The position numbers were made by a program, and so were the translations under genes. A stretch of DNA of 64,000 nt. It comes from Candidatus Lindowbacteria bacterium RIFCSPLOWO2_12_FULL_62_27 (GTDB lineage: Bacteria > Lindowbacteria > 2-12-FULL-62-27). Positions within the stretch are counted from its first letter, which is position 1, and each line of letters starts with the position of its first letter. The stretch covers positions 1 through 64,000 of the forward strand of contig MFPR01000004.1 in NCBI GenBank assembly GCA_001784175.1, in the 5' to 3' direction. The notes below the pieces were generated by a model that was not told the origin of the DNA, did not search any database, and worked only from the letters and a program-made list of their open reading frames with translations. Positions 1 to 64,000 of this stretch are shown here, piece after piece.

Positions 1-810
1 GAGCTCCGACGGGGCGAAGATCACGAACGCGAGGAGAATCCCCAGAAAAATCGTGAAGACGCTCATTTCCTTGAGGACATGCTCCGGGAAAAACCGGAGG
101 CTCCGGTCCGGATGAAAGACCGGTTCGACGCCGACGGGATCCATCGTCGAAAGATTCTGCACGCGCATCAAAAACAAATGGATGGAAACCAACCCCACGA
201 TCACCCACGGCAGGACCACCACGTGCAGGACGTAGAATCTCGCCAGCGTCTCGCCGCTGACCGTTTCCCCGCCGCGCAAAAGGAGCGACAGGTGGTTGCC
301 GATCAGCGGCACCGCGCGCGTGACTTCCGTGCCGACCGTCGTGGCCCAGTAGGAGAGCTGGTTCCAGGGGAGAAGATACCCGGTGAAGCCGAACGTGACG
401 GTGACGCCGAGAAGCGCCACGCCGGTGACCCACGTCAGTTCCCGGGGTTTTTTGTAGCTGCCCATGACGAACACGCGAAGCATATGGAGCATGAGCATGA
501 CGATCATGAGGGTGGCGCCCCAGGAGTGCAACCCCCGGATGAGCCAGCCCGCCGGGACTTCGATCTGGATGAATTTGATCGAATCGAAGGCGTGATCGGC
601 CGTGGGCCGGTAATAGACCATGAGGAGGATGCCGGTGACGATCTGGTTGACGAGCAAAAACAGCGCGAGGCTTCCGAAAGTGTGCCACCAGGAGACGTGC
701 GGCGGGAGCGGTTTTTGGGCCTGATGCCGGGCGAAGTCTTTGACGGCGTCCCACGGGTAGCGATCGCGCAAAAAGCCTTCGACGGCGGCCTTGAGTTTCC
801 CGAGACTCAT
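1..810 (-). CDS. cytochrome b (b6-type N-terminal half), partial
   Basis: Cytochrome b subunit of a quinol:cytochrome c oxidoreductase in the cytoplasmic membrane. Translation from the ATG at 810 gives 270 codons that run off the window edge, so the C-terminus is missing. Two haem-ligand pairs are visible: His-x13-His in the helix starting LHSWGATLM, and His-x14-His in the helix FYVLHVVVLPW...SIH. This spacing is like cytochrome b6. The start overlaps the Rieske stop (ATGA), so the two are translationally coupled. It is the last visible gene of a minus-strand operon: tetrahaem c, nine-haem c, Rieske, cytochrome b. Family call is solid; whether the full protein is bc1-like or split b6/IV cannot be seen. 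Confidence 0.93.
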   Translation of the reverse strand, partial: MSLGKLKAAVEGFLRDRYPWDAVKDFARHQAQKPLPPHVSWWHTFGSLALFLLVNQIVTGILLMVYYRPTADHAFDSIKFIQIEVPAGWLIRGLHSWGATLMIVMLMLHMLRVFVMGSYKKPRELTWVTGVALLGVTVTFGFTGYLLPWNQLSYWATTVGTEVTRAVPLIGNHLSLLLRGGETVSGETLARFYVLHVVVLPWVIVGLVSIHLFLMRVQNLSTMDPVGVEPVFHPDRSLRFFPEHVLKEMSVFTIFLGILLAFVIFAPSEL

Positions 811-1259
811 ACCGGCGGCACCTTCACTTTCACGTTGTCGCCCACGACCATCACCTCGTAGGCGAGGAGCGGCCCCGGCGGCGGGCCGGAAACGACTTTG
901 CCGTCCTGCGAAAACACGCCGGCGTGGCACGGGCATTTGAACGTCCGGGTCGGACTGTCCCATTGGACGATGCACCCAAGATGCGGGCAGGCGAGGGAAT
1001 AGGCCTTGAAGTCCGATTCCGAAACGCGGATGACCGAGAACGGATGTCCACCCACCTGGAAATTTTTGGCGGTGGCCACCGGCCAGTCCCGTGTCGGGCC
1101 GGCGTCGATGACATCCTGCGCGCCGCCGCGTTTTCGCGCCGGCCAGAGGTAGGCGCCGACGGGCGCGAGCATGGCGGCCAGGACCGTCGCAAGCCCTCCG
1201 CCCAGAAAGTAGTCGAGGAATTTCCGGCGCGGGAGGCCGTTCTGATTATGGGCGGCCAT
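807..1259 (-). CDS. Rieske [2Fe-2S] protein of the cytochrome bc complex
   Basis: 150-residue Rieske iron-sulfur subunit that passes electrons from quinol to cytochrome c on the outer face of the membrane. The cluster motifs CPHLGC and CPCHAG (C-x-H and C-x2-H) are present. The N-terminus has a twin-arginine-like motif (RRKFLDY) followed by one hydrophobic segment, so it is Tat-exported and anchored. The start chosen is the ATG at 1259, which overlaps the end of the nine-haem cytochrome by 14 bp; an open frame continues further upstream but would bury the signal. Directly followed by cytochrome b. Confidence 0.93.
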   Translation of the reverse strand: MAAHNQNGLPRRKFLDYFLGGGLATVLAAMLAPVGAYLWPARKRGGAQDVIDAGPTRDWPVATAKNFQVGGHPFSVIRVSESDFKAYSLACPHLGCIVQWDSPTRTFKCPCHAGVFSQDGKVVSGPPPGPLLAYEVMVVGDNVKVKVPPV

Positions 1260-2463
1260 TCGTTTGTTCCACCTCGGCGCGTTTGGCGGCGCAGGCGATC
1301 GACAGCACAAGCAGAAATATGAAGATGGGCACGAACATCAGCCGCCGGACGCCCTCGCTCAGAATTTTTTTCTTGATCGATTGCCGTATCTGATCCAACC
1401 GGTCGGTGTTCTCCCGGATGACCTTGGAAAGATCCACCAGATTGAGCGCGTGCTGGGCGGGCGTGAGCGCAATCAGCGCCGTTTTGGCCTCCTCCATCTG
1501 TACCTGCGCCTCGCCGACTTCAAATCCCCGCACGGCGGCCTTGTGCAGTTCGCCCGACACGTCCGAAAGGTCGCGCCGGAGCTGTCCGAATCCGGCAAGA
1601 AACTCGTCCCGGACATCCAGTGCGTTGTCGTCCGGGCGTTGATGGCATTCCCGGCAGGCGGTGCGGAGGAGGTCCTCGGTCGGATGAAGAATGGCGTGGT
1701 TGGAGTGGCAGGACACGCAGGCTTTCATCTTGCCGGCGGCCGTCACCGCCGCGTGCGGGCTTTTCGAAAACGATTCGGCCTCGCGGATGTGACAGCTCCC
1801 GCAAATTTCACTGACATCCCGGACGCCCGGCGGCACGGCGCCGTGATTGCCGTGACAAGTGGCGCACGTCGGCGCCGAGAGGTCCTTGCGGACGCGCAGG
1901 GCGTGCGCGTGGACGCTGCGCTCGTAATCGGCCGGATGGGCCGCGGACAATTTGTACTTCGACATTTTCGCCGCATCCGAGTGGCATTGGCCGCACGTGG
2001 CCGGGACGTTCGTCGGATGGACGCTCGACGCCGGATCCTTGGGGCGCTTGATGCCGTGCGACCCGTGGCAGTCGGCGCAGACGGCGACGTTGTCGTCCCC
2101 CGCGCCGAAAAGGCGCTCGCCGTGTTTGGACGTTTTGTAATGGGCCAACTGGTCAGTCGGGAGGCGGAACGGATTCATCTTGCGGACGTCGCTGTGGCAT
2201 CCGCCGCAAAAATTCGGGATGTCCTTGCGGTCCGGTTTGCCTTTGAACGACGGGTCGTCCGTCATCGCCGCCTCGTCGGCGACGGCCGGATTGCCCCCGT
2301 GACAGCCGTGGCATCCCACCTGGGCGTGGACACTGGAGCGCACGCCCTCCACCAAGGCCGGGTCGGATTCGAAATGGCATGATTCGCAACTGGAGGCGAA
2401 GGCCGCCGGTTGCGCGGCGAACAGAAGAACGCCGCCGAAGAGGAGTACGCCCCGCCGCATCAT
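1246..2463 (-). CDS. nine-haem cytochrome c with C-terminal membrane anchor
   Basis: 405 residues with a Sec signal (hydrophobic stretch ending AAFASS) and nine CXXCH motifs: CESCH, CHGCH, CGGCH, CADCH, CGQCH, CATCH, CGSCH, CVSCH and CRECH. A haem-free helical C-terminal region (about residues 295-370) precedes a transmembrane helix (MFVPIFIFLLVLSIA). It sits between a tetrahaem cytochrome and the Rieske/cytochrome b genes, so it is probably the electron-accepting cytochrome subunit of this bc-type complex. I do not recognise a named family. The start is the first of two adjacent ATGs (2463/2460), 20 bp after the upstream stop. Confidence 0.88.
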   Translation of the reverse strand: MMRRGVLLFGGVLLFAAQPAAFASSCESCHFESDPALVEGVRSSVHAQVGCHGCHGGNPAVADEAAMTDDPSFKGKPDRKDIPNFCGGCHSDVRKMNPFRLPTDQLAHYKTSKHGERLFGAGDDNVAVCADCHGSHGIKRPKDPASSVHPTNVPATCGQCHSDAAKMSKYKLSAAHPADYERSVHAHALRVRKDLSAPTCATCHGNHGAVPPGVRDVSEICGSCHIREAESFSKSPHAAVTAAGKMKACVSCHSNHAILHPTEDLLRTACRECHQRPDDNALDVRDEFLAGFGQLRRDLSDVSGELHKAAVRGFEVGEAQVQMEEAKTALIALTPAQHALNLVDLSKVIRENTDRLDQIRQSIKKKILSEGVRRLMFVPIFIFLLVLSIACAAKRAEVEQTNGRP

Positions 2464-2483
2464 GCGCCGCACGCGAATGCCTT

Positions 2484-3125
2484 CTATTTGGCGGGCTTGG
2501 CCGGCGCCTCCTTGGCCGTGGGTGCCGCCGGCTTCTTGTGGGCGACCTTCTTCCACATTTCCTTGAAATCAAATCCCTTGAAACCCGGCGCGGATTCGTT
2601 GTGGCACCGCGTGCAGGTCTTCTCGTCCGGAATGATCATCCCGTTTTCGACGGCCTTTTTGCGGTCTTTCATGACGGGCACTTTCGCGTAATCTCCTCCC
2701 GCGCCATGGCAGGCCTCGCACTGAACGCCGTCTGACATTTTGAATTTCTCGCCCAAGAGGGACGCGGCGGCACCAAAGGCCGTGACGTGGCACTTGAGAC
2801 ACTCCGGCGCTTTCTGCGGGTCGCCCTTCACGCCGGCTTTTTCGGCCACCTCTTTCGCTTCCTTTGTCGCCAGCGTCTGGTACGCATGCGAATGCTTGCT
2901 GCCCTGCCACTGCTTGAGCTGGTTGCCCTTGGCGTCGCTCTTGTGGCAGGCGCCGCACTTTTCGGCGCCGATGAATTTGTGCGGGGCCGGCTCTGCGGCG
3001 GACGCGCCATTGGACGGCCAGAACAGAATGACCAGGCAGGCCAGCGAAAACACGATGGCCAGCGCCACGCCCGTGATCACAAACGTGCGCTCAATGAGCG
3101 AAACCTCTCTCTCGTCCAGTTCCAT
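2484..3125 (-). CDS. tetrahaem cytochrome c (cytochrome c554-like), membrane anchored
   Basis: About 213 residues: short N-terminus, one transmembrane segment (FVITGVALAIVFSLACLVILFW) that is probably uncleaved, then a periplasmic domain with four CXXCH motifs (CGACH, CLKCH, CEACH, CTRCH). The first part resembles cytochrome c554-type domains (FIGAEKCGACH). The C-terminus is rich in Lys, Ala and Pro. The start at 3125 has AAAGGAAG at suitable distance; an ATG at 3146 and a GTG at 3158 are in frame. It is the first gene of the minus-strand bc operon and its promoter should lie in 3126-3526. Confidence 0.85.
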   Translation of the reverse strand: MELDEREVSLIERTFVITGVALAIVFSLACLVILFWPSNGASAAEPAPHKFIGAEKCGACHKSDAKGNQLKQWQGSKHSHAYQTLATKEAKEVAEKAGVKGDPQKAPECLKCHVTAFGAAASLLGEKFKMSDGVQCEACHGAGGDYAKVPVMKDRKKAVENGMIIPDEKTCTRCHNESAPGFKGFDFKEMWKKVAHKKPAAPTAKEAPAKPAK

Positions 3126-3526
3126 CGGATGCACTTCCTTTCCCATACTTCGTGTCACCTCAGCCTTCGCTTGCCCCGCCCGGGATATGCCCTTTGCCGA
3201 TAAATTCGGCAGTCTTGGTGCAGACTACCGGGAGAATTGCAAAAGTGGTTCCTCGGCAAGAGACGGAGGTTAAAAACAGGGTTACTGGTTGGAGTTGAAA
3301 GCGATAGAGGTCAAGGATGAGCGCGGCGGATGTGGACGAAACGTCATGTTCTGTGACAAATGTCATGAATAGAGACAGATCATCCGCCTTCCGTCAGCGG
3401 GAGCATTCCCAAGACATCCCGTCTTATGATTCCGATGTTGAGCGTGTTAAGCAATCTTGCGGTGCGGCGCCGTCAATGGACTGAAAATTGCTCTATCAAG
3501 AGACAGGTGGGTTTGAAAGGAGCGTG
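3126..3526. promoter_or_regulatory. divergent intergenic region with TGACA-AA-TGTCA palindrome
   Basis: About 400 bp between the minus-strand bc operon and the plus-strand Cys-motif gene. No ORF of interest is seen. It contains the perfect inverted repeat TGACAAATGTCA arms (TGACA / TGTCA, 3354-3365) and an upstream GTCATG copied at 3343 and 3362, which could be an operator. No convincing -35/-10 pair was picked. Function is inferred from position only. Confidence 0.4.
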
Positions 3527-3931
3527 ATGGCCATGCAGTTGACACCGGTAGAACTTGTGGAGTATCGACGGGATCTCAAGGACCGCATCTGCTCGATTTG
3601 CCGCAAGTTCGGCTACGATGACGTGTGCGGGGTGGGAGCGGAAGGCGAATGTCCCTTTGATGTGCATCTCGCCCGGCTGGTCGACGCCGTTTTGTCGACG
3701 CCCCGGAGCAACCTGGTCGCCGATTACGTGCCGAAAATCCGCGAGTTGGTCTGCGCCTCGTGCCCGAACCAGAACGAGCAGGGCGTCTGCAAGTCGCGCG
3801 ACCGGGCCTACTGCGGCCTCGACAGCTTCCTCGTGCTCGTCGTCCAGACCATCGAGGACACGTACGACCGGCTGCACGCACGACCGGCCGCATCCAGCCA
3901 ACGGGAGACGCTCAGACAGAACGTGGCTTAG
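3527..3931 (+). CDS. small protein with duplicated C-x2-C-x8-C-x7-C motif
   Basis: 134 residues, no signal peptide or membrane helix seen. Two copies of exactly C-x2-C-x8-C-x7-C occur at residues 22-42 and 76-96, each followed by a hydrophobic helix, so the protein is an internal duplication and each half probably binds a metal or Fe-S cluster. I do not recognise a named family. The ATG at 3527 follows AAAGGAG closely; a second in-frame ATG at 3533 has better spacing. It is transcribed away from the bc operon, so it may be a regulator or partner of that respiratory complex, but this is only positional. Confidence 0.7.
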   Translation: MAMQLTPVELVEYRRDLKDRICSICRKFGYDDVCGVGAEGECPFDVHLARLVDAVLSTPRSNLVADYVPKIRELVCASCPNQNEQGVCKSRDRAYCGLDSFLVLVVQTIEDTYDRLHARPAASSQRETLRQNVA

Positions 3932-3976
3932 CCGTGTAACAAAATGAACATTTGGCCGGGGATATTCACGCGCGTA

Positions 3977-4513
3977 CTAACCGGTTGGGTATCTCTCAAG
4001 ATACTTCAGAACGGCCCGTTCAACCGCCGACGGGGACAGGTTCGGATATTTCTGATAGATCTCTTTTGGAATCCGGCCCAGCAGGCTTTTCATCCGTTCA
4101 GGGACCACCAGACCCGAACGGATCAGGCTGTCCGCATCCCGCAGATCCTTTTCAAACCCGCGGACGACCTTCGATAAAAATTGCCCGTAGGGATCGTAGT
4201 GATAAAAACTGACGTTCTGCAGCGTCAGGATATGGACATGACGGTCGTCCGATCCCGGAAGGGCCGGAACAAAATCGGCCGGGCTTGCCAGTTCGATGTT
4301 GATATTGAGTTTCTCCTTGATGGCCTGCACGTCCCGCAAAACGTCTTCGCGATCCACAGACAAATCGACGTCCAATGTGCTTTCCCGCCATCCCATTTCG
4401 ACGGCGGTGCCTCCTCCGGTGATGTAGATCCGGTAATGGCCGCGCGTCGGCGCCGAGGCCGCGATGGCCCGCATGAACTTCTTGAGGCCCGACTTGTCCA
4501 GCGCATTTCTCAT
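3977..4513 (-). CDS. nucleotidyltransferase-like protein (DUF6036-like)
   Basis: 178 residues. The N-terminal part has GHYRIYITGGGTAVEMGW...STLDVDLSVD, a pattern like the minimal nucleotidyltransferase fold (GG followed by D-x-D). Such DUF6036-like proteins are often paired with a small upstream partner, as here: its ATG overlaps the stop of the upstream gene (ATGA at 4510-4513). A toxin-antitoxin or genome-stabilising role is possible but not shown. Convergent with the Cys-motif gene that ends at 3931. Confidence 0.65.
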   Translation of the reverse strand: MRNALDKSGLKKFMRAIAASAPTRGHYRIYITGGGTAVEMGWRESTLDVDLSVDREDVLRDVQAIKEKLNINIELASPADFVPALPGSDDRHVHILTLQNVSFYHYDPYGQFLSKVVRGFEKDLRDADSLIRSGLVVPERMKSLLGRIPKEIYQKYPNLSPSAVERAVLKYLERYPTG

Positions 4514-4956
4514 GACCCCGTCCCCTGCAGCCGATCCAGCGCGTCCGCGAAACTGCTGATCCTTCGAAGATGCGCGGTATATCGCGCATGGGCCAGGTCA
4601 TCGCCCGATTCCTTTTCCAGAAGACGATAGAGCTCCACGTCGGACCGGGGGAACGCCATTTTCGGCAGCGCGACTCCCTGACGACGGAGCCGCGGAAAGG
4701 CGATGGAAATCAAAAGCGCGGGGATGGTCTTTCGGCCCATCGACAAATCCCGGATGCCTTCGTCCACCATTTCCCCGCCCGGCAGGCCCATTTTTTGAAA
4801 GGATGCCGACCCGAATCGCGCCCTCTGCCATCGGGCGCAGACCGCCGCGCAGGCGCCGGCGGACCTGTCCCTCGCCCGCATCCTCCGCGCGCGCGTCCGG
4901 CCGCCCTGCCGGCCCCAATCCCGAAACAGGCGACGAACCCTCGCAGGCAAGATCAT
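4510..4956 (-). CDS. partner protein of the nucleotidyltransferase-like gene
   Basis: 148 residues, Arg-rich N-terminal half and a more ordered C-terminal half (from GGEMVDEGIRDL on). No catalytic motif recognised. The ATG at 4956 sits exactly 7 nt after a consensus -10 box, so the mRNA is probably leaderless; there is no ribosome-binding site. It is co-directional and overlapping with the next gene, as in two-gene toxin-antitoxin-like modules. The real start could be further in if the N-terminal region is not translated. Confidence 0.55.
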   Translation of the reverse strand: MILPARVRRLFRDWGRQGGRTRARRMRARDRSAGACAAVCARWQRARFGSASFQKMGLPGGEMVDEGIRDLSMGRKTIPALLISIAFPRLRRQGVALPKMAFPRSDVELYRLLEKESGDDLAHARYTAHLRRISSFADALDRLQGTGS

Positions 4957-4962
4957 GGGATG

Positions 4963-4991
4963 ATTATATACGTATGGGGTACGTATTGCAA
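4963..4991 (-). promoter_or_regulatory. promoter TTGCAA-17-TATAAT with internal operator
   Basis: On the minus strand -35 TTGCAA (4991-4986), 17-bp spacer, -10 TATAAT (4968-4963). The spacer holds two ATACGTA half-sites separated by CCCC, a likely operator for autoregulation. Six bases lie between the -10 box and the ATG at 4956, so transcription should begin at the A of the start codon. Confidence 0.75.
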
Positions 4992-5028
4992 GTATTCGTC
5001 CCGTTGTCTCCGGTTGTCTCCGGGCCGC

Positions 5029-5442
5029 CTATCCCTTTTTGTGCGCGCCGACCGTCCGGGTGAGGAGAGAGTAGTATCGAAGGGTGGCCGGCATGTGGGA
5101 TCCGACGGAACCGAGGATGAGGACGGCCGACAGGATCCAGACCCGCTGCTCCCAGAGAAGCGGAACCAGCAGGACCAAGCCGATTTTGGCCAGCGTGAGC
5201 AGACCCCGGACCTGAAACAGCCAGTTGAAACTGCAATAGAGTTCGATCACCGCATAGGCCGCGCCCGTGCCGGCCGTCCAGAGCATGGCCGGGAAGAGCC
5301 TCTCCGCCGGCAGGTCAAAGACGTGGCCGCCCAAGAGGATTCCCATCGACGCCAGATGCGCCGTCCGGACCGCGATTCGAAGCGCCCGCTCGCCGCGGAA
5401 GGCCCGGTCTTTTTCGGGGAACAGGACGTCCCGGATACTCAT
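5029..5442 (-). CDS. small integral membrane protein, unknown function
   Basis: 137 residues with four predicted membrane segments and a histidine pair in the first helix region (RTAHLASMGILLGGH), which might ligate haem. No named family is recognised; a CopD-like or haem-binding membrane protein is one possibility. AAGGAG lies 5 nt before the ATG at 5442. It follows mobA by 25 bp in the same direction, so it is probably in the mobBA operon. Confidence 0.6.
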   Translation of the reverse strand: MSIRDVLFPEKDRAFRGERALRIAVRTAHLASMGILLGGHVFDLPAERLFPAMLWTAGTGAAYAVIELYCSFNWLFQVRGLLTLAKIGLVLLVPLLWEQRVWILSAVLILGSVGSHMPATLRYYSLLTRTVGAHKKG

Positions 5443-5467
5443 GCTTGCTCCTTGTCCTGTTTCGGGA

Positions 5468-6079
5468 CTACCGGCAGACCGTCAAACGGCGGGCGGGCGG
5501 CGGGCGGCGCGCTTGCCGTTCAAACGACGCCGGATCGTTCAGATTCCGGAACGTGGCCAGCTCTGGATCCAAGTCCCGGACCCGGCGATCGTCCAAAATG
5601 GCGGGAAACCCGGACACGAAAAGATTCTCCTGGATGGACAGCACGCCGTACGAGAACGAGTCCGCGACCGCGTCCAGCAGATCCGTGGAGAAAATCAGCG
5701 GAAACGGCCGCAGCCTCCGGTCGGCCTCGCAGACGACCACATCGCCCGGCGTCGCGATCATGACCCGAAGCAGTCGCGGCGAAAGGAACGGCTGGTCGCA
5801 GGCCGTGATGAGGACCCGGCGGGTGGCGGCATGCCGGAGCGCGGCATGGACGCCGGCCAGGGCGCATCGGTAGGGCATGGCGTCCCGCGCGACTGCCAGT
5901 CCGAGCGACTCATATTTTTTGGGGCACTTGGCGACCAGAAACGGATCCGTTCCCGTTACGCGTTTCAAAATCCCCGCAATGAAGAGCGCCATGGGCCTGC
6001 CACGGATGGGCAGGAGGGCCTTGTCACTCCCCATCCGGCGGGACAGCCCGCCGGTCAGGATGGCCGCGGAAATCGTCAT
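5468..6079 (-). CDS. mobA: molybdenum cofactor guanylyltransferase MobA
   Basis: 203 residues. Transfers GMP from GTP to Mo-molybdopterin to make the guanine dinucleotide cofactor of DMSO-reductase-family enzymes. The nucleotidyltransferase signature LTGGLSRRMGSDKALL is at residues 8-23, and CDQPF (the metal-binding Asp motif) is at about residue 111. Its ATG overlaps the stop of mobB. This window encodes NapA, an IdrA/AioA-type enzyme and an NXR/Nar-like enzyme, all expected to need bis-MGD, which explains the location. Confidence 0.9.
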   Translation of the reverse strand: MTISAAILTGGLSRRMGSDKALLPIRGRPMALFIAGILKRVTGTDPFLVAKCPKKYESLGLAVARDAMPYRCALAGVHAALRHAATRRVLITACDQPFLSPRLLRVMIATPGDVVVCEADRRLRPFPLIFSTDLLDAVADSFSYGVLSIQENLFVSGFPAILDDRRVRDLDPELATFRNLNDPASFERQARRPPPARRLTVCR

Positions 6080-6600
6080 GACCGCCGGCCCACGGCCGCC
6101 GCCCCGAGCTTGTCCAGGACAAATCCGGCAATGCGGTCGACCTCGTCGGCCCAGAACCGCGGGACGCGCGAATCGGGAGGATTGGCGTTCGGCGTCCGGC
6201 GCAGGACAAATCCGATGACCGTGCTTTCGCGCTCAAGCCCCATGTCGGCCAGTTCGGCGGCGTCGCGGAGCACCACGAGTTTGGGAAATCCCAGCCGCTT
6301 GTAGCCCTCGAGGATGACGAGGTCCGGCGACTCCAGCCGGCTGAGAATGTCGGCGACCTCGATGGGCGCCTCCAGCCTTCGCATGTGAGCCACCTGTGAA
6401 CTCGATGCGATCACAACTTCGTCCGCGCCGGCCTGCCGGAACCGCCACGTGTCCTTGCCCTTCTGGTCGATGGAAAAATCATGGGCGTCGTGCTTGATCA
6501 CCGCCACGGCGAGGCCCTGCGCGCGGAAGAGAGGAATCATCCGCTCGATCAGCGTCGTCTTGCCGCTGTTTTTTCTCCCGACAACGGAAATGATTTTCAT
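6076..6600 (-). CDS. mobB: molybdopterin-guanine dinucleotide biosynthesis adaptor MobB
   Basis: 174 residues. P-loop GTP-binding protein that assists MobA. The Walker A motif is VGRKNSGKTT (residues 7-16), followed by VIKHDAHDF typical of MobB, and LVILEGYK as the Walker B region. Chosen start is the ATG at 6600; the open frame extends to 6633 with a poor N-terminus. First gene of the mobB-mobA-membrane protein operon. Confidence 0.9.
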   Translation of the reverse strand: MKIISVVGRKNSGKTTLIERMIPLFRAQGLAVAVIKHDAHDFSIDQKGKDTWRFRQAGADEVVIASSSQVAHMRRLEAPIEVADILSRLESPDLVILEGYKRLGFPKLVVLRDAAELADMGLERESTVIGFVLRRTPNANPPDSRVPRFWADEVDRIAGFVLDKLGAAAVGRRS

Positions 6601-6727
6601 ATGTGAGGATTCGTTCTGCATAAAGTGGGCCATGAAGGCCCTCTGAGCAGAAGTTGGGCATTATTGATTGAATGAGTGTCGGTTGTCGATCTATGGCGGG
6701 CGAGCCGGACAAAGTCGGCGAAGCAAA

Positions 6728-6750
6728 AATTGCCCTGTAACAGGACAATT
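6728..6750. promoter_or_regulatory. 23-bp near-perfect palindrome (possible operator)
   Basis: Arms AATTGCCCTGT and ACAGGACAATT around a central A, with one mismatched pair. It lies in the 330-bp gap between mobB (minus) and the radical SAM gene (plus), so it could control either. The half-sites do not match the FNR consensus spacing. The rest of 6601-6929 holds a copy of a dispersed repeat and no ORF I can support. Confidence 0.45.
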
Positions 6751-6814
6751 GTAAATCGACGCGGCCAAGTCCATTCCACGGACACACGAGACTTCTGTAT
6801 TGAAACACAACCGG

Positions 6815-6900
6815 TTAAGCACGAAGTCTCATCGGCGGACCGGGCGGAATAGTCTTTGCAACTCGGTAATTTATCACCTCCTCTCTCCCCCCGCGGGGAC
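6815..6900 (+). repeat. dispersed repeat, diverged and truncated copy
   Basis: About 86 bp that aligns by eye with 8918-9002: both run TTAAG, CGAAGTC, GGCGGA, CGGAAT, GTCTTTGCA, then CACCTCCTCTC and a run of C. This copy is degraded: its hairpin has only CCCCGCGGGG and the second hairpin is absent. Together with the copy at 8918 it brackets the radical SAM gene. Confidence 0.65.
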
Positions 6901-6929
6901 AAGGAGAACTACGGATTGAAGGACGGGAC

Positions 6930-8810
6930 ATGGTCGACATCTCTCCATATAATAATGACCCTCTCCACGCATACGCCGAGGGCTTGCGGTCGAAGTACCT
7001 CCGGAACAGGAACGTCCTTTTGGTGCAGGCGTTGCAGTTTCTGCCGTACTCGACGAATCTCGAGGTGATCTTCCGCAAGGGCTATCCCGCCTGGCCGCCC
7101 ACGGGCATCCAGCGGATCGCCAATGCGCTTGCGGGCAGAGGACTCAACATCAAGATCGTCGATTTGAATTATGAAACGCTCGAACACGTTTTCGAAACGC
7201 GCGCCTACAAGCCGGAAGACAGCCTCGAGATTCTGGACCGGCACATTGCGGAGGTCCAGCCGTCGATCATCGGCGTGTCATGCATCTGCATGTTCAGCGA
7301 CCTGCACGCGCCCACCAATCCGCTGACGATGCTGTTGGACCACTTGAAGAAGCTCGACCGGTTTGTGGTGGTGGCCGGCGGCACGGCCCTGAACAACGAC
7401 ATCGGCGGTTTTTTGCGAAGAGAGATGTGCCATTTCGCCGTGGCCGGCGAAGGCGAGGACAAAGTCCGCTACCTGATGGACGTTCTTCTCGACGACGGCG
7501 GGAAGGCGGCGCCGCGCAAGGGAATTTACTTCAAACCCGCCGACCGTCTCGAGCAGACTGACGGCGGGACCGAATGGGCGGTCCTGACCGGAGACCTGAT
7601 CGGCACGTACCAGTCGCTTCCGATTGAGAAATACCACCGGGTCGGGTGCCTGAACACGTTCTCGAGGTTCGCCGGCATGGATCGGCCCTACGGGGTGCTC
7701 CAGCTCAATCGCGGATGCCGGGCCCGGTGCCTCTTCTGCGGCGTCCCGAAATTCATGGGCCGGCCGACGCGGCACTATCCCGTTGCGGAAGTTCTGGCGG
7801 AGGTGCGGTACCAGGTGGAGGAGCGGGGCATCCGGCATCTGGACGTGATCGACGACGATTTCATCGGCGACCGGCGAACGACCTCCGAGCTGATCCAGGG
7901 GCTGATCGATCTTCGCGCCCGATACGACTTCACGTGGTCGGCCTACAACGGCCTGATCGCCTCCCAGATCACGGAGGACCTGCTGGAGCTTCTCCGGAAG
8001 GCCGGCTGTATCGGGTTTTCGATGGGCATCGAATCCGGCAATCCCGATCTTCTGCGCCGGACGCGCAAGCCCTCGAACCTGCGGGCGCTGCGGAAGGCCA
8101 GCGACATGCTGCAGCGGTTTCCGGAACTCTTCGTGGTCGGCAACTACATCCTCGGGCTTTACGATGAGGAAACCTTCGGCCAGATGCTGGATTCGTTCCG
8201 GTTCACCTTCGAGATGAAACTCGACTGGTCCGCCTTCGCGGCATTTCAGATCACCAGTTTCGGCACCGCCGTCGAGCTGGAGCGGCAGTCGGACGTCAAC
8301 CGGGCCACGCACGTTTTGCCGGCGCGCGACCGGCCGGACGGCGAAGTGGCGATCGCGGAGGGCGTGCTGGCCGGACCGGACGTGTTCCGTCTGGATCCGG
8401 ACAAAGTCCCGGCGCGCCGCCAGATTTCCCAGATATGGTTCACGTTCAATCTGGTGTCAAACTACATCGGCAACAAGCATCTGCGGCCGGGGGGCGATCC
8501 GGCCAAGTACGTCGCGTGGGTCGAGACGATCCAAGGCATCTACCCGGCCAATCCCTACATGCCGCTCTTCGCCGCGCTGGGCCGCCGGCTGATGCAAGAC
8601 CACGCCCGCGTCCCGGCGCTTCTGGAGATCGCGCGAACCAACGTGGACAAATCCGACTACTGGAGAACACGGTTCGAGCAGTTCGACCTGATGTCGGTCC
8701 TGGAAAATTTCCCCGACAGCGCGCCCGGCGCGGCCGAAACTCTGGAGGCGATGAGGGAGCGGTACGCGCCATGGATGGAGGCGGATGGACATTTAAGTCA
8801 CAAGGAGTAA
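6930..8810 (+). CDS. B12-binding-domain-type radical SAM protein
   Basis: 626 residues. The N-terminal region (about 25-190) resembles the Rossmann domain found before the catalytic core in B12-class radical SAM enzymes (NVLLVQALQFLPY... PPTGIQRIANAL, then VVVAGGTALN...GEGE), but no DxHxxG cobalamin motif is seen. The radical SAM cysteines are C263-x3-C267-x2-C270 (NRGCRARCLFC). The C-terminal third is unlike common families. Substrate unknown. It is a single gene bracketed by repeat copies; no strong ribosome-binding site precedes the ATG at 6930. Confidence 0.8.
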   Translation: MVDISPYNNDPLHAYAEGLRSKYLRNRNVLLVQALQFLPYSTNLEVIFRKGYPAWPPTGIQRIANALAGRGLNIKIVDLNYETLEHVFETRAYKPEDSLEILDRHIAEVQPSIIGVSCICMFSDLHAPTNPLTMLLDHLKKLDRFVVVAGGTALNNDIGGFLRREMCHFAVAGEGEDKVRYLMDVLLDDGGKAAPRKGIYFKPADRLEQTDGGTEWAVLTGDLIGTYQSLPIEKYHRVGCLNTFSRFAGMDRPYGVLQLNRGCRARCLFCGVPKFMGRPTRHYPVAEVLAEVRYQVEERGIRHLDVIDDDFIGDRRTTSELIQGLIDLRARYDFTWSAYNGLIASQITEDLLELLRKAGCIGFSMGIESGNPDLLRRTRKPSNLRALRKASDMLQRFPELFVVGNYILGLYDEETFGQMLDSFRFTFEMKLDWSAFAAFQITSFGTAVELERQSDVNRATHVLPARDRPDGEVAIAEGVLAGPDVFRLDPDKVPARRQISQIWFTFNLVSNYIGNKHLRPGGDPAKYVAWVETIQGIYPANPYMPLFAALGRRLMQDHARVPALLEIARTNVDKSDYWRTRFEQFDLMSVLENFPDSAPGAAETLEAMRERYAPWMEADGHLSHKE

Positions 8811-8917
8811 TCCAAGTAATCCGGAGCAGAAAATGGCTTGAATTGAGACACTTGCTCGTCTCGATTTGTCGCGTGACACATATGTCCATAAAAAGCATTC
8901 GAAAGAGAATCAGTCCA

Positions 8918-9095
8918 TTAAGAACGAAGTCCCTGCCGGCGGATGGACGGAATGGTCTTTGCACGTTCTGTACACTCACCTCCTCTCCCCCCGCAGGGGG
9001 GAGAGGAATGAGGTGAGGGGGGAGGACGCGGACAGCGAGAGCCGTCGTCTGCCACCCTCACCCCAACCCTCTCCCGCCGGAAGCGGGAGAGGGGG
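8918..9095 (+). repeat. dispersed double-hairpin repeat (REP/MITE-like)
   Basis: The gap 8811-9130 holds no ORF I can support but carries a full repeat copy. Hairpin 1 is CCTCTCCCCCC-GCA-GGGGGGAGAGG; hairpin 2 is CCCTCTCCCGC...GCGGGAGAGGG; GAGGTGAGGGG pairs with CCCTCACCCC between them. A copy is inserted at about 28036-28185 and a truncated one lies at 6815. Such elements may act as terminators or as mobile miniature elements. It ends about 35 bp before the cytochrome oxidase operon. Confidence 0.75.
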
Positions 9096-9130
9096 GAACA
9101 GTTACAACGGAGTCGGGGTGACGGGCGGGC

Positions 9131-9808
9131 ATGTTTAACAATCTTCCGCAAAATATCTCAACCTATGGCGCGGACATCGACGGGATACTGTACCTGATTT
9201 ACGCCATCGTCGGGTTCTTCTTCGTGACGATGGAGGGGTACCTCGTCTATGCGGTGGTGCGATACCGCCGCCGGGAGGGCGTCCGGGCTGTGTATCAGAC
9301 GGGCGAAACGTGGCGCGAGATGCGCTGGGTGGTCGGGCTGGTGGCGGTCGTGGTGTTTCTCGATTTTCTGATCGACTTTCGTGGCGCAGACACGTGGGCG
9401 AAGGTGAAACAGGATTTTCCCTCCGGAGATGTCGAGATTCTGGTCAAGGCCAAACAGTTTGCGTGGACGTTTGTCTATCCGGGCGCGGACGGGCAGTTCG
9501 ACACGAAGGACGACCTGACCGTGCCGAGGATTCTACACGTGCCGGTCCACCGCAAGATCCGCCTGACGCTCACATCCGAAGACGTGATCCACAGTTTTTG
9601 TCTGCCGGAGGTCCGGCTGAAGCAGGACATTCTGCCGGGGCGCCGGACGCCCGCATGGTTTGAGGTCACGCGCACGGGAACCTTCAGCCTTGTCTGCGCC
9701 GAGCTGTGCGGGCTCGGCCACACGAAGATGCTCGGCGTGCTGGAAGTCCACGACGACTCCGGCTATGAACGCTGGCTGGCCGAAACGGCGAAGGAGATGT
9801 TCGAATGA
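9131..9808 (+). CDS. coxB: cytochrome c oxidase subunit II
   Basis: 225 residues with two N-terminal membrane helices and a C-terminal cupredoxin domain carrying the CuA site: His154 (DVIHSF), then C189-x3-C193-x3-H197-x2-M200 (CAELCGLGHTKM). Accepts electrons from cytochrome c and feeds subunit I. No fused cytochrome c domain. Its stop overlaps the start of subunit I (ATGA). First gene of the long operon that continues into the nap genes. Confidence 0.95.
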   Translation: MFNNLPQNISTYGADIDGILYLIYAIVGFFFVTMEGYLVYAVVRYRRREGVRAVYQTGETWREMRWVVGLVAVVVFLDFLIDFRGADTWAKVKQDFPSGDVEILVKAKQFAWTFVYPGADGQFDTKDDLTVPRILHVPVHRKIRLTLTSEDVIHSFCLPEVRLKQDILPGRRTPAWFEVTRTGTFSLVCAELCGLGHTKMLGVLEVHDDSGYERWLAETAKEMFE

Positions 9809-11505
9809 CGAACGATCCGCACGGCCCGCAGAAATTCATATGGAAATACATCTTATCGACCGACCACAAGATGATCGCCAAGCAGTATCTGCTGACGGGG
9901 CTGGTCATGGCGCTGGTCGGCGCCTTCACCGCCTATCTCATGCGCTGGCAGCTCGGATATCCGAACACGAATGCGCCCGGATGGGGATTGGTCACGCCGG
10001 ACAAGTTCAACATGCTGGTCACGATGCACGGCACCATCATGGTCTTCTTCGTCGGCATGCCGCTTCTCGTCGCGGCCTTGTCGAATTTCGTCATCCCGCT
10101 CCAGATCGGCGCGCGCGACATGGCCTTCCCGCGTCTCAACATGCTCTCATACTGGATTTTCGTTCTCTCGTGCGTGGCGCTGCTCGCGTCGTTTTTCGTG
10201 CCCGGCGGCGCGCCCGCCGGCGGCTGGACCGGTTATCCGCCGCTGTCGGCGAGCGAGCAGTACACGGGCGTCCACTGGGGCATGGTGCTGTGGATCACGG
10301 CCCTGGCGCTGGAGTTCGCGTCCTTCACGATGGGCGGGATCAATTATCTCGCGACCTTCATGTGCCTTCGCGTTCCCGGCATGACGTACTTCCGGGTGCC
10401 GATGGCGACGTGGTTTCTGATCGGCGCGTCTTTGGCGTTTTTCTTTTCGGTCGGTCCCCTGATTGCCGGCGCGGTGATGCTGCTTTTGGACAACGTGGCG
10501 GGCACGGGATTTTATATTCCGGCGCAGGGCGGCGAGCCGCTCCTGTGGCAGCACCTGTTCTGGTTTTTCGGCCATCCGGAGGTCTACGTGATTTTCCTGC
10601 CGGCGGTGGGCTGTGTTCTGGAGATTCTGCCGGTTTTTTCGCGCAAGCCCATTTTCGGATACCGGGCGATCGTGTGGAGCATGGGGGCGGCCCTGGCGCT
10701 GTCCTACATTGTTTGGGCGCATCACATGTTCATCAGCGGGATGAATCCGCGCCTCGCGACGCCGTTTTCGATCACGACCATTCTGATCTCGGTCCCGTTC
10801 GCCGTCATCATCTTCTGCATGTTGGCGTCGCTTCGGCAGGGATCGATCCGCCTCGACACGCCGATGCTCTGGGGACTCGGGTTTCTGGCGACCTTCCTCA
10901 TCGGCGGGCTGACCGGCATATTCTTAGGCTCGGCTTCGGCCGACATTTACCTTCACGACACCTATTTCGTGGTCGCGCACTTCCATTACACGTTCTTCCC
11001 ATCGGTCTTTTTCGGCGGATTCGCCGGCATCTATTTCTGGTACCCGAAACTGTTCGGACGGCGGTACAATGAAACGCTCGGCAAAATCCATTTCTGGATG
11101 ACCTTCATTTTCTTCAACGCCACCTTCTGGCCCATCTTCCGTGTCGGCGCCGGCGGGATGCTCCGCCGCATCGCCGACCCCACGCAGTACAGGATCCTCG
11201 ACCAGTTCAAGGAAATGAATTCGATGATCAGCGTCGCGGCCTTCATCCTGATCCTCGGGCAGGTTCCGTTCGTGTGGAATTTTTTCTGGAGCATGTTTCG
11301 CGGTCCCGCGGCGGACGCCAATCCCTGGCGGGCCGGCACGCTCGAATGGCTCGCGCCCTCGCCGCCTCCGCACGGAAACTGGGGACCGGGTCTGCCGACC
11401 GTCTACGTCGGGCCCTACGAGTACAGCCGGCCGGACATGGCCGACGATTTCGTGCCGCAGTACCGGCCGGTCGGCGTGCTGGGCGGCCCAGCGGGTCAGG
11501 CCTGA
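9805..11505 (+). CDS. coxA: cytochrome c oxidase subunit I
   Basis: 566 residues, haem-copper oxidase catalytic subunit that reduces O2 and pumps protons. The FGHPEVYVIFLP segment has the CuB histidine, the D-class Glu and the cross-linked Tyr; HHMF holds two CuB histidines, and HDTYFVVAHFHYT holds the haem ligands. This is an A-type oxidase. The C-terminal 60 residues are Pro-rich and soluble. It overlaps subunit II by 4 bp and subunit III starts 2 bp after its stop. Confidence 0.96.
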   Translation: MTNDPHGPQKFIWKYILSTDHKMIAKQYLLTGLVMALVGAFTAYLMRWQLGYPNTNAPGWGLVTPDKFNMLVTMHGTIMVFFVGMPLLVAALSNFVIPLQIGARDMAFPRLNMLSYWIFVLSCVALLASFFVPGGAPAGGWTGYPPLSASEQYTGVHWGMVLWITALALEFASFTMGGINYLATFMCLRVPGMTYFRVPMATWFLIGASLAFFFSVGPLIAGAVMLLLDNVAGTGFYIPAQGGEPLLWQHLFWFFGHPEVYVIFLPAVGCVLEILPVFSRKPIFGYRAIVWSMGAALALSYIVWAHHMFISGMNPRLATPFSITTILISVPFAVIIFCMLASLRQGSIRLDTPMLWGLGFLATFLIGGLTGIFLGSASADIYLHDTYFVVAHFHYTFFPSVFFGGFAGIYFWYPKLFGRRYNETLGKIHFWMTFIFFNATFWPIFRVGAGGMLRRIADPTQYRILDQFKEMNSMISVAAFILILGQVPFVWNFFWSMFRGPAADANPWRAGTLEWLAPSPPPHGNWGPGLPTVYVGPYEYSRPDMADDFVPQYRPVGVLGGPAGQA

Positions 11506-11507
11506 TC

Positions 11508-12095
11508 ATGGACGGCGCGGCGCACTCGGATTCGGCGCAGATGCCGACGGCGCACTTCACCGCCAAGCTGGCGATCTGGTGGCTGATCGGGTCGGAGATC
11601 ATGATCTTCGGCGGGCTCATCGGATCGTTCATCCTGTTTCGGCTGGCCCGCCCGCAGTGGGCGGAGATGGCGCATCATCTCAGCGTGCCCATCGGGTCCT
11701 TCAATACGCTGATTCTGCTGACCAGCAGCTACACCATGGTACGGGCCTTCGTGTCCTCCGGACGCCGCGACCGGACCGCCACCTGCTGGAATCTTCTGGT
11801 GACGGCGCTTCTGGGACTCACGTTTCTGTGCGTGAAGGGATACGAGTACGCCGGAAAATTCTCGCACGGATATTACCCGAACGCGGGACTCTTCTGGGCG
11901 TTTTATTTCACGATGACCGGCCTGCACGCGCTGCACGTGCTGATCGGGATCATCGCGATTCTCATTCTGTTCGTGTTCGGCCTGCGCGACCGGCTGTGGC
12001 CGATCGCGAGCCGCGTCGAGTTCACGGGCCTCTACTGGCATTTCGTCGACGTGGTGTGGATCTTCCTATTTCCGTTGTTGTATCTGACATCATGA
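11508..12095 (+). CDS. coxC: cytochrome c oxidase subunit III
   Basis: 195 residues with about five membrane helices. Motifs SFNTLILLTSSYTM, KGYEY and FTMTGLHALHVLIG are typical of subunit III, which stabilises subunit I and supports proton uptake. The short length (about 195 residues) is usual for bacterial five-helix forms. ATG at 11508; stop overlaps subunit IV start. Confidence 0.93.
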   Translation: MDGAAHSDSAQMPTAHFTAKLAIWWLIGSEIMIFGGLIGSFILFRLARPQWAEMAHHLSVPIGSFNTLILLTSSYTMVRAFVSSGRRDRTATCWNLLVTALLGLTFLCVKGYEYAGKFSHGYYPNAGLFWAFYFTMTGLHALHVLIGIIAILILFVFGLRDRLWPIASRVEFTGLYWHFVDVVWIFLFPLLYLTS

Positions 12096-12382
12096 CCGAG
12101 TCCGGCGCGGCGCGCCCCCGGTATTTCACGATCTGGGTGTGGCTGGTGGTATTGACGCTCGCGTATCTCGCGGAGCGGCTGATCGGCGTGCCTCACCGGA
12201 TCGCGCTGGGCCTGGTGTTCGGAATTGCGCTCGTGAAGGCGCTCTTGGTGGCATGGAACTACATGCATCTTCGGCACGAAAGCCGGATGATTTTCGTCAT
12301 TCTTCTCATTCCGATTCTTCTCTTCGCGATTCTGGTCACGCTCTTGCTCCCGGACATCGCATTCGTCGGAGTCGGGAAATGA
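12092..12382 (+). CDS. cytochrome oxidase subunit IV-type membrane protein
   Basis: 96 residues with three predicted membrane helices and the family pattern ALVKALLVAWNYMHLRHE, typical of the prokaryotic oxidase subunit IV family (COX4_pro-like). Overlaps both its neighbours by 4 bp in the oxidase operon. Confidence 0.85.
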   Translation: MTESGAARPRYFTIWVWLVVLTLAYLAERLIGVPHRIALGLVFGIALVKALLVAWNYMHLRHESRMIFVILLIPILLFAILVTLLLPDIAFVGVGK

Positions 12383-12969
12383 CGGCGGCGCCCGCGGACT
12401 CGATCGCGTCCGACCGGCCCGCGCCGCTCGTTTCCAAAGTGGGGATGGCGCTCTTCATCGGCACGGAAGCCATGTTTTTCGCCGGCCTCATCAGCGCCTA
12501 CCTGGTGTTCCGGGTCGGCAATCCGAACTGGCCGCCGGCCGGCCAGCCGCGGCTGCCGGTGGAATCGACCGCGTTCAACACGCTGATCCTGCTCCTCAGC
12601 GCCGCGTTCTGCCATCGGGCGGTCTCGACGCTCCGCGCCGGTCTCGCCAGATCCTCCGCGTACTGGCTGGGACTCACTGCCGTCTTCGGCCTGTTTTTTC
12701 TCGTCCTTCAGGGCCGGGAATGGATCCGGCTGGTGCAATTCGGCCTGACGCTGACCTCGAGCGTTTACGGCGGCCTTTTTTATACCCTCATCGGCGTCCA
12801 CGGTCTTCACGTGCTCGCCGGTACGGCGCTGGTTCTGTACGTCCTGAAACGATCCGTGGAGGGCCGGTATTCGGCGGCGTATCCGCTCGGCGTGGAGCTT
12901 GCCCGAATGTACTGGAACTTCGTCGTCGCCCTCTGGCCGGGCCTCTACTTCCTGGTTTACCTCTTGTGA
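12379..12969 (+). CDS. second cytochrome oxidase subunit III-like protein
   Basis: 196 residues, again a five-helix subunit III: LFIGTEAMFFAGLISAYLVFR, STAFNTLILLLSA, LQGREW and FYTLIGVHGLHVLAG are clear subunit III motifs. It is a diverged paralogue of the gene at 11508, separated from it only by subunit IV. Such duplicated subunit III genes also occur in operons for other haem-copper enzymes, so this copy might serve a different partner. It overlaps subunit IV by 4 bp. Confidence 0.88.
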   Translation: MTAAPADSIASDRPAPLVSKVGMALFIGTEAMFFAGLISAYLVFRVGNPNWPPAGQPRLPVESTAFNTLILLLSAAFCHRAVSTLRAGLARSSAYWLGLTAVFGLFFLVLQGREWIRLVQFGLTLTSSVYGGLFYTLIGVHGLHVLAGTALVLYVLKRSVEGRYSAAYPLGVELARMYWNFVVALWPGLYFLVYLL

Positions 12970-12971
12970 TC

Positions 12972-13172
12972 ATGCGCCGCATGGCGCTGTTCACGTTTGT
13001 GTTCGCCGTTGTCTCGCCGGCCTTCGGCTGTCCGCTCTGTTTCGGTTCAACGCCCTATGAGTTGGGTCTCTACTGGTCGGTGCTTTTTCTTCTTCCCGTG
13101 CCGTTTGTCATTGTCGGTGTGCTGATCGCATGGATTCGCCGTCAGTCTGACGGAAATATTAAGGAGGGATAA
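12972..13172 (+). CDS. small exported/membrane protein with CPLC motif
   Basis: 66 residues: a signal-like N-terminus ending at AFGCPLCFGS, then one membrane helix. The CPLC pair just after the signal suggests a redox or copper-binding role, perhaps in oxidase assembly. Unknown family. It starts 2 bp after the second subunit III and ends just before the napA ribosome-binding site. Confidence 0.6.
   Translation: MRRMALFTFVFAVVSPAFGCPLCFGSTPYELGLYWSVLFLLPVPFVIVGVLIAWIRRQSDGNIKEG
13161..13167 (+). promoter_or_regulatory. strong Shine-Dalgarno of napA
   Basis: AAGGAGG lies 8 bp before the napA ATG at 13176 and overlaps the 3' end of the small upstream gene. It is the strongest ribosome-binding site within the cox-nap gene string and marks where translation is re-initiated independently. 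Confidence 0.7.
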
Positions 13173-13175
13173 AAC

Positions 13176-15500
13176 ATGAGTGTTTACGGAGACCGCCGCG
13201 ATTTTCTTAAAAGAATGGCCTGGTATTCGTCCGCCGGCGCCGCGATATCCCTGATGCCGGGGGTGTCAATGGAGGCGTGGAGCGACTTCGAAGGCGACGC
13301 GGCCGAAATTGTGTGGAAGAAATCGCCGTGCCGATTCTGCGGCACCGGCTGTGGCCTTCTGATCGGCCTTGCGAGGGACCGCGCCGTCGCCGTGAAAGGC
13401 GATCCGAACTCGCCCGTCAACAAGGGGCTCTGCTGCGTCAAGGGCTACCACTCCGTCCAGATGCTGTACGGGAAGGACCGCCTGACGAAGGCCTTGGTGC
13501 GAAAGAACGGCGAGCTCGTCGAAACGCCGATTCAAGACGCGCTCGATCTTGTGGCCGCCAAAATGAAGGAGACCATCGGCGCGCGCGGCAAGGACGCCGT
13601 CGCGATTTACGGGTCCGGCCAGTGGACCATTCCCGACGGATACGTCGCGACCAAATTTTTCAAGGCGGGACTGGGGACGAACAACATTGAAGCCAACGCG
13701 CGGCTCTGCATGGCCAGCGCCGTGACGGGATTTATGACCACGTTCGGGTTGGACGAGCCGATGGGCTGTTACGACGACATCGATCACGCCGACACCTTTA
13801 TCCTCTGGGGCAACAACATGCCGGAAATGCATCCGATTCTTTTTTCCCGTGCGCTCGAAACCCGCCGCCAGAAGGAGTCGGGACTCATCATCGACCTCGG
13901 CACCCGGACAACCCGGGCCAGCTACGGCGCCGACAAATCGATCCTCTTCAAGCCGCAGACGGACCTGGCGCTGGCCAACGCGATCTGCCGGGAACTCTTC
14001 CGCACGGGGCTGGTCAACCAGGATTTCGTGAAGAAGCACGTGACGTTCAAAAAAGGCAAGACCAACATCGGATACGGCCTCGAGGACAAATTCAAATTCG
14101 ACGACGAGGCCGTCGAGATCGGCGTGAGGGAGTATCAGGCCTTTCTCGAGGACTACACACCGGAAAACGTGGAAAAAATTTCCGGCGTCCCGGCGACGGA
14201 CATCCGGTACCTGGCGCAACTGTACGGCGACCCGAAACGAAAGGTTGTCTCGTTCTGGTGCATGGGAATGAACCAGCACACGCGCGGCACATGGATCAAC
14301 AACCTCGTCTACAACCTGCACCTTCTGACCGGAAAAATCTCCACGCCCGGCAACAGCCCCTTTTCCCTCACCGGCCAGCCCAGCGCCTGCGGCACGTCAC
14401 GCGAGGTCGGCACGTTCACGCACCGGCTGCCGCACGGCGTCGTGACCAACGAGCACGATCGCGAGATGGCCGCCAAAATCTGGAAAGTGCCGGTCGAAAA
14501 AATCCCGGCGAAGCCCACCTACCACACCGTCGAGATGTTCCGGGCGCTGGACCGCGGGGACATCCAGTTTCTCTGGATACAGGCGACCAACCCGTTTCTC
14601 ACGATGCCGAAACTGCGGCGGTACCGGGACGGCGCCAAAAAGGAGGGCCGGTTCATCGTCGTGTCGGACGTCTATCCCACGCCGACCACCGACATCGCCG
14701 ACGTGATTTTGCCGTCCGCGCTCTGGATCGAGCGCGAAGGCATGTTCGGCAACGCGGAGCGCCGCACGCAGCATTTCGAGAAGATGGTCGACCCGCCCGG
14801 CGACGCGATGCCGGACGGCTGGCAGCTCATCGAGGTCGCGCGGAGGCTCGGGTACGGAGAGCTTCTGCCTTATTCGAAGAAGACCTGGGTTCAGGAGGTC
14901 TGGGAGGAGTACCGGCAGTTTCAACACGGCCCCGCGCATGAGATGGCGTCCTACGAGGACCTCCGCCGCCAGCCGGGCGTGATGTGGCCGCACGTGAACG
15001 GCAAGTCCACCAAGTGGCGGTACAACACGGCATACGATCCGGCGGCGAAGGGAGAGGGTGAATTTGATTTTTACGGGAACAAGGACCACCGCGCGGTCGT
15101 CTGGCAGCGTCCGTATGAGCCGCCGCCCGAATCGCCGGATGGGGAGTTTCCGTTCTGGCTCTGCACCGGGCGCGTGCTCGAACACTGGCACAGCGGGTCA
15201 CTCACCCGGCGGATCCCCACGCTGCACCGGGCCGTGCCGGAGGCGTATGTCGAGATCCATCCCGCCGACGCGGACCGGCTCGGCATCCGCAACAAGGACC
15301 CGGTCCGGCTGACGACCCGCCGAGGGACCCTGACGCTGCCGGCCAGCATCAATGGCCGGGCCGTGCCGCCGGCCGGCATGGTGTTCGTGCCGTTTTTTGA
15401 CGAGCGCTACCTGATCAACGAGCTGACGCTCGACGCATTCTGCCCGATCTCGAGACAGCCCGACTACAAGAAGTGCTCCGTGAAAGTGGAGCGCGCATGA
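13176..15500 (+). CDS. napA: periplasmic nitrate reductase catalytic subunit NapA
   Basis: 774 residues. Reduces nitrate to nitrite in the periplasm. A Tat motif (RRDFLK at 7-12) precedes the [4Fe-4S] ligands C52-x2-C55-x3-C59-x27-C87. The Mo ligand is C178 in NARLCMASAV, the hallmark of NapA. The C-terminal molybdopterin-binding region (GRVLEHWHSGSLTRR) also matches NapA. Formate dehydrogenase is excluded by the NapA-type LCMAS motif and the NapB partner. No napD (chaperone) gene is seen nearby. Stop overlaps the next start. Confidence 0.95.
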   Translation: MSVYGDRRDFLKRMAWYSSAGAAISLMPGVSMEAWSDFEGDAAEIVWKKSPCRFCGTGCGLLIGLARDRAVAVKGDPNSPVNKGLCCVKGYHSVQMLYGKDRLTKALVRKNGELVETPIQDALDLVAAKMKETIGARGKDAVAIYGSGQWTIPDGYVATKFFKAGLGTNNIEANARLCMASAVTGFMTTFGLDEPMGCYDDIDHADTFILWGNNMPEMHPILFSRALETRRQKESGLIIDLGTRTTRASYGADKSILFKPQTDLALANAICRELFRTGLVNQDFVKKHVTFKKGKTNIGYGLEDKFKFDDEAVEIGVREYQAFLEDYTPENVEKISGVPATDIRYLAQLYGDPKRKVVSFWCMGMNQHTRGTWINNLVYNLHLLTGKISTPGNSPFSLTGQPSACGTSREVGTFTHRLPHGVVTNEHDREMAAKIWKVPVEKIPAKPTYHTVEMFRALDRGDIQFLWIQATNPFLTMPKLRRYRDGAKKEGRFIVVSDVYPTPTTDIADVILPSALWIEREGMFGNAERRTQHFEKMVDPPGDAMPDGWQLIEVARRLGYGELLPYSKKTWVQEVWEEYRQFQHGPAHEMASYEDLRRQPGVMWPHVNGKSTKWRYNTAYDPAAKGEGEFDFYGNKDHRAVVWQRPYEPPPESPDGEFPFWLCTGRVLEHWHSGSLTRRIPTLHRAVPEAYVEIHPADADRLGIRNKDPVRLTTRRGTLTLPASINGRAVPPAGMVFVPFFDERYLINELTLDAFCPISRQPDYKKCSVKVERA

Positions 15501-16174
15501 TCTGGGAATCGGACCGGCGGATTTTTTTCGTCGGCCTGGGAATCGCCGCGATGGCCGTGCTGGTCATGTTCGTGGGTCCGGAACTTTTCGATTACCGGCC
15601 GGTCGCGTCGCGCGCCGACCCCCGCAGCGTCGACCTTCCGACCTCGAAACGCGATGTGGCGGCGGAGGCGGAGCCGATGCGGAAGCCGGCGTACGTCGTC
15701 CCGGCGCGCGCCGACGCGGACACGCGGACGTGGACCAAGTACGAAAGCCGCCGGGCCTTTCCCGGCGCGCCGCCGGCCATTCCCCATCCGGTGTCTGACG
15801 GGCCGGCATGGGAAAGCGGGAAAGTCTGCACCGCATGCCACGCCAGGGGCGGATATGTCCCGAAATACAACGCGTACGCCCCTGTGACGCCGCATCCGAA
15901 TTTCTCCTCTTGCCGCCAGTGCCACGTGCCGCGCCTGACAGACAAGTTATTTCGCGAAACCGCCTGGGCCACCGTCGCGCGTCCGAAAACCGGCCTCCGG
16001 GCCATGCCCGGCGCGCCGCCGGCGATCCCGCATTCCCTGCAGATGCGCGAAAACTGTCTCGCCTGCCATTCGGGTCCCAGCTCGGTGCCGGCCATCCGGT
16101 CGAGCCACCCGGACCGCGGCAACTGCCGGCAGTGTCATGTGCCGCGAGTCACCGATGAGCCGTTTGAACGGTGA
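15497..16174 (+). CDS. duplicated NapB-like tetrahaem cytochrome c
   Basis: 225 residues. A signal/anchor helix (residues 9-27) is followed by two tandem NapB-like units. Each has PGAPPAIPH (haem-ligand His), one CxACH and one CRQCHVPR: CXXCH at 111-115 and 139-143, then at 187-191 and 210-214. Ordinary NapB is dihaem; this chain carries four haems by internal duplication. It is likely the electron donor to NapA, its upstream neighbour. The first helix may remain as a membrane anchor. Confidence 0.85.
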   Translation: MIWESDRRIFFVGLGIAAMAVLVMFVGPELFDYRPVASRADPRSVDLPTSKRDVAAEAEPMRKPAYVVPARADADTRTWTKYESRRAFPGAPPAIPHPVSDGPAWESGKVCTACHARGGYVPKYNAYAPVTPHPNFSSCRQCHVPRLTDKLFRETAWATVARPKTGLRAMPGAPPAIPHSLQMRENCLACHSGPSSVPAIRSSHPDRGNCRQCHVPRVTDEPFER

Positions 16175-16179
16175 AACAT

Positions 16180-16743
16180 ATGACGATACAGTTCTTTGCC
16201 ATTCTCCTCCTCGCTTGCATCGGCTGCGGCAGCGAGCATCACATGTCATTGATGGAAAAAATCGAGCGCGCGGCGCCGGCGGCAGCCGCACCGGCGACGG
16301 ACTCGGGCGTGCGCCTGTTTTCGGTCCTGAGCCGCCAGGACAAGCTGGCCCACTTTCCCTGCCGAGGCTGTCATACCGACGGATTCAACCTGTCCGCCGC
16401 GGCCAAGCGCCCGCAGGAGAGGCGATCGCACTGGGACGTGGAGCTTCGGCACGCGCCGGCCGACGTCATGACCTGCGCGACCTGTCATGACTACCGCGAT
16501 TTAAATCATTTGAATAAAAACAACGGCGAGGCCGTGTCCTTCGACGAGCCCTCCGCGGTCTGCCGGTCATGCCATTTCCAGCAGTTCAAGGACTGGTCCG
16601 GCGGCGCGCACGGGAAGCAATTCAAATCCTGGACTCCGCCGCGCGTCCGCTACAACTGCACCACCTGCCACAATCCGCATCGCCCGGCGTTCCAGAAACG
16701 CTGGCCGGTGACGTATCCGAGCGTGCCGAGGAGGTATCCATGA
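16180..16743 (+). CDS. tetrahaem cytochrome c lipoprotein
   Basis: 187 residues. Lipoprotein signal with lipobox LLACIGC; four CXXCH motifs (CRGCH, CATCH, CRSCH, CTTCH). The spacing resembles small NapC/NrfH- or NapM-like multihaem carriers without the membrane helix. It lies between the NapB-like gene and the Fe-S/NrfD genes, so it may connect the quinol-oxidising module to NapB/NapA. Start chosen at ATG 16180; a GTG at 16171 overlapping the previous stop is possible. Confidence 0.8.
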   Translation: MTIQFFAILLLACIGCGSEHHMSLMEKIERAAPAAAAPATDSGVRLFSVLSRQDKLAHFPCRGCHTDGFNLSAAAKRPQERRSHWDVELRHAPADVMTCATCHDYRDLNHLNKNNGEAVSFDEPSAVCRSCHFQQFKDWSGGAHGKQFKSWTPPRVRYNCTTCHNPHRPAFQKRWPVTYPSVPRRYP

Positions 16744-17750
16744 GCGGCGGGGCGAAGGCATGGTTTCAATCGTGGCTGCGGAAATGGAACGGCCCGGCGG
16801 GCGGTTGCGGTGCAGGTCTCTTGTCGAAATCCATCGGCCGGCGCGACGCGCTGAAAATGCTCGGCGGCGGCGCGGCGGCGAGCGGGGCGGTCGTGAACGC
16901 GTTCGCGCCGGTGAATCTCCTCTCCGGCTCATCCGAAGAGCGGGAAAAGGCCGTGATCGACTGGAAGGAATTTTTCAAAACCAACTACCGTTTGATGAAC
17001 GACCGGGAGCGCGCGGACACCATCGAGCGACTCGAACGCAAATACAAACTCGAACGCAACCTCGACGTGAAGATCAGCACCGCAGGGCCGCTGCCGAACG
17101 TCCTGTACGGATACGCCTTCAACCTGTCCAAGTGCAAAGGCTACCGCGAATGCATCCGGGCCTGCATTCAGGAGAACAACCAGGACCGCGCCAGCAACAT
17201 GCAATACATCCGGATTTTCGAAAAGCCCATGGGGTCGATGAGCGTGGAAAGCGGCGACGCCCGGTATTATCACGAGGTGCCGGCCGAGGGCCACTTCTAC
17301 ATGGGAACCCAGTGTTTCCAGTGCGACAATCCGCCCTGCGTGCGGGTCTGCCCGACGGGCGCGACGTGGAAGGAACAGGACGGGATCGTCGTGATCGACT
17401 ACGACTGGTGCATCGGCTGCCGGTACTGCCAGGCCGCCTGTCCCTACTGGGCGCGGCGGTTCAACTGGAAGGAGCCGACGGTCCCCAACGAGGAGGTCAA
17501 TCCGAACCAGCACTATCTCGGGAATCGCCTGCGAAAAAAAGGCGTGATGGAAAAATGCACGTACTGCATCCAGCGCACGCGCCAGGGACGCCTGCCGGCC
17601 TGCGCCGAGGCCTGTCCCACCGGCGCGCGCACGTTCGGCAATCTCCTCGACCCCGGCAGCGAGATCCGGTACATCCTCGCGCACAAGAAGGTCTTCCGGC
17701 TGAAGGAAGACCTGAATACCGAACCGAAGTTCTGGTACTACATGGACTGA
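16740..17750 (+). CDS. NapG/NrfC-like ferredoxin-type Fe-S subunit, Tat-exported
   Basis: 336 residues. Tat-like signal (GRRDALKMLGGGAAASGAVV). Four [4Fe-4S] cysteine sets are visible: CKGYREC...C, CFQCDNPPCVRVCP, CIGCRYCQAACP and CTYCIQ...CAEACP. This pattern is typical of the electron-transfer subunit paired with an NrfD membrane protein (HybA, NrfC, DmsB-type). With the next gene it should oxidise quinol and pass electrons to the tetrahaem cytochromes and NapA. It overlaps both neighbours. Confidence 0.88.
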   Translation: MSGGAKAWFQSWLRKWNGPAGGCGAGLLSKSIGRRDALKMLGGGAAASGAVVNAFAPVNLLSGSSEEREKAVIDWKEFFKTNYRLMNDRERADTIERLERKYKLERNLDVKISTAGPLPNVLYGYAFNLSKCKGYRECIRACIQENNQDRASNMQYIRIFEKPMGSMSVESGDARYYHEVPAEGHFYMGTQCFQCDNPPCVRVCPTGATWKEQDGIVVIDYDWCIGCRYCQAACPYWARRFNWKEPTVPNEEVNPNQHYLGNRLRKKGVMEKCTYCIQRTRQGRLPACAEACPTGARTFGNLLDPGSEIRYILAHKKVFRLKEDLNTEPKFWYYMD

Positions 17751-18970
17751 TGCCAATGACTCTCATCTATTTCCTCCGGGACGCCTTGCGTGAAGCCACG
17801 AGCGGCGGGCGCAAATATCATCTCTGGATGGGCGCGCTCACGCTCGTCATGCTGACCGGCGCCTACGCCTACTCGATCCAGTTCCGCGAAGGGCTTGGCG
17901 TGACCGGCATGACCGACCACGTGAGCTGGGGTCTCTACATTTCGAACTTCACCTTTCTCGTCGGCGTCGCAGCGGCGGCCGTCATGCTCGTGATGCCGGC
18001 CTACATCCTGCACGACGTCGATTTCAAGCGCGCGGTGATGCTGGGCGAGGGCGTGGCGGTGTCGGCGGTCGTCATGTGCCTCTGTTTCGTGATGGCGGAC
18101 ATGGGCGGGCCGCACCGGGGATGGCATCTCATCCCGGTGATCGGCTATTTCAACTGGCCGCAGTCGATGCTGACGTGGGACGTGATCGTGCTGAACGGAT
18201 ACCTCGCGCTGAATCTGCTCATTCCATTTTACATCCTGTTTTCGCATTATCGAAACCGCGATCCCAATCCAACGCTCTACGTGCCGTTCGTGATCCTGTC
18301 GGTTTTCTGGGCGGTCAGCATTCATCTCGTGACCGCCTTCCTGTACGCGGGGCTCGTCGCCCGGCCGTTCTGGAACAGCGCCCTGATGGGGCCGCGGTTT
18401 CTCGCGTCCGCCTTCGCCGCGGGCCCGGCGCTCATCCTGCTGGCGCTCGCCGTCATCCGCTCGCAGACGTCCTTCGCGATCGAGGACACGACGATCCGGA
18501 AACTCAGCCTGGTCATCACGGTGGCCGCGCAGATCAATCTGATCATGCTGGGCTGCGAGGTCTTCAAGGAATTCTACTGGCCATCGGAACATAGCGCGAG
18601 CGCCGTCTACCTCTTTTTCGGCCACCACGGCCATCATGCGCTGAATCCATGGATATGGACGTCCATCGCGATGAATGTCGTCGCCACGGGGATCATGACC
18701 GTTCACTCGGCGCGGCGATGCCATCACCTCCTGTATCCCGCCTGCGTCCTGCTGTTCACGGCGATCTGGATCGAAAAGGGCATGGGACTCATCGTGCCGG
18801 GATTCATCCCCTCCCCGCTCGGCGAGCTGGTCGAATACATGCCGACATGGATCGAGGTCGCGGTGACGCTGGGCATCTGGGCGACCGGGCTCTTCGTCTT
18901 CACCGTGCTGGTCCGGGTCGCCCTGCCGATTGAACTTGGGCGCCTCCGGGCGCCGGGGACGAATCGATGA
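17750..18970 (+). CDS. NrfD/PsrC-family quinol-interacting membrane protein
   Basis: 406 residues with about nine to ten membrane helices and no Cys/His haem motifs, as expected for the NrfD/HybB family. It anchors the Fe-S subunit and binds quinol. It replaces the usual NapC or NapH quinol oxidase in this nap cluster. The start at 17750 shares its A with the previous stop; an ATG at 17756 is an alternative. The stop overlaps the kinase start. Confidence 0.85.
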   Translation: MPMTLIYFLRDALREATSGGRKYHLWMGALTLVMLTGAYAYSIQFREGLGVTGMTDHVSWGLYISNFTFLVGVAAAAVMLVMPAYILHDVDFKRAVMLGEGVAVSAVVMCLCFVMADMGGPHRGWHLIPVIGYFNWPQSMLTWDVIVLNGYLALNLLIPFYILFSHYRNRDPNPTLYVPFVILSVFWAVSIHLVTAFLYAGLVARPFWNSALMGPRFLASAFAAGPALILLALAVIRSQTSFAIEDTTIRKLSLVITVAAQINLIMLGCEVFKEFYWPSEHSASAVYLFFGHHGHHALNPWIWTSIAMNVVATGIMTVHSARRCHHLLYPACVLLFTAIWIEKGMGLIVPGFIPSPLGELVEYMPTWIEVAVTLGIWATGLFVFTVLVRVALPIELGRLRAPGTNR

Positions 18971-20361
18971 CAGGCGCGCAACCCGTCGTGCGGTCCGGCA
19001 GTCCGTGGCCTTTCTGGACAGGGCTTGCGTTGCAGCTCATCCTTGCGTGGGCGGCGGTTTTCGGCGCCTACGAGCTGATCGAACGATATTATCTTCAGGA
19101 TACCGGCCCCGCGCTCTTGCATCGGCTGCACATTCTGCGCGGGAGCGGCACGTCATTTTTGCTGGCGCTTCTGGCCGCGCGCGCCATGTACCGGCGGCGG
19201 GAGGAGCTGATCGTCGAGGCGAAGAACCGGCTGGCGGCGGAAAAATCGCGGCAGGACGAGATTCTGGCGGGACTCGGCGCCGGCCTCATCGTGCTCGACG
19301 CGTCGTTCAAGGTGACGTACGCGAACGCCCAGGCGCAAAAATGGCTGGGGACGAAACTCGCGAATTGCCTCTGCATCGTCGAGGATTGCCCGATGGGCCG
19401 GGACACCGGCGTGTGCCCGGCGCGGGTTTCGGCGCTTCAAAAAGGATGGGTGTCGTTTGAGGAAAAAATTGAAACGCCCGACGGGACGCGATACCTGTAC
19501 ATCACGGCGTCGCCCATCGGAGGCGGCAACGGCCGGCCGCCGGACGCCATCATCGAACTCGTTCAGGACATCAGCCCCATCAAGGCCATGGAGGCGAAAC
19601 TCCGGCAGACGATCATGGCCGCGCGCGTCGGCGCCATCGCCGCCGGCGTCGCACACCAGCTCGGCAATCCCCTCGCCTCGCTCACCGCGGCGGTCGAACG
19701 GCTTCTCAGCCTGGGCGCCGACAAGCAGGACGCGTACGCGCGATACCTGCGGCGCATCGAGGTCGAGGCCGAGCGGGCCGTCCACATCGTGCGGTCCCTG
19801 ATGGACCTGGCGCGCCGCGTCAAGGACCAGGAGTCGCGCCCGGAAGACTGCACGCATCAGGCCGACCTTCACGCAACCGTCACCGAGGCGGTCGAGATCG
19901 TTTCGGAAACATACAGCGAGATTCGTTCCTTTCTCAAACTCCATCTGCCCGACCATCCCCTGCCGGTCCGGGCCAACCCGACGGACGTCCGGGAGGTGCT
20001 GGTGAACCTGCTGGAAAACGCCGTCGAAGCCATGGTGGGTCGCGACGCGCAGCGGCTGGCCATCCATGCCGCCGAGGACCGCGGATCGGTGCTTCTGCAG
20101 GTGTGCGACAGCGGGCCGGGCATCGAAGAGGCGGCTCGCGACAAGATTTTCGAACCATTTTTCTCGACGCGCCGGGAGGGCACCGGCCTGGGCCTTTATC
20201 TGTGCCGGCAGATCGTCGAATCCTACGGTGGAGAGATCCGCGCGGACAACCTGCCGGCCGGCGGTGCGCGGATTCTGGTCCGGTGGCCGGCCGGTCGGCC
20301 GGCCGGTCGATCGCCGGTCGCCGGTGGCGCGCACACCGGCGCGCAGGCGGATCATCCATGA
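18967..20361 (+). CDS. membrane histidine kinase with Cys-rich PAS domain
   Basis: 464 residues. Two N-terminal membrane helices flank YELIERYYLQD...LLHRLHILRG (about 35-59). A PAS domain follows with four cysteines C134, C136, C141 and C150, which could hold a metal or Fe-S cluster or sense redox/thiophiles. The phospho-acceptor is H230 (GVAHQLGNPL), and the ATPase domain has ENAVEA, DSGPGI and GTGLGLYL. It is coupled by ATGA overlaps to the nap module upstream and to the NtrC-type regulator downstream, so it likely controls this operon. The extreme C-terminus is low-complexity. Confidence 0.88.
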   Translation: MTGAQPVVRSGSPWPFWTGLALQLILAWAAVFGAYELIERYYLQDTGPALLHRLHILRGSGTSFLLALLAARAMYRRREELIVEAKNRLAAEKSRQDEILAGLGAGLIVLDASFKVTYANAQAQKWLGTKLANCLCIVEDCPMGRDTGVCPARVSALQKGWVSFEEKIETPDGTRYLYITASPIGGGNGRPPDAIIELVQDISPIKAMEAKLRQTIMAARVGAIAAGVAHQLGNPLASLTAAVERLLSLGADKQDAYARYLRRIEVEAERAVHIVRSLMDLARRVKDQESRPEDCTHQADLHATVTEAVEIVSETYSEIRSFLKLHLPDHPLPVRANPTDVREVLVNLLENAVEAMVGRDAQRLAIHAAEDRGSVLLQVCDSGPGIEEAARDKIFEPFFSTRREGTGLGLYLCRQIVESYGGEIRADNLPAGGARILVRWPAGRPAGRSPVAGGAHTGAQADHP

Positions 20362-21758
20362 CCTCGCCCGCGCAGGCGTCGCAATCGGCGCCGTCGGCGC
20401 CTCATCCGCACCCGCGGCCGCTCCGGATCCTTCTGGTGGACGACGAGGCGGGCTTTCGGGAAATGGCGGCGGAACATCTCGAATCGGCCGGCTTCGAGGT
20501 CGAGCAGGCGGGCGGCGGGAGAGAGGCGCTGGAGATTCTGAAGGTGCGGACGTTCGATCTGGCGGTATTTGACCTCAAGATGCCCGACATGAGCGGGCTG
20601 GACCTTCTGACCAGGGTAAAATCCGACTTGCCCGAAATCGAAGTCCTCATTCTGACGGCGCACGGCGGCGTCGACACCGCGGTTGAGGCGATCCGGCGCG
20701 GCGCGCACCATTACCTTGTCAAACCGATCAAGCTCGCGGAACTGCAGGCTGCGCTGGAACGCGCGGCCGAGAAAACCGCGCTGAACCGCCGGCAGGCCGG
20801 GGAAACGGCGGTCCGCGCGCACCGTCAAAGCTACAGGGCCGGCGAATTTCTAGCGACGGGTCCGCGCACGCGGGAGCTTTTGGAAACTACGGCGCACGCC
20901 GCGGCGGGCGCCTTTCCGGTCCTGATCGAGGGCGAGACCGGCACGGGCAAGGAGCTTCTGGCGCAGTTCGTCCATCGGCGATCCCCGCGACATCAGGGCC
21001 CGATGGTGGCAGTCAACTGTGGGCTTCTGTCCGAAAGTCTCCTCGAGCGGGAGCTGTTCGGTCACAGCAGGGGCGCGTTCACAGGCGCCAGCGACAGCCG
21101 CGCGGGTCTGTTTGAGGCGGCCGACGGCGGCACCCTCTTTCTGGACGAGATCGGAGAGGCCAGCCCCAACGTGCAGGTGGCGCTGCTTCGCGCCATCGAA
21201 ACCGGCATGTTCCGGCGGATCGGGGAAGTTCGGGAGAGGTTTGCGGATGTGCGCATCGTCGCGGCCTCCAATCAGCCGCTGGCGAAATCCGCCGAAACCG
21301 GCAGGTTCCGCACCGATCTCTATCATCGCCTGAACGTCGTGAACCTTCGCATCCCGCCGCTGCGCGAGCGGCCGGAGGAGATCGTGCCGCTGGCCGAGAC
21401 GTTTTTGTCCCGGCTGTGGCCCGAATCCCGGTTTCTGGACGACGCCCGGGCGGCGCTCCAGTCCCATCCATGGCCCGGGAACGTCCGGGAATTGCAGAAC
21501 GCCATCGAACGCACCGTCTATTTATGCCGCGCAGGATCGGCCGGAAAAATGACGGGAACCGTGACGGCGCAGATGCTGGGCCTGACCGCCGCCGTGCCGC
21601 CGCCGGGTCCGGCCATGGATCTCGACGGGGCTGAACGCGCCCACATCCAGGCCACGATCCTGCATTTCAACGGCGACAAGCGCGCCGCCGCGGGCGCGTT
21701 GGGCATCACGCTCCGGCATCTGTACCGCAAACTCAAGAAACACGATTTGAGCGTCTGA
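20358..21758 (+). CDS. sigma-54-dependent NtrC-family response regulator
   Basis: 466 residues. Receiver domain (VDDE, phospho-acceptor D72, VKPI), AAA+ domain with Walker A GETGTGKE (192-199), an intact GAFTGA loop (239-244) that contacts sigma-54, and a Fis-type helix-turn-helix at the C-terminus ([18 protein letters not shown]). Cognate of the kinase before it. It should activate a -24/-12 promoter, which I did not find with confidence near this operon. Confidence 0.93.
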
Positions 21759-22238
21759 ATGGATCCCGGGCGCCGCCCCCGCGTCCTGTTTCTTTGCACG
21801 GGCAACTCGTGCCGGTCCCAGATCGCCGAGGGTCTCATGCGGTCCTTGTACGGCGACCGGTACGATGTGTTCAGCGCGGGGACCCGACCCGCCGCCGGCC
21901 ATGGATGGCCAAGTGCCGAAGGTGACAGGGATGTCAGACCTTCGGCCGCCGTCCATCCCTGGGCGGTGCGGGCCATGCGTGAAATCGACATCGACATTTC
22001 CGGCCGACGCGCAAAATCCATCGCCGATCTGCCGGGCGCGCCGTTTGATATCGTGGTCACGGTTTGCGACAACGCCCATCGAGAGTGCGTAAGCCTGCCG
22101 GCCCGGTCCCGCAGAATCCATTGGCCGATCCCGGACCCCGCCGCCGCCGGCGGCACGCAGCGGGAAATCGAATCGGCGTTCCGGCGCGCGCGCGAACTCA
22201 TCCGGGAGAATCTGCTGGCCGAATTCGGCAAACCTTGA
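21759..22238 (+). CDS. ArsC-like low-molecular-weight phosphatase-fold protein
   Basis: 159 residues. P-loop CTGNSCRSQ (C-x5-R) near residue 13 and the second redox cysteine pair CDNAHREC, as in thioredoxin-coupled arsenate reductases (ArsC of the LMW-PTP type). An insertion (AAGHGWPSAEGDRDVRPSAA) relative to typical ArsC sits after the first helix. It starts directly after the regulator stop and is followed by a Crp/Fnr gene, so it may act in regulation rather than detoxification. An arsenate reductase role is inferred from motifs. Confidence 0.75.
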   Translation: MDPGRRPRVLFLCTGNSCRSQIAEGLMRSLYGDRYDVFSAGTRPAAGHGWPSAEGDRDVRPSAAVHPWAVRAMREIDIDISGRRAKSIADLPGAPFDIVVTVCDNAHRECVSLPARSRRIHWPIPDPAAAGGTQREIESAFRRARELIRENLLAEFGKP

Positions 22239-22251
22239 TAGAAAAACCCGC

Positions 22252-22941
22252 ATGGCCGAGCTGACGAAGTTCTGGTACCTGAAACGGATCAATCTCTTTT
22301 CCGAGCTGACGCGCGAGGATATGCAGATGATGGCCGACATGACCACCATGTCCTCCTTTCCCGCCAAAGAGGTCCTCTATTTTCCGGGCGACCCCTCCGA
22401 TTCGGTCTTTCTGCTTAAAGAGGGCAACGTCAAAATTTCTCAGCTCACGCCGGACGGAAAAAAGCTGACGCTCGACATCCTCAATCCCGGGGAACTTTTC
22501 GGCGAGGCCGCGATCACGGGGCCGGACGCGGAACGGGACACGATGGCGGAGGCGCTCACGCCGGTGCATGTGTGCGTCGCGTCGAAAGACCGGTTCATGC
22601 AGTTTCTGGATCGCCGGCCGGCCCTCGTGATGCGGATCACCAAGCTCATGGGATTTCGATTGAAGAGAATCGAGACCCGTCTGCAGTCGCTCCTGTTCAA
22701 ATCCGTGCCGGCGCGCCTCGCGGAACTGATCCTCCGGCTGGCCGACGATTACGGCAAAGAGACGCCGAACGGCGTCGAGATCAGCCTGAAACTGACGCAT
22801 CAGGAATTGGCCGAGCTGATCGGATCCACCCGCGAAACCACCAGCGCCATCATGGGCCGGTTCCGGGACAAAAAACTGATCGACACCGACGGCCGCCGGA
22901 TTAGCGTTCTCAACCGGCAAAAGTTGTCCGCTATCGTCTGA
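22252..22941 (+). CDS. Crp/Fnr-family transcription regulator
   Basis: 229 residues: cyclic-nucleotide-binding-like beta barrel (FPAKEVLYFPGDPSDSVFLLKEG), dimer helix and winged helix-turn-helix (LTHQELAELIGSTRETTSAIM). There is no N-terminal Fe-S cysteine cluster, so it is not a classical oxygen-sensing FNR; Crp- or Dnr-like ligand sensing is possible. Last gene of the cox-nap-regulatory string; a strong hairpin follows. Confidence 0.9.
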   Translation: MAELTKFWYLKRINLFSELTREDMQMMADMTTMSSFPAKEVLYFPGDPSDSVFLLKEGNVKISQLTPDGKKLTLDILNPGELFGEAAITGPDAERDTMAEALTPVHVCVASKDRFMQFLDRRPALVMRITKLMGFRLKRIETRLQSLLFKSVPARLAELILRLADDYGKETPNGVEISLKLTHQELAELIGSTRETTSAIMGRFRDKKLIDTDGRRISVLNRQKLSAIV

Positions 22942-22953
22942 CGCCGCGTCTCT

Positions 22954-22989
22954 GACCGAAAACCGGCCGGGGCCGGCCGGTTTTCGGTC
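22954..22989 (+). terminator. strong hairpin after the Crp/Fnr gene
   Basis: Perfect 15-bp arms GACCGAAAACCGGCC and GGCCGGTTTTCGGTC around a GGGGCC loop, 12 bp after the stop. No T-run follows, so it may be a Rho-independent-like hairpin without a U-tract or an mRNA-stabilising structure. It separates the cox-nap string from the copper/idr string. Confidence 0.6.
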
Positions 22990-23108
22990 GGTCGTCCACC
23001 CCCTCCTCAAAATTTGCCATCCCTGTCCATTAAACTTTTCGCCTTCCGATTCAATCTGTTACGCTCGATTTTTCAGCGCGTCCCGGAGTATGCACGGCAT
23101 TTGCAACT

Positions 23109-23630
23109 ATGCGGGTGATGAGACAAGCGATGTTCGTTCTGGTCGTGGTTGTTCTGTTTGCCGTGGCGGGCGTTTGGGCGAATGGTCGGAGCGCCGACGA
23201 GCCGCAGACGCGCATCATTCACATGACGGCGCGGCAGTATGCGTTTGAGCCGTCGACGATTCGCGCGAATCTCGGCGATACGCTGGTGTTTCGATTGCAG
23301 TCGGCGGACGTCATGCACGGGTTTTATCTGGAGGGACATGATGTCGAGGCGGTCATCACACCGCAGAGTCCCTACGTCGAGCTTCGCCGGCCGTCGGAAC
23401 CGGATGCGCGGCCGCAAAAAGTGGAGGAAATAGTCGTGACGGCGGACCGGACGGGCAAGTTCCGTTACCGGTGCTCCCACACGTGCGGGACGATGCATCC
23501 ATTCATGATGGGCGAACTTGTCGTGGCGCCCAACCGCCTGTTTATCGCCTCAAGCTGGGGGATCGTCGGCCTGACGGCAGGCCTTGCGGGTACCGCCCTG
23601 TCGTCGAGGAAAAAACAAAATGGCGCGTAA
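23109..23630 (+). CDS. free-standing CuA-domain protein (COX2/NosZ-like), first copy
   Basis: 173 residues. An N-terminal anchor or signal, a cupredoxin domain with His70 (SADVMHGFY) and C122-x3-C126-x3-H130-x2-M133 (CSHTCGTMHPFM), then a C-terminal membrane helix. The ligands are those of a binuclear CuA site, yet there is no haem-copper oxidase beside it. It is probably a periplasmic electron carrier. First gene of the string leading to the peroxidases and the molybdoenzyme. Its end overlaps the ferritin-like gene by 11 bp. Confidence 0.82.
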   Translation: MRVMRQAMFVLVVVVLFAVAGVWANGRSADEPQTRIIHMTARQYAFEPSTIRANLGDTLVFRLQSADVMHGFYLEGHDVEAVITPQSPYVELRRPSEPDARPQKVEEIVVTADRTGKFRYRCSHTCGTMHPFMMGELVVAPNRLFIASSWGIVGLTAGLAGTALSSRKKQNGA

Positions 23631-24111
23631 ATTTTCGGATTTGACGCCGGAAGAAGTCTTGCGGGTCGCCATTGGGGTTGAGATTGCCAACGGGGAGAGG
23701 CTGCGGACATTTGCGGACATGTTTTCTCAACAGTCGCCGGAAGCGTCGTCTGTTTTCAAGGAAATGGCGGAGGAGGAGGATCAGCACAAGGCTGTGCTGG
23801 TGGCGAGATACGCGCAAATCTACGCCAAGCTGGCCGACCCATTGCCGGAATCCGAAATCTCGGATGTCCTGGAGGCCCACGATCTTCAGGATGCGGAGCA
23901 TTTTATTTTCGACGATATGGACGCCCGCGCGGCGCTCAAAGCGGTGTTGGCGGCGGAGAATGTCGCGATGGATTTTTATCGCCGCGCCGTTCCTACCGCC
24001 GCCACGGATGAGCTGCGCGCGGTTTATGCGGAACTGGCCGATGGCGAGGCGGACCACGTCCGGCGCGTTCAGGAGCGGTTGGCGGCGCAGGGGATGCGAG
24101 ATGCCGGATGA
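23620..24111 (+). CDS. ferritin-like diiron protein (rubrerythrin-type core)
   Basis: 163 residues, all-alpha. The full set of diiron ligands is visible: E21, E53-x2-H56 (EEEDQH), E113 and E143-x2-H146 (GEADH). No rubredoxin domain. Such proteins can reduce peroxide or oxidise iron. Here, next to two dihaem peroxidases, protection from peroxide is plausible. Start at 23620 overlaps the CuA gene; the stop overlaps the next start. Confidence 0.8.
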   Translation: MARKFSDLTPEEVLRVAIGVEIANGERLRTFADMFSQQSPEASSVFKEMAEEEDQHKAVLVARYAQIYAKLADPLPESEISDVLEAHDLQDAEHFIFDDMDARAALKAVLAAENVAMDFYRRAVPTAATDELRAVYAELADGEADHVRRVQERLAAQGMRDAG

Positions 24112-25589
24112 ATGCGCTCGAAACGATCGAGCGGCGGAGCGCCGCGGCGCCGACGGGATTACCCGAACCGTCCAAGCGCACGTTCCTGACCGGCCGGCGA
24201 ATGGAACTGTTCGAAAAATTCCCCCGGCTCTACTGGCTGGTCACGCGGCGGTGGTTTCAGTTTGCTGTCGTGGTCCCCAACCTGCTTTTCTTCTACGCGT
24301 TTCTGATCGCCGGCGTGTTTGGATCTCCGGTCGGCAACCGGAACATCATCATCATTTTTATCTGGATTCTCTGGTGGTTCGCGCTGATTACGGCGCTGGT
24401 GCCGTTCGCATCGCGAGTCTGGTGCACCGTGTGTCCCCTGCCGTTTTTCGGCGACTGGATCCAGCGCCGGGCGCTCATCAATGTCCGAACCGGCCGAACC
24501 TGCGGGCTTCAAAATCAAATGTACGGATTAAACAAGAAGTGGCCGAAGGCCCTGTCCAACATCTGGCTTCAGAACATCGCATTCCTGGGTCTTTGCACTT
24601 TTTCCGCCATGCTGGTGACCCGGCCGATCGTGACGGTGTGGGTGCTGGGCAGTCTCATCGTCCTTGCGGCGCTCATGGCGGGGGTCTTTCGCGGGCGAAC
24701 CTTCTGCAATTACGTTTGTCCCATCAGCGGATTTCTGTCGCTGTTTTCCATGACGTCGACGCTGGCGTTGCGGTCAAAGGATCTCGACGTGTGCGCCAAA
24801 TGCAAAACGAAGTCGTGCTCGGTCGGGAGCGACAAGGGCTGGGCCTGCCCCTGGGGCATCTACATGGGCAAACTCGATCGCAACAATTATTGCGGGCTGT
24901 GCATGGAATGCGTCAAATCCTGCCCCAACGACAACATCGGGTTGTTCCTCCGGCCGGCGATGTCCGACACGCGGATCAAGGGGTACGACGAATCCTGGAA
25001 GGCGTTCATCATGCTGACGCTCGCGGCCGCCTACTCGATCGTTTTGCTCGGGCCTTACGGAATCGTGAAGGACTTCGCGAACGTCGCCGAGGTCGGCGAC
25101 TGGAAGGGATTTGGAATCTATGCCGGCGGGCTGTGGTTGACGGCGCTGGCGGCGCTGCCGGCCGCGTTCGCCGCATGCGTGTGGATCGGACGGCGTCTTG
25201 CCGGTCGAAGCGACCTTGGGCAGAAAGAAATATTTCTGGGACTGAGTTACGTCTTCGTTCCTATGGGCCTTTTGGCGTGGATCGCGTTCAGCTTTCCCCT
25301 CATCATGATCAACGGCTCGTACATTCTGAACGTGATGTCGGATCCGATGGGTCGCGGCTGGGATTTGTTCAGGACGGCGCAAATTCACTGGTCGCCCATT
25401 CTGCCGGAATATGTCGGTTGCATCCAGGCGCCGCTCCTTTTCCTCGGCGCCTTCTACGCGATTCGCGCCGGATACAGGTTCGCGCTCGAAAAAACAGGGA
25501 CACCGGCCGTCGCGGTTCGGCTGGCCGCGCCCGTTTCGATTCTCGTTACGGCGATCACGCTCGCGTTTCTGAAGCTGTTTGTGGGATGA
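24108..25589 (+). CDS. NosR/NapH/CcoG-like polyferredoxin membrane protein
   Basis: 493 residues with about eight to ten membrane helices. Two Cys-Pro motifs face the cytoplasm (CTVCPLPFFG and CNYVCPISGF), and a ferredoxin-like segment has CAKCKTKSC, CPWG and CGLCMECVKSCP. This is the architecture of the C-terminal part of NosR and of NapH, which move electrons across or along the membrane. There is no FMN-binding domain. It is coupled to the ferritin-like gene and precedes a second CuA protein, so it may pass electrons to the copper proteins. Confidence 0.82.
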   Translation: MNALETIERRSAAAPTGLPEPSKRTFLTGRRMELFEKFPRLYWLVTRRWFQFAVVVPNLLFFYAFLIAGVFGSPVGNRNIIIIFIWILWWFALITALVPFASRVWCTVCPLPFFGDWIQRRALINVRTGRTCGLQNQMYGLNKKWPKALSNIWLQNIAFLGLCTFSAMLVTRPIVTVWVLGSLIVLAALMAGVFRGRTFCNYVCPISGFLSLFSMTSTLALRSKDLDVCAKCKTKSCSVGSDKGWACPWGIYMGKLDRNNYCGLCMECVKSCPNDNIGLFLRPAMSDTRIKGYDESWKAFIMLTLAAAYSIVLLGPYGIVKDFANVAEVGDWKGFGIYAGGLWLTALAALPAAFAACVWIGRRLAGRSDLGQKEIFLGLSYVFVPMGLLAWIAFSFPLIMINGSYILNVMSDPMGRGWDLFRTAQIHWSPILPEYVGCIQAPLLFLGAFYAIRAGYRFALEKTGTPAVAVRLAAPVSILVTAITLAFLKLFVG

Positions 25590-25668
25590 CGGCGACATGG
25601 ATGACGCCGTACCCGGAGTCGGGAATTCTGCGACACAGGGACGTGGAGCAGCCGACGGAGGGTGGCCC

Positions 25669-26172
25669 GTGGAAAAAATAGGAGTGATTCTGACGGTGGC
25701 GGTTTTGATTCTGACGCCGGTCGGCATGATCGCCGCGGATCGGCACTTTGCGTCGGGCGAACCGGCGGACGTGACGTTCACGCTGACGGGCGTGTCGGAC
25801 GGCGGCGTGTGGACGGAGGAGGCGGTCGTCGGACACAACTACTGGCGCCGGACGCCCAAGCCTGCGCGGCTCGTCGCGCGCGCGGGTCAGAAGGTGCGCA
25901 TCCGGCTCCAGAGCGCCGATGTGACGCACGGGTTCAGCATCCCGGACTTGGATGTCGGCCCCATCCTGATCGAACCGGGCCACGTCGTCGAAGCCGTGTT
26001 CACGCCGGAAGAGCCCGGCGAATATCTGTTTCAGTGCACCACGCGATGCGGCAAGTGCCATGAAGAAATGCTCGGCAGTCTCGTCGTTCTGGGCGAAGGC
26101 GAAACCCTTGAGAACTACCCGGGCGGCCTCATCAAGCCCAGAACCAAATGTCTGCTTCACGGGAGGTCGTGA
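25669..26172 (+). CDS. free-standing CuA-domain protein, second copy
   Basis: 167 residues from a GTG start at 25669, chosen because GGAGGGTG lies just upstream and the signal-anchor begins there; an ATG at 25597 would add a polar extension. Cupredoxin domain with His87 (SADVTHGFS) and C123-x3-C127-x3-H131-x2-M134 (CTTRCGKCHEEM), a CuA site. It is a paralogue of the protein at 23109 with matching SADVxHGF motif. Likely periplasmic electron transfer. Confidence 0.8.
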   Translation: MEKIGVILTVAVLILTPVGMIAADRHFASGEPADVTFTLTGVSDGGVWTEEAVVGHNYWRRTPKPARLVARAGQKVRIRLQSADVTHGFSIPDLDVGPILIEPGHVVEAVFTPEEPGEYLFQCTTRCGKCHEEMLGSLVVLGEGETLENYPGGLIKPRTKCLLHGRS

Positions 26173-26173
26173 A

Positions 26174-26890
26174 ATGAAAACCGGAAAATGGATCGGGCGC
26201 GCCGGTCTGGCCGGCATGATTTTGTTGTCTTTCAATGTGGCCCATGCCGTCGAAAACGGCGGGATCGTCTCCGGCGCCGTCACTTATAAGGGCAAAGGCC
26301 GGCCAGCGAATCTCAAGGTGGATCACGACCTCGAGGTCTGCGGCAAACATCCGATCCGGGACGAATCGCTCCTCGTGGCGGCGGACGGCGGATTGGCCAA
26401 CGCCGTGGTGTGGCTGGAAGGCGTTTCGGGAGGAAAAGAGATGCCGACATCGGAGGCGGCCATGGATCAGTCGGGATGCGCCTACGTTCCGCACGTGTTG
26501 GCCATCGGCGTCGGTCAAAAGATTCTTTTCAAGAACAGCGATGCGGTGCTTCACAATATCAACAGTTTTCCAAAGGAGAACCGGCCCTTGAACCTCTCAC
26601 TCCTCGCCGCCGGGCAGGGAAGGCCGCTCAAGCGTTCGTTTCCGCTGGCGGACGAAATCAAAGTGACCTGCGACGCGCACAAGTGGATGAGCGCGTGGAT
26701 CGTTGTTCGGGACAATCCGTATTTCGCGGTGACGGATTCTAAGGGCCGTTACAAAATCGCCGACATCCCGCCCGGCAAATACCGGCTGGTCGTTTGGCAC
26801 GAAACCGCCGGCCGGATGCAAAAAGATATTGTCGTACAACCCAAAAAGGCCGCGACGGAAAATCTTGCCCTGCCGGCGGCGAAAAGATGA
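26174..26890 (+). CDS. exported type-1 copper (plastocyanin-like) protein
   Basis: 238 residues with a signal peptide (cleavage near AHAVEN). An Ig/carboxypeptidase-regulatory-like fold carries the type-1 copper set H127 (LHNINS), C166, H169 and M172 (CDAHKWM). The C-terminal part is a carboxypeptidase-regulatory-like repeat (DSKGRYKIADIPPGKYRLVVWHE). It starts one base after the CuA gene's stop and overlaps the first peroxidase by 4 bp, so it may donate electrons to the peroxidases or the molybdoenzyme. Confidence 0.78.
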   Translation: MKTGKWIGRAGLAGMILLSFNVAHAVENGGIVSGAVTYKGKGRPANLKVDHDLEVCGKHPIRDESLLVAADGGLANAVVWLEGVSGGKEMPTSEAAMDQSGCAYVPHVLAIGVGQKILFKNSDAVLHNINSFPKENRPLNLSLLAAGQGRPLKRSFPLADEIKVTCDAHKWMSAWIVVRDNPYFAVTDSKGRYKIADIPPGKYRLVVWHETAGRMQKDIVVQPKKAATENLALPAAKR

Positions 26891-27999
26891 ACGGTCGGCG
26901 CCGGGGGTTTCTCTTGCTTTCCGTCACCGCGCTGATTTCGTGCGTCGCACTCGTCTGCGAACGGACGGGTTTCGGCGAGGAGCCGTACAAACTGGAGCCC
27001 CTGCCTCCGGCGCAAAGCGTAAACCCGGAACAGGCGGCGCTGGGTCGCCGGCTGTTTTTCGATCCGCGGCTTTCCGGCGACGGATCGATGTCCTGCGCCA
27101 CCTGCCACAAACCGGACGCCGGATGGGCGGACGGCCTGCCGCTGTCGATCGGGTACCCCGGTTCGCTCTACTTCCGAAACACGCCGACTGTGTTGAATGC
27201 GGCGCACGGCGCCTATTCGTATTGGGACGGCCGGCTCCCCGCCGCTGATCTGCCGACGGTCGTAAGGGATCATCTGACCGAAGCACATTTTCTGCAGTTG
27301 GACGGCCGGTTGGGGATCGAACGCCTTCGGCAGATTCCGGAATATGAGGAAGGATTTAAGAAAGCCTTCGGTGGCGTGCCGGGCTACGGTAAAATTCTGA
27401 ACGCCGTCGCCGCCTACCTCAAGACTCTGCGGTCCAAAAATATTCCGTTCGACCGATTCCTGGCCGGAGAGGAATCGGCATTATCGGCCGACGCCAAAAC
27501 CGGCATGGATCTATTCAAGGGCAGGGCCGGCTGTATCCGCTGTCACAGCGGCGGCATGCTGAGCGACGGCCGATTCCATGCCACAGGCGCGCCCGAAAAT
27601 CCGGACGTGTTCGCAACGCCCGAACGGCACATTACATTCCGTCGGTTTCTCAAAACGCTCGGCGTTTCCGATTACGCGACCCTGCGTGAGGATATCGGCC
27701 GCTCCGCCGTCACAAAGGAACCGCAGGACCGAAACGCGTTTCGGACGCCGACCTTGCGCGAACTCACGCGCACCGCGCCGTACATGCATAACGGGACTTT
27801 CAAATCGCTGGACGACGTAGTTGAGTTTTACAATCGCGGCGGGGGAAAAGAAAATCGCGCCGGACTCAAACCCCTCGGCCTTTCATCCCGGGAGAAAAAA
27901 GCCCTCGTCGAATTTCTGAAATCCTTGTCGGGCGACGAAGTCCTCGACGATCCCGGCCTCAGTCCCATGTATCAAGTCCGAACGCTGGGGAAAAACTAA
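26887..27999 (+). CDS. idrP1: dihaem cytochrome c peroxidase (MauG/CcpA family), IdrP-like
   Basis: 370 residues with a signal peptide and two haem motifs, CATCH (70-74) and CIRCH (216-220). PYMHNGTFKSLDDVVEFYN is the conserved peroxidase C-terminal signature. Reduces H2O2 with electrons from cytochrome c or cupredoxin. It is the first of two adjacent peroxidases directly before the Rieske/molybdopterin pair; two such genes accompany iodate reductase, where they are thought to remove H2O2 made during iodate reduction. The symbol rests on this context; which copy is P1 or P2 is arbitrary. Confidence 0.78.
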   Translation: MNGRRRGFLLLSVTALISCVALVCERTGFGEEPYKLEPLPPAQSVNPEQAALGRRLFFDPRLSGDGSMSCATCHKPDAGWADGLPLSIGYPGSLYFRNTPTVLNAAHGAYSYWDGRLPAADLPTVVRDHLTEAHFLQLDGRLGIERLRQIPEYEEGFKKAFGGVPGYGKILNAVAAYLKTLRSKNIPFDRFLAGEESALSADAKTGMDLFKGRAGCIRCHSGGMLSDGRFHATGAPENPDVFATPERHITFRRFLKTLGVSDYATLREDIGRSAVTKEPQDRNAFRTPTLRELTRTAPYMHNGTFKSLDDVVEFYNRGGGKENRAGLKPLGLSSREKKALVEFLKSLSGDEVLDDPGLSPMYQVRTLGKN

Positions 28000-28000
28000 G

Positions 28001-29314
28001 ATGGCGCAAACACGGAGGGGTCATAGCTGCAGTTTGTCCATTCACCTCCTCTCCCCCCGCAGGGGGGAGAGGATTGAGGTGAGGGGGGCAACTGGCGTTC
28101 GGCCACCCTCACCCCTACCCTCTCCCGCCGAAAGCGGGAGAGGGAGACAGAGTCAACAGCAACAGAGGGGTCATACTTGCAGTTTTGCAGTTTTGGCTGC
28201 GCTGGTGACAGTACTGATTGTCGGATGTGGGAAAGGCGCGGTTGAACCGCAACATGCTGTTGACCCGGAATTCCCGCCGCTGGCCGCGCTCGGGCCCGTC
28301 TCCGTGCCGCAGGACAACCCGATCACGCCGGCCAAGGTCAAACTCGGGCGGCTCCTCTTTTTCGATCAGCGCACGTCCGGCGACGTTTCGACCTCGTGTA
28401 AATCCTGCCACACGCCGGAACTCGGCTGGGGCGACGGCCAGGCCATCTCGCGGGGATATCCGGGCACGCGGCATTGGCGCAACTCTCAGACCGTCGTCAA
28501 CTCGGCCTATCTCACCAAATTGTTCTGGGGCGGCGAGGTCACGTCGCTGGAGAGCCAGGCCAACAGCGCCATCACGGGCAATCTCGCCGGAAACGGCGAC
28601 CCCGTGATGATCGAAGAGCGGCTGGCGCAGATTCCCGAATACGTCGCATTGTTCAAAGAAGTCTTCGGCGTCGACCAGCCGACGTACAATCTTGCGCTGA
28701 AGGCCATCGCAACATTCGAGCGCGCCGAGGTCGTGGACAACAACACGCCGTTCGACCGATACATGCGCGGAGACAAAAACGCCATTTCGCCGTCGGCCGT
28801 GCGGGGAAAGACATTGTTTGAAGGAAAGGCCAACTGTATCCGCTGCCATAACGGGGCGCTGCTATCAGACGAAAATTATCACAACTTGGGAGTTCCGCCG
28901 CCGCCGCAGTTCGAAAAGGACGTCCTCATGCAGGTGTCCCTCCGATACCAGCACTACAGCCGCGGCGTGCCGGAAGAGGTGTACCTGAAGGCCGACCGGG
29001 ATCTGGGTCTGTACTACACAACGAAGCGCGAAGAGGACAAAGGCCGGTTGCGCACACCGCCGCTTCGATACATCCGATACACGGCGCCCTACATGCACAA
29101 CGGCGTGTTCGCGACGTTGGAGAAGGTCGTCGATTTCTATAACAAAGGCGGCGGAGACGACCCGGCCAGGAGCATACTTCTCGCGCCGCTGAATCTCACA
29201 CCGCCTGAAAAAGCGGATCTTCTCGAATTCCTCCAGACCTTGAGCGGCCCGGAAATTCTCATGGAACCGCCGGCCATGCCGGAATACAAACCCATTGAAG
29301 TGGGGAGGCGATAA
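28001..29314 (+). CDS. idrP2: dihaem cytochrome c peroxidase, IdrP-like, with repeat inserted in its signal peptide
   Basis: 437 residues as open. The mature domain from about residue 85 has haem motifs CKSCH (133-137) and a later CIRCH, and PYMHNGVFATLEKVVDFYN. Residues about 11-60 are encoded by a 150-bp in-frame dispersed repeat; without it the N-terminus would read as a normal lipoprotein signal (MAQTRRGHSCSFAV... LIVGC). With it, the hydrophobic core and lipobox (Cys76) are displaced 50 residues inward, so export may be altered. Starts 1 bp after the first peroxidase. Second half of the paired peroxidases seen in iodate reductase clusters. Confidence 0.78.
   Translation: MAQTRRGHSCSLSIHLLSPRRGERIEVRGATGVRPPSPLPSPAESGRGRQSQQQQRGHTCSFAVLAALVTVLIVGCGKGAVEPQHAVDPEFPPLAALGPVSVPQDNPITPAKVKLGRLLFFDQRTSGDVSTSCKSCHTPELGWGDGQAISRGYPGTRHWRNSQTVVNSAYLTKLFWGGEVTSLESQANSAITGNLAGNGDPVMIEERLAQIPEYVALFKEVFGVDQPTYNLALKAIATFERAEVVDNNTPFDRYMRGDKNAISPSAVRGKTLFEGKANCIRCHNGALLSDENYHNLGVPPPPQFEKDVLMQVSLRYQHYSRGVPEEVYLKADRDLGLYYTTKREEDKGRLRTPPLRYIRYTAPYMHNGVFATLEKVVDFYNKGGGDDPARSILLAPLNLTPPEKADLLEFLQTLSGPEILMEPPAMPEYKPIEVGRR
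28036..28185 (+). repeat. 150-bp dispersed repeat inserted in frame, with ~21-bp flanking duplication
   Basis: Two copies of GAGGGGTCATA..TGCAGTTT (28015-28035 and 28165-28185; 19 of 21 identical) lie exactly 150 bp apart and bracket the double-hairpin repeat also found at 8918. The length is a multiple of three and no stop is created in the peroxidase frame. This looks like insertion with target duplication. Confidence 0.8.
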
Positions 29315-29317
29315 CGG

Positions 29318-29869
29318 ATGGACGTCCAGACACCCTGCGTGAACCGCCGCCAATTTTTGCTGGCCGGCGCAGTCTCGGCGATGACGGTAACGCTTGGCTC
29401 GCTCTTCAAAGGCCGCGTGTTCGCCGCGGACGAGCACAAAACCGCGACCGTCTACGGATTTGAAAAGAAATGGATCGCCAAACTTTCGGAAATCAAAACT
29501 GGCGACACGATCGTGTTCCTGTTTCCGCGCGAAGACGCCCATTCGCTCTGCACGCTCTACAAACTGGGCGTCCGGGCCGGAGGCGGCATCGGGCCGGATC
29601 AGGACATCGTCGCTTTCAGCGATCTGTGCACCCACATGGGCGGGCTTTTGCGCGGCAACGTTGATTTCAAATCCGCGGTTGCCGGACCGTGCCCCATGCA
29701 CCTGACGACGTTCGACCTGCGGCGGCACGGCATGGTCGTGAGCGGCCAAGCCACGCAGAACCTGCCGCAGATTGTGCTCGAAACCGACGGCAACGATGTT
29801 TTCGCCGCCGGCGTCGTAGGACTCCTCTACGGCCACCATAATAATATGGAGAGGCGGGACCGGGCATGA
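29318..29869 (+). CDS. idrB: Rieske subunit of AioB/IdrB type
   Basis: 183 residues. Tat signal (NRRQFLLAGA). The Rieske motifs are CTHMGG and CPMHLTTFD (C-x-H, C-x2-H), and the sequence ends in the GQATQNLPQI pattern of arsenite-oxidase-type small subunits. It transfers electrons between the molybdenum subunit and the periplasmic carriers. GGGGAGG precedes the ATG at 29318. Its stop overlaps the start of the catalytic subunit. AioB of an arsenite oxidase is the alternative. Confidence 0.85.
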   Translation: MDVQTPCVNRRQFLLAGAVSAMTVTLGSLFKGRVFAADEHKTATVYGFEKKWIAKLSEIKTGDTIVFLFPREDAHSLCTLYKLGVRAGGGIGPDQDIVAFSDLCTHMGGLLRGNVDFKSAVAGPCPMHLTTFDLRRHGMVVSGQATQNLPQIVLETDGNDVFAAGVVGLLYGHHNNMERRDRA

Positions 29870-32583
29870 CGGCAAAATACGAACCGAAGGACCACGTGCC
29901 TCTGCCTCCGAAAGATGCCAGCGTTCATACGACCGCGTGCGATTACTGCATCGTCGGCTGCGGCTACAAGGCCTTTGTCTGGCCCAAAGGACGTGAGGGT
30001 GGGCCTGGCAAAGCCGAAAACGCGCTCGGGATCGATTTCCCCGTTCCGGCGCTCTCAGGCCGATGGCCCAGTCCCAATCAGCACAACGAGTGTCTGGTCG
30101 GCGGCAAGAAACACAACGTGATCGTCCTGCCCGACCCAGATGCGACCGTGGTCAACCGCGGCGGCAATCACTCGATCCGCGGCGGATGCCTCGCGCAGAA
30201 AGTCTACAACCCCGACGGCCCGACCGCGGACCGGCTCAAGACGCCGCAGATCCGGGTGAACGGAACGCTCGTTCCGGTTTCGTGGGATGCGGCCTTTGAC
30301 ATCATGGCCGGCGTTTCACGGCACGTTCTGTCGAACTTCGGCGAGTCGGCGTGGGCGATGAAGACATATTCCTACCAGTATTTCGAAAACACCTATGCCA
30401 TCTCAAAACTGGCGTTCGAGTCCATCCAGACACCGGCCTATTCGGAGCACGACAAGCCTGGACCCGGCAACGACACGGCCGGCGTTGATGACTCGGGGAT
30501 CGTGACGTTCAGCGCGTCGTATCACGACTGGGAGCAGGCGGCCGTTTTATTTATTTCCGGCACCGATCCCTACGAGACGAAAACGATCATTTTCACGGAA
30601 TGGATGATGAAAGGCGCGCCGAACAAGATCATCATGGTCAATCCCAGGCGCACGGCCGGCGCGGCCTACGCCGAAAAAACCGGCGGGCTGTATCTGCCGA
30701 TCATTCCCGGCACTGACACGATTCTGCATCTGGCGCTGGCGCGGATCATTCTCGAAAACGGCTGGGAGGACCGCGAGTTCATCGATCACTGGATCGCGAC
30801 CAAATGGGAGATCGATTCCGGGTTCGGCCGCGGCCCCCGCAATACGCCGGTGGAGTGGCGGACGACCTGGGACAAAATCGGCGTCACCGATTTCGCCGCC
30901 TACAAAGAATGGCTGCTCGCCCAGCCGTATTCGGACTTGAACACCGCGGCGCAACTGACGGGCATCCCCGCGAAAAAAATCCGGGCGACGGCCGAACTCA
31001 TCGCCAAACCCATCGGCGGCGTACACCCGAAAACGTCTTTTGGATTCGAAAAGGGAAATTACTGGAGCAATAATTATCTGAATACCGCGTCCTTCGCCGC
31101 GCTGGCGCTCCTCTGTGGCGCCGGCAACCGTCCCGGCCGCGTGATTTCGCGTCTCGGCGGCCACCAGCGCGGCTGGGCCTCGAACGCCGCGTCTTATCCG
31201 CGCATCCAGTCGCCGAACAAATACCAGGGCCGGCGAAAACAGGAGATCGATCTGGACCGATGGGTCGAGGCCGGGCATGTCCGCTTTGCCTACGTCATCG
31301 GCACCACGTGGCTTCAGGCAATGGCCGCCAGCCAGGAACTGGCGCGGACATTCCAAAAACTTACGCGGGATAATCCTCATCAGGTTTCGTCATCGGACGC
31401 ATCTTCGGCGGTGGACGCGCTGAAAAAACGCGCCGACTCCGGCGGCATGGTCGTGGTCCATCAGGACATCTATCCGGTTGATCCGATCGCCACCGAGTAC
31501 GCGGACCTCGTGTTGCCGGCGGCCACGTGGGGCGAGGAGGATTTCTCGAGGGCCAACGGCGAGCGGCGGATCAGGCTCTATTCGAAATTTTGCGACGCGC
31601 CGGGCGAGGCCAAACCGGACTGGTGGATCATCTCGGGTTTCGCGCGGAAAATGGGGTTCAAGGATTACGACTGGAAAGATTCGAATCAGGTGTTCGAGGA
31701 GGGCGCGCGATTTTCCCGCGGCGGCGTCCTCAATTATCATCCGCTGGTCTGGTACGCCAAACAAATCGGCATGCGGGGGCATGACGTCCTGCGGGCGATG
31801 GGCACGCGAGGGATTCAGGGGCCGGTTCGGTTTAGAGAGAAACCGACGGAAAACGCCGAGTATCTGGACTACGCCGGATTTTTTTCCTCGCCCAAACGGC
31901 GCGGCATGATCGTCGGCACCAAACGCCTGCACGACCCCGATCACGATTTCGGCGCGCCGGAAGGCCCGACCGTTCACCAAAAATGGCTTTCGGCGTTCGG
32001 CTCGCACAGCGGCAAGGCGCTTCTGCACAAGACGCCGTGGGATTTGTATTCAGATTTTTTTGAACGGATCACGCCCCGCGAGGACGAGTTGTGGGTGACA
32101 AGCGGCCGGATCAACGAGCGCTGGCAGTCAGCATTCGACGATTCTCGGCGGCCGTACATCATGCAGCGCTGGCCCGGGCAATTCGTCGAAGTCCACTCGG
32201 AGGACGCCCAAAAACGCGGGATCGAAAGCGGCGACGAGGTGCTGATCTGGAGCGACGACGTGCTGATTCAAACCGGCGGATTCGTCGCCACCAAAGACGG
32301 CGAGATGACGTACACGGAACTGGAGAAGGCCGGCCGGATCCGGATCGGGCACGGCGAATTCAAAGGCGTGGCGATCGTCACCGATGACATCAGGCCCGGC
32401 GTGGTCTTCGCCGATTTTCTCTGGCCGGCCGCGCCCGCCAACAGCGTCGTCCACCGCGTTCCCGATCCGATCACACTCCGATACCGGTTCAAACTTGGCA
32501 AAGGCAGGATCAAAAAAATCGGCGAATCGCCCTACAAGAAAACGTTCGATGAAATGAGTTTCGCCCCGAGGACGGTGATGTAA
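29866..32583 (+). CDS. idrA: AioA-family molybdopterin oxidoreductase, probable iodate reductase catalytic subunit
   Basis: 905 residues. The [3Fe-4S] signature C25-x2-C28-x3-C32-x70-S103 reproduces the exact spacing known for arsenite oxidase AioA, so the family is certain. No Cys, SeCys or Ser appears where NapA has its Mo ligand, as in AioA. RLGGH (429-433) matches the AioA substrate-site Arg/His pair, but the segment near 200-210 (GNDTAGVDDSG) does not look like the AioA site as I remember it. No Tat signal; it is exported with IdrB. The length exceeds typical AioA (about 825-850). Two peroxidases upstream point to iodate reductase. Arsenite oxidase remains the alternative because arsenic genes lie elsewhere in the window. 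Confidence 0.72.
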   Translation: MTAKYEPKDHVPLPPKDASVHTTACDYCIVGCGYKAFVWPKGREGGPGKAENALGIDFPVPALSGRWPSPNQHNECLVGGKKHNVIVLPDPDATVVNRGGNHSIRGGCLAQKVYNPDGPTADRLKTPQIRVNGTLVPVSWDAAFDIMAGVSRHVLSNFGESAWAMKTYSYQYFENTYAISKLAFESIQTPAYSEHDKPGPGNDTAGVDDSGIVTFSASYHDWEQAAVLFISGTDPYETKTIIFTEWMMKGAPNKIIMVNPRRTAGAAYAEKTGGLYLPIIPGTDTILHLALARIILENGWEDREFIDHWIATKWEIDSGFGRGPRNTPVEWRTTWDKIGVTDFAAYKEWLLAQPYSDLNTAAQLTGIPAKKIRATAELIAKPIGGVHPKTSFGFEKGNYWSNNYLNTASFAALALLCGAGNRPGRVISRLGGHQRGWASNAASYPRIQSPNKYQGRRKQEIDLDRWVEAGHVRFAYVIGTTWLQAMAASQELARTFQKLTRDNPHQVSSSDASSAVDALKKRADSGGMVVVHQDIYPVDPIATEYADLVLPAATWGEEDFSRANGERRIRLYSKFCDAPGEAKPDWWIISGFARKMGFKDYDWKDSNQVFEEGARFSRGGVLNYHPLVWYAKQIGMRGHDVLRAMGTRGIQGPVRFREKPTENAEYLDYAGFFSSPKRRGMIVGTKRLHDPDHDFGAPEGPTVHQKWLSAFGSHSGKALLHKTPWDLYSDFFERITPREDELWVTSGRINERWQSAFDDSRRPYIMQRWPGQFVEVHSEDAQKRGIESGDEVLIWSDDVLIQTGGFVATKDGEMTYTELEKAGRIRIGHGEFKGVAIVTDDIRPGVVFADFLWPAAPANSVVHRVPDPITLRYRFKLGKGRIKKIGESPYKKTFDEMSFAPRTVM

Positions 32584-33414
32584 ATGGGAGAGCACCGTCG
32601 ATCTTTCCGCGCCGCTCTTATTCTTTCGTCGTCGCTGATGTGGGCGGCCTGCGGCTCTCCACCAAAATCCATCGCTCCGTCGGGACCGCCGATTTGGGAG
32701 GAACTGGCGCAGGCGCGCCCGGTGGGTGAGTCTTCCGGTTCGTCGGCGCATGGCCGGGCGGCCTACGAGGCGCACTGCGCCGCCTGTCACGGCATTCGCG
32801 GGGACGGCGGAGGGCCGGCGGCGCAATTTCTCGCCACGCCGCCGCGCGATTTCACCAGGGGCGTCTTCCGGTTTCGGACGACCGTCGGCGAAGGCATGCC
32901 GCAGGATGAGGATTTGTTCCGCAGTGTCACTGCCGGTTTTTCCGCCTACGGGATGCCGTCCTTCGCGTATCTGCCGGCCGGAGAACGCTGGGCGCTGGTC
33001 GATTACGTCAAAACTTTTTATCCGAAGTGGGACGCGTTCGGTGTCGGAGAAACTCTGGCCATCGGCGCGGAGCCGCCGCGGTTGCCCGGCTGGGAAGAGC
33101 GCGGCCGGCGACTCTATGAAACCAAATTCGACTGCAAAAAATGCCATGGCCTCACCGGGCATGGCGACGGGCCATCGGCGAAGGACCTCAAGGACGAACA
33201 CGGCCGAAGGATACGTCCCCGCGATTACTCGCTGGGACCGGTGTTTCGCAAATCCGGATGGCGCCCGCGCGACACCGTGCGCGTCATGGCCACCGGATTG
33301 CCCGGCACGCCCATGACGGGTTACTTCGAACAATTGAACGATCCAAACGACCTCACGGAATTCTGGGAGGCCGCGTGGTACGTCGAGCGGCTGGATCAAT
33401 CGACCCGGAGATGA
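32584..33414 (+). CDS. dihaem cytochrome c lipoprotein
   Basis: 276 residues. Lipoprotein signal (LMWAACGSP). Two class-I cytochrome c domains: CAACHGIRG with PPRDFTRG and MPQDEDLF/GMPSF, then CKKCHGLTG with RDYSLG and TGLPGTPM. It follows the molybdoenzyme by 0 bp and is probably its periplasmic electron partner. It resembles the N-terminal half of the gene at 61039, which has the same two-domain layout. Last gene of the copper/idr string. Confidence 0.85.
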   Translation: MGEHRRSFRAALILSSSLMWAACGSPPKSIAPSGPPIWEELAQARPVGESSGSSAHGRAAYEAHCAACHGIRGDGGGPAAQFLATPPRDFTRGVFRFRTTVGEGMPQDEDLFRSVTAGFSAYGMPSFAYLPAGERWALVDYVKTFYPKWDAFGVGETLAIGAEPPRLPGWEERGRRLYETKFDCKKCHGLTGHGDGPSAKDLKDEHGRRIRPRDYSLGPVFRKSGWRPRDTVRVMATGLPGTPMTGYFEQLNDPNDLTEFWEAAWYVERLDQSTRR

Positions 33415-33475
33415 GAAAATTCCAAGCACGGTCGCCGCAGGGGACAGGGGCCAAACCCCGATGCGGCATGGCGGC

Positions 33476-33511
33476 TTGATTTATACACATTTTATCGATA
33501 TTATTGTGTAT
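33476..33511 (+). promoter_or_regulatory. vapBC promoter with overlapping operator
   Basis: -35 TTGATT (33476-33481), 17-bp spacer, -10 TATTAT (33499-33504). Inverted repeat ATACACA / TGTGTAT (33483-33511) overlaps the promoter, the expected binding site for a VapB-VapC complex. A good AGGAGG follows at 33514. Confidence 0.78.
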
Positions 33512-33528
33512 CGAGGAGGTGATGAGAA

Positions 33529-33738
33529 ATGTCGAAGGTCCGAACCAATGTTGTTTTGGACGAGCCCCTGGTCCGCCGCGCGATGAAAATTTTGGGCGCG
33601 AAAAGCAAGCGCGAGGCGATTCATACGGCGCTGAAAAAGGCGGTGGAGTTGGGCGCAGTCTATTCGAAGGCCCTTGCGTCGGGCGGCAAGTTGACGTGGG
33701 AGGGGGAACTGCGGCGTGAAGCGCGAATCCGCGCCTGA
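33529..33738 (+). CDS. VapB-type antitoxin
   Basis: 69 residues. The N-terminal KVRTNVVLDEPLVRRAMKI is a ribbon-helix-helix DNA-binding motif of VapB/Arc-type antitoxins, and KREAIHTALKKAVEL is its helix. The C-terminus would wrap the toxin. AGGAGG is 9 bp upstream. The stop overlaps the toxin start (TGATG), standard for type II modules. Confidence 0.85.
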   Translation: MSKVRTNVVLDEPLVRRAMKILGAKSKREAIHTALKKAVELGAVYSKALASGGKLTWEGELRREARIRA

Positions 33739-34136
33739 TGCTTGTTGACTCTTCCGTCTGGATCGATCACTATGCCGGGCGCCATTCGGCGGTCTGCGGC
33801 GTCCTGCGCGAAGCGCTCGCAAGCGGCCGGCCGATATTTGTCACAGATATCATCGTGGTCGAAGTTTTACAGGGATTCCGTTCCGACGGAGACTTTGACA
33901 CGGCCGCCGGCCAACTCCCCAAGTTTCCACGGCTGGCGCTTGACGACAAGGGTCATCTGGCGGCGGCGGGGCTATCCCGCCAACTCCGCGCCAAAGGCGT
34001 CAATTTCGGAAGCGTCATAGACATTCTGATCGCGCAAATCGCTCTCACACACAATCAGCCGCTCCTCACGGGTGACGCCGGGTTCAAGCGAATTGCCGAG
34101 CACACCAACCTGCGCCTGCTCGTGCAACCGGCGTAA
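33738..34136 (+). CDS. VapC-type PIN-domain toxin
   Basis: 132 residues. PIN ribonuclease with acidic residues in MLVDSSVWIDH (D4), the conserved Glu in VVEVLQGF, SVIDILIAQIA and LLTGDAGF. Cleaves RNA when not held by the antitoxin. Intact, so the module looks functional. It sits between the idr string and the second two-component system. Confidence 0.87.
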   Translation: MLVDSSVWIDHYAGRHSAVCGVLREALASGRPIFVTDIIVVEVLQGFRSDGDFDTAAGQLPKFPRLALDDKGHLAAAGLSRQLRAKGVNFGSVIDILIAQIALTHNQPLLTGDAGFKRIAEHTNLRLLVQPA

Positions 34137-34272
34137 ACCAAGCGGCCTTCAGTGGATTGTAACGAAACAGGTCATAACATGTCTGCGGCTTCGGGATAGG
34201 GCCGCCCCCAGAATATAATATCGCACCTCCTGACAAGCAGATACGACGTTCTTCGCCTCTGCGTGAAATGGA

Positions 34273-34288
34273 TGGTGTGTTTTTTGCA
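34273..34288 (+). promoter_or_regulatory. candidate sigma-54 promoter before the second kinase
   Basis: TGGTGT-N5-TTGCA gives the invariant GG-N10-GC spacing of a -24/-12 promoter. The transcript would start near 34299, only 4 nt before the kinase ATG. The gap 34137-34302 holds nothing else I can name. Match is good at the invariant bases but not full consensus. Confidence 0.45.
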
Positions 34289-34302
34289 GATCTGTAGGAC
34301 TG

Positions 34303-36597
34303 ATGGAGAGCAAATCGCCTGACACGCCTGTTTCGAGACAGAAAAGCCATGAGAAGTCCAAGCCGGGGAATAAGGATCGGCCTTGGACCGCGGTTCTGGC
34401 CGTCCTCCTTTTTCTGGCCGCCTTTTTCGGCGGATTCGAAATCATCGAACGGGTTTACCTTCGGGATGTTTCGGAGATGTGGCTCCATAAAATGCATCTA
34501 TTTCGCGGGATCCTGGCGAGCGTGGCGACTGGTGGGCTGGTCGCCTATCTTCTGGAGGTTCGATTCCGGTCCGGGTCGACGGCGCGGCGCTTCGCCAACG
34601 ATGTCAACCCCTGGATCCACCGGCTTCAGGAAGTCAGCATTCGGACGAAGCTCATCGTTCCGTTCATCCTCCTCTCCACGCTGCCGGCCGCTGTTGTCGG
34701 CTATTATGCCATCGCTCATACCGGAAATACGTTGAAGAACGAAATTGTCAGCCAGGTCCAAAGCGAGGCTGTTGCCCGGGCGAACGATATGCAGGAATTT
34801 TTGCTTCAGGTGGAGACGGACGCGCGATTTCTGGCGAGTCTGGCGCCCATCCGGTCATTGGCCGGCCACAGGTCGGAGGCGTCCCGGTGCAAGGCCGAGG
34901 ATGCTCTGCTTGTTTTTTCACAGGGCCGTCGCGCGTTTTATCAAGTCCGGTATCTTGATAGCCGCGGAATGGAAATGGTCCGATTGAATCTGAAGGACGG
35001 CCGGCCCCTGCCGGTTCCGGCGGAGTTGCTTCAAGACAAATCGGACCGCTATTATTTTCGTGAAGGGATGGAGGCAAACGCAGGCGGAGTCTATGCGTCG
35101 CCGATGGACCTGAACATGGAATTCGGCCGGATCGAATCCCCGCCGAATCCGGTTGTCCGCTATGCGTCCCCTGTTCTGGACGAGCGCGGCGAGAAGGCCG
35201 GCCTCATCGTGATCAATCTCTTCGCCGAACATCTCTTTTCCGTTCTCAGGCCTTTTCCCAACCAAACGCGGATCATGATCCTGGACCGGTCGGGAGTTGT
35301 TCTGGCGTCCTCTCCCGAACAGCCGACAGGCGCAACCCGGATTCTGTTTCAGCCGGGACTAACTCTTTCGGAACTGGGATTATCCGGCGCATCCCGTCGG
35401 ATTCTCGCCGACACCGCCGGCATCCTCGAATCCAACGAATCGTTCATGATTCATGCGCCCATCCGGCGCACGGCGGATGAGGCGTGGGCAGGATGGATTT
35501 TCGCGGCCAAGACGCCTTTTTCCGCGGTGATTGCGCCTCTGCATCATCAAAAAGCGCTTTTGTATCTGGCGCTCAGCGCGATGATCGTCCTTGCGTGTCT
35601 GGTCGGCCTGCTCATCGGGCATTACATCACGCGTCCAATCATCCGGCTGGCGCGGGGGATGGAGGAGATCGCCGCGGGGCAATTTGACCTGCGCCTGAAC
35701 ATCGCCACCGGCGACGAGATCGAATTTCTGGCCCAGCAGGCCAACCGGATGGCGGAGAAACTCGGCGAGTCCGACCGCCGGCTTCGGAATTGGAACGACG
35801 AACTCCAAAAAGAGGTGTCCCGCCAGACGGAGGAAATCAGGCGGTCGCAGGAACATCTGGCAAGCGCCCAACATCTCGCCGCCATGGGCCAGTTCGCCGC
35901 CGGTGTCGCTCACGAGATCGGCAATCCGCTTGGCGCCATGAAACTCGCCGCACAGGCCATCGACGCCACAGCGGTCGCGTGGCCCCGCCCGGCCGATCCT
36001 GACCGTTGCAAAATCTGCGAGCCGGTTGTCGCGCATCCACGCATTCACACACTGGCCATGCGGCTGGTTGAAGAAATCGACCGGCTCGCCGGCATCGTCC
36101 GGAACTTCAACGCCTTCGCCCGGCCCGCGCCGACCCGGCTTGCGCCGTGCCAGCTTGAGGATATGATTGGGCCGCTGGTTGATCTGTCGAAAAAGACGGC
36201 GGAAAAGGCGGGCATCCGGATTGAAACCGACATTTCTCCCCGCCTTCCGGAAATCCTCGTCGATTTTCAGCAGGCGCGGCAGATTATTCTGAATCTCATT
36301 CTGAACGCCATTCAGGCGCAGCCCGGCGGCGGCCGGATCCTCGTGAGCGCCGCGCCGAACGGCGGGAACAAAGTGGCGGTCCATGTCAGCGACATGGGCG
36401 GAGGTATTCGGCCGGAGGACCGCGAAAAGATTTTTCAACCGTTTTACACGACACGCGCGGACGGCACAGGCCTGGGGCTTTCGGTCGCCCGGCGTCTGGC
36501 GGCGCAAAACAACGCCGAGTTGTACCTCGGCCATGCCAATGGCTGGAATACGGTGTTCACGCTGGAACTCAGGGCAATGGCGGGGGCGGCGACTTAG
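34303..36597 (+). CDS. membrane histidine kinase with extracytoplasmic Cache-like sensor
   Basis: 764 residues. Two N-terminal helices flank FEIIERVYLRD...LHKMHLFRG (about 45-69), a module shared with the kinase at 18967. A further helix (about 116-135) leads to a periplasmic double-Cache-like domain (to about 395), a membrane helix, a HAMP domain (ITRPIIRLARGMEEI), a coiled coil, H537 (GVAHEIGNPLGAM) and an ATPase domain (DMGGGI, GTGLGLSV). A CKIC pair follows the His box (about 571). Paired with the regulator 0 bp downstream. Confidence 0.88.
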   Translation: MESKSPDTPVSRQKSHEKSKPGNKDRPWTAVLAVLLFLAAFFGGFEIIERVYLRDVSEMWLHKMHLFRGILASVATGGLVAYLLEVRFRSGSTARRFANDVNPWIHRLQEVSIRTKLIVPFILLSTLPAAVVGYYAIAHTGNTLKNEIVSQVQSEAVARANDMQEFLLQVETDARFLASLAPIRSLAGHRSEASRCKAEDALLVFSQGRRAFYQVRYLDSRGMEMVRLNLKDGRPLPVPAELLQDKSDRYYFREGMEANAGGVYASPMDLNMEFGRIESPPNPVVRYASPVLDERGEKAGLIVINLFAEHLFSVLRPFPNQTRIMILDRSGVVLASSPEQPTGATRILFQPGLTLSELGLSGASRRILADTAGILESNESFMIHAPIRRTADEAWAGWIFAAKTPFSAVIAPLHHQKALLYLALSAMIVLACLVGLLIGHYITRPIIRLARGMEEIAAGQFDLRLNIATGDEIEFLAQQANRMAEKLGESDRRLRNWNDELQKEVSRQTEEIRRSQEHLASAQHLAAMGQFAAGVAHEIGNPLGAMKLAAQAIDATAVAWPRPADPDRCKICEPVVAHPRIHTLAMRLVEEIDRLAGIVRNFNAFARPAPTRLAPCQLEDMIGPLVDLSKKTAEKAGIRIETDISPRLPEILVDFQQARQIILNLILNAIQAQPGGGRILVSAAPNGGNKVAVHVSDMGGGIRPEDREKIFQPFYTTRADGTGLGLSVARRLAAQNNAELYLGHANGWNTVFTLELRAMAGAAT

Positions 36598-37935
36598 ATG
36601 GCGCGGATTCTGGTGATCGAAGACGACAAGAATCTCCGGCTCACCATCGACGATGTGTTGACGGGCGCAGGTCAGCACGTGACCGCCGCGGTCAGCGCCG
36701 GCGATGGGTGGGATCGCTTTTCCGCCGCTCACTTCGATCTTGCGCTCCTGGACATCCGCCTGCCGGATGGCAGCGGCGTTGATCTTTTCTCGAAGATCCG
36801 TTCTGTCGATCCAAATATGCCGGTGATCCTGATGACGGCCTTCCCCGACGCGTCGGCGGCCGTTGCCGCCATGAAAGCCGGCGCGACCGACTACCTAATC
36901 AAACCCTTCGATCTCGACGAGCTTCTCGTGACCGTCTCCAAGGCGCTCGAAGTGTCGCAACTCAAACACCTGGTGGCGTCCCAGCGCCGGCTCGCGGGCG
37001 CCGCCGCGTCGGAGATCATCGGCGAATCTGAAGTGGTCCGGCAAGTGCGGGATCTGATCTCGCGCGTCGCGCCGGCCTCTAACACCACCGTTCTCGTTCT
37101 CGGCGAAACCGGCGTGGGCAAGGAACTCGTCGCGAGCAGCATCCACGCGCAAAGTCCCCGCGCCGCCAAATCCATCATCCGGCTCAACTGCAGCGCCATC
37201 CCGGAAAATCTGCTCGAAGCGGAATTGTTCGGCGTCGAACGTGGCGCGTTCACGGACGCCAGGGAATCCCGCGAGGGACTCCTTCAGATGGCCGACGGCG
37301 GCACGCTCTACCTCGACGAAATCGGCGACATGTCTCTGGCGCTTCAACCCAAACTTCTTCGAGTCATTGAAGACAAAACCTATCGGAGGCTCGGCGGCCG
37401 GCGGGAATTTGTCGCCGATATCCGCATTCTGGCCTCCACCAACCACGACCTCGCGGCGGCCGTCGCGGCCGGGCGATTCCGCGAGGACCTCTATTATCGC
37501 CTCAAAGTCATGGTGATTCACGTGCCGCCGCTTAAAGCCAGGGGAAATGACATCCTCCTTCTGGCGCGGCATTTCCTCCGCCGATTCGGGAGCGAGCGCG
37601 GGCGGACGAATTTCAGCCTGTCTCCCGAGACCGAACAACGGCTTCTCTCCTATCACTGGCCGGGCAACGTCCGGGAACTCCGCAATCTTCTCGAACGCGC
37701 CGTCCTCCTGGCGCCATCCGATACCATCACGCCCGACCTCATTGTTCTTGACACGCCCACGCTCGGCCCGCCCGATAACGGCAACGCGTCGTTATCGGCC
37801 GCCGAAAAGCGCCACATCTTTTCGGTCCTCGCCCGCGCCGGCGGCAACAAAAGCCGCGCCGCCGAAGTGCTGGGCATCTCGCGTTCGACATTGAAAGAAA
37901 AACTGAAGGAGTACGGCGGGGAAATGATTTTGTGA
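36598..37935 (+). CDS. NtrC-family response regulator with altered GAFTGA loop
   Basis: 445 residues. Receiver with D52 (LLDIRLPDGSG), AAA+ domain with Walker A GETGVGKE (169-176) and a Fis-type helix-turn-helix (EVLGISRSTLKEKLKEYG). The sigma-54 contact loop reads GAFTDA (216-221) instead of GAFTGA. That loop change often weakens or abolishes sigma-54 activation in NtrC-type proteins, so this regulator may act differently. Starts right after the kinase stop. Confidence 0.9.
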   Translation: MARILVIEDDKNLRLTIDDVLTGAGQHVTAAVSAGDGWDRFSAAHFDLALLDIRLPDGSGVDLFSKIRSVDPNMPVILMTAFPDASAAVAAMKAGATDYLIKPFDLDELLVTVSKALEVSQLKHLVASQRRLAGAAASEIIGESEVVRQVRDLISRVAPASNTTVLVLGETGVGKELVASSIHAQSPRAAKSIIRLNCSAIPENLLEAELFGVERGAFTDARESREGLLQMADGGTLYLDEIGDMSLALQPKLLRVIEDKTYRRLGGRREFVADIRILASTNHDLAAAVAAGRFREDLYYRLKVMVIHVPPLKARGNDILLLARHFLRRFGSERGRTNFSLSPETEQRLLSYHWPGNVRELRNLLERAVLLAPSDTITPDLIVLDTPTLGPPDNGNASLSAAEKRHIFSVLARAGGNKSRAAEVLGISRSTLKEKLKEYGGEMIL

Positions 37936-38056
37936 CCACCGGCAAGTAATTTGGGCTGTCCTTGCCGGGAGTGAAAATAGCGTTCAGAAAAATCATGTGA
38001 ATTTGTAATCTTCCTTACCGCCCCCCCGTTGCCTGCCTGTTAGTCTTGTCACTGTC

Positions 38057-38998
38057 ATGAGAAACGTACGGGTTCGACATCTGTTGTCGGTTGCTTTGTT
38101 ATTGACCGCGATCCATCCGGCGCAAGCGGCCGCACTGAACGGGTTCGACCTGTCCAAAACGGATGTGCCGGCGGATGAAATTCTTTCCGGCGGGCCGGGG
38201 CGGGACGGGATTCCGGCTATTTTGCGGCCGGAGTTCGACCGCGCGTCCGTCGCGGCGTGGCTTGCGCCGTCCGACCGGGTACTGTCGATTGAAATCGACA
38301 GCGACGCGCGGGCCTATCCGATCCGCATTCTGAACTGGCATGAGATCGTCAATGATGTGGTTGGAGGAGTTCCGGTTGTGATTTCATTCTGTCCTCTATG
38401 TGGAACGGGGATGGCATTTGACCGGCGCGCCGGGGATAAACCCCTCACCTTCGGCGTGTCCGGTCTGCTTTATAACAGCGACGTGCTCATGTACGACCAT
38501 CAGACTGAAAGTCTCTGGTCGCAGATTTTGATGAAGGCCATCAGCGGGGAAATGCGTGGAAAGCCGCTCCGGATTCTCCCGCTGGACCAGACAACCCTCG
38601 CTGATTTCAAAGCGCGTCATCCGTCCGGCAAAGTCCTCTCCACTCGAACAGAGCACGACAGGGACTACGGCAGAAGTCCTTACCGCGATTATGCCTATTC
38701 CCCGCTTATTTATTTTCCGGTGTCCAATCGCGACGAGCGGCTCCCGACCAAAGAGCCGGTGGCGGGAATCATCGTCGGTGGGCGGGCCAAGGCTTATCCC
38801 ATCCGGAGGCTCGAAACGGGTCCGGACCGATTCCAAGATCGCATCGGCGGCGTCGCCCTTGACATCGAATATGATAAAGGTGCGGATCTGATTCGGGTGA
38901 ACGATCCCGCCGGCCGGCCCATTCCCGTGGTGCGGGCGTTCTGGTTTGCCTGGGCAGCCTTCCATCCGCGCACGGAGATTTTTTCGACCGGCAGATAA
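38057..38998 (+). CDS. DUF3179-family exported protein
   Basis: 313 residues with a signal peptide (cleavage near AQAAAL). FCPLCGTGMAFDR and LYNSDVLMYDHQTESLWSQ are the defining motifs of the DUF3179 family of extracytoplasmic proteins with unknown activity. The CPLC pair may bind metal. Single gene 120 bp after the regulator; no clear promoter picked. Confidence 0.88.
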   Translation: MRNVRVRHLLSVALLLTAIHPAQAAALNGFDLSKTDVPADEILSGGPGRDGIPAILRPEFDRASVAAWLAPSDRVLSIEIDSDARAYPIRILNWHEIVNDVVGGVPVVISFCPLCGTGMAFDRRAGDKPLTFGVSGLLYNSDVLMYDHQTESLWSQILMKAISGEMRGKPLRILPLDQTTLADFKARHPSGKVLSTRTEHDRDYGRSPYRDYAYSPLIYFPVSNRDERLPTKEPVAGIIVGGRAKAYPIRRLETGPDRFQDRIGGVALDIEYDKGADLIRVNDPAGRPIPVVRAFWFAWAAFHPRTEIFSTGR

Positions 38999-39070
38999 AT
39001 TAAAAAGTTTTAACCGGTTTCCGTTCTGATTTGGCTTTGTTGTAATTCCCTGGGCAGCGGAAGAGACGAT

Positions 39071-39099
39071 TTGACTTGGTTTACTAATTAGTCTAAAAT
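39071..39099 (+). promoter_or_regulatory. promoter TTGACT-17-TAAAAT with ACTAATTAGT operator
   Basis: -35 TTGACT (39071-39076), 17-bp spacer and -10 TAAAAT (39094-39099). The spacer contains the perfect palindrome ACTAATTAGT (39083-39092). Only 6 nt separate the -10 box from the antitoxin ATG, so the transcript should be leaderless. Confidence 0.75.
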
Positions 39100-39105
39100 G
39101 TAGTC

Positions 39106-39351
39106 ATGGTCAAACTGAACATGCATGCCGCCAAGACCCATCTGTCGCGGTACATCAAGCGCGTCCAGAAGGGCGAGACGATTCTCATCTGCCGCCGCAA
39201 CATCCCCATCGCGGAGATCCGGCCGGTCCCGCAACCTCCCGCCCGCAGACGCCCGGTCGGGTTGGACAAGGGAAAAATCCGGATTCCGAAATCGTTTTAC
39301 GACCCTCTTCCCGACGACCTCACCAATCTCTTCAACGGCAGGAAATCTTGA
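39106..39351 (+). CDS. Phd/YefM-type antitoxin
   Basis: 81 residues. NMHAAKTHLSRYIKRVQKGETILICRR-NIPIAEI is the Phd/YefM fold: a DNA-binding N-terminus and a toxin-binding C-terminus. Predicted leaderless from the promoter at 39071. The stop overlaps the TTG start of the toxin gene. Confidence 0.85.
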   Translation: MVKLNMHAAKTHLSRYIKRVQKGETILICRRNIPIAEIRPVPQPPARRRPVGLDKGKIRIPKSFYDPLPDDLTNLFNGRKS

Positions 39352-39734
39352 AGATTCTGCTCGACACCTGCGCGTTTTTGTGGATCGCTTCGGACGATAA
39401 AAATTTGTCCGCCGCGGCCCGCGATTGTTTTCAAGACACCGGCAATGAAGTGTGGTTGAGCGCCGCATCCGAGTGGGAAATCGTGGTCAAGCATGGCGCA
39501 AAAAAACTTGTCCTCCCCGAGCCACCGGATGATTTTCTTCCGGCCCGCCGCCGCGCGTATGGGATCTCGGCGCTGGCGATTTCCGAGGAAGCGGTGCTCC
39601 GGCTGGCCCGCCTGCCCGGGCTTCATAAAGACCCCTTCGACAGGATGCTCGTCTGTCAGGCCATCGTCGAGGGATGCGTCATTCTCACCCCCGACCCATT
39701 GATCCGGCAATATCCCGTCCGGTGCGAATGGTGA
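39348..39734 (+). CDS. PIN-domain toxin with TTG start
   Basis: 128 residues. PIN domain with KILLDTCAFLWIASDD (D6), ASEWEIVVK, DPFDRMLVCQA and ILTPD, the usual acidic set. Only a TTG overlapping the antitoxin stop (TTGA) gives the complete N-terminus, so the start is TTG, coupled to the antitoxin. Intact module. The 107 bp after it (39735-39841) hold nothing I can name. Confidence 0.85.
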   Translation: MKILLDTCAFLWIASDDKNLSAAARDCFQDTGNEVWLSAASEWEIVVKHGAKKLVLPEPPDDFLPARRRAYGISALAISEEAVLRLARLPGLHKDPFDRMLVCQAIVEGCVILTPDPLIRQYPVRCEW

Positions 39735-39841
39735 AAAATCCATGGCCGATGCCGTCATGCCGGGGGTCATTCTTACCCGCGTCGAGATTGAAAGTGTAAA
39801 AGAGGAAGAACGACCCCCTCAACCGCACGCGTCATTGTCGG

Positions 39842-40654
39842 TCAGGCCGTGCCGGAAACGGGCAGGCCGCGCTTGCGCGTCATCCGCGGCCGCCTCCGAA
39901 TCTGCGCCTTGCGGGCCGGCCGTGACCGCGCCTCGGCAGGTTCCCCGATGTCGATGCCAAACACATCCGAGAGCGCCTTCTCGTCCAGCACGCGGCCCTT
40001 CCCGGCCGGCGCGCGTGTGACGACAGCCCGGGCGGCGTCTTCGCTTACCAGCTCGGCGTGATCAACGCCGCGCAGAAGAAACAGCAGTTCCGGTTTTTTG
40101 TCCAGCCGCGCGCCCACGCCGTAAAGGACCGCGGCCACGTGCTTGCACATGTCGGCCCAGTCCGGACAGGAACAGTCAAGGTCGATCTCCTTCGGGAGCG
40201 GGAAAAGCCCGCTTGATCTGTCCGTGACGATCGACATCACCTGATTCGAAATCCTGCCCTGCAGAAGCTCCAGCATCGACCCGACCTGCCCGGCGCAGCG
40301 CTTTTTCAGCGCCTTCCACTTCTGCGGCGCCAGCGTCTTCACCGCGATCTCGACATCATAAATCCTCGACCCGCGCACCTTCGCTTCGATCGTCCCTTTC
40401 CGGATATCGAGATGGCAGACCGAGCCGTTGCGCACGTACGTGCAGCCGCGCGGCAGGCGGTTCTCGTAGTCGCTGAATTTTTCGAGATGCCCGCACCACG
40501 CCTTGCCCCAGAAAGTTTCGGCAATCTTGCGGCCCTCAAGAACGACGGGCTGGATGTTCACGCCTTTTTTGCGCAATTTGTCCATGGCCTTCTCGGCGTT
40601 CCGCCGGCGCTTCCACACCGGAACGTACGGCCGCCACATTCCCCAATAGGACAT
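39842..40654 (-). CDS. SWIM zinc-finger protein
   Basis: 270 residues. The SWIM motif is DCSCPDWADMCKH (C-x-C...C-x-H, about residue 159). The N-terminus (SYWGMWRPYVPVWKRRRNAEKAMDKL) is typical of SWIM proteins encoded next to SNF2 helicases. The C-terminus is basic. It starts 3 bp after the SNF2 gene, forming the well-known two-gene unit of uncertain function, perhaps in DNA repair or remodelling. Confidence 0.9.
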   Translation of the reverse strand: MSYWGMWRPYVPVWKRRRNAEKAMDKLRKKGVNIQPVVLEGRKIAETFWGKAWCGHLEKFSDYENRLPRGCTYVRNGSVCHLDIRKGTIEAKVRGSRIYDVEIAVKTLAPQKWKALKKRCAGQVGSMLELLQGRISNQVMSIVTDRSSGLFPLPKEIDLDCSCPDWADMCKHVAAVLYGVGARLDKKPELLFLLRGVDHAELVSEDAARAVVTRAPAGKGRVLDEKALSDVFGIDIGEPAEARSRPARKAQIRRRPRMTRKRGLPVSGTA

Positions 40655-40657
40655 CGG

Positions 40658-43444
40658 TTACTCCTCCCCCACCGTTGACGCGTCCAGCCGGACCATCTTC
40701 AACAGTTCCTTGTCGTCCATCTCCGTGATCAGTTTCGGCGCGCCGCCTTCCAATATCTCGCCGGCGAGCGCCGTCTTGTCCCGGATAAGCGCGTCGATTT
40801 TCTCCTCAATCGTACCTTGGCAGATGAATTTGTGCACCATGACATTTTTTTTCTGGCCGATCCGGAACGCGCGGTCGGTGGCCTGATTTTCGACTGCGGG
40901 ATTCCACCAGCGGTCGAAATGAATGACGTGCGAGGCGGCCGTGAGGTTGAGGCCGGTACCGCCCGCCTTGAGGGACAACACGAAAAACGGCGGCCCCTGC
41001 TCGCGCTGAAAATCGTCCACCAGCGCCTTGCGTTTGCCGACGGCGACCTGCCCATGCAGCACGAGTCCGGGCCGGCCGAAGGCTGTCTTGAGGAATCCCG
41101 CCAGCGGTTCGGTCATTTCTCGAAACTGCGAGAAGATCAGCGCCTTCTCCTGTCGCGCGGCGATCTCCTCGCAAATTTCCCGCAGGCGGATGAACTTGCC
41201 GCTCTCCTCCGGCGCGTAGCCGCCCGACGCGAGCCACTGGGCCGGGTGATTGCAGATCTGTTTAAAACGCAGGATGAATGCGAGGATCACGCCGCGCCGC
41301 CGGATTCCCTCATCGGCGTCCGCGAGCGCCCTCGCCAGTTCCTTGACCGACTGCTCGTATAGAACCGCCTGCTTTTTCGTGAGCCGGCAGAACGCCTGCA
41401 CCTCCGTTTTGTCCGGCAGGTCGGCGATGACCGACTTGTCCGTCTTCAGCCGCCGAAGGATGTAGGGTCCCACGAGCTTCCGGAGCGGCGCGTACTGTTC
41501 GCTCTCCCGATTTTCAAGACGTTTGACAAACCCGCCGAACGTTTTCGCCGAGCCAAGCAGACCCGGGCAGAGAAAATCAAAGATCGACCAGAGGTCGGTC
41601 AGCCGGTTCTCGACCGGCGTGCCCGTCAGAACGATCCGAGCGCCGGCTTTCAACCGTTTCACCGCCCGAGTCTGGCGCGCGGCGGGATTCTTGATCGCCT
41701 GGGCTTCGTCGAGAACGGCCATGCTCCACTCGACTGCCGTCAGCCATTCCATTCGCGAGACCATGCCGTAGGTCGTGAGGATCGCATCGGCGCCGTCGAG
41801 AAACGCGCGCGGCGAGGTTTCGGCTTTCTTCAGAGTTTCGGGTTTCTCCAGGGAAGGGTGCGCAAACCGGAAGACCAGCGTCGGCGCGAAGCGCTCCATT
41901 TCAGATTTCCAATTGGCCAGAAGCGACGCAGGCAGAACCAGAATCGCCGGCGCGGCCACGAGGCGGCCCGTTTTCCTCTCCCGCTTCATGAGAAGCAGGA
42001 GCGCGATCACCTGGATCGTCTTGCCGAGTCCCATGTCGTCGGCCAGACACGATCCGAGTCCGAGCCGCGACAGAAAACTAAGCCACCGAACGCCCGTCTC
42101 CTGGTATGGCCGAAGCGTCGCGCGAAGGTCGCTTCCGGGAAGCGCGCGTTCGAACGACCCCGGCTCGCGAATTTCGCGCAGGCGATTTTCCAGCCACGCG
42201 CCGGCGTGTACGTCCGACCACGCGGCTGCGTCTGCCTCAAAGAGGCCGTCCAGATTCGCATCCATCGGCGCGCCGGCCAGAAGCCGCATGCCTTCGATGA
42301 ACGAAACGCCGTCCCCGCCTGACTGCCGTTCCACGCGTTTCCAATGTTCCAGCGCGTCTTTGAGTTTCGTCCGGTCCACCTCGACCCAGCGGCCCTTGAG
42401 GAAGACGAGTCCGTCACTGCCGGCAAGCAATTTTTTCCATTCCTCCTCCGTCAGAGTCTCGCCTTCGATGGTCAATCCCACTTTGAAATCGAGCATGGAC
42501 TTCGCGCTGAAATGGGCCCGGCCGGCATCCCCGATGGAAACGCCCACGCGCACGCGCGGCGGCCGCTTCGTCCACCAATCGGGCATGCGTACGAGCAGGC
42601 CGCTCTCCTCGAGCAGGGGCGCGTCCTTCAAGAATCGATAGGCCTCGGCGGGCGACCAGCGAAGCGGGTGAAAAATTTCGCCGGAATCGACAAGCGCCTT
42701 GACCCATGCCGATCGCTCGGCGGCGCGCTGGACGGGAGTCAGGAGATTGACCATCGCGCCGCAGTTTTTTGCGCCTGCGTATTCCTCGAGCGCGCGGCCG
42801 AGTGGCAGGTATTCCACGCGGCGGCCGTCGATGAGGCGCGGGGCGTAGGTGGCGAGGAAGGCGAATGGGCATTCGGCGTCGCGCTTGTTTTCGGCAAGAT
42901 GGAAAGAGACCCGCCCCACGCGATGCCAGAGGGGGCTTCGGGCGCGAAGCCACGCCGACAGGCCGCCGCTGGTGGCCGCGATCTCTGCGCGCGCGTGGGT
43001 GTCCATCTCCACCCAGAGCCGCTCCAGTGTCTCGGTCCGGAGATACTCCCCGCCGCGCATGGGCGGCGCGTCGAGAGCCAGAGCCTTCAGGTCTTCGCGC
43101 GGCGGCGGGATCGCCGCGCGCAGATTTTCGGATCGGCCAGCGCCGGCCGGCTCCGGAATGTGGCAGAGGCCGGTCAGGTATCGTTCGCCGAACCGCCGCC
43201 AATAAGAAAGGTCCGCCGGCAACCCCGCGTCATGCCGGATCAGCGTCTCCGACGACCCAAGTGCCGATGTCTCTGACATCGGCCGGATCGTCGCCAGATG
43301 CAGAAGCCCTTCTGACGGGCTTCTCTCAAACGCCTTTCGAATCGATTGGCCGAGGGCATCGGGCAATCCGGCGGCGTCCTTCGCCGCACCCTCTCTCCCG
43401 GCAATCGCCAGTTTTCCCGACGGCATGATCGCAATCCCGATCAT
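40658..43444 (-). CDS. SNF2-family DEAD/DEAH helicase
   Basis: About 928 residues. N-terminal accessory region, then the SNF2 ATPase: CLADDMGLGKTIQVIALLL (motif I), LDEAQAIKN (motif II), TGTPVENRLTDLWSIF (motif III) and, in the C-terminal helicase domain, FSQFREM, SLKAGGTGLNLTAA and DRAFRIGQKKNV (motifs V-VI). DNA-dependent ATP-driven translocase. ATG at 43444 chosen; GTG at 43453 is also possible. Upstream gene of the SWIM pair. Confidence 0.93.
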   Translation of the reverse strand: MIGIAIMPSGKLAIAGREGAAKDAAGLPDALGQSIRKAFERSPSEGLLHLATIRPMSETSALGSSETLIRHDAGLPADLSYWRRFGERYLTGLCHIPEPAGAGRSENLRAAIPPPREDLKALALDAPPMRGGEYLRTETLERLWVEMDTHARAEIAATSGGLSAWLRARSPLWHRVGRVSFHLAENKRDAECPFAFLATYAPRLIDGRRVEYLPLGRALEEYAGAKNCGAMVNLLTPVQRAAERSAWVKALVDSGEIFHPLRWSPAEAYRFLKDAPLLEESGLLVRMPDWWTKRPPRVRVGVSIGDAGRAHFSAKSMLDFKVGLTIEGETLTEEEWKKLLAGSDGLVFLKGRWVEVDRTKLKDALEHWKRVERQSGGDGVSFIEGMRLLAGAPMDANLDGLFEADAAAWSDVHAGAWLENRLREIREPGSFERALPGSDLRATLRPYQETGVRWLSFLSRLGLGSCLADDMGLGKTIQVIALLLLMKRERKTGRLVAAPAILVLPASLLANWKSEMERFAPTLVFRFAHPSLEKPETLKKAETSPRAFLDGADAILTTYGMVSRMEWLTAVEWSMAVLDEAQAIKNPAARQTRAVKRLKAGARIVLTGTPVENRLTDLWSIFDFLCPGLLGSAKTFGGFVKRLENRESEQYAPLRKLVGPYILRRLKTDKSVIADLPDKTEVQAFCRLTKKQAVLYEQSVKELARALADADEGIRRRGVILAFILRFKQICNHPAQWLASGGYAPEESGKFIRLREICEEIAARQEKALIFSQFREMTEPLAGFLKTAFGRPGLVLHGQVAVGKRKALVDDFQREQGPPFFVLSLKAGGTGLNLTAASHVIHFDRWWNPAVENQATDRAFRIGQKKNVMVHKFICQGTIEEKIDALIRDKTALAGEILEGGAPKLITEMDDKELLKMVRLDASTVGEE

Positions 43445-43655
43445 GGCGCGCACTATCTCATGCGGGAGGGTTCGCGATCAATCCGTTTGTAATCTTACGC
43501 GGCCATCAGACGTATTGGGAAAATGTTCCTTTCAGACCGTAAGCGGTGAAGGGCAACCCCCTTTGCGGTAAGGTCTCAATAAGACCTTTGGTCAAACCGG
43601 CGCACAACACGCCGTATTACTGGGGAATTGCAAAAAAAGTTCTAATCGGCGGCGG

Positions 43656-43724
43656 GGTCCGTAAGTTGTTAAGTTTGGACGGTGGGGTTCGATGGCGGCA
43701 TATCAGGTGGAACAACTTACGGTC
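43656..43724. repeat. 12-bp inverted repeat pair / left copy of 18-bp direct repeat
   Basis: CCGTAAGTTGTT (43659-43670) and AACAACTTACGG (43711-43722) form a perfect inverted repeat around 40 bp. The left arm extends to CCGTAAGTTGTTAAGTTT (43659-43676), repeated exactly at 44579-44596. CAGACCGTAAG also occurs at 43533. The gap 43454-43782 holds no gene. Could be the edge of a small mobile cassette. Confidence 0.6.
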
Positions 43725-43782
43725 TGAGCTGACAACCAGGCAGGAGATCATCTTGGCGGCGTCAATCTTTCGTACTGAAGTC

Positions 43783-44022
43783 TCACCCTCTTAACATCCG
43801 CAAGATCAATGTTGATTTTCCCCCGAGTTTTTCAATGTCATAGTACAGGGTCATCCCGCTCGGGGTTGTGATTTCAAAGCACTTCCCATTCGGGATGCCA
43901 TTTATTTCCCCGGCACGCAAACGATAAATCAACAAATCGACTTCCTGTAATCTCCCCGTTTCAATATCCCGGCAGTCCTCCCGGAATTCCGGGTTGATCA
44001 GAATGTCAAACCGCAATCCCAA
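43783..44022 (-). CDS. small toxin-like protein of a Phd/YefM-associated module
   Basis: 79 residues, start at 44022 inside the end of the upstream gene (17-bp overlap). The sequence (INPEFREDCRDI, GKCFEITTPSGMTLYYDIEKLGG, LILRMLRG at the end) is compatible with a RelE/ParE-like fold but I do not recognise a family with certainty. Role as toxin is inferred from the antitoxin partner. Confidence 0.6.
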   Translation of the reverse strand: MGLRFDILINPEFREDCRDIETGRLQEVDLLIYRLRAGEINGIPNGKCFEITTPSGMTLYYDIEKLGGKSTLILRMLRG

Positions 44023-44284
44023 CCGAGCGCCTCCATTCGTCGTAACTCAACATATCCTTGCGGCTGCGGGTTCGGCGAGCTTCGATATGCCTTTGCAATT
44101 CCAAGTCCCGCAACATCCGCTGACTGGCTTCAATCGATTCAAACTCCAGCCCCGACATCATGACGACCACCCCATTTTCACGGTGGCGAATAAACACCCG
44201 TTCACCCCGCGCCGCCGCGCCCACCAGTTTGGTGAATTTCTCCCTTGCATCCGAGGCGTTTAGAACCTCTTTCTGCTTGGACAT
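44006..44284 (-). CDS. Phd/YefM-type antitoxin
   Basis: 92 residues. NASDAREKFTKLVGAAARGERVFIRHRENGVVVMMSGLEFESIE is a clear Phd/YefM antitoxin pattern. ATG at 44284 is preceded by AAAGGAGGTGA; GTG at 44296 is an alternative. It overlaps the toxin-like gene and has its own promoter with repeated operator sequence. Confidence 0.82.
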   Translation of the reverse strand: MSKQKEVLNASDAREKFTKLVGAAARGERVFIRHRENGVVVMMSGLEFESIEASQRMLRDLELQRHIEARRTRSRKDMLSYDEWRRSVGIAV

Positions 44285-44311
44285 TGTTCCCGTCACCTCC
44301 TTTCTTGTTCA

Positions 44312-44356
44312 AGTATATTACATCACAAGTATATTACATCAAGTGTACAATATCAA
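44312..44356 (-). promoter_or_regulatory. promoter with tandem CAAGTATATTACATCA repeats
   Basis: On the minus strand -35 TTGATA (44356-44351), 17-bp spacer, -10 TATACT (44333-44328). A second TATACT at 44317-44312 pairs with TTGATG (19-bp spacer). On the plus strand CAAGTATATTACATCA occurs twice in tandem (44310-44325, 44326-44341) and a degenerate third unit follows. Likely autoregulatory sites for the antitoxin. Confidence 0.72.
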
Positions 44357-44436
44357 TTTTGCAGGAGTGACCGTGTGCCGTGCACACGCCTTTCCCGCCT
44401 TTCCGAAGACTTCTGCGCGACCCACCGGCCGCGGGC

Positions 44437-44592
44437 ATGAACGAGGAAATGATCCAGTCGCTGGTCGGCAAACCGGCCCGGATCGAATCGGACACCGAGA
44501 GCGGTGACGTGACGTGGAAGTGGGGCCGGGTGCGGAATTGGAGCGACACTGTCGTTCAGCACTGTCGTTCAGCACAGACCGTAAGTTGTTAA
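44437..44592 (+). pseudogene. possible gene fragment (BamE/SmpA-like?)
   Basis: A short frame reads MNEEMIQSLVGKPARIESD...GDVTWKWG, reminiscent of BamE/SmpA-type lipoprotein domains, then becomes unrelated where a 13-bp tandem duplication (44547-44572) and the direct repeat start. It lacks a signal sequence and a proper end. Probably a truncated remnant; weak call. Confidence 0.3.
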
Positions 44593-44596
44593 GTTT
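44547..44596. repeat. 13-bp tandem duplication and right copy of 18-bp direct repeat
   Basis: CACTGTCGTTCAG is duplicated head to tail (44547-44559, 44560-44572). It is followed by CAGACC and CCGTAAGTTGTTAAGTTT (44579-44596), identical to 43659-43676. Together the two direct copies bracket the toxin-antitoxin pair. The stretch 44597-44825 holds no gene I can support apart from the palindrome at 44751. Confidence 0.6.
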
Positions 44597-44750
44597 TGAA
44601 GCAACCAGAGATAACAAGAGGGCGGCGAAGGCCGAAAGAAAGGAGGTCGAGGCGGCTCCACCGCCCGGCTGAAATCAAAAACGGTTTCATTATATGCCGC
44701 CGCCGGCCCCTTGCATGTCCAGAATCCTGCCTGAAACAAATTTGAAAGTA

Positions 44751-44766
44751 TGTAAGGCGTATTACA
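44751..44766. promoter_or_regulatory. TGTAA-N6-TTACA palindrome, copy 1
   Basis: TGTAAGGCGTATTACA, a 5-bp-arm inverted repeat 60 bp before the thioredoxin-like gene. The same motif (TGTAAGGCCCATTACA) occurs at 54060 before the His-rich protein; ten of the sixteen bases are the palindromic arms and the following bases (GA.CGG) are also alike. Likely a shared operator. Confidence 0.5.
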
Positions 44767-44825
44767 GAACGGCAACTGAAGATGTGCGATAAGTGAGCCA
44801 TCACAGATGAGGAAAGGAGACCGCA

Positions 44826-45101
44826 TTGAACTTGTTGGAACTGTTTTTCGTCCCGAATTGCCTTTCCTGTCCGGACACGGACGACCTCTGGGACAAACTT
44901 CAACTCGTGAGGAGGGATCGCTGGCATCTGCGGATGGTCCGGCGGAACATGAGGCAATGGCGGGATCGAGCCGCCCGGGCGCGGGTGTTCGCATCGCCGA
45001 GTTTCGTGTTGAACGGCAAGGTCATCTTTATCGGCGTTCCCACACTTGAGAAAATGACTCAAAAGATCGGCGCGGCTGTGAACGGAACGGCGCGCGCATG
45101 A
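44826..45101 (+). CDS. thioredoxin-fold small protein with CLSC motif
   Basis: 91 residues from a TTG start at 44826, chosen because AAAGGAG lies just upstream and the frame has no ATG. The redox motif is CLSC (residues 12-15), followed after a basic helix by SPSFVLNGKVIFIG, the cis-Pro strand of thioredoxin-like folds. Probably a cytoplasmic thiol oxidoreductase or metal-binding protein. Its stop overlaps the start of a broken kinase gene. Confidence 0.65.
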   Translation: MNLLELFFVPNCLSCPDTDDLWDKLQLVRRDRWHLRMVRRNMRQWRDRAARARVFASPSFVLNGKVIFIGVPTLEKMTQKIGAAVNGTARA

Positions 45102-45474
45102 CCTCTGTCCGCACAAAACTTCTCGTTCACATCACGCTTGCCATTTTCTTTGTGGAAGCGGTCCTTCTCGCATTCTCCATCATGGCCAGAAAACGCCGGC
45201 TTCTGGCGGCCGAAACGGAAACCATCCAGATGAATGGATTGAGCTGAAAGTGAAAGACAACGGCATGGGGATGGCCCCGGAAATTCAGGAGCGCATTTTC
45301 GAGGCGTTCTACACCACAAAACCGTTGGATAAGGGAACGGGGCTGGGGCTTTCTCTGGTCCGGCAGATTGTCGAGGATCTGGGCGGAGAGATTCGAGTTT
45401 TTTCCGAGCCGGGAAACGGAAGCGAGTTCTCGGTTCTGTTTAAGAAGGCTGAAATACAGGCCGTCCATACATGA
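45098..45474 (+). pseudogene. histidine kinase remnant (large internal deletion)
   Basis: The ATG at 45098 opens a membrane-helix N-terminus (KLLVHITLAIFFVEAVLLAFSIM) that stops at 45247. In another frame 45250-45474 encodes only the end of a kinase ATPase domain (VKDNGMGM... FEAFYTTKPLDKGTGLGLSLVRQI). The sensor and His-box regions are missing, so an internal deletion fused the two ends out of frame. Confidence 0.82.
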
Positions 45475-45561
45475 GGAGTTAAGATACGACGGATTTTGCC
45501 GAACACGCCTGCGGAGGTTGAGGGGACATCGCGAAAGGATTCAGCGACCGCCTCACCTCCC

Positions 45562-45768
45562 ATGAAACCCAAGAAACCCACTTCGTCCGTCATGCGAACG
45601 AATTCGACCCTTTCAACCTATGAGCAACTGTTGTCGCCCTTCGGCAAGAACCATCTGTTCATCGCGGCGCTGCCGGTGCTGGCGGCGTTTGTCGCGCTGT
45701 TCATGCTCCGGGAATTCGACACCTTCTGCGCGTTTGGCCGCCGGCCGGCCAAGAGAGATGAGGGCTGA
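45562..45768 (+). CDS. short hydrophobic ORF, uncertain
   Basis: 68 residues: a polar N-terminus and one membrane helix (FIAALPVLAAFVALFML). No good ribosome-binding site and no family recognised; the frame stays open back to a TTG at 45496. It follows the kinase remnant and may itself be leftover sequence. Confidence 0.3.
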   Translation: MKPKKPTSSVMRTNSTLSTYEQLLSPFGKNHLFIAALPVLAAFVALFMLREFDTFCAFGRRPAKRDEG

Positions 45769-45833
45769 CGCGGGCAGCCCGTCAATCCTCTCATAAAGTG
45801 TCGAGAAGGGATCGAACCTCCCCGGTCATCTAT

Positions 45834-45992
45834 TTACTTCACAGGACATTTCGACATGTCGCCGCCGCACTTGCCGCAACATTCGTCCGCCGACTTGCCG
45901 CAACAGGAACCGTCTTTGGCGTGGGTGTACGCAACACCGCCGCCGACCAACAGGGCGACCGCTACCAGCGCGAGCAAAATCTTCTTTTTCAT
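45834..45992 (-). CDS. 52-residue exported cysteine-rich protein
   Basis: Start at 45992 with GGAGG 7 bp upstream. Signal peptide (MKKKILLALVAVALLVGGGVAYTHA) then 27 residues containing six cysteines arranged as DGSCCGKS-DECCGKCGG and CPVK. It is last in the minus-strand MerR operon, 22 bp after the MerT-like gene. Probably a periplasmic metal (Hg/Cu) binding or buffering peptide. Too short for most ORF callers. Confidence 0.75.
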   Translation of the reverse strand: MKKKILLALVAVALLVGGGVAYTHAKDGSCCGKSADECCGKCGGDMSKCPVK

Positions 45993-46014
45993 CTCCGTGC
46001 CTCCTTCCCTTCCG

Positions 46015-46587
46015 TCATGGCCTCGCCTCCAACTGCGACACCTGATATCCGGTTGCGTTGATCGCCTCTTCGATCCGCGGGCGACCCACCCTGGCCGGAT
46101 CGAACCGGACCGTCACGCGGCCGGCCTTTGAGTTGGCGTCGACGTACAAAACTCCGGGCAGTTTCTGAAGCTGGGTTTTCAGCGCCACCTCGCACGTGAA
46201 GCACACCATCCCGTCAACCCCAATCACAGCGACCTCGCCGGCCGGCTGAGTCTGGGTCGCGCCCGATCCCGCGCGCATGTGATGGGTCCAGACGTTCAAC
46301 ACCAGAAAAAACGCCAACACCGCGCTTGCGCCCATGAGCACCCCGCGGGTCTTGCGCGGCGTCGACAGATCGCAGCCTGTTTCACATGCGGTTTTTGATT
46401 CTTTGCGATGCCGCATCCATCCGGCGGTCAACATCACAGCGGCAATCGCCAGCCACACCCAATGATACTTGCCGAAAAACGCCGCCAGTCCCACTCCGCC
46501 CAGCCCCAGCATGACCGCCACCAGCGGTCCGACACAACAGACCGACGCAAAAACAGACGACAGAATGCCCAGCCGCGACGATTTCAT
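46015..46587 (-). CDS. MerT-like metal transporter with fused C-terminal HMA domain
   Basis: 190 residues. MerT-type helices with the vicinal pair C17-C18 (ASVCCVGPL), a cytoplasmic CETGC segment, a further helix, then a heavy-metal-associated domain with GMVCFTC (C129, C132). This joins the MerT channel and the MerP carrier in one chain, as in MerTP-type proteins. Imports Hg(II) for reduction or moves another soft metal. Overlaps the CopZ-like gene by 4 bp. Confidence 0.85.
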   Translation of the reverse strand: MKSSRLGILSSVFASVCCVGPLVAVMLGLGGVGLAAFFGKYHWVWLAIAAVMLTAGWMRHRKESKTACETGCDLSTPRKTRGVLMGASAVLAFFLVLNVWTHHMRAGSGATQTQPAGEVAVIGVDGMVCFTCEVALKTQLQKLPGVLYVDANSKAGRVTVRFDPARVGRPRIEEAINATGYQVSQLEARP

Positions 46588-47126
46588 GATGTCGTCACGC
46601 CCTTCGCTTTGCGCAACCAATCGAGCGCCGCTCGAACCACCTGCCCGACATTTCCGAGACAACACGTTCCCTGCGGGTTCCTGGTCTCGCAGGCGCAGAG
46701 GCCCGCTTTCACCTTCTGTTTGATGTCCTCCAGCACCGTGCTCTTGCCCGTCCCCGCAATTTCCGCCGCAATCGACCGCCGCGTATGGTTGAAACAGTAG
46801 CAGGCCGGAACGTCCGGCCCGGCGTCTTTTTGAAAGACCGGCGACCGAATTTCGCCCGTACGTACAGCAGTGCCGTCGCCATTGAAATACACAACCTCGC
46901 AATCCGCCGACGCGCAGAAAAAGAAACCGCTCGGCGATCCCCGTTTCTCGATGAGACCCGGATTCGCCAGAGCATGGACTGTCTCCCGCCCCACCCGTTT
47001 TCCGTTCTTGCCGCACAGAAAACAGGAAAGTTTATTGTCACCCGATGCGGCTGTTTTCGATTCGCCGGGGTCGGGCATATCCTGCGGCGAAGGACAACAT
47101 CCTCCTGTCATTTTGAGGAATTTCAT
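46584..47126 (-). CDS. CopZ-like metal-binding protein with BFD-type Cys domain
   Basis: 180 residues. N-terminal GGCCPSPQ and CFLCGK, then FFCASADCEVVYF and CYCFNHT...CACETRNPQGTCCLG, the Cys pattern of the CopZ N-terminal family (zinc and [2Fe-2S] binding, BFD-like). No signal. In the MerR operon its role is likely cytoplasmic metal trafficking between the MerT-type carrier and a reductase or sink. Start at 47126 overlaps the merR stop. Confidence 0.82.
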   Translation of the reverse strand: MKFLKMTGGCCPSPQDMPDPGESKTAASGDNKLSCFLCGKNGKRVGRETVHALANPGLIEKRGSPSGFFFCASADCEVVYFNGDGTAVRTGEIRSPVFQKDAGPDVPACYCFNHTRRSIAAEIAGTGKSTVLEDIKQKVKAGLCACETRNPQGTCCLGNVGQVVRAALDWLRKAKGVTTS

Positions 47127-47551
47127 ACCGGCCGGCCACCCAGGGTGTCGAGGCTCCGCAGCACGGGGCATGGGTCGGTCTTGCGGCGGCATCGGCAATC
47201 GCGGATCAGGCGCTCCAGCGTCCCCCGGAGGGCGTTGAGGGTCGAAATCTTGTCCTCAACCTGCCGCAGTTTCTCTCCGGCTTTTTTCAGGACCTCGTCG
47301 CAATTGGAATTTGACACGCGGAGTTTGAGGAGGGCGGACATTTCCGCCAGCGTAAACCCGAGGGTCTGCGCGTTTTTGATGAACCGGAGTTTCCTCACCG
47401 CCTCCGGCGTGTAGAGCCGGTATCCGGATTCCATGCGCTCCGCCGGGATGAGAATCCCGCGCCGCTCGTAATACCGCACGGTCTGGATGTTGACCCCGGC
47501 CTCTTTGGCCACCTCGCCGATCTTGAGAAACCGCCGCTCTTGTCGGTTCAT
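47123..47551 (-). CDS. merR: MerR-family mercury-type metal sensor
   Basis: 142 residues. N-terminal MerR helix-turn-helix (FLKIGEVAKEAGVNIQTVRYYERRG), dimer coiled coil, and three cysteines placed as in the Hg(II) sensor: NCDE, CRC and DPCPVL. ATG at 47551 is 7 nt after the -10 box, so it is leaderless; the open frame upstream would run into the promoter. Autoregulates the operon merR-copZ-merT-Cys-rich peptide. No merA is in the operon. Confidence 0.85.
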   Translation of the reverse strand: MNRQERRFLKIGEVAKEAGVNIQTVRYYERRGILIPAERMESGYRLYTPEAVRKLRFIKNAQTLGFTLAEMSALLKLRVSNSNCDEVLKKAGEKLRQVEDKISTLNALRGTLERLIRDCRCRRKTDPCPVLRSLDTLGGRPV

Positions 47552-47557
47552 GCCGGG

Positions 47558-47589
47558 AGCATACACCCTATACTATGGTATAGAGTCAA
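47558..47589 (-). promoter_or_regulatory. MerR-type promoter/operator with 20-bp spacer
   Basis: -35 TTGACT (47589-47584), -10 TATGCT (47563-47558), 20-bp spacer. The dyad CTATAC-CATA-GTATAG (47568-47583) sits between the boxes, as MerR regulators require. A single divergent or autoregulated promoter for the minus operon. Confidence 0.8.
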
Positions 47590-47636
47590 GCGTTTTCTTC
47601 ATTTTTTTTGTCGAACGATGATAAATGGGAGGACGT

Positions 47637-48371
47637 ATGGAGAAGCTGACGAGCGTGGCCGTCATTGTCCCGGCGCTGAATGAGGAGCTGTCGCTGGGGT
47701 CCGTCCTGGAGGATATCCGGGCGGTGTTGGTGTCGCGTGTGATCGTCGCGGACAATGGGAGCGTGGATCGCACCGCGGATGTGGCGCGCGCGGCCGGTGC
47801 GGAGGTGGTGTCCGCGCCGCGGCGGGGATACGGGTCGGCGTGTTTGGCGGGAGTGGCGGCGCTGAAGGACGAATCGATGGTTGTCTTCATCGACGCCGAC
47901 GGTTCCTCCGATCCCGCCGAGATGCCGGCGCTGATCGCGCCCATTGAGCGAGGCGATGCGGATTTCGTGATCGGCTCGCGCAAACTCGGCCGGGTCGAAC
48001 CCGGCGCGATGTCCCTTCCGGCGCGTGTCGGGAACCGGCTGGCGCCTTTTTTGATTCACGTCATCTGGGGATTTCGGTATACCGACCTCGGGCCGTTTCG
48101 CGCCATCCGCGTCGATGCCCTGCGGCGGCTCGGCATGCAGGATCCCGACTACGGCTGGACGGTCGAGATGCAGATCAAGGCCGTTCGGCACGGACTGAAA
48201 ATCGTGGAAGTGCCCGTGACGTGGCGAAACCGGCGCGGCGGCGCGTCCAAGATCAGCCGGACGGTTCGCGGCGTCGTGGGGGCGTCGTGCAAAATCATCT
48301 GGACGATTCTAAACTACGCCATCGACGACCGCCGCGCCGGAGACGAAGCGCGACATGGACGAGGCCTATGA
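47637..48371 (+). CDS. family 2 glycosyltransferase (polyprenyl-phosphate sugar transferase-like)
   Basis: 244 residues. GT-A fold with [19 protein letters not shown] and the D-x-D motif [10 protein letters not shown], then [13 protein letters not shown] and [12 protein letters not shown], typical of dolichyl/polyprenyl-phosphate mannosyl- or glucosyltransferases. No membrane tail. Its 3' end overlaps the convergent ArsC-Acr3 gene by 77 bp. A membrane transferase that could use its product lies at 50338. ATG at 47637 chosen after GGGAGG; 47625 is possible. Confidence 0.85.
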
Positions 48372-49815
48372 GAACCGGCACCTCGACGAGCGGGCCGATG
48401 ACGGCGGCGAAGGCGGCGCCGGAATTGATTCCGAACACGGCAATGGCGACCGCAATGGCCAATTCGAAATTGTTGCTGGCGGCTGTAAAGGAAAGGGTCG
48501 CAGTTTTCGCGTAGTCGGCGCCCGCCAACTTGCACATCCAGAAACTGACCAGAAACATCGAGACAAAATAGATCACGAGCGGAACGGCGACGCGAAGCGC
48601 GTCCATCGGAAGTTGAACGATCAGATTGCCTTTCAGGCTGAACATCACCATGATCGTGAAGAGCAGAGCGATGAGCGTAATCGGGCTGATCCTGGGAATG
48701 AAACGGGCGTGATACCATTCCTTCCCCCTCGCCCGGATCAGAACGAATCGCGTCAGGATTCCGGCCATGAACGGAATCCCGAGGTAAATGAACACGCTTT
48801 CGGCAATTTGTCCGATGCGAACGTCCACAACGCTGCCTGACAGGCCGAACAGCGGCGGCAAGACGGCGATGAAGAACCACGCATAGAGGCTGTAGAAGAT
48901 TACCTGGAAGATGCTGTTGAACGCCACCAGACCCGCGCAGTATTCAGTGTTCCCGCCGGCCAATTCGTTCCAGACAATGACCATCGCGATGCAGCGCGCC
49001 AATCCGATCATGATCAGTCCGGTCATGTACTCGGGACGATCGCGCAGAAAGACGACGGCGAGCAGGAACATCAGGATGGGACCCACGATCCAGTTCTGAA
49101 CGAGAGAAAGGCCGAGAACCTTTTTGTTTCGGAAAACGTCGCCCAGTTCCTCGTATCGCACTTTGGCCAGCGCCGGATACATCATGAGGATGAGGCCAAA
49201 TGCGATGGGAATATTTGTTGTACCCGCCTGAAAGCTGTTCATAAACATCTCCGCACCGGGGAAGAAACGCCCGATTGCGATTCCCATGCCGACCGCGAGA
49301 AAAATCCAAAGGGTCAGGAAACGATCCAGAAACGAAAGCCGGCCGACGACGGTCTGTGAGTTCCCTCTTCGGCCGCTTTCGAGGTTCACCATGCATTCGG
49401 GCATTGTCTCCACAAACGCGCGGATTTCGTCCCGGACCCGGCGGTAATGACCCAGCGCATCTTCATCGCTCCGGGCGTCCTTTGCCAGTTTCGGAGGATC
49501 GTCGAACCCTCGATGGACGACCTTCGCTTGTCGAGGAAAGACCGGGCAAGTCTCGTGGGCGTGTGCGCAGACCGTCACGACATAATCGAATTCGATTCTC
49601 GCCAGTTCATTCAGCGTCTTGGATGTGTGGCCGCTGATATCGATGCCCGCTTCGGCCATCACCCGGACGGCGTTTGGATTCAACCCGTGCCTCTCGACGC
49701 CCGCCGAATAGGCTTCGATTTCGCTTGATTTGAGCGCCTTGACCCACCCTTCCGCCATCTGGCTGCGGCAGGAGTTGCCCGTGCACAAAAAAAGCACCCT
49801 GAGTTTGTCCGTCAT
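48295..49815 (-). CDS. ArsC-Acr3 fusion: arsenate reductase joined to arsenite efflux permease
   Basis: 506 residues. Residues 1-135 are a thioredoxin-coupled Ars[10 protein letters not shown] (C11, R17) and [11 protein letters not shown] (C83, C90). After a linker, residues about 160-485 form the Acr3 permease ([35 protein letters not shown]). Arsenate is reduced at the N-terminal domain and arsenite exported by the membrane domain of the same chain. The last 20 residues are Arg-rich because the gene runs 77 bp into the end of the convergent glycosyltransferase. Four bases after arsR. Confidence 0.92.
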
Positions 49816-49819
49816 CCGT

Positions 49820-50161
49820 TCATCCCTTTTTTGTCGGACAGCGCGCCCCGGAAAGGCGTTTGAGGTCGCGCTTGATGCCCGGATGACGCCCGAGGCATTC
49901 GCGCAGACATCGTTGCATGAATTTCACCAGCAACCCTTGAGGCCGGACCAAACGGTAGTGCATCCAGGTGCCCTCACGCCGGCACTCGACGAACCCGGCC
50001 GACTTCAGGATGCCCAAATGTCTGGATATCTTGAAATCGGCCTCCCCCAAAGCCCCGGCCAGAGCGCACACGCAGGTCTCCCCGTGGGCGGCCAGAAGGG
50101 CCGCCAGCCGCAAGCGCGTCGGTTCTCCAAGACTCCTGAGGAGACCGGCCTCGTCTTTCAT
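49820..50161 (-). CDS. arsR: ArsR-family arsenic-responsive repressor
   Basis: 113 residues. Winged helix with [13 protein letters not shown] and ETCVCAL, whose C-V-C motif is the As(III) site of E. coli-type Ars[19 protein letters not shown] is the recognition region. ATG at 50161. First gene of the arsR-(arsC-acr3) operon; the operator lies directly upstream. Confidence 0.92.
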
Positions 50162-50170
50162 GCCCAACTG

Positions 50171-50228
50171 CTATATGCATATCTGCGCATATATGCATAT
50201 AATAGCCGACGGCAGGCGAGGCTGTCAA
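50171..50228 (-). promoter_or_regulatory. arsR promoter and operator
   Basis: On the minus strand -35 TTGACA (50228-50223), 18-bp spacer, -10 TATTAT (50204-50199). Immediately downstream, TATATGCATAT (50172-50182) and ATATGCATATA (50191-50201) form perfect 11-bp inverted arms that are themselves near-palindromes, a typical ArsR site placed to block the start of transcription. It overlaps the -10 box. Confidence 0.85.
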
Positions 50229-50337
50229 GTCACAATATGATATTCTGCGGTGAGCGCTTCGATGGAATGGAGGAATTGAAAAACGTGCGGAAACATTTGC
50301 CGGCCCGGACGCCCACGTCACGCGGGTCGTGAAACGG

Positions 50338-51825
50338 ATGCTGTTGTTTCTCGGATGTTCGATGCTTTCCGTCTATGCGCTCATGGCCTGGACGGCCGCC
50401 GGAATCGGCGAACGCTCGGCCGCCGTGTTGCGGTCCATCCTTCCGCACTTCCTTCATCCGACCATCGGCCGGTGGGAGAACGGCTTCGCCCGATTTTACG
50501 ACCTACCCAACAGCGCTGTTCCCATCGGAACTTTTCTTGCCTTGCTCGCCGCCGCCTTCGTCCTCTACGTCGCCGCGGTCCATGTCATCGCACCCTCCGT
50601 CAAGCGGCGCATCCGGCGCCGCTCCGGGTACGACGACATCCCTGTCGTCGTCAAATCGCGGGATCGATCCGATTCCCTGAAACTCATCCTCGTCTTCGGT
50701 GTCGCGTTCCGGCTCGTCCTGTTTCCGACGCCGCTCATCCTCGAGAACGACCTCTATCGCTATCTCTGGGAGGGCAAAGTCGCGGCGGCCGGGATCAGCC
50801 CCTACGCCCATGCGCCCCGCGAGGCTCTCTGCGATCCGTGTGAAACGGATGTAGGACTTCGATTGTCCGGTCTGCGATCCGAGTCGTCACAAAGCGAAGC
50901 CGTCTTCGGACGCATCGGCCGAAAAGATGTTCCGGCCGTCTACCCGCCGGTTTCGATGGGGTTTTTCTCGCTGGTGGCCGCGATCCGGCCCGATTCGGAA
51001 TTGGCGATGAAAGGCTTGATATTCGGATTTGACGTCGCCACGATGATTCTGCTGGCTGTGATTTTGAAGGCGATGAACCGTCCGCCCGGCGCGGTCCTCA
51101 TCTACGCCTGGTCGCCGCTCGTCATCAAGGAATTCGCCAACAGCGGCCATCTCGACGCCATCGGTATATTTTTCCTGATGCTTGCGTTTTGGTTCTGGAT
51201 TCGACGGAGTCGGTTCGGCGTGATCGCCGGCTGGACGGGCTCGATCCTGTCCAAATATTTCGCCGTGGTGCTGGCGCCCATCTTCTGGCGGCGAATCGGG
51301 GTTACCGGCCTGATTGCGGCTGGAATCGTATCGGTGTTGTCATTCGTCCCGTTTCTTCTGATGGACACGGGCGGCATGGCGGGAATTTCCAACACGTTTT
51401 CAGGGTTCGTGACCTTCGGGCGGGAATGGAAATTCAACGCGGGTCTCTTTCGGATCATCGAGTTTGTCGTCGGAACACCAACGGCCAAATTCATCGTCAC
51501 CGCGGTGATTCTCGGTCTGATGGCGCTTCTTGCGCGAAACAGATTCGACAGCCCCCGCCGTGCGGCCCAAGCCGTCCTCATCCTGCTCTTTGCGTCGCTC
51601 GCGCTCTCCCCGATCGTCAATCCCTGGTATGTGACATGGATCGTGCCTTTCCTCTGTCTGACGATTTCTCCCGCCATGTTGGCGCTCACGGCGCTGGTCA
51701 ACGTCTCATACACCGGCTTCATCGACAGCCGGGAAATCCTCTGCCTGACAGCTCTCGAATGGGGTATCGTCTTACTGTTGGTGATCCGCGAAATTCGCCG
51801 ATGGAGATATTTATTCGGCCCATGA
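50338..51825 (+). CDS. polytopic membrane glycosyltransferase (GT87/mannosyltransferase-like)
   Basis: About 495 residues with ten or more membrane helices. [13 protein letters not shown] (acidic motif after the second helix), [30 protein letters not shown] and [11 protein letters not shown] are hallmarks of DUF2029/GT87-like or PIG-M-like mannosyltransferases using lipid-linked sugars. ATG at 50338 or GTG at 50329. It may use the product of the glycosyltransferase at 47637. Starts divergently from arsR. Confidence 0.82.
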
Positions 51826-51844
51826 TGAAAGCCGAGGTGTTGAG

Positions 51845-54058
51845 ATGACATCCCCAAGAATTGCCGGTTCGCTGCTCATCGTATTTTGTGCCGGATTCGG
51901 TCAATCGGCGTTCGCAAAGGACGTGGATACCTCAACGGCGATTTCCATGTCCTCCAAACCGTCCACGCGCAAACCCCCTGCGAAATACAACCGCCTCATC
52001 CACGAAAAAAGCCCGTATCTTTTGCAGCACGCGCACAATCCCATCTGGTGGTATTCGTGGGGCGACGAGGCGCTTGCGGCGGCCAAACGAGAAAACAAAC
52101 CGATCTTTCTCTCCATCGGCTATTCCACCTGCTACTGGTGCCATTTCATGGAGAAGGATTCCTTTGAAAAAGAGGACGTGGCGGCGGTTCTCAACGAGCA
52201 TTTCATCTCGATCAAGGTCGACCGCGAGGAGCGGCCGGACGTGGACAACATCTACATGACGGCGCTCGTGTCGATGACGGGAAGCGGCGGCTGGCCGATG
52301 TCGATGTTTTTGACGCCGGAAGGCCAACCCTTTTTCGGCGCGAGCACCATTCAGCACGACCGATTCATCGGGATTCTTGGACAAATCGCGGCGGTGTGGA
52401 AGAACGAGTCGGCGAAAATCCGTGAAAGCGGCGAGCGGGTCACCTCGGCGCTGCGGCAATATCTGAATCCCGCGGGCGGCCGGGTCAGCGTCTCCGACGC
52501 CCCAAGTGCCGCGAGCCCTGCGAGCGCCCGGCGGGACATCGGCGAGGAGGCTTTGATCTCATTTTACAACACGGCCGAAAGCCAGTTCGACAAAACGTAT
52601 GGCGGCTTCGGCGGCGGAAACAAATTTCCGAGGCCACACGTGTTCATGGCCCTGCTTCGCTACCACCGGCGCGCCGGCGATCCACAAGCCCTCAAAATTG
52701 TGGCCGAAACCTTGAAGGCCATGGCGCGGGGCGGCATCCATGATGTTCTGGTCGGCGGATTTCACCGTTACAGCGTGGACGGCAAATGGGAGGTGCCCCA
52801 TTTTGAGAAAATGCTCTACGACAACGCCGGACTCATCGTCGCGTATCTGGAGGCGTACCAGGTAACGAGGGACCCGGAGTTCGCGCGGATCGCCCGAAAG
52901 ACGATGGACTGGGTACTGGCCGAGATGACGCATCCCGCCGGCGGTTTCTACAGCGCGCAAGACGCCGGCGATTTCGGCGAGGAGGGCGACTACTACGCGT
53001 GGCGGTACGACGAGGCGCAGCAGATCCTTACGCCGGAGGAATTCGAGCATGTCCGGAAATTTTTCCGCCTGACTCCCGAAGGCAACTTCGACCACAACCG
53101 CAACGTCATCCACGTTCCGGCCGACGTTTCCTTTCCGGGCCCGGCCGCCGATACGCTCTACGCCGCCGCTCATGGCAAACTCCTGGCCATCCGCGCGAAA
53201 CGCGAACGCCCCAGGCTCGATGACAAGGTGCTGGTGGACTGGAACGGACTCATGATTGCGGCGATGGCCCGCGGGTATCAGGTGCTGGGTGATGAGAAGT
53301 ATCTGCGCGCTGCGCAAAGGGCGGCCGGATTCATCCGTAAGAACGTGACAAAAAAAGACGGCAGGCTCCATCGTCGCTGGCGGGAGGGTGAGGCGTCCAA
53401 CCGGGCGGTCGTGAACGACTACGCGTTTTTGATCCACGGCCTGATTGAACTGTACCAATCCGATTTCGATCCGCGTTGGTTTGAATGGGCGATTCAGTTG
53501 CAGGAACTCCAGGACAAGGATTTTTGGGACGAACAAAACGGCGGGTACTTTTTTGACGACGCCAAAGACGCGACGCTCTTGTCCCGCTCTAAAGAATACG
53601 ACGACATGGCGATGCCGTCGGGGAATTCCATTGCGGCGTTGAACCTCCTCCGCCTGGCCGATTTCACCTATGACGACAAATATAAAAAACGCGCCGATGA
53701 CGTCATTCGTTCGGCGGCCGGTCAGGTCGCCAGGTCTCCTTTCGCGTATGCCCAGACGCTGGTCGCTCTGGATTACGCGCTCGATCGGTCCAAGGAAATC
53801 GCCATTGCCGGAAAACTCGACGATGCGCGAACCCGGAAAATCGTCCGCGCCTTGCGTTCAAAGTTCCTGCCCAACAAAGTCGTCGCCGTTTCGGACGGCC
53901 GGAAACCCGCCGCCACGCTTATTTTGCTCGACGGCAAAACGCCGACCCGGGGCGATCCGACGGCCTATGTCTGCGAGGAGGGGGTCTGCCAACTGCCGAC
54001 GACGGACGCCGCAACGGTCCTCAAACAGGCCGAGACGCATGTGCCGATCAAAAAATAA
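51845..54058 (+). CDS. DUF255/YyaL-type thioredoxin-domain protein, exported
   Basis: 737 residues. A signal peptide (cleavage near SAFAKD) is followed by the DUF255 thioredoxin-like domain ([18 protein letters not shown]..., [13 protein letters not shown]) and an alpha/alpha-barrel resembling N-acylglucosamine epimerases ([27 protein letters not shown]). Family activity is unknown. Members are often cytoplasmic; the signal here points to a periplasmic version. Starts 19 bp after the glycosyltransferase. Confidence 0.88.
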
Positions 54059-54059
54059 A

Positions 54060-54075
54060 TGTAAGGCCCATTACA
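54060..54075. promoter_or_regulatory. TGTAA-N6-TTACA palindrome, copy 2
   Basis: TGTAAGGCCCATTACA, 88 bp before the His-rich protein gene. Matches the motif at 44751. Probable operator for an unidentified regulator. Confidence 0.5.
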
Positions 54076-54163
54076 GACGGATCGGGGTCTGACATGATTG
54101 AGTTGGCGATTACAAAGGCTCAATATTGAGCCTTGAAGAAAGAGATTCAGAGGAGGTCCAACC

Positions 54164-54892
54164 ATGTTTTACGGCAGAGGTTTTACGGCGGACAGGGAAG
54201 TCCTGTCCCCAACGCTACAGTCTCAGAAAATTCCAGGAGGGAATTTTCTTCATTACGCGTTGGGGGCGGTTTTGATGGCGTTCGCCCTCATGCTGTTTGG
54301 CGGGCGTATCGCCATGGCGGGGGAACACCCCACGGAGCACCCGAGCGAGCATCCGGCGGCCGGCAAGGCGAAGGCGGAGCATCCGGAACATCCGGCCAAG
54401 ACGGACAAGGCGGGCAAGGCGGAAAAGTCCGTCGGTCTCAGCAAGGAGGATATGGCGGAGGCCATCTCCGGGTATGTTTCCAAGGACGCGGATTTGAAGG
54501 GCGGATATTTTCTGGTGTTTGACAAGGAGTCGGGGCAGCCGCTGGCGCTTACGCTGGAGAAAGTCCACAAGGACCGGCTGTCGAGAGTGGCCAAAGATGT
54601 GTATTTCGCCTGCGCCGATTTCCGGACGCACGACGGCAAGAAGGTCTACGATCTCGATGTGTTCATGCACGGGCCGGACAAGAAGCACCTGAAGGTCACG
54701 GAAATTTCCGTTCACAAGGAGGACGGCGACGCGCGATACGGCTGGGTGGAGAAGGATGGCGTCTGGTCGAAGAGTCCGATCGAGGGAAAGAAGGCGCCGG
54801 AGATGAAGGACTGGAAGGGAAGCGATCACGAGGGCGGATCCTCCGGTGAGCATCCGAAGGAACATCCGAGCGAGCAACCGAAGGGCAAATAG
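54164..54892 (+). CDS. exported protein with EHP repeats at both ends
   Basis: 242 residues. A membrane/signal segment (FLHYALGAVLMAFALMLFGG) is followed by EHPTEHPSEHPA...EHPEHPA and a central globular domain (about 90-200), and the C-terminus repeats EHPKEHPSEQP. The His-rich tails should bind Cu, Ni or Zn. The central domain (SGQPLALTLEKVHKDRLSRVAKDVYFACADFRTHDGKKVYDLDVFM) is not recognised. GGAGG precedes the ATG at 54164. First of a gene string into the transglutaminase-like and DUF547 genes. Confidence 0.7.
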   Translation: MFYGRGFTADREVLSPTLQSQKIPGGNFLHYALGAVLMAFALMLFGGRIAMAGEHPTEHPSEHPAAGKAKAEHPEHPAKTDKAGKAEKSVGLSKEDMAEAISGYVSKDADLKGGYFLVFDKESGQPLALTLEKVHKDRLSRVAKDVYFACADFRTHDGKKVYDLDVFMHGPDKKHLKVTEISVHKEDGDARYGWVEKDGVWSKSPIEGKKAPEMKDWKGSDHEGGSSGEHPKEHPSEQPKGK

Positions 54893-54904
54893 GGTGGATT
54901 GATT

Positions 54905-55912
54905 TTGAGCAGGAGAAAATTGGCATGGGGCGCCGTTGCCGGACTTGTGTTTTTGTCCGGCATGGCGCTCTGGCCCGCTTTTCAGCGCGCATCGCTTCGG
55001 CCTGAGGAGAATTCCACGCGTGAGGTGCGATTTCGATATCGGGTGACGATTCCCTCCGTCCCATCCTCCGCGCGGCGCGTGATGGTTTGGGCGCCCATGC
55101 CGTTTACGGACACGTATCAAACACTGAACGGCTTTGAGGTCAGGGGCCCGGCAACCTATACCATCGCGGAAGAACCCGAATACGGAAACCGCTTTCTGGT
55201 GTTCGATCTTTCTCCCGCCGCAACATCCAAGCGGGACTCGATATTGGTGGAGATCGACTATCGAGTGAGCCGGCGCAGGTACAGGGTGGTTTCAGGGACG
55301 AATGCGCACCCTCCGAACGCGAACACGGATAAATTCCTCCGGCCGTCGGGGCTGATTCCCATCGACGGCCGGATTGCCGCCGAGGCGGCGACGGTGGCCG
55401 GTCGATTCGATGATCCGATGCGGCAGGCGCGGGCGCTGTATGATCACATCGTTGAGAGCGTGCTGTACGACAAGAGCGGCCATGGTTGGGGAAAAGGCGA
55501 CGCGGTTTACGCGTGTGATTTCCGAAAAGGCAACTGCACCGATTTCCATTCTCTGTTCATCGGCGAGTCGCGGGCGCTCGGGATTCCCGCCCGGTTCGTG
55601 ATGGGATTTCCGTTGCCGGCGCGTCAGAAGAACGGTTCGATTCCGGGCTATCACTGCTGGGCCGAATTTTTTGTCGAGCCGTACGGCTGGGTTCCGATTG
55701 ACGCCTCGGAAGCGCAGAAGGACCGGTCGCGTCAGGAGGAACTATTTGGCGGCCTGGATGCCAACCGGATCGGATTCACCATCGGCCGGGACATTCGCCT
55801 GCCGGGCGCCTCGTCGGGTCCGCTCAACTACGTCATCTACCCGCACGTCGAAATCGACGGCCAGGCCTATTCGAATGTCCGCGCCGAATTCGAGTTTTCG
55901 GACGCAAATTAA
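54905..55912 (+). CDS. transglutaminase-like exported protein
   Basis: About 335 residues. N-terminal membrane segment then a transglutaminase-like (papain-fold) domain with the Cys-His-Asp triad GNCTDFHSLF, GYHCWAEFF and VPIDASEAQ. Probably a peptidase-like or cross-linking activity outside the cytoplasm. Only TTG codons (54899 or 54905) give a complete start; AGGGTGG precedes them. It begins 6-12 bp after the EHP-repeat gene. Confidence 0.8.
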   Translation: MSRRKLAWGAVAGLVFLSGMALWPAFQRASLRPEENSTREVRFRYRVTIPSVPSSARRVMVWAPMPFTDTYQTLNGFEVRGPATYTIAEEPEYGNRFLVFDLSPAATSKRDSILVEIDYRVSRRRYRVVSGTNAHPPNANTDKFLRPSGLIPIDGRIAAEAATVAGRFDDPMRQARALYDHIVESVLYDKSGHGWGKGDAVYACDFRKGNCTDFHSLFIGESRALGIPARFVMGFPLPARQKNGSIPGYHCWAEFFVEPYGWVPIDASEAQKDRSRQEELFGGLDANRIGFTIGRDIRLPGASSGPLNYVIYPHVEIDGQAYSNVRAEFEFSDAN

Positions 55913-56012
55913 TCTTTTCGATTTCGTAATGCCGCTTACGGCGTTGGAATGCAATCTGCGGTAACCTTCAAGTAGGATGGCAGACGACGAAATGGGTTCG
56001 AGGAGGACTGTC

Positions 56013-56801
56013 ATGAACAATCATCGATATGCCGGATGGATACTTGGAATGCTCATCCTGACCGCCGGCGTGCCGACAGCATTCGCCGTGGAAAATCTCC
56101 ATTCCCCGTGGACAGGTCTTCTTCAAAAATACGTTTCTCAAAACGGGCTTGTCGCTTATTCGTCATGGAAGAAGAACGATACAGACGTTCGGAAACTCGA
56201 ACGCTATCTGCAGGCAATGTCGCCCGTGAATGCGGATTCCTTGTCCCGGCCGCAGGCGCTTGCGTATTACCTGAACCTTTACAACGCCTCGATGGTCAAG
56301 CTGGTGCTGGATCATCATCCGATCCCGAGCGTGAAAAAGATCGGAGGCTTTGGCGGGCCGTGGAAGGTTCAATTTATCGAAACGCCGAAAGGTCTGATCT
56401 CCCTGAATGACATTGAACACGGCATCCTTCGGAAAAAATTCAAGGAGCCGCGCATTCATTTCGCGCTGGTCTGCGCTTCGACCAGTTGTCCGTCGCTTCG
56501 ACTGGAGGCCTACGAGGGCCATCGAATCGACACGCAATTGGCGGACCAGGAGAAAACTTTTCTGATGGACACCGCCAAAAATCGATGGCGGATTGCCGCG
56601 TCCGGACTTCTGTCCAAAGAGGACCGGCTCGAGTTGGAGCTTTCCTCCATATTCAAATGGTTCGGCGAGGATTTCGGAGGCGAAGCAGGCGTGGTTCGGC
56701 GCGTCAGGCCCTTTCTGGATCCAGCCGGGCGCGCGCTCCTGGATCAATCCCGATATGACGTTGATTATCTTGACTACGATTGGTCACTAAACGAAAAGTG
56801 A
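56013..56801 (+). CDS. DUF547-family exported protein
   Basis: 262 residues with a signal peptide (cleavage near AFAVEN). LAYYLNLYNASMVKLVLDHHP, ISLNDIEHGILR and HFALVCASTSCPSLRLEAY are defining DUF547 motifs (a family of unknown activity). GGAGG precedes the ATG at 56013. It ends 8 bp before the radical SAM-ArsM gene, so the two are probably co-transcribed. Confidence 0.87.
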   Translation: MNNHRYAGWILGMLILTAGVPTAFAVENLHSPWTGLLQKYVSQNGLVAYSSWKKNDTDVRKLERYLQAMSPVNADSLSRPQALAYYLNLYNASMVKLVLDHHPIPSVKKIGGFGGPWKVQFIETPKGLISLNDIEHGILRKKFKEPRIHFALVCASTSCPSLRLEAYEGHRIDTQLADQEKTFLMDTAKNRWRIAASGLLSKEDRLELELSSIFKWFGEDFGGEAGVVRRVRPFLDPAGRALLDQSRYDVDYLDYDWSLNEK

Positions 56802-56809
56802 GGCAGGCC

Positions 56810-59314
56810 ATGAACGAAGAAACAGTCCTTCACGCAATGCCATACATCAAGGAAATCGTTGATGACACCGTATTTCTTCTCGCGCCGTCCGTTCCAAACT
56901 GGATTGCCACAGATGAGCGCGGCGCGAAGATTCTCTCATTCGTGGATGGTCGCCGCACGGCTGGCCGGATCACGGATCGTTATTGCCGTGATATGAGCAT
57001 CGACCGAACGCGCGGGTGGCTCCATGTCCACACATTTCTCAAGGACGCGCTTCGCCATCAATTTGTCTCCCCGAATCCCGTCACGCCGCAGGTCTACAAA
57101 GGCCGCGCCGCATATCTCGAACCCACGGCGCTTCGGGAACTCTGGATTCACACGAACAATTCCTGCAACCTGGCCTGCACGCACTGTCTTGTTCGCTCCG
57201 GCCCGAACGGTGACGCGGGGCCTGAAACGCGGAAGATTCTGAAATGGATTGACGAGGGTCTCGCGCTCGGTGTCGAGCGATTTTATTTCACCGGCGGCGA
57301 GCCGATGGCGCGGAAGGATTTCTGGGAACTGGTCGAATATGTGACCTCGCTGGCCGAGATGGCAGTGCTGACCAACGGAACGCTTATTTCAGGCGAGCGG
57401 CTGGAGCGCCTCCGCCAGTGCGATCCGAACCTTTTGAAACTCCAGATCAGCCTCGACGGTTCGACCCCGGAAACCAATGATCCGATCCGAGGCCCCGGAA
57501 GTTTTCGCCGCGCGGTGGAGGGAATCCGAAATGCGGTCTCCGCCGGATTTTACCCAACGCTGACAACGGTTGTGACGCGCCAAAACGTGGATGATCTGTC
57601 CGGCATCGTACGGCTTGCGGCTGACCTGCGCCTCACAGCCGTTCATTTCATGTGGATGCATCTCAAAGGCCGGGCGGCCGAAAATAATCAGATGGCGGCC
57701 GGCATTCTGGAAATGATTGAAGCGGTGGAAAAAGCCCGCCGGACCGCCGCTGAACTTGGCGTCTATGTGGACAACATCGAAGCCGCAAAGACACGGATGG
57801 GCGGGCCCGCCGGGCTTAAAATGGATCTTTCCAACGCCGCCTGGGAAAGCCTCTGCATCTACTCGGACGGAGGAGTCTATCCGTCCGCCGCTACTGTTCA
57901 GGTGGCCGAGCTTCGGCTGGGCGACGCCAATCGCGCATCACTGAAAGAGATTTGGTTGACATCGCCCGTCGCGCGAAAAATGCGCGAGGCGAGCGTCGAG
58001 CAAATGGATCAATGCAGGGGATGCCGTTACAAATTCCTCTGCGGGGGCGGTGACATTGAGCACAGGTATTTTTTTGGACGAAACGGACACGCGGATAGCC
58101 GCCGGAACGGTACCGCCTTCATTGGCGACGATCCCTACTGCGGTCTCTACCAGAGTCTCATCGGAACGGCGATGCGCGAAATGGCCCGGCGCGGCGATCA
58201 ACGGAACGGTCCCAAGACCGGCTTTGACGCCCCGACCGTCTTTGCCGGAATGGGCGATGTTCGGACGCATGATTTTGGACTCCGGAACGGCCACGCCGCC
58301 GAGCCTGCGGATAAAATACGAGTTGCGGTCAAACATTCCAACTGCGTGCTGGCCTTCGATCTCGACACGTATCGCCGACCCGTTCGGGAATTTTACGGCG
58401 AAGCCGCCGAAAAACCGCAGGCCGATCTTTGCTGTCCGATCAAATACAACTCCGAATTTCTCGACCACATCCCGAAAGAGGCCATTGAAGTTTTCTACGG
58501 TTGCGGCGGTCCCATGCAGGAGGCGGACATCCGCGAAGGCCAGACAGTGGTCGATCTCGGATCGGGCGGCGGCATCGACTGTTTCATCGCCGCCAAACGC
58601 GTTGGACCGGCCGGGCGGGTGATCGGCGTCGACATGACGGACAAGATGCTGAATCTGGCCGGGCAGAATCGCGTCAAAGTCGCCGCGAATCTCGGCTATG
58701 ACAACGTCGAATTTCGAAAAGGATTTCTTGAATCGGTTCCCGTCGATGACAAATCCGCCGATCTGGTCACCTCGAACTGCGTCGTCAATCTGTCGCCGGA
58801 CAAGCGCAAGGTTTTCCGCGAAATCTGGCGGATCCTCAAGGATACGGGAACGGTTCTCATTTCCGATATCGTGACCGAGCGGGAATTGCCCCTGCACCTC
58901 GCCGTGAACAACCGGCTGGTGGGCGAATGCATCGGCCAGGCTCTGACCGAGGAGCAATTTCTCGCCTATCTCGAGCAGGCCGGATTCTACGGCATCACCG
59001 TCACCAAGAAGTTTTTCTGGAAGGATGTGGAAGGTCATCCCGTCTATTCCATCACCGTGCGCGGGCAAAAATTCGAAAAAACGAAAGGGTGCGTCTTTAT
59101 CGGTCAGCAAGCGATTTATCACGGCCCGTTCAAGTCCGTGACGGACGAGGAAGGGCACCTTTTTCCAAGAAACGAGCCTGTCGAAATCTGCACCGACACC
59201 GCCGCCAAACTCTCCGCGCCGCCTTACAACGCCTTTTTCACGGTTACGTCGCCGGACGGCAAGGTCGAGAGCGCGTGTTGTCTGGCCGGAACCGACGGCA
59301 AATCCTGTTGCTGA
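56810..59314 (+). CDS. PqqD-like/radical SAM-SPASM/ArsM methyltransferase fusion
   Basis: 834 residues in three parts. (1) 1-85: PqqD-like domain (WIATDERGAKILSFVDGRRT). (2) About 105-470: radical SAM with C119-x3-C123-x2-C126 and a SPASM-type end (CRGCRYKFLCGGG...C). (3) About 510-834: arsenite S-adenosylmethionine methyltransferase-like domain with DLGSGGGIDCF and the ArsM cysteines C541/C542 (CCPIKYN), C657 (SNCVVNLSPDK) and C707 (GECIG). It ends in SACCLAGTDGKSCC, a Cys-rich tail. Likely methylates As(III) and then adds a radical-chemistry step, perhaps to an organoarsenical. The exact product is unknown. Confidence 0.85.
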   Translation: MNEETVLHAMPYIKEIVDDTVFLLAPSVPNWIATDERGAKILSFVDGRRTAGRITDRYCRDMSIDRTRGWLHVHTFLKDALRHQFVSPNPVTPQVYKGRAAYLEPTALRELWIHTNNSCNLACTHCLVRSGPNGDAGPETRKILKWIDEGLALGVERFYFTGGEPMARKDFWELVEYVTSLAEMAVLTNGTLISGERLERLRQCDPNLLKLQISLDGSTPETNDPIRGPGSFRRAVEGIRNAVSAGFYPTLTTVVTRQNVDDLSGIVRLAADLRLTAVHFMWMHLKGRAAENNQMAAGILEMIEAVEKARRTAAELGVYVDNIEAAKTRMGGPAGLKMDLSNAAWESLCIYSDGGVYPSAATVQVAELRLGDANRASLKEIWLTSPVARKMREASVEQMDQCRGCRYKFLCGGGDIEHRYFFGRNGHADSRRNGTAFIGDDPYCGLYQSLIGTAMREMARRGDQRNGPKTGFDAPTVFAGMGDVRTHDFGLRNGHAAEPADKIRVAVKHSNCVLAFDLDTYRRPVREFYGEAAEKPQADLCCPIKYNSEFLDHIPKEAIEVFYGCGGPMQEADIREGQTVVDLGSGGGIDCFIAAKRVGPAGRVIGVDMTDKMLNLAGQNRVKVAANLGYDNVEFRKGFLESVPVDDKSADLVTSNCVVNLSPDKRKVFREIWRILKDTGTVLISDIVTERELPLHLAVNNRLVGECIGQALTEEQFLAYLEQAGFYGITVTKKFFWKDVEGHPVYSITVRGQKFEKTKGCVFIGQQAIYHGPFKSVTDEEGHLFPRNEPVEICTDTAAKLSAPPYNAFFTVTSPDGKVESACCLAGTDGKSCC

Positions 59315-59345
59315 ACGAGGCCGCCGGATTGGTCGCAAAATAAAT

Positions 59346-60857
59346 ATGGAGAAGATCGACCTTCGGCCGGACGACGAACATAACCGCACGCTTCTGAAAA
59401 ACGCCCGACCGCCGGACTGGATCAATCCCACGCCCGCGGCCAAATACCATCTCGTCGTGATCGGCGCCGGCACGGCGGGACTTGTGACCGCGGCCGGCGC
59501 GGCCGGACTCGGCGCGAAAGTTGCGCTTGTGGAAAAGCACCTCATGGGCGGCGATTGCCTCAACTACGGATGCGTCCCCTCCAAGGCCCTCATTCGTTCA
59601 GCCCGTGCCGCGGCGGCCGCGCGGAGTGCCGCGTCGTTCGGCGTCCAAACGGGCAACGTCTCCGTCAATTTCCCGGCCGTCATGGAACGAATGCGCCGCC
59701 TGCGCGCCGACATCAGCCCGAACGACTCGGCCACGCGTTTCAGGAAACTGGGTGTGGATGTGTTCATCGGCGCCGGCAAGTTCACCGGCTCCGACACGGT
59801 TCAGGTGGGAGATAAAACGCTCCGTTTTAAGAAAGCCGTCATCGCCACCGGCGCCCGCGCCTCGGCGCCGCCTGTTCCCGGATTGAATGAGGTCCCTCAT
59901 CTGACGAACGAAACGCTTTTCTCGCTGACCGGCCTCCCGAAACGTTTCGGCGTTATCGGCGCGGGTCCGATCGGCTGCGAGATGGCTCAAAGCTTCTCGC
60001 GTTTCGGTTCGGAGGTATATCTCGTCGAAGCATTGCACGGCATCCTGCCGCGCGAAGACCGGGATGCCGCCGGCATTGTGCAGGCTGCCCTTGCGCGCGA
60101 CGGAGTCAAATTGTGGTGTTGCGGTAAAGGCCTGAAACTTTCAAAAACGGAGGGCGGGGGTCGGATGCAAGTCGAATCCCACGGAACAAACTACGACGTG
60201 GTGGTGGACCAGCTTCTTGTGGCCGTCGGCCGTGCGCCTAACGTCGAGGGATTAAGACTGGAAACCGTGGGTGTCGAATTTGACAAAAAGGGCGTGAAAG
60301 TGAACGACCGCCTCCAAACAACCAACCCCCGCATCTTCGCCTGCGGCGACGTCTGTTCACCCTATCAGTTCACCCACGCGGCGGATTTCATGGCGCGAAT
60401 CGTAATCCAAAACGCCCTGTTCCTCGGCCGCGCCCGCGTTGGGGCGTTGACGATCCCCTGGTGCACCTACACCGATCCCGAATTGGCCCACGTGGGACTC
60501 TCCGAAACGGAAGCAAAGACCAAAAACATCCCCATCCAAACTTTTACGCAAGAACTCAAAGACGTAGATCGGGCCGTATTGGACGGCGAGCCTGAAGGCC
60601 TGGTCAAAGTGCATGTCGAACCCGGCGGCAAGCGAATCCTTGGCGCAACCATCGTCGCCGGCCATGCAGGTGAAATGATCGACGAACTGACGCTTGCGAT
60701 GAATGCCGGCCTCGGCCTTTCCGCGATCGCAAAAACCATCCATCCCTACCCCACACAGGCCGAAGCCATCCGGCGCACCGGCGATGCGTGGAACCGGACG
60801 CGGCTGACACCGGTGGCGAAAAAGCTTCTGAATCTCTGGCTGAAGATCAGCGGTTAG
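59346..60857 (+). CDS. MerA/dihydrolipoamide dehydrogenase-like flavoprotein disulfide reductase
   Basis: 503 residues. FAD fold (HLVVIGAGTAGLVTAAGA), redox disulfide C71-x4-C76 (GGDCLNYGCVPSKA), NAD(P) fold (FGVIGAGPIGCEMAQ), FAD-binding FACGDV and the dimerisation domain with the catalytic His (HPYPTQAE). The C-terminal vicinal Cys pair of mercuric reductase is absent and there is no N-terminal HMA domain, so it is a MerA-like oxidoreductase rather than a proven mercuric reductase. It follows the ArsM fusion, so it may reduce thiols for arsenic metabolism. Confidence 0.87.
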   Translation: MEKIDLRPDDEHNRTLLKNARPPDWINPTPAAKYHLVVIGAGTAGLVTAAGAAGLGAKVALVEKHLMGGDCLNYGCVPSKALIRSARAAAAARSAASFGVQTGNVSVNFPAVMERMRRLRADISPNDSATRFRKLGVDVFIGAGKFTGSDTVQVGDKTLRFKKAVIATGARASAPPVPGLNEVPHLTNETLFSLTGLPKRFGVIGAGPIGCEMAQSFSRFGSEVYLVEALHGILPREDRDAAGIVQAALARDGVKLWCCGKGLKLSKTEGGGRMQVESHGTNYDVVVDQLLVAVGRAPNVEGLRLETVGVEFDKKGVKVNDRLQTTNPRIFACGDVCSPYQFTHAADFMARIVIQNALFLGRARVGALTIPWCTYTDPELAHVGLSETEAKTKNIPIQTFTQELKDVDRAVLDGEPEGLVKVHVEPGGKRILGATIVAGHAGEMIDELTLAMNAGLGLSAIAKTIHPYPTQAEAIRRTGDAWNRTRLTPVAKKLLNLWLKISG

Positions 60858-61038
60858 CGCCGGACTGACTGAACGCGACCGAAAGGTCAACGCCAAAGAC
60901 CAATCGGTCCGTGTTTGTGAGATGACAGCCTTCATGGTGCGCCGGTCACTCGTTTCTTAACACGCCGTTCACCAAGCAGAAATAAAAACTTTTGCTCCGC
61001 AGGGTCGGTTGGACCGCTGTTTGCATTGAATCTGTGCA

Positions 61039-62580
61039 ATGAATCGGAACGTGACTCTGGCTTGCGTTTTGACGATTTTCGTCTCCGCCTGCGGGCAGGC
61101 GCCCTCTCGCGATACTGGGCAGAAAGTTTACTCCGCCTCCTGCGCGCCGTGTCACGGCGCATCCGGCAAAGGCGACGGTGAGCTTGCGGCGTTTTTGTAT
61201 CCCCGGCCGCGCGATTTTACGCGGGGCACATACAAGATCCGGTCGGTCATGGACGCAACGCCGGCCGACGCGGACCTTCGGCGCGTGATCGAGCACGGCA
61301 TGTCGGGGTCTGCGATGCCGGCGTGGAAGGGGCGGCTTTCCGATCAGGAAATATCGTCCGTCCTTTCCTATATTAAGACGCTTGCGCCGGACGCCTTTTC
61401 AACGCCGCCGACCCAGCCGGTCAGGGTGGGCACGCCTCCGGACCCTACGCCCGAACGGCTCTCCTCCGGCAAACTCGTCTACCAAAAAATGCAGTGCGCC
61501 AAATGCCACGGCGAGCGCGGCGTGGGGGACGGGCCGTCGGCTGCGGCCCTCAAGGACGATCTGGGGATGCCCATCCCGCCGGCCGATTTCACGCTCGGGA
61601 TTTTCAAGGGCGGCGACGATCCGCGCGATATCTACACGCGATTTACGACCGGCATGCTCGGCACGCCCATGCCGAGTTTCGGAGACTTGCTGACCGACGA
61701 CGACCGCTGGAACCTCACGCTCTACGTGAAATCGCTTGCGACGGAATCGATCCTCGACGACGAACCGCAGACCATCGTGGCGGCGATGACCTCCAAAATC
61801 ACCGACAACCCCTACGACCCGGTCTGGACCAAACTTCCACCCGTGCGCGTCGCGCTCCGGCCGCTCTGGCAGCGGGCGCGGTACGCAAGGCTCGCGGAAG
61901 TGCGTGCGGCGCACGACGGCAAAACGCTTGCGGTTCATCTCGTCTGGTATGATCCGAGCGAGGACGCGAGCAACGTCGAAGTCGACCGGTTCACGGACGC
62001 GGCGGCCGTGCAGTTTCCGCTGTCGACCACGCCGGGATTTTTCGGCATGGGCGCCGTCCTGTCGCCGTCCAATATATGGCATTGGAAGGCGGACATTCAG
62101 GCGGACATCGATCTCCGAAAGGCGGACCACCGGCGCCGGGACGTCGAAACCGCCTATCCCAACATGGCGGCCGACGCGTATCCGTTTTTGGGCAAGGATT
62201 GGAGCGGCGCCGCGCATGACGACCGGCGGCGGCCCGCAAAAGATTATGACGACCCCGCGTTCCTCACGGCCTGGGCGGCCGACAATCCCCTCGCCGATCC
62301 CGAACGGAAAAGTCCCTGCACCGAATACAACGCCGAAGGACCCGGCAGCCTGACGGTCCAGCCGCATGGCCATCAGAGCATCAACGGCGCCGGCGTCTGG
62401 CGCGGCGGCGTCTGGACGCTCGTGCTCCTGCACGAGCTGCACTCCGGCGACGAGATGGACGCGATGTTCACGATGGGCGACGAGCGGCCGGTGGCGTTCG
62501 CGATCTGGGACGGCGCCGCCGGCGACCGCGACGGCCAGAAGGTCGTGTCGCAGTGGCACAAGATGGTGCTGCGGCCGTGA
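61039..62580 (+). CDS. cytochrome c / haem-b (ethylbenzene-dehydrogenase-like) gamma subunit
   Basis: 513 residues. Lipoprotein signal (FVSACGQ), two cytochrome c domains (CAPCHG with PRDFTRG, CAKCHG with PADFTLG) and a C-terminal EB_dh-type haem-b domain (NPYDPVWTKLPPVRVAL..., LSPSNIWHWKADIQAD, GVWRGGVWTLVLLHEL). Such a fused chain is the membrane-linked electron output subunit of type-II molybdoenzymes such as periplasmic NXR/Nar and relatives. It precedes a chaperone and the catalytic subunit with 4-bp overlaps. The 180 bp upstream hold no gene. Confidence 0.87.
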   Translation: MNRNVTLACVLTIFVSACGQAPSRDTGQKVYSASCAPCHGASGKGDGELAAFLYPRPRDFTRGTYKIRSVMDATPADADLRRVIEHGMSGSAMPAWKGRLSDQEISSVLSYIKTLAPDAFSTPPTQPVRVGTPPDPTPERLSSGKLVYQKMQCAKCHGERGVGDGPSAAALKDDLGMPIPPADFTLGIFKGGDDPRDIYTRFTTGMLGTPMPSFGDLLTDDDRWNLTLYVKSLATESILDDEPQTIVAAMTSKITDNPYDPVWTKLPPVRVALRPLWQRARYARLAEVRAAHDGKTLAVHLVWYDPSEDASNVEVDRFTDAAAVQFPLSTTPGFFGMGAVLSPSNIWHWKADIQADIDLRKADHRRRDVETAYPNMAADAYPFLGKDWSGAAHDDRRRPAKDYDDPAFLTAWAADNPLADPERKSPCTEYNAEGPGSLTVQPHGHQSINGAGVWRGGVWTLVLLHELHSGDEMDAMFTMGDERPVAFAIWDGAAGDRDGQKVVSQWHKMVLRP

Positions 62581-63503
62581 AATCCGAAATCCGTAATCTG
62601 AAATCCGCACAGCCGTGTCCGTTGGTCACCTACGACCCGGCGCTGATCGAGGCCCTCGTCCGGTCGAAGGTCGATGCGGCGGCGGACGCGGATCAGAGCT
62701 GGATCAACGCCTACCGGGACGAGCTGGACGACATCTATGAGCGCAGCCCGGAAGAGCGCGAATCGCTCTTCGCCTCCCTGGATCGCCGCTATTTTCAGCG
62801 CGTCGGCATTCCGGCGATTGTGGAGGAGTGCCTTGCGGAGCGCGCCGGGGCGCTGCCCAAAACATGCAATGTGACCATGCTGTCGGCACAAGACCGGTCG
62901 GAAGAGGGCGCGGACGTAAACCGCGCCGGCCAGATGATCCTGCGCTTCCGGACCGCGACGCTGGCCGACTCGGAAAAATTTCGGCGGCGGCTGCGCAGGG
63001 AGATTGTCCAGGCGGCCGATTGTTTCAACCCGGAATTCGGCCATGCCCCGGAATTGCTGGACGCGCTGCTTCCATCCGAAAGAGAGCGCATCCGCGCGGC
63101 CCTGACCCTGCTCTGGGCGCTGACGGCGCAGATTCGGCTCTGCGCCGAGGAACCGTTGAAGACCGGCGCAACCGCGCAGGTTGAGAAAGAACGCCTGGAC
63201 CGGCTGGCCGCGGATCTGCGCGCCGCGCTGTGCGGCGACGCCCATGCGCCGCTGGCCGAACTTCTCCAGGACCTCCCGGCTCGGCCGCCGGCCTTCGGCC
63301 GGATGCTTGAGTTTTGCCGCCGGCACGCGGGCTCGGAGGCCGCGGCCTCCGGCATCTGCGATCTCTGCCGCTTTCCCTCCGAGGACGTTCAGACGTTGAG
63401 CGTCCTGCCGGACAACGTCCGCCGGGCGCTGACAGCGGAATTTACGTCACTCCAAAATATGTCACACGTCTGCGCACGCTGCGCCGAACGGTCCGCGATA
63501 TGA
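62577..63503 (+). CDS. TorD/NarJ-type molybdoenzyme chaperone
   Basis: 308 residues from GTG 62577 (GTGA overlap with the previous stop). The all-alpha body (ERIRAALTLLWALTAQIRLC, REIVQAADCFNPEFGHAPELL) fits the TorD/DmsD chaperone fold, which protects and loads the cofactor-binding subunit. The first 12 codons derive from a short GAAATCC-type repeat. It has two C-terminal Cys pairs (CDLC and CARC). Directly before the catalytic subunit it should serve. Confidence 0.72.
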   Translation: MKSEIRNLKSAQPCPLVTYDPALIEALVRSKVDAAADADQSWINAYRDELDDIYERSPEERESLFASLDRRYFQRVGIPAIVEECLAERAGALPKTCNVTMLSAQDRSEEGADVNRAGQMILRFRTATLADSEKFRRRLRREIVQAADCFNPEFGHAPELLDALLPSERERIRAALTLLWALTAQIRLCAEEPLKTGATAQVEKERLDRLAADLRAALCGDAHAPLAELLQDLPARPPAFGRMLEFCRRHAGSEAAASGICDLCRFPSEDVQTLSVLPDNVRRALTAEFTSLQNMSHVCARCAERSAI

Positions 63504-64000
63504 CCTGGTCCGTATCCCGCCGCGCGTTCCTCCAGGCCGGCAGCCTCGCCGCGCTCCTCGCCGCCTGCGGCAAATCCAATCTCCGCCAGCTCAAAGGCAT
63601 CGTGGGCGTCGAGAACCCGCTCGAATATTATCCGGAACGCGGCTGGGAAAAAGTCTATCGGGACCAGTACCGGTACGACCGTTCCTTCACCTACGTGTGC
63701 TCTCCGAACGACACCCACGCCTGCCGCGTGCGGGCCTTTGTTCGAAACGGCGTGATCGTCCGCGTCGAGCAGAATTACGACATCCAGAATTACGCCGACC
63801 TCTACGGCAACAAGGCCACGCGCAACTGGAACCCGCGGATGTGCCCCAAGGGCATGACGTTCCCCCGCCGCGTCTACGGGCCCTACCGCCTCAAGCAACC
63901 GCTCATGCGGAAGGGCTGGAAGGCATGGGCGGACGACGGCTTTCCGTATCTGACGGCGGCGCTTCGGACCAAATACAAATTCGACAGCCGCGGCGCGGAC
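63500..64000 (+). CDS. NXR/NarG-like molybdoenzyme catalytic subunit, 5' part
   Basis: 167 codons, cut by the window end. Tat signal (SRRAFLQAGSLAALLAACG). Then DRSFTYVCSPNDTHACRVRAFVRNGVIVRVEQNYD, WNPRMCPKG, RRVYGPYR and RKGWKAWADDGFP, all typical of the N-terminus of type-II DMSO-reductase-family enzymes of the periplasmic nitrite oxidoreductase/nitrate reductase group. The mature Fe-S cluster region is present. Chlorate, perchlorate or selenate reductases are alternatives. The rest of the operon (beta subunit) lies outside. Confidence 0.8.
   Translation, partial: MTWSVSRRAFLQAGSLAALLAACGKSNLRQLKGIVGVENPLEYYPERGWEKVYRDQYRYDRSFTYVCSPNDTHACRVRAFVRNGVIVRVEQNYDIQNYADLYGNKATRNWNPRMCPKGMTFPRRVYGPYRLKQPLMRKGWKAWADDGFPYLTAALRTKYKFDSRGAD

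Follow-up and report, generated by a model that had tools for sequence, protein, structure and literature searches.

The locus lies on the forward strand of a 64,000-nucleotide stretch of a Candidatus Lindowbacteria contig, hereafter the window, and comes from a rarely sampled lineage whose phylum is represented by three genomes in the genome set used. Five genes follow one another in the order napA (13176–15500), a gene for two fused NapB units behind an N-terminal anchor (15497–16174, 225 aa, supported by its open reading frame and by profile evidence; hereafter tetrahaem napB), a second tetrahaem c-type cytochrome (16171–16743, 190 aa), a Tat-exported Fe-S protein related to DsrO, QrcC and NrfC (16740–17750), and an NrfD/DsrP-type integral membrane protein proposed to be a quinol dehydrogenase (17750–18970). 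Four-base gene overlaps run through the operon; the ATG start of tetrahaem napB overlaps the napA stop (ATGA) and its own stop overlaps the next gene (GTGA), so that the arrangement resembles a coupled operon. The NrfD gene overlaps by four bases the start of a gene for a PAS sensor histidine kinase, a probable regulator (18967–20361), which in turn overlaps by four bases that of a sigma-54-dependent response regulator (20358–21758); similar regulators adjoin the nap genes in loci L010, L031, L117 and L118. The operon contains no napC, napG or napH. As read by eye from the translations, an aa3-like cytochrome c oxidase cluster immediately precedes napA in the same orientation (9131–13172), and an arsC-like low-molecular-weight phosphatase gene, also assigned by eye, and a Crp/Fnr-family regulator come just after the nap regulators (21759–22941). 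A second, more distant molybdopterin oxidoreductase, a 912-aa frame which the NapA model matches weakly, is found at 30094–32253.

The napA gene encodes a 774-aa protein with a Tat signal which, by two equivalog models and its cofactor motifs, is a bona fide catalytic Mo/4Fe-4S subunit. It scores 944 bits against TIGR01706 (cut-off 930.55) and 979 against PRK13532 (cut-off 904), is 49% identical to Escherichia coli NapA, and in alignment with the latter keeps the cluster cysteines, the RLCMASAV Mo-ligand region and the Tat motif RRDFLKR. About 45–50 residues of E. coli NapA are absent from this protein, and the same shortfall is found in NapAs paired with a compact dihaem NapB, so it is not a signature of the tetrahaem partner. 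A possible sequence signature of that partnership is LPxGVV, which replaces LPADMVV in 69 of the 73 NapAs that accompany a tetrahaem NapB. A NapD-like gene is located 5' of napA in 36 of the 42 long loci; the Pfam model detects no NapD in the source genome, an absence that is unproven since the NapD of a tested relative also falls below the cut-off.

The three genes downstream of tetrahaem napB would provide a connection to the membrane. The second cytochrome carries CxxCH motifs at residues 64, 102, 131 and 163 and a lipobox-like LLAC near its N-terminus, matches Cytochrom_c3_2 above the cut-off, and has four CxxCH motifs in all 78 relatives found in the loci. The Fe-S protein has a Tat motif (GRRDALKM) and Cys motifs for about four [4Fe-4S] clusters, matches Fer4_11, and scores 183 bits against the DsrO model NF045797, just below its cut-off of 200. 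The membrane protein scores 111 bits against PF03916 and 419 bits against the DsrP model NF045798 (cut-off 350), and since it is the sole DsrP-type match above cut-off in the source genome, it looks dedicated to the nap operon. The membrane pair resembles the DsrO and DsrP components of DsrMKJOP, but its partners here are NapA, tetrahaem NapB and the second cytochrome instead of DsrMK and DsrJ, neither of which is adjacent at the nap locus, where the neighbors are the operon genes and the regulators.

This likeness raises the question of whether the operon serves some other reaction, for example on a sulfur or metal oxyanion, with NapA and NapB merely resembling parts of a nitrate reductase. 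The DsrOP-like membrane module, the many carriers that are relatives of sulfate reducers, and the service of NrfD pairs to many reductases would all fit such a role. We nonetheless consider it unlikely, given a NapA that exceeds the curated cut-offs of both equivalog models with its cofactor motifs kept, and an NrfA-like protein encoded elsewhere in the genome that could take nitrite further. The latter (G000:C10:9744-10817, locus L124) falls below the cut-off of the nitrite reductase model and is reported to contain one in-frame TGA; if intact, it could carry nitrite to ammonium.

Tetrahaem NapB consists of two tandem units, as the first-pass annotation had described from the recurrence of PGAPPAIPH, CxACH and CRQCH, and we find both in the 225-aa frame. 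Unit 1 (about residues 87–152; 15755–15952) contains, in order, PGAPPAIPH-CTACH-TPHP-CRQCHVPRLTDKLF, and unit 2 (about residues 168–223; 15998–16165) contains PGAPPAIPH-CLACH-SSHP-CRQCHVPRVTDEPF, such that the order PPxIPH, CxxCH, second distal His and CxxCHV is common to the two. The haem motifs are CTACH at residue 111 and CRQCH at 139 in unit 1, and CLACH at residue 187 and CRQCH at 210 in unit 2; candidate distal histidines are H97 and H133, and H179 and H204, respectively. The four haems proposed earlier, against the usual two, are therefore matched by four predicted haem-binding motifs, which makes the protein a NapB-derived variant and not an ordinary NapB. A membrane anchor had also been suggested, and a hydrophobic N-terminal stretch that AlphaFold models as a helix (residues 4–30, 15506–15586; block pLDDT 82–96) supports a protein held by this helix at the periplasmic face of the membrane. 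The helix is the sole confident part of the first of two models of tetrahaem NapB alone, both of low confidence overall (mean pLDDT 57 with 39 sequences and 62 with 81 sequences), and a PDB fold search with the second, 81-sequence model returned no match.

Profile searches find NapB in both halves of the chain. Pfam NapB (PF03892, cut-off 25.1) matches the whole protein over two stretches with 39.2 bits, half 1 alone with 27.6 bits, and half 2 alone with 23.1 bits (E 8.7e-5), slightly below the cut-off. A dihaem NapB profile, built separately from E. coli and plasmid-borne NapBs, aligns by hhalign with 98.1% probability to half 1 and 97.3% to half 2, in each case through all four landmarks. 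A profile built from 81 members of the family finds the solved NapB chains 3ml1_B, 1ogy_B and 1jni_A first in the PDB (E 3e-7 to 1e-4) and almost nothing else. No second NapB match was found in the source genome. Likeness to NapB is thus not confined to one half, and the reading of the first-pass annotation, a NapB duplicated within one chain, stands; its gene lies directly 3' of napA. Tetrahaem NapB shares with dihaem NapB the PPxIPH, CxxCH, second distal His and CxxCHVP of each unit and a gene that adjoins napA, also in relatives; it differs in having two units with four haem motifs and shorter loops, an N-terminal anchor helix, and different operon partners.

A tetrahaem periplasmic cytochrome encoded with NapA is also known in NapM of Desulfovibrio desulfuricans and napMADGH-type clusters, and the protein described here could be NapM under another name instead of a doubled NapB. 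Two papers (PMC5276818; PMC5317091) describe NapM as a small periplasmic tetrahaem cytochrome of nap clusters that lack NapB, accompanied by NapA, NapD, NapG and NapH. The two copies of the NapB landmarks and the NapB profile matches argue against this identity, as do the operon partners, since an Fe-S/NrfD pair accompanied by another tetrahaem cytochrome takes the place of the napG and napH of NapM-type clusters; we judge it improbable. Among the Desulfobacterota sampled, no small tetrahaem gene was found beside napA without a NapB-like protein. One Desulfobacterota genome with NapA and without a NapB-like gene has an eight-CxxCH cytochrome adjoining napA (L115:6987-8333).

The similarity of the halves to NapB, and to one another, goes well beyond the haem motifs. 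Against the dihaem NapB profile the halves score 78.9 and 64.7, whereas shuffles that preserve CxxCH average 40 and 32, with maxima of 58 and 49, and in neither half do any of 100 shuffles reach the observed score. Scores of 28–31, the level of motif sharing, are obtained when the halves are compared with the second cytochrome of the operon or with NapC. Half against half, local alignment scores 144 (BLOSUM62), and profile-profile comparison of unit 1 with unit 2 gives 93.2, where 100 CxxCH-preserving shuffles average 43 with a maximum of 59. That the protein is a generic multihaem c-type cytochrome, similar to NapB by chance through shared CxxCH motifs, is thus rejected as very improbable: weak matches to cytochrome c7, c3 and NrfH models do occur, and short haem proteins yield spurious matches, but the shuffles and the far lower scores of other multihaem control proteins, the aligned and invariant PPxIPH and second histidines, and the adjoining napA all speak against it.

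We collected 80 relatives of tetrahaem NapB from GTDB contigs, and exactly four CxxCH motifs are present in 80 of 80. No substitution of H97, H133, H179 or H204 occurs in alignments of 13, 39 and 81 sequences, and we infer from sequence that all four haems would be bis-His and low-spin. The carriers are mostly Desulfobacterota, and one named strain with the operon is Desulfosediminicola flagellatus (locus L072); others, by metagenome-bin label, belong to Kiritimatiellales, Verrucomicrobia, Nitrospirota and Rokubacteriota. Essentially all loci that extend far enough preserve the five-gene order. The N-termini of some relatives resemble cleavable signals or a lipoprotein signal and not an anchor, so the latter is probably not universal in the family.

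The nearest kin of both units appear to be compact dihaem NapBs. In a sample of 297 genomes from the phylum of locus L072, seven encode a strong NapA. A tetrahaem NapB accompanies it in two of these and a compact dihaem NapB in three; one further genome pairs it with a classic NapB, and the last has none of these. The three compact proteins are encoded in napAGHB-like operons of Desulfobacterota (L116, L117 and L118); like tetrahaem NapB they have short loops, but they comprise one unit with two haems and are partnered by NapG/NapH-like ferredoxins in place of an Fe-S/NrfD pair. In a tree of the units (SH-aLRT/bootstrap), first units form one clade (88/82, a moderate support) and second units another (92/97), these two clades are sisters (83/95), and the compact dihaem NapBs come next (88/98); since the alignment is short, the exact branching is provisional. 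The simplest history suggested by these sequences is that a compact dihaem NapB was duplicated once, ahead of the spread of the family. A recent tandem repeat is rejected, because units 1 and 2 clearly differ at the DNA level and the duplication is common to all relatives.

Taken as a whole, we consider it likely that tetrahaem NapB, born of a duplication and held at the membrane, is a wire from an NrfD-type quinol dehydrogenase to NapA. Quinol would be oxidized at the NrfD/DsrP-like membrane protein, from which electrons would pass to the DsrO-like Fe-S protein, the tetrahaem cytochrome and tetrahaem NapB, and on through the [4Fe-4S] cluster of NapA to Mo and nitrate. The assignment of the quinol step to the Fe-S/NrfD pair is drawn from homology, and such pairs serve different reactions elsewhere; which of the two tetrahaem cytochromes receives electrons first is conjectural. 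One NapB unit may dock NapA as dihaem NapB does while the other takes electrons from the neighboring tetrahaem cytochrome, and with the two roles so divided, we propose that the doubled chain would act as a longer, fixed haem wire with separate docking faces. Such a wire could serve a membrane-bound nitrate reductase whose operon is without napC, napG and napH. More tentatively, and with somewhat less than even confidence, we suggest that these systems may represent a type of membrane-bound periplasmic nitrate reductase that has gone unrecognised, in which a dedicated NrfD/DsrP-type quinol dehydrogenase feeds NapA through a tetrahaem cytochrome and the duplicated tetrahaem NapB. Some NrfD complexes have been proposed to conserve energy. 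If the NrfD partner here does so too, the reduction of nitrate by Nap would conserve energy in this organism, against the usual view of Nap.

The open literature describes dihaem NapB, and NapM in nap clusters without NapB (PMC5276818 and PMC5317091), and the open papers searched, most of them by term, yielded no description of a tetrahaem NapB or of the five-gene operon. The latter is apparently a conserved and little-described operon for nitrate respiration. Two papers report NapB or NapAB in cable bacteria (PMC10030654; PMC10926707), and these NapBs could be of the tetrahaem type, which is worth checking. A recent review calls the wiring of Nap to the quinone pool without NapC less understood (PMC12285233), and the operon is a candidate for this connection where NapC is absent. 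A napA followed by a NapB with four CxxCH motifs offers a simple annotation marker for nitrate respiration in such genomes. The family offers a clear example of a respiratory cytochrome whose electron path was doubled by gene duplication, a change fixed early in a family that is distributed across relatives of sulfate reducers.

Follow-up and report, generated by a model that had tools for sequence, protein, structure and literature searches.

Gene organization of the locus

The window analyzed here is a 64,000-nucleotide stretch from the genome of Candidatus Lindowbacteria bacterium RIFCSPLOWO2_12_FULL_62_27 (4.39 Mb, 44 contigs). Positions 26887–32583 contain four intact, co-directional and nearly gapless reading frames, which are assigned here as idrP2, idrP1, idrB and idrA. 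A cytochrome c gene lies directly 3′ of idrA, and a PIN-domain gene precedes a sensor kinase/sigma-54 regulator pair at 34303–37935 (Table 1). The four idr genes adjoin one another in the order P2-P1-B-A printed for idr clusters (PMC10989891).

Table 1. Features of the idr locus, with positions in the window.
Feature	Position	Strand	Characteristics
idrP2-position dihaem peroxidase, 370 aa	26887..27999	+	CATCH and CIRCH haem motifs; N-terminal export signal
idrP1-position dihaem peroxidase	28001..29314	+	CKSCH and CIRCH; signal peptide ends in lipobox-like LIVGC
Dispersed REP/MITE-like element	28036..28153	.	In frame in idrP1 signal-peptide region
idrB, Rieske [2Fe-2S] subunit, 183 aa	29318..29869	+	Tat motif RRQF; C-T-H...C-P-M-H
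idrA, molybdopterin catalytic subunit, 905 aa	29866..32583	+	C-x2-C-x3-C-x70-S
c-type cytochrome, two CxxCH motifs	32584..33414	+	Cytochrome_CBB3, 60.8 bits
dCache/HAMP sensor histidine kinase, 764 aa	34303..36597	+	Domain matches; most similar to idr-linked kinases
sigma-54 response regulator, 445 aa	36598..37935	+	Best seven matches idr-linked

Both peroxidases match the Pfam family CCP_MauG (134 bits for idrP2 and 149 bits for idrP1), contain two CxxCH motifs each, and have di-haem cytochrome c peroxidases as their best solved relatives. IdrP2 shares 41–62% sequence identity with the first peroxidase of idr clusters, and IdrP1 up to 70% with its Planctomycetota counterparts. IdrB scores 112.5 bits against the NCBIfam model TIGR02694 (cut-off 95.65) and IdrA 428 bits against TIGR02693 (cut-off 359), and the best PDB matches of IdrA and IdrB are the large and small (AioB) subunits, respectively, of the NT-26 arsenite oxidase. 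Each of these models covers Idr as well as Aio proteins, so that their names do not tell the two apart; the large subunit of an Azonexus plasmid idr cluster is annotated with the same arsenite-oxidase name. The [3Fe-4S] motif of IdrA (C25-x2-C28-x3-C32-x70-S103) is identical in spacing to that of AioA (Cys21-X2-Cys24-X3-Cys28-X70-Ser99; PMC3758308). As read from the sequence, export signals are present on IdrP1 and IdrP2, the Tat motif is carried by IdrB, and none is seen on IdrA.

An earlier, sequence-only reading of the window had described four intact frames, an AioA-type [3Fe-4S] signature, and an AioB-like Rieske subunit and two dihaem peroxidases ahead of the large subunit. All four frames are open over 26887–32583, and the motif spacing and model scores given above agree with the remainder of that description. 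Two refinements are the gene order, idrP2-idrP1-idrB-idrA, and the course of the first ~55 codons of idrP1, which traverse an inserted repeat element.

Repeat insertion in idrP1

The inserted element, ~105–115 bp in length with two strong GC-rich hairpins, separates the idrP1 ATG (28001) from the hydrophobic stretch of the signal, and the export signal sits behind it. The element is flanked by 24-bp near-direct repeats (28012–28035 and 28162–28185; 88%), has 42 hits genome-wide at E≤1e-5, and is present in a second copy in the window at 8969–9093. Several Planctomycetota idrP1 genes, including the counterpart on contig JACQVV010000029 (locus L034), start directly with a lipobox signal, and therefore the start of the window idrP1 looks secondarily altered.

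The insertion may impair the export of IdrP1. A stronger form of this proposal, in which the repeat disrupts expression or export and the operon is decaying, with a pathway that no longer functions in this strain, would be in keeping with two strong hairpins between a start codon and its signal peptide. However, the idrP1 frame stays open through the insertion and offers alternative in-frame starts downstream, the remaining genes are intact, and the cofactor residues are invariant, so that decay of the operon is very unlikely.

Family placement of IdrA

A tree of 46 sequences (35 Idr, nine AioA and two NapA) was computed with a quick method. The 35 Idr sequences, among them the window IdrA, form one side of a branch with an SH-aLRT support of 100; the window protein does not fall in a clade with NT-26 and other AioA. 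Such a tree had been suggested as a check in the earlier reading, and it places the 905-residue protein inside the IdrA clade, apart from AioA. The window IdrA is next to a Planctomycetota protein (support 85) within a Planctomycetota group, followed by a Dehalococcoidia protein. Several rows on the Aio side are long, and the uncertainties of the tree concern that side and not the Idr clade. The link from the tree to the strains with experimentally proven IdrA (SCT, IR-12 and DN11), none of which could be identified by name among its rows, runs through Zoogloeaceae/Rhodocyclales relatives, the group that includes IR-12 and DN11. To our knowledge, the deep clade of the window protein (Planctomycetota, Dehalococcoidia and NC10) has no cultured, tested member.

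Pairwise identities follow the same pattern. The window IdrA shares 63–71% identity with its Planctomycetota, Dehalococcoidia and NC10 relatives (71% with the nearest, from Planctomycetota), 49–58% with proteobacterial idr clusters (about 56–58% with Zoogloeaceae IdrA), and 27–30% with AioA. A tblastn search against plasmids returned Azonexus, Thiothrix and Vibrio at 49–55%, with all other matches at ≤30%; in the Azonexus and Vibrio relatives, two peroxidase genes and a Rieske gene lie ahead of the large subunit, and the Thiothrix stretch is truncated where its record ends. With one genome scanned per species, 80 relatives were identified at 49–70%.

Substrate-site residues

The AioA substrate residues His195, Glu203, Arg419 and His423 (PMC3758308) align with H195, D203, R429 and H433 of the window IdrA. 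The residue comparison proposed in the sequence-only reading therefore finds three of the four AioA residues kept and Glu203 replaced by Asp, rather than the full AioA set. The equivalents of His195, Arg419 and His423 show no variation across the 84 Idr-type sequences, and almost all AioA have them as well; these three residues hence do not discriminate between the two. Position 203 is Glu in 9/9 AioA; among the 84 Idr-type sequences it is Ser in 58, Asp in 22, Ala in two and Glu in two, such that the glutamate is lost in 82. The residue after His195 (position 196) is Asp in 84/84 Idr and Asn in 9/9 AioA. A His-Asp pair, usually without Glu at position 203, thus provides a simple sequence test for distinguishing IdrA from AioA, which the NCBIfam models name alike.

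Position 199 aligns with the Cys of NapA that ligates Mo. It is Ser in 67 of the 84 Idr sequences and Ala in most AioA, and is Gly in the window IdrA and its deep-clade relatives. IdrA has been reported to have no amino-acid ligand to Mo (PMC10100899); Ser199 is a candidate ligand. It is conceivable, though unlikely, that the deep branch, with Gly199/Asp203 instead of the Ser/Ser of most marine IdrA, differs in Mo coordination or substrate range. If so, the Idr family would comprise two mechanistic types, with the host of the window in the less known one.

The same differences in the Mo-site loop, in a clade for which we know of no tested member, could also be taken to mean that an Idr-clade enzyme here acts mainly on another oxyanion, such as bromate or chlorate, with iodate as a secondary substrate. 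We regard this as highly improbable, since the four-gene set and the type of regulator are conserved (see below), and Asp203 also occurs in the beta-proteobacterial Azonexus/Zoogloeaceae-type IdrA, the group of the tested strains.

Conservation of the gene neighborhood

The order peroxidase-peroxidase-Rieske-large subunit is found in 69 of the 80 named-genome relatives; of the remaining 11, nine are truncated at the end of a contig and two are explained otherwise. These relatives were selected for their resemblance to the window IdrA, so that the linkage applies within the Idr clade and not to the whole superfamily. One Planctomycetaceae MAG locus (L036/L149) was considered as an IdrA without peroxidases and rejected as such, as its contig carries P2-P1-B on the same strand as idrA, 12.4 kb further upstream. 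In a Sulfuritalea MAG (L064, 4730–7432), the idr peroxidases are fused into a 901-residue frame with four CxxCH motifs. No peroxidase was found within the 3–4 kb flanks of nine AioA loci, consistent with the earlier remark that arsenite oxidases normally lack them. The linkage to peroxidases, a further point on which that reading had proposed a check, therefore holds among the relatives of IdrA.

A c-type cytochrome is also found 3′ of idrA in Azonexus, and a gene 53% identical to that of the window occupies the same place in L034. The window cytochrome c is probably the electron donor to IdrAB. The kinase/sigma-54 pair matches those of the Azonexus, Thiothrix and Zoogloeaceae idr loci, and the idr-linked kinases that best match the window kinase are mostly 680–766 aa long. 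For the sigma-54 regulator, the top seven of the gathered matches are idr-linked without exception (43–49%, 371–407 bits), followed at lower scores by the other sigma-54 regulator of the window (38%, 277 bits) and AioR-type regulators (32–41%, 152–263 bits). The tested iodate respirer Azoarcus DN11 has the same gene-type pair beside idr (PMC10149662). These similarities suggest that the kinase and the sigma-54 protein are probably the regulators of idr.

Other redox genes are present in the window. Directly upstream of idr, the block at 22252–26890 encodes a Crp-type regulator, a cupredoxin, a rubrerythrin-like protein, a large NapH-like membrane ferredoxin, a second, CoxB-like cupredoxin, and a protein with a carboxypeptidase-regulatory-like domain; it possibly has a role in electron transfer. 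Cytochrome c oxidase genes, followed by napA (13176–15500), a NapB-like gene and a gene for a DsrP/NrfD-type membrane protein, are located at 9131–18970, and a molybdopterin-oxidoreductase gene of ~1216 codons begins near 63887 and runs off the end of the window.

A further reading, which we consider very unlikely, is an arsenite oxidase (AioBA) that stands beside two peroxidases by chance and serves arsenite detoxification or respiration. It can point to scores above the cut-offs of two models that do not separate Idr, to the three kept substrate residues, and to arsenic genes within the window (an acr3-arsC fusion, ArsC-like and ArsM-like). Against it stand the tree position and low identity to AioA, the Asp at position 203 and the His-Asp pair, the conserved peroxidase linkage, a regulator nearer to idr-linked than to AioR-type proteins, and the distance of the arsenic genes from the cluster (~16–24 kb on its downstream side, 5 kb on its upstream side). 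The arsenic genes themselves are an ArsC-Acr3 fusion (arsenate reductase and arsenite efflux pump) at 48295–49815 on the minus strand, an ArsC-like gene at 21759–22238 and a radical-SAM/ArsM-like fusion at 56780–59314. They were rejected as evidence for Aio, being too distant and too common; Acr3 and ArsC genes are widespread.

Proposed function

In its genes and their motifs, in the clade to which its IdrA belongs and in the linkage kept among relatives, the locus corresponds to an idr cluster, and the earlier Idr-type interpretation is supported by the tree, residue 203 and the peroxidase linkage. We conclude with high confidence that idrP2-idrP1-idrB-idrA form a dissimilatory iodate reductase operon, which has a cytochrome c and a two-component regulator of its own. 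By analogy with the studied strains, the substrate would be iodate, which would also control expression, and the electron path and the role of the peroxidases would be as in those strains; the host is thus predicted to reduce iodate.

The Tat signal of IdrB would carry folded IdrA along to the periplasm. In the scheme derived from the studied strains (PMC8692401), IdrAB would there take electrons from a c-type cytochrome and reduce iodate to HIO. HIO would then disproportionate toward iodide, and IdrP1 and IdrP2 would reduce or detoxify H2O2 or other oxidants arising in the process. Experiments on idr in other strains include the knockout of idrA in Denitromonas IR-12 (PMC8692401; also reviewed in PMC10149662), while Azoarcus DN11 was studied by induction and proteomics (PMC10149662).

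The sole Cld-family protein in the genome is encoded among haem-biosynthesis-like genes and best matches a HemQ model, below the cut-off. A role for chlorite dismutase was reportedly once proposed for iodate reduction in Pseudomonas SCT. Such a role is not needed here, and the Cld-dependent model was not adopted for this host, as its only Cld-family gene looks like a haem-synthesis enzyme.

Distribution and significance

No IdrA match was found in the two other genomes of the host phylum searched (81% and 88% complete), and in the family of the genome carrying locus L045, idr is present in seven of 151 sampled genomes. This patchy occurrence fits horizontal transfer, as proposed previously (PMC8692401). 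Planctomycetaceae, Rokubacteria, Lindowbacteria and NC10 have already been listed as carriers of idr (PMC8692401); clusters from deep-branching phyla were reported in 2021, and this kind of cluster is well described (PMC8692401, PMC10989891). The window locus is clearly a standard four-gene iodate reductase operon in an unusual host, a known system and not a new kind. It extends iodate reduction, as predicted from genes, to a phylum with only three genomes in the set searched. It also contributes a complete operon, cytochrome and regulator included, to the deep and sparsely sampled region of the IdrA tree, which has served as an argument that iodate respiration predates arsenite oxidation (PMC10100899).

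Comparison with known systems

The window shares the four genes P2-P1-B-A with the idrABP1P2 clusters of Denitromonas IR-12, Pseudomonas SCT and Azoarcus DN11 (PMC8692401, PMC10149662, PMC10989891), as well as dihaem peroxidases and a Tat signal confined to the Rieske subunit. A c-type cytochrome is also found nearby in SCT, and a sigma-54 regulator and histidine kinase in DN11. In contrast to the studied strains, the regulators of the window are downstream instead of upstream, and idrP1 contains a repeat.

The nearest clusters in the tree are those of Planctomycetota (L034, and L035 in strain K23_9, CP036526), with 67–71% identity and the same gene order. L034 further resembles the window in the cytochrome c gene after idrA and the lipoprotein-type IdrP1 signal. 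These clusters belong to another phylum and, unlike the window, have no adjoining regulators in the stretch examined. Methylomirabilota idr clusters (Ca. Methylomirabilis iodofontis; NC10 bacterium RIFCSPLOWO2_12_FULL_66_18, L041) also have the order P2-P1-B-A (PMC10989891), and two NC10 proteins (L040 and L041), 63% identical to the window IdrA, form a neighboring but separate branch. AioBA of NT-26 and Thermus shares the fold family, the [3Fe-4S] and Rieske motifs and three of the four substrate residues; it differs from the window system in its ~30% identity, absence of peroxidases, Glu203 and His-Asn pair, and position outside the Idr clade.

Follow-up and report, generated by a model that had tools for sequence, protein, structure and literature searches.

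The arsenic-related locus

The window, that is, the whole 64,000-nt stretch of contig MFPR01000004.1 of Candidatus Lindowbacteria bacterium RIFCSPLOWO2_12_FULL_62_27 (assembly GCA_001784175.1) analysed here, carries the following genes and features:

48298..49815, minus strand: adjacent arsenic-resistance gene, fusion of an ArsC-type low-molecular-weight phosphatase with an arsenite efflux permease of the ACR3 type (SBF) (Pfam LMWPc 1.1e-19, residues 7-100; SBF 2.1e-60, residues 206-401)
49820..50167, minus strand: repressor of the ArsR/SmtB family carrying the metal-binding motif CVC (in ETCVCAL) (Pfam HTH_5 2e-7; NCBIfam HTH_metalloreg 77.5 bits, cut-off 55)
50172..50201, no strand: near-perfect 30-bp palindrome TATATGCATATCTGC/GCATATATGCATATA (14 of 15 pairs) between arsR and the gene that starts at 50329, candidate ArsR operator
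50329..51825, plus strand: large membrane protein, first gene of the plus-strand array (no Pfam match)
51845..54058, plus strand: DUF255/Thioredox_DsbH protein (Pfam PF03190 3.2e-65), kept in the relative L009
55977..56801, plus strand: DUF547 protein (Pfam PF04784 2.5e-24), recurrent neighbour of the fusion and of ArsS
56810..59314, plus strand: PqqD-like/SPASM radical SAM/ArsM fusion, one 834-aa chain
59346..60857, plus strand: FAD-dependent pyridine nucleotide-disulfide oxidoreductase (PRK06370, MerA-like; NCBIfam NF004991 807 bits, cut-off 620)

The arsR and arsC/acr3 genes run divergently from, and upstream of, the plus-strand array that contains the fusion gene, the latter being placed between the DUF547 gene and the gene of the MerA-like FAD oxidoreductase. 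The palindrome is likely to be the ArsR operator and, because the genes from 50329 to 60857 lie on one strand with short gaps between them, their expression as a single arsenic-controlled transcript is plausible. The membrane protein heading the array, which is matched by homologous stretches in the fusion loci L076 and L084 (30% and 26% identity), is probably a glycosyltransferase; the role of the DUF255/Thioredox_DsbH protein in the pathway is uncertain. Other genes of the window are one for an EHP-repeat protein (54164-54892), which is possibly metal-binding and whose only conserved counterpart (81%) is in the close relative; one downstream of the array (61039-62580) that combines cytochrome c domains with an ethylbenzene-dehydrogenase-type heme domain (DMSO reductase type II gamma-like); and, near the ArsC-ACR3 gene on the minus strand (46018-47016), one for a MerT-like membrane protein that carries a heavy-metal-associated domain at its C-terminus.

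Domain architecture of the fusion protein

The fusion is encoded by an intact open reading frame that starts with the ATG at 56810, is free of internal stops and ends with the stop codon at 59314. It is not an assembly artefact, because the same fusion is present in 12 other genomes. The parts of the chain are:

56873..57061, plus strand: PqqD-like domain, residues 22-84 (PF05402, E 0.047 in the window protein)
57155..57616, plus strand: radical SAM core, residues 116-269, with CX3CX2C cysteines C119/C123/C126 (Pfam PF04055 1.7e-24)
57836..58024, plus strand: SPASM domain, residues 343-405, followed by C411 and C444 (Pfam PF13186 1.3e-8)
58367..59221, plus strand: ArsM domain, residues 520-804, with C541/C542, C565, C657 and C707 (NCBIfam NF008823 7.5e-69, and NF038099 over 520-804)
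59270..59311, plus strand: C-terminal Cys tail SACC...SCC, residues 821-834 (from the sequence)

The chain of PqqD-like, radical SAM and ArsM parts described in the first-pass annotation was thus recovered by the Pfam and NCBIfam matches, the PqqD-like part being weak in the window protein and supported by the family. None of the NCBIfam models that cover the chain does so above its own cut-off. Prediction with AlphaFold, with the window protein and one relative as input, gave a mean pLDDT of 29.

PF05402 matches the window protein with 14.5 bits (E 0.047), a weak match given its gathering score of 23.4 bits. It also matches, at E values up to 1, eight of ten N-terminal regions of the family, the best with an E of 2.3e-7. 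The N-terminal profile found the lasso-peptide RRE 5v1u (E 0.02) and PqqCD 5sxy (E 0.63) in the PDB.

In the radical SAM core, the CX3CX2C cysteines are invariant in the 12 homologues. Five of the seven SPASM cysteines are kept in the window protein (C349, C402, C405, C411 and C444), while Ser359 and Asp415 occupy the other two positions, leaving the seven-cysteine motif incomplete. Taking anSME as our guide, we assume that one auxiliary-cluster site (C402, C405, C411, C444) is complete and the other incomplete. In four members (L075, L077, L083 and L084) most of the auxiliary-cluster cysteines are lost, which suggests a divergent chemistry within the fusion family. The closest solved structures found with the family profile for the N-terminal half are the SPASM-type radical SAM proteins SkfB, PqqE and CteB.

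A comparison with ArsS (TIGR04167, the DDMAA synthase), which the first-pass annotation had proposed, separated the two enzymes. The ArsS model matches the fusion with 47.9 bits, against a cut-off of 300 bits, and over residues 3-148 of 303 only. In the tree of the radical SAM domain, 20 ArsS and 12 fusion sequences form two separate groups, each supported at 100/100, with the fusions placed among SPASM proteins. A relationship of the fused radical SAM domain to ArsS was rejected on the basis of these groups, the kinship being that of the superfamily in general, and therefore the same reaction cannot be assumed.

The methyltransferase half is clearly homologous to ArsM by sequence, yet falls outside the curated ArsM models: the arsenite methyltransferase model NF008823 spans residues 536-735 with 232.2 bits, under its cut-off of 263 bits. 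Methyltransf_31 of Pfam matches residues 575-725 (1.2e-31). All of the closest solved structures for residues 508-803 are arsenic methyltransferases, and the ArsM structures 4kw7/4fr0 were found with an E of about 5e-62 over these residues with the family profile and of 2.4e-36 with the single window sequence. The ArsM-type cysteines C565, C657 and C707, whose conservation had been anticipated in the first-pass annotation, are invariant in the 12 homologues, as is C512, and C541/C542 are kept in 10 of them. C565, C657 and C707 align with the cysteines of the YGCG, SNCV and GEC motifs of the solved algal ArsM, which we take to be its C72, C174 and C224. Judged by these residues, the ArsM domain is complete, with all the conserved cysteines, and is predicted to methylate arsenite. 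The fusion is also the only clear ArsM of the window genome, as its Methyltransf_31 score is 114 bits and that of the next match 52 bits.

The Cys tail pointed out in the first-pass annotation is present (SACC...KSCC), but as a special feature it had to be rejected: many stand-alone ArsM proteins end alike, those encoded beside ArsS included, and similar CC or CC...CC endings occur in the ArsM of the ArsS loci L152 (SCCSPDSGCC), L156 and L162.

Distribution of the fusion family

A search with the first 491 residues of the fusion as query was carried out in 386 genomes sampled across bacteria, mostly as single representatives. Full-length fusions were found in 12 of them, belonging to nine families, each in an open frame longer than 830 aa; one further species, G390, carries the fusion beyond this sample. 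Sampling within phyla was thin: the searches reached 3 genomes in the phylum of the window genome, 8 in that of G231 and 2 in that of G290. The nearest relative, L009, from an uncultured groundwater MAG, is 86% identical to the window fusion, both genomes being draft assemblies. In distant members the radical SAM part shows 31-48% identity and the ArsM part mostly 55-63%. A pattern-based scan of genome contigs returned one relative only and a scan of viral contigs none, and no plasmid record covered 80% of the fusion query.

Some members depart from the common layout. L083 (8318-11368) and L084 (12-3101) make up a longer subfamily with an extra C-terminal region, which is DUF5714 in L083 and aligns with it in L084; this subfamily has neither the N-terminal CC of ArsM nor the auxiliary-cluster cysteines. 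The linker between the radical SAM and ArsM parts of L009 (about 5533-5625) holds an in-frame insert, VMPAEAGIQ...DSRFRGNDG, that resembles a dispersed repeat element inside the coding sequence.

Gene neighbourhoods of fusion and ArsS loci

The genes next to the fusion recur in various combinations. In L009 the order is a fused PiT-DUF547 gene, the fusion, VTT/TVP38 and the FAD oxidoreductase. The first of these (2388-4247) joins a PiT-type phosphate transporter in frame to DUF547, which is a separate gene in the window. The neighbours are PiT, VTT and the FAD oxidoreductase in L078, VTT, the FAD oxidoreductase and DUF547 in L080, and PiT and the FAD oxidoreductase in L081. The glycosyltransferases TIGR04282 and TIGR04283, which NCBI names after arsenosugar biosynthesis in a library that assigns such names by genome association, adjoin the fusion in several loci. 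The order is DUF547 - TIGR04283 - fusion - TIGR04282 in L080 and in L184, a second species of the same genus; fusion - TIGR04283 - TIGR04282 - rhodanese - VTT in L084; and fusion - TIGR04282 - VTT - TIGR04283 in L079. The respective TIGR04282/TIGR04283 scores are 197/225 bits in L080, 158/172 in L084 and about 126/211 in L079, and a weak TIGR04282 match adjoins the fusion in L075. The set of DUF547, VTT, FAD oxidoreductase and PiT genes is absent near the fusion in L075, L076, L077, L082 and L083.

The same genes accompany ArsS. DUF547 is found in the fusion loci L009, L080 and L184 and in several ArsS loci; the MerA-like FAD oxidoreductase adjoins the fusion in L009, L078, L080 and L081 and recurs beside ArsS. 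At least one of the FAD oxidoreductase, VTT, DUF547 and PiT genes lies nearby in 12 of the 20 ArsS loci, several of which carry the first three together, and in none of 12 control regions taken from the fusion genomes around distant glycosyltransferase genes. Transglutaminase-like and EHP-repeat genes are probably not core parts, because the only locus besides the window to have them is that of its close relative, L009. All the neighbours listed in the first-pass annotation (DUF547, transglutaminase-like and EHP-repeat proteins and a disulfide reductase) are present; of these, DUF547 and the reductase alone are also found in unrelated fusion loci.

Co-occurrence with arsenosugar-type genes

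ArsS above cut-off was found in 65 of the 386 sampled genomes, 66 having a match at E<=1e-50, and in none of the 12 fusion genomes. TIGR04283 is present in 11 of the 12 fusion genomes, representing all nine fusion families, in 50 of the 66 ArsS genomes and in 32 of the 308 with neither. The difference between fusion genomes and those with neither gives a Fisher p of 8e-10, and fusion and ArsS are mutually exclusive among TIGR04283-positive genomes with a p of 9e-5, while across all genomes the exclusivity alone is not significant (p 0.10); these p-values make the evidence look somewhat stronger than it is, as the sampled genomes are related to each other. TIGR04282 is above cut-off in 9 of the 12 fusion genomes. 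The window genome encodes both glycosyltransferases (150 and 239 bits) on other contigs, outside the locus of the window. In its family, the pair is found in each of the two genomes that carry the fusion; in the third (G001), which is without the fusion, neither exceeds the cut-off. Because fusion genomes are without ArsS and keep TIGR04283, and because the two kinds of radical SAM domain form separate 100/100 groups, the pattern reads, at the level of sequence, as non-orthologous replacement of ArsS and not as descent from it.

Proposed function

A radical SAM enzyme adenosylates arsenic in arsenosugar biosynthesis, according to the passage of PMC12159101 that cites Cheng et al. 2021, and SsArsM and SsArsS are reported to act together (PMC8552651). 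Taking into account that (i) a radical SAM core, a SPASM region and an ArsM domain are joined in one chain; (ii) this chain has arsenosugar-type neighbours; and (iii) ArsS is missing from the genomes that encode it, we propose that the fusion would be a bifunctional, one-chain replacement of ArsM and ArsS at the entry of an arsenosugar-type pathway, a reading that we hold to be reasonably probable. Our confidence leans more slightly towards the wider claim that it represents a second, evolutionarily independent arsenosugar synthase, in which arsenic methylation would be followed, within one polypeptide, by radical adenosylation on a SPASM domain of other than ArsS descent, across several poorly known bacterial phyla.

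ArsM methylates thiol-bound As(III). In the model, As(III) would probably cause ArsR to release expression of the array. Using SAM, the ArsM domain would make dimethylarsenite from thiol-bound As(III); a second SAM molecule would be split by the radical SAM domain to give the 5′-deoxyadenosyl radical. Capture of this radical by dimethylarsenite would create the C-As bond of DDMAA or a close analogue, as with ArsS. The TIGR04282 and TIGR04283 enzymes, encoded elsewhere in the window genome, may then convert the product to an arsenosugar or arsenolipid, while VTT/TVP38 (where present), DUF547 and the FAD disulfide reductase may assist in membrane handling and redox reactions. The PqqD-like domain would probably position or couple both catalytic modules rather than bind a RiPP leader.

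The main doubt concerns the radical chemistry, as a SPASM enzyme need not carry out the reaction of ArsS. It is unlikely, though it deserves weight, that the product is a different organoarsenical, on which the glycosyltransferases would then act; here the radical SAM domain would form some other C-As bond or transfer some other group, such as the 3-amino-3-carboxypropyl group of arsinothricin, or introduce a modification once methylation is complete. The SPASM character of the fused domain, which is not ArsS, and the four members without auxiliary-cluster cysteines would fit such a product, and the radical SAM enzyme ArsL does make another C-As bond (PMC8552651). However, the set of neighbours and the pattern of replacement closely match those of ArsS loci, the annotated neighbours of the fusion include no gene identified as an arsinothricin-type arsQ transporter, and the arsinothricin cluster consists of arsQML and four other genes, without the TIGR04282/TIGR04283 pair (PMC8552651). 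Plain detoxification, with As(III) methylation by the ArsM domain and an accessory or unrelated function for the radical SAM part, appears more doubtful still: it would agree with the divergent arsR-arsC/acr3 genes adjoining the array and with the fusion being the sole clear ArsM of its genome, but radical SAM and ArsM parts remain joined across distant bacteria, with an invariant CX3CX2C motif, and the family tracks the arsenosugar glycosyltransferases.

The peptide-bound arsenic raised in the first-pass annotation would correspond to a RiPP-type system, with the PqqD-like domain recruiting a peptide that the radical SAM part modifies and on which arsenic is bound or methylated. Domains of the PqqD-like and SPASM kinds are characteristic of RiPP maturases, and SkfB and CteB are among the nearest solved radical SAM structures. 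Nevertheless, we regard this as very improbable: the PqqD match is weak, the neighbours are of the arsenosugar type and not of the RiPP type, and a comparison of the 3 kb around the fusion in 12 loci yielded no small ORF that is conserved between any two of them. The broader suggestion, that the locus serves arsenic natural-product formation or detoxification, has good support, and the neighbourhood and co-occurrence, which match those of ArsM/ArsS, together with the divergent arsR-arsC/acr3 genes and the palindrome, narrow it to the arsenosugar type.

If the fusion does the work of ArsM and ArsS, the entry chemistry of arsenosugars would have evolved at least twice, and the second origin would be a built-in two-step enzyme that keeps toxic dimethylarsenite within one protein. 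The fusion would moreover explain arsenosugar-type genomes that are without ArsS, and formation of arsenosugars or arsenolipids would be predicted in lineages missed by ArsS surveys. ArsS and ArsL are the only radical SAM enzymes forming C-As bonds that are named in the sources cited here. Our literature search, whose coverage of subscription journals is incomplete, so that a prior report is possible, returned no earlier description of the fusion.

Comparison with known systems

The PqqD/SPASM maturases (PqqE with PqqD, CteB, SkfB and MftC) share with the fusion the SPASM fold and an N-terminal PqqD-like/RRE domain; the fusion differs from them by its ArsM domain, by the lack of a precursor peptide nearby and by keeping only one auxiliary-cluster site. 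In the bifunctional ArsRM of Brevundimonas, as it is presented in PMC10190100, ArsM is likewise joined to another arsenic-related module, which, judging by the name, would be an ArsR repressor, whereas the partner in the fusion is a radical SAM enzyme.

Stand-alone Rv1681-like radical SAM genes (G061, G202, and a related one with ArsM in G084) encode a core that is among the closest to that of the fusion (38-39% identity over about 160-180 aa) and also adjoin arsenosugar-type genes, but they are short and lack the full SPASM region and the ArsM domain. They may be a possible third type: in L185 (G061) and L187 (G202) such a gene lies directly beside TIGR04282, in L188 (G084) a weak TIGR04282 match, ArsM and radical SAM follow each other as separate genes, and these three genomes have TIGR04283 and neither ArsS nor the fusion.

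In arsinothricin biosynthesis, ArsL and ArsM cooperate as radical SAM enzyme and methyltransferase and make C-As bonds, as is predicted for the fusion, and the arsinothricin ArsM model matches the C-terminal half of the fusion's ArsM domain. Unlike the fusion, ArsL and ArsM are separate genes, SAM cleavage is non-canonical and no arsenosugar glycosyltransferase set is described for them (PMC8552651). The ArsM and ArsS pair resembles the fusion in combining an arsenite methyltransferase with a radical SAM enzyme at the entry step and in its neighbours, DUF547, VTT/TVP38, the PRK06370 oxidoreductase, PiT, TIGR04282 and TIGR04283. The pair consists of two genes, whereas the fusion is one chain, whose radical SAM part is of the SPASM type, has a PqqD-like domain and forms a clade separate from ArsS.
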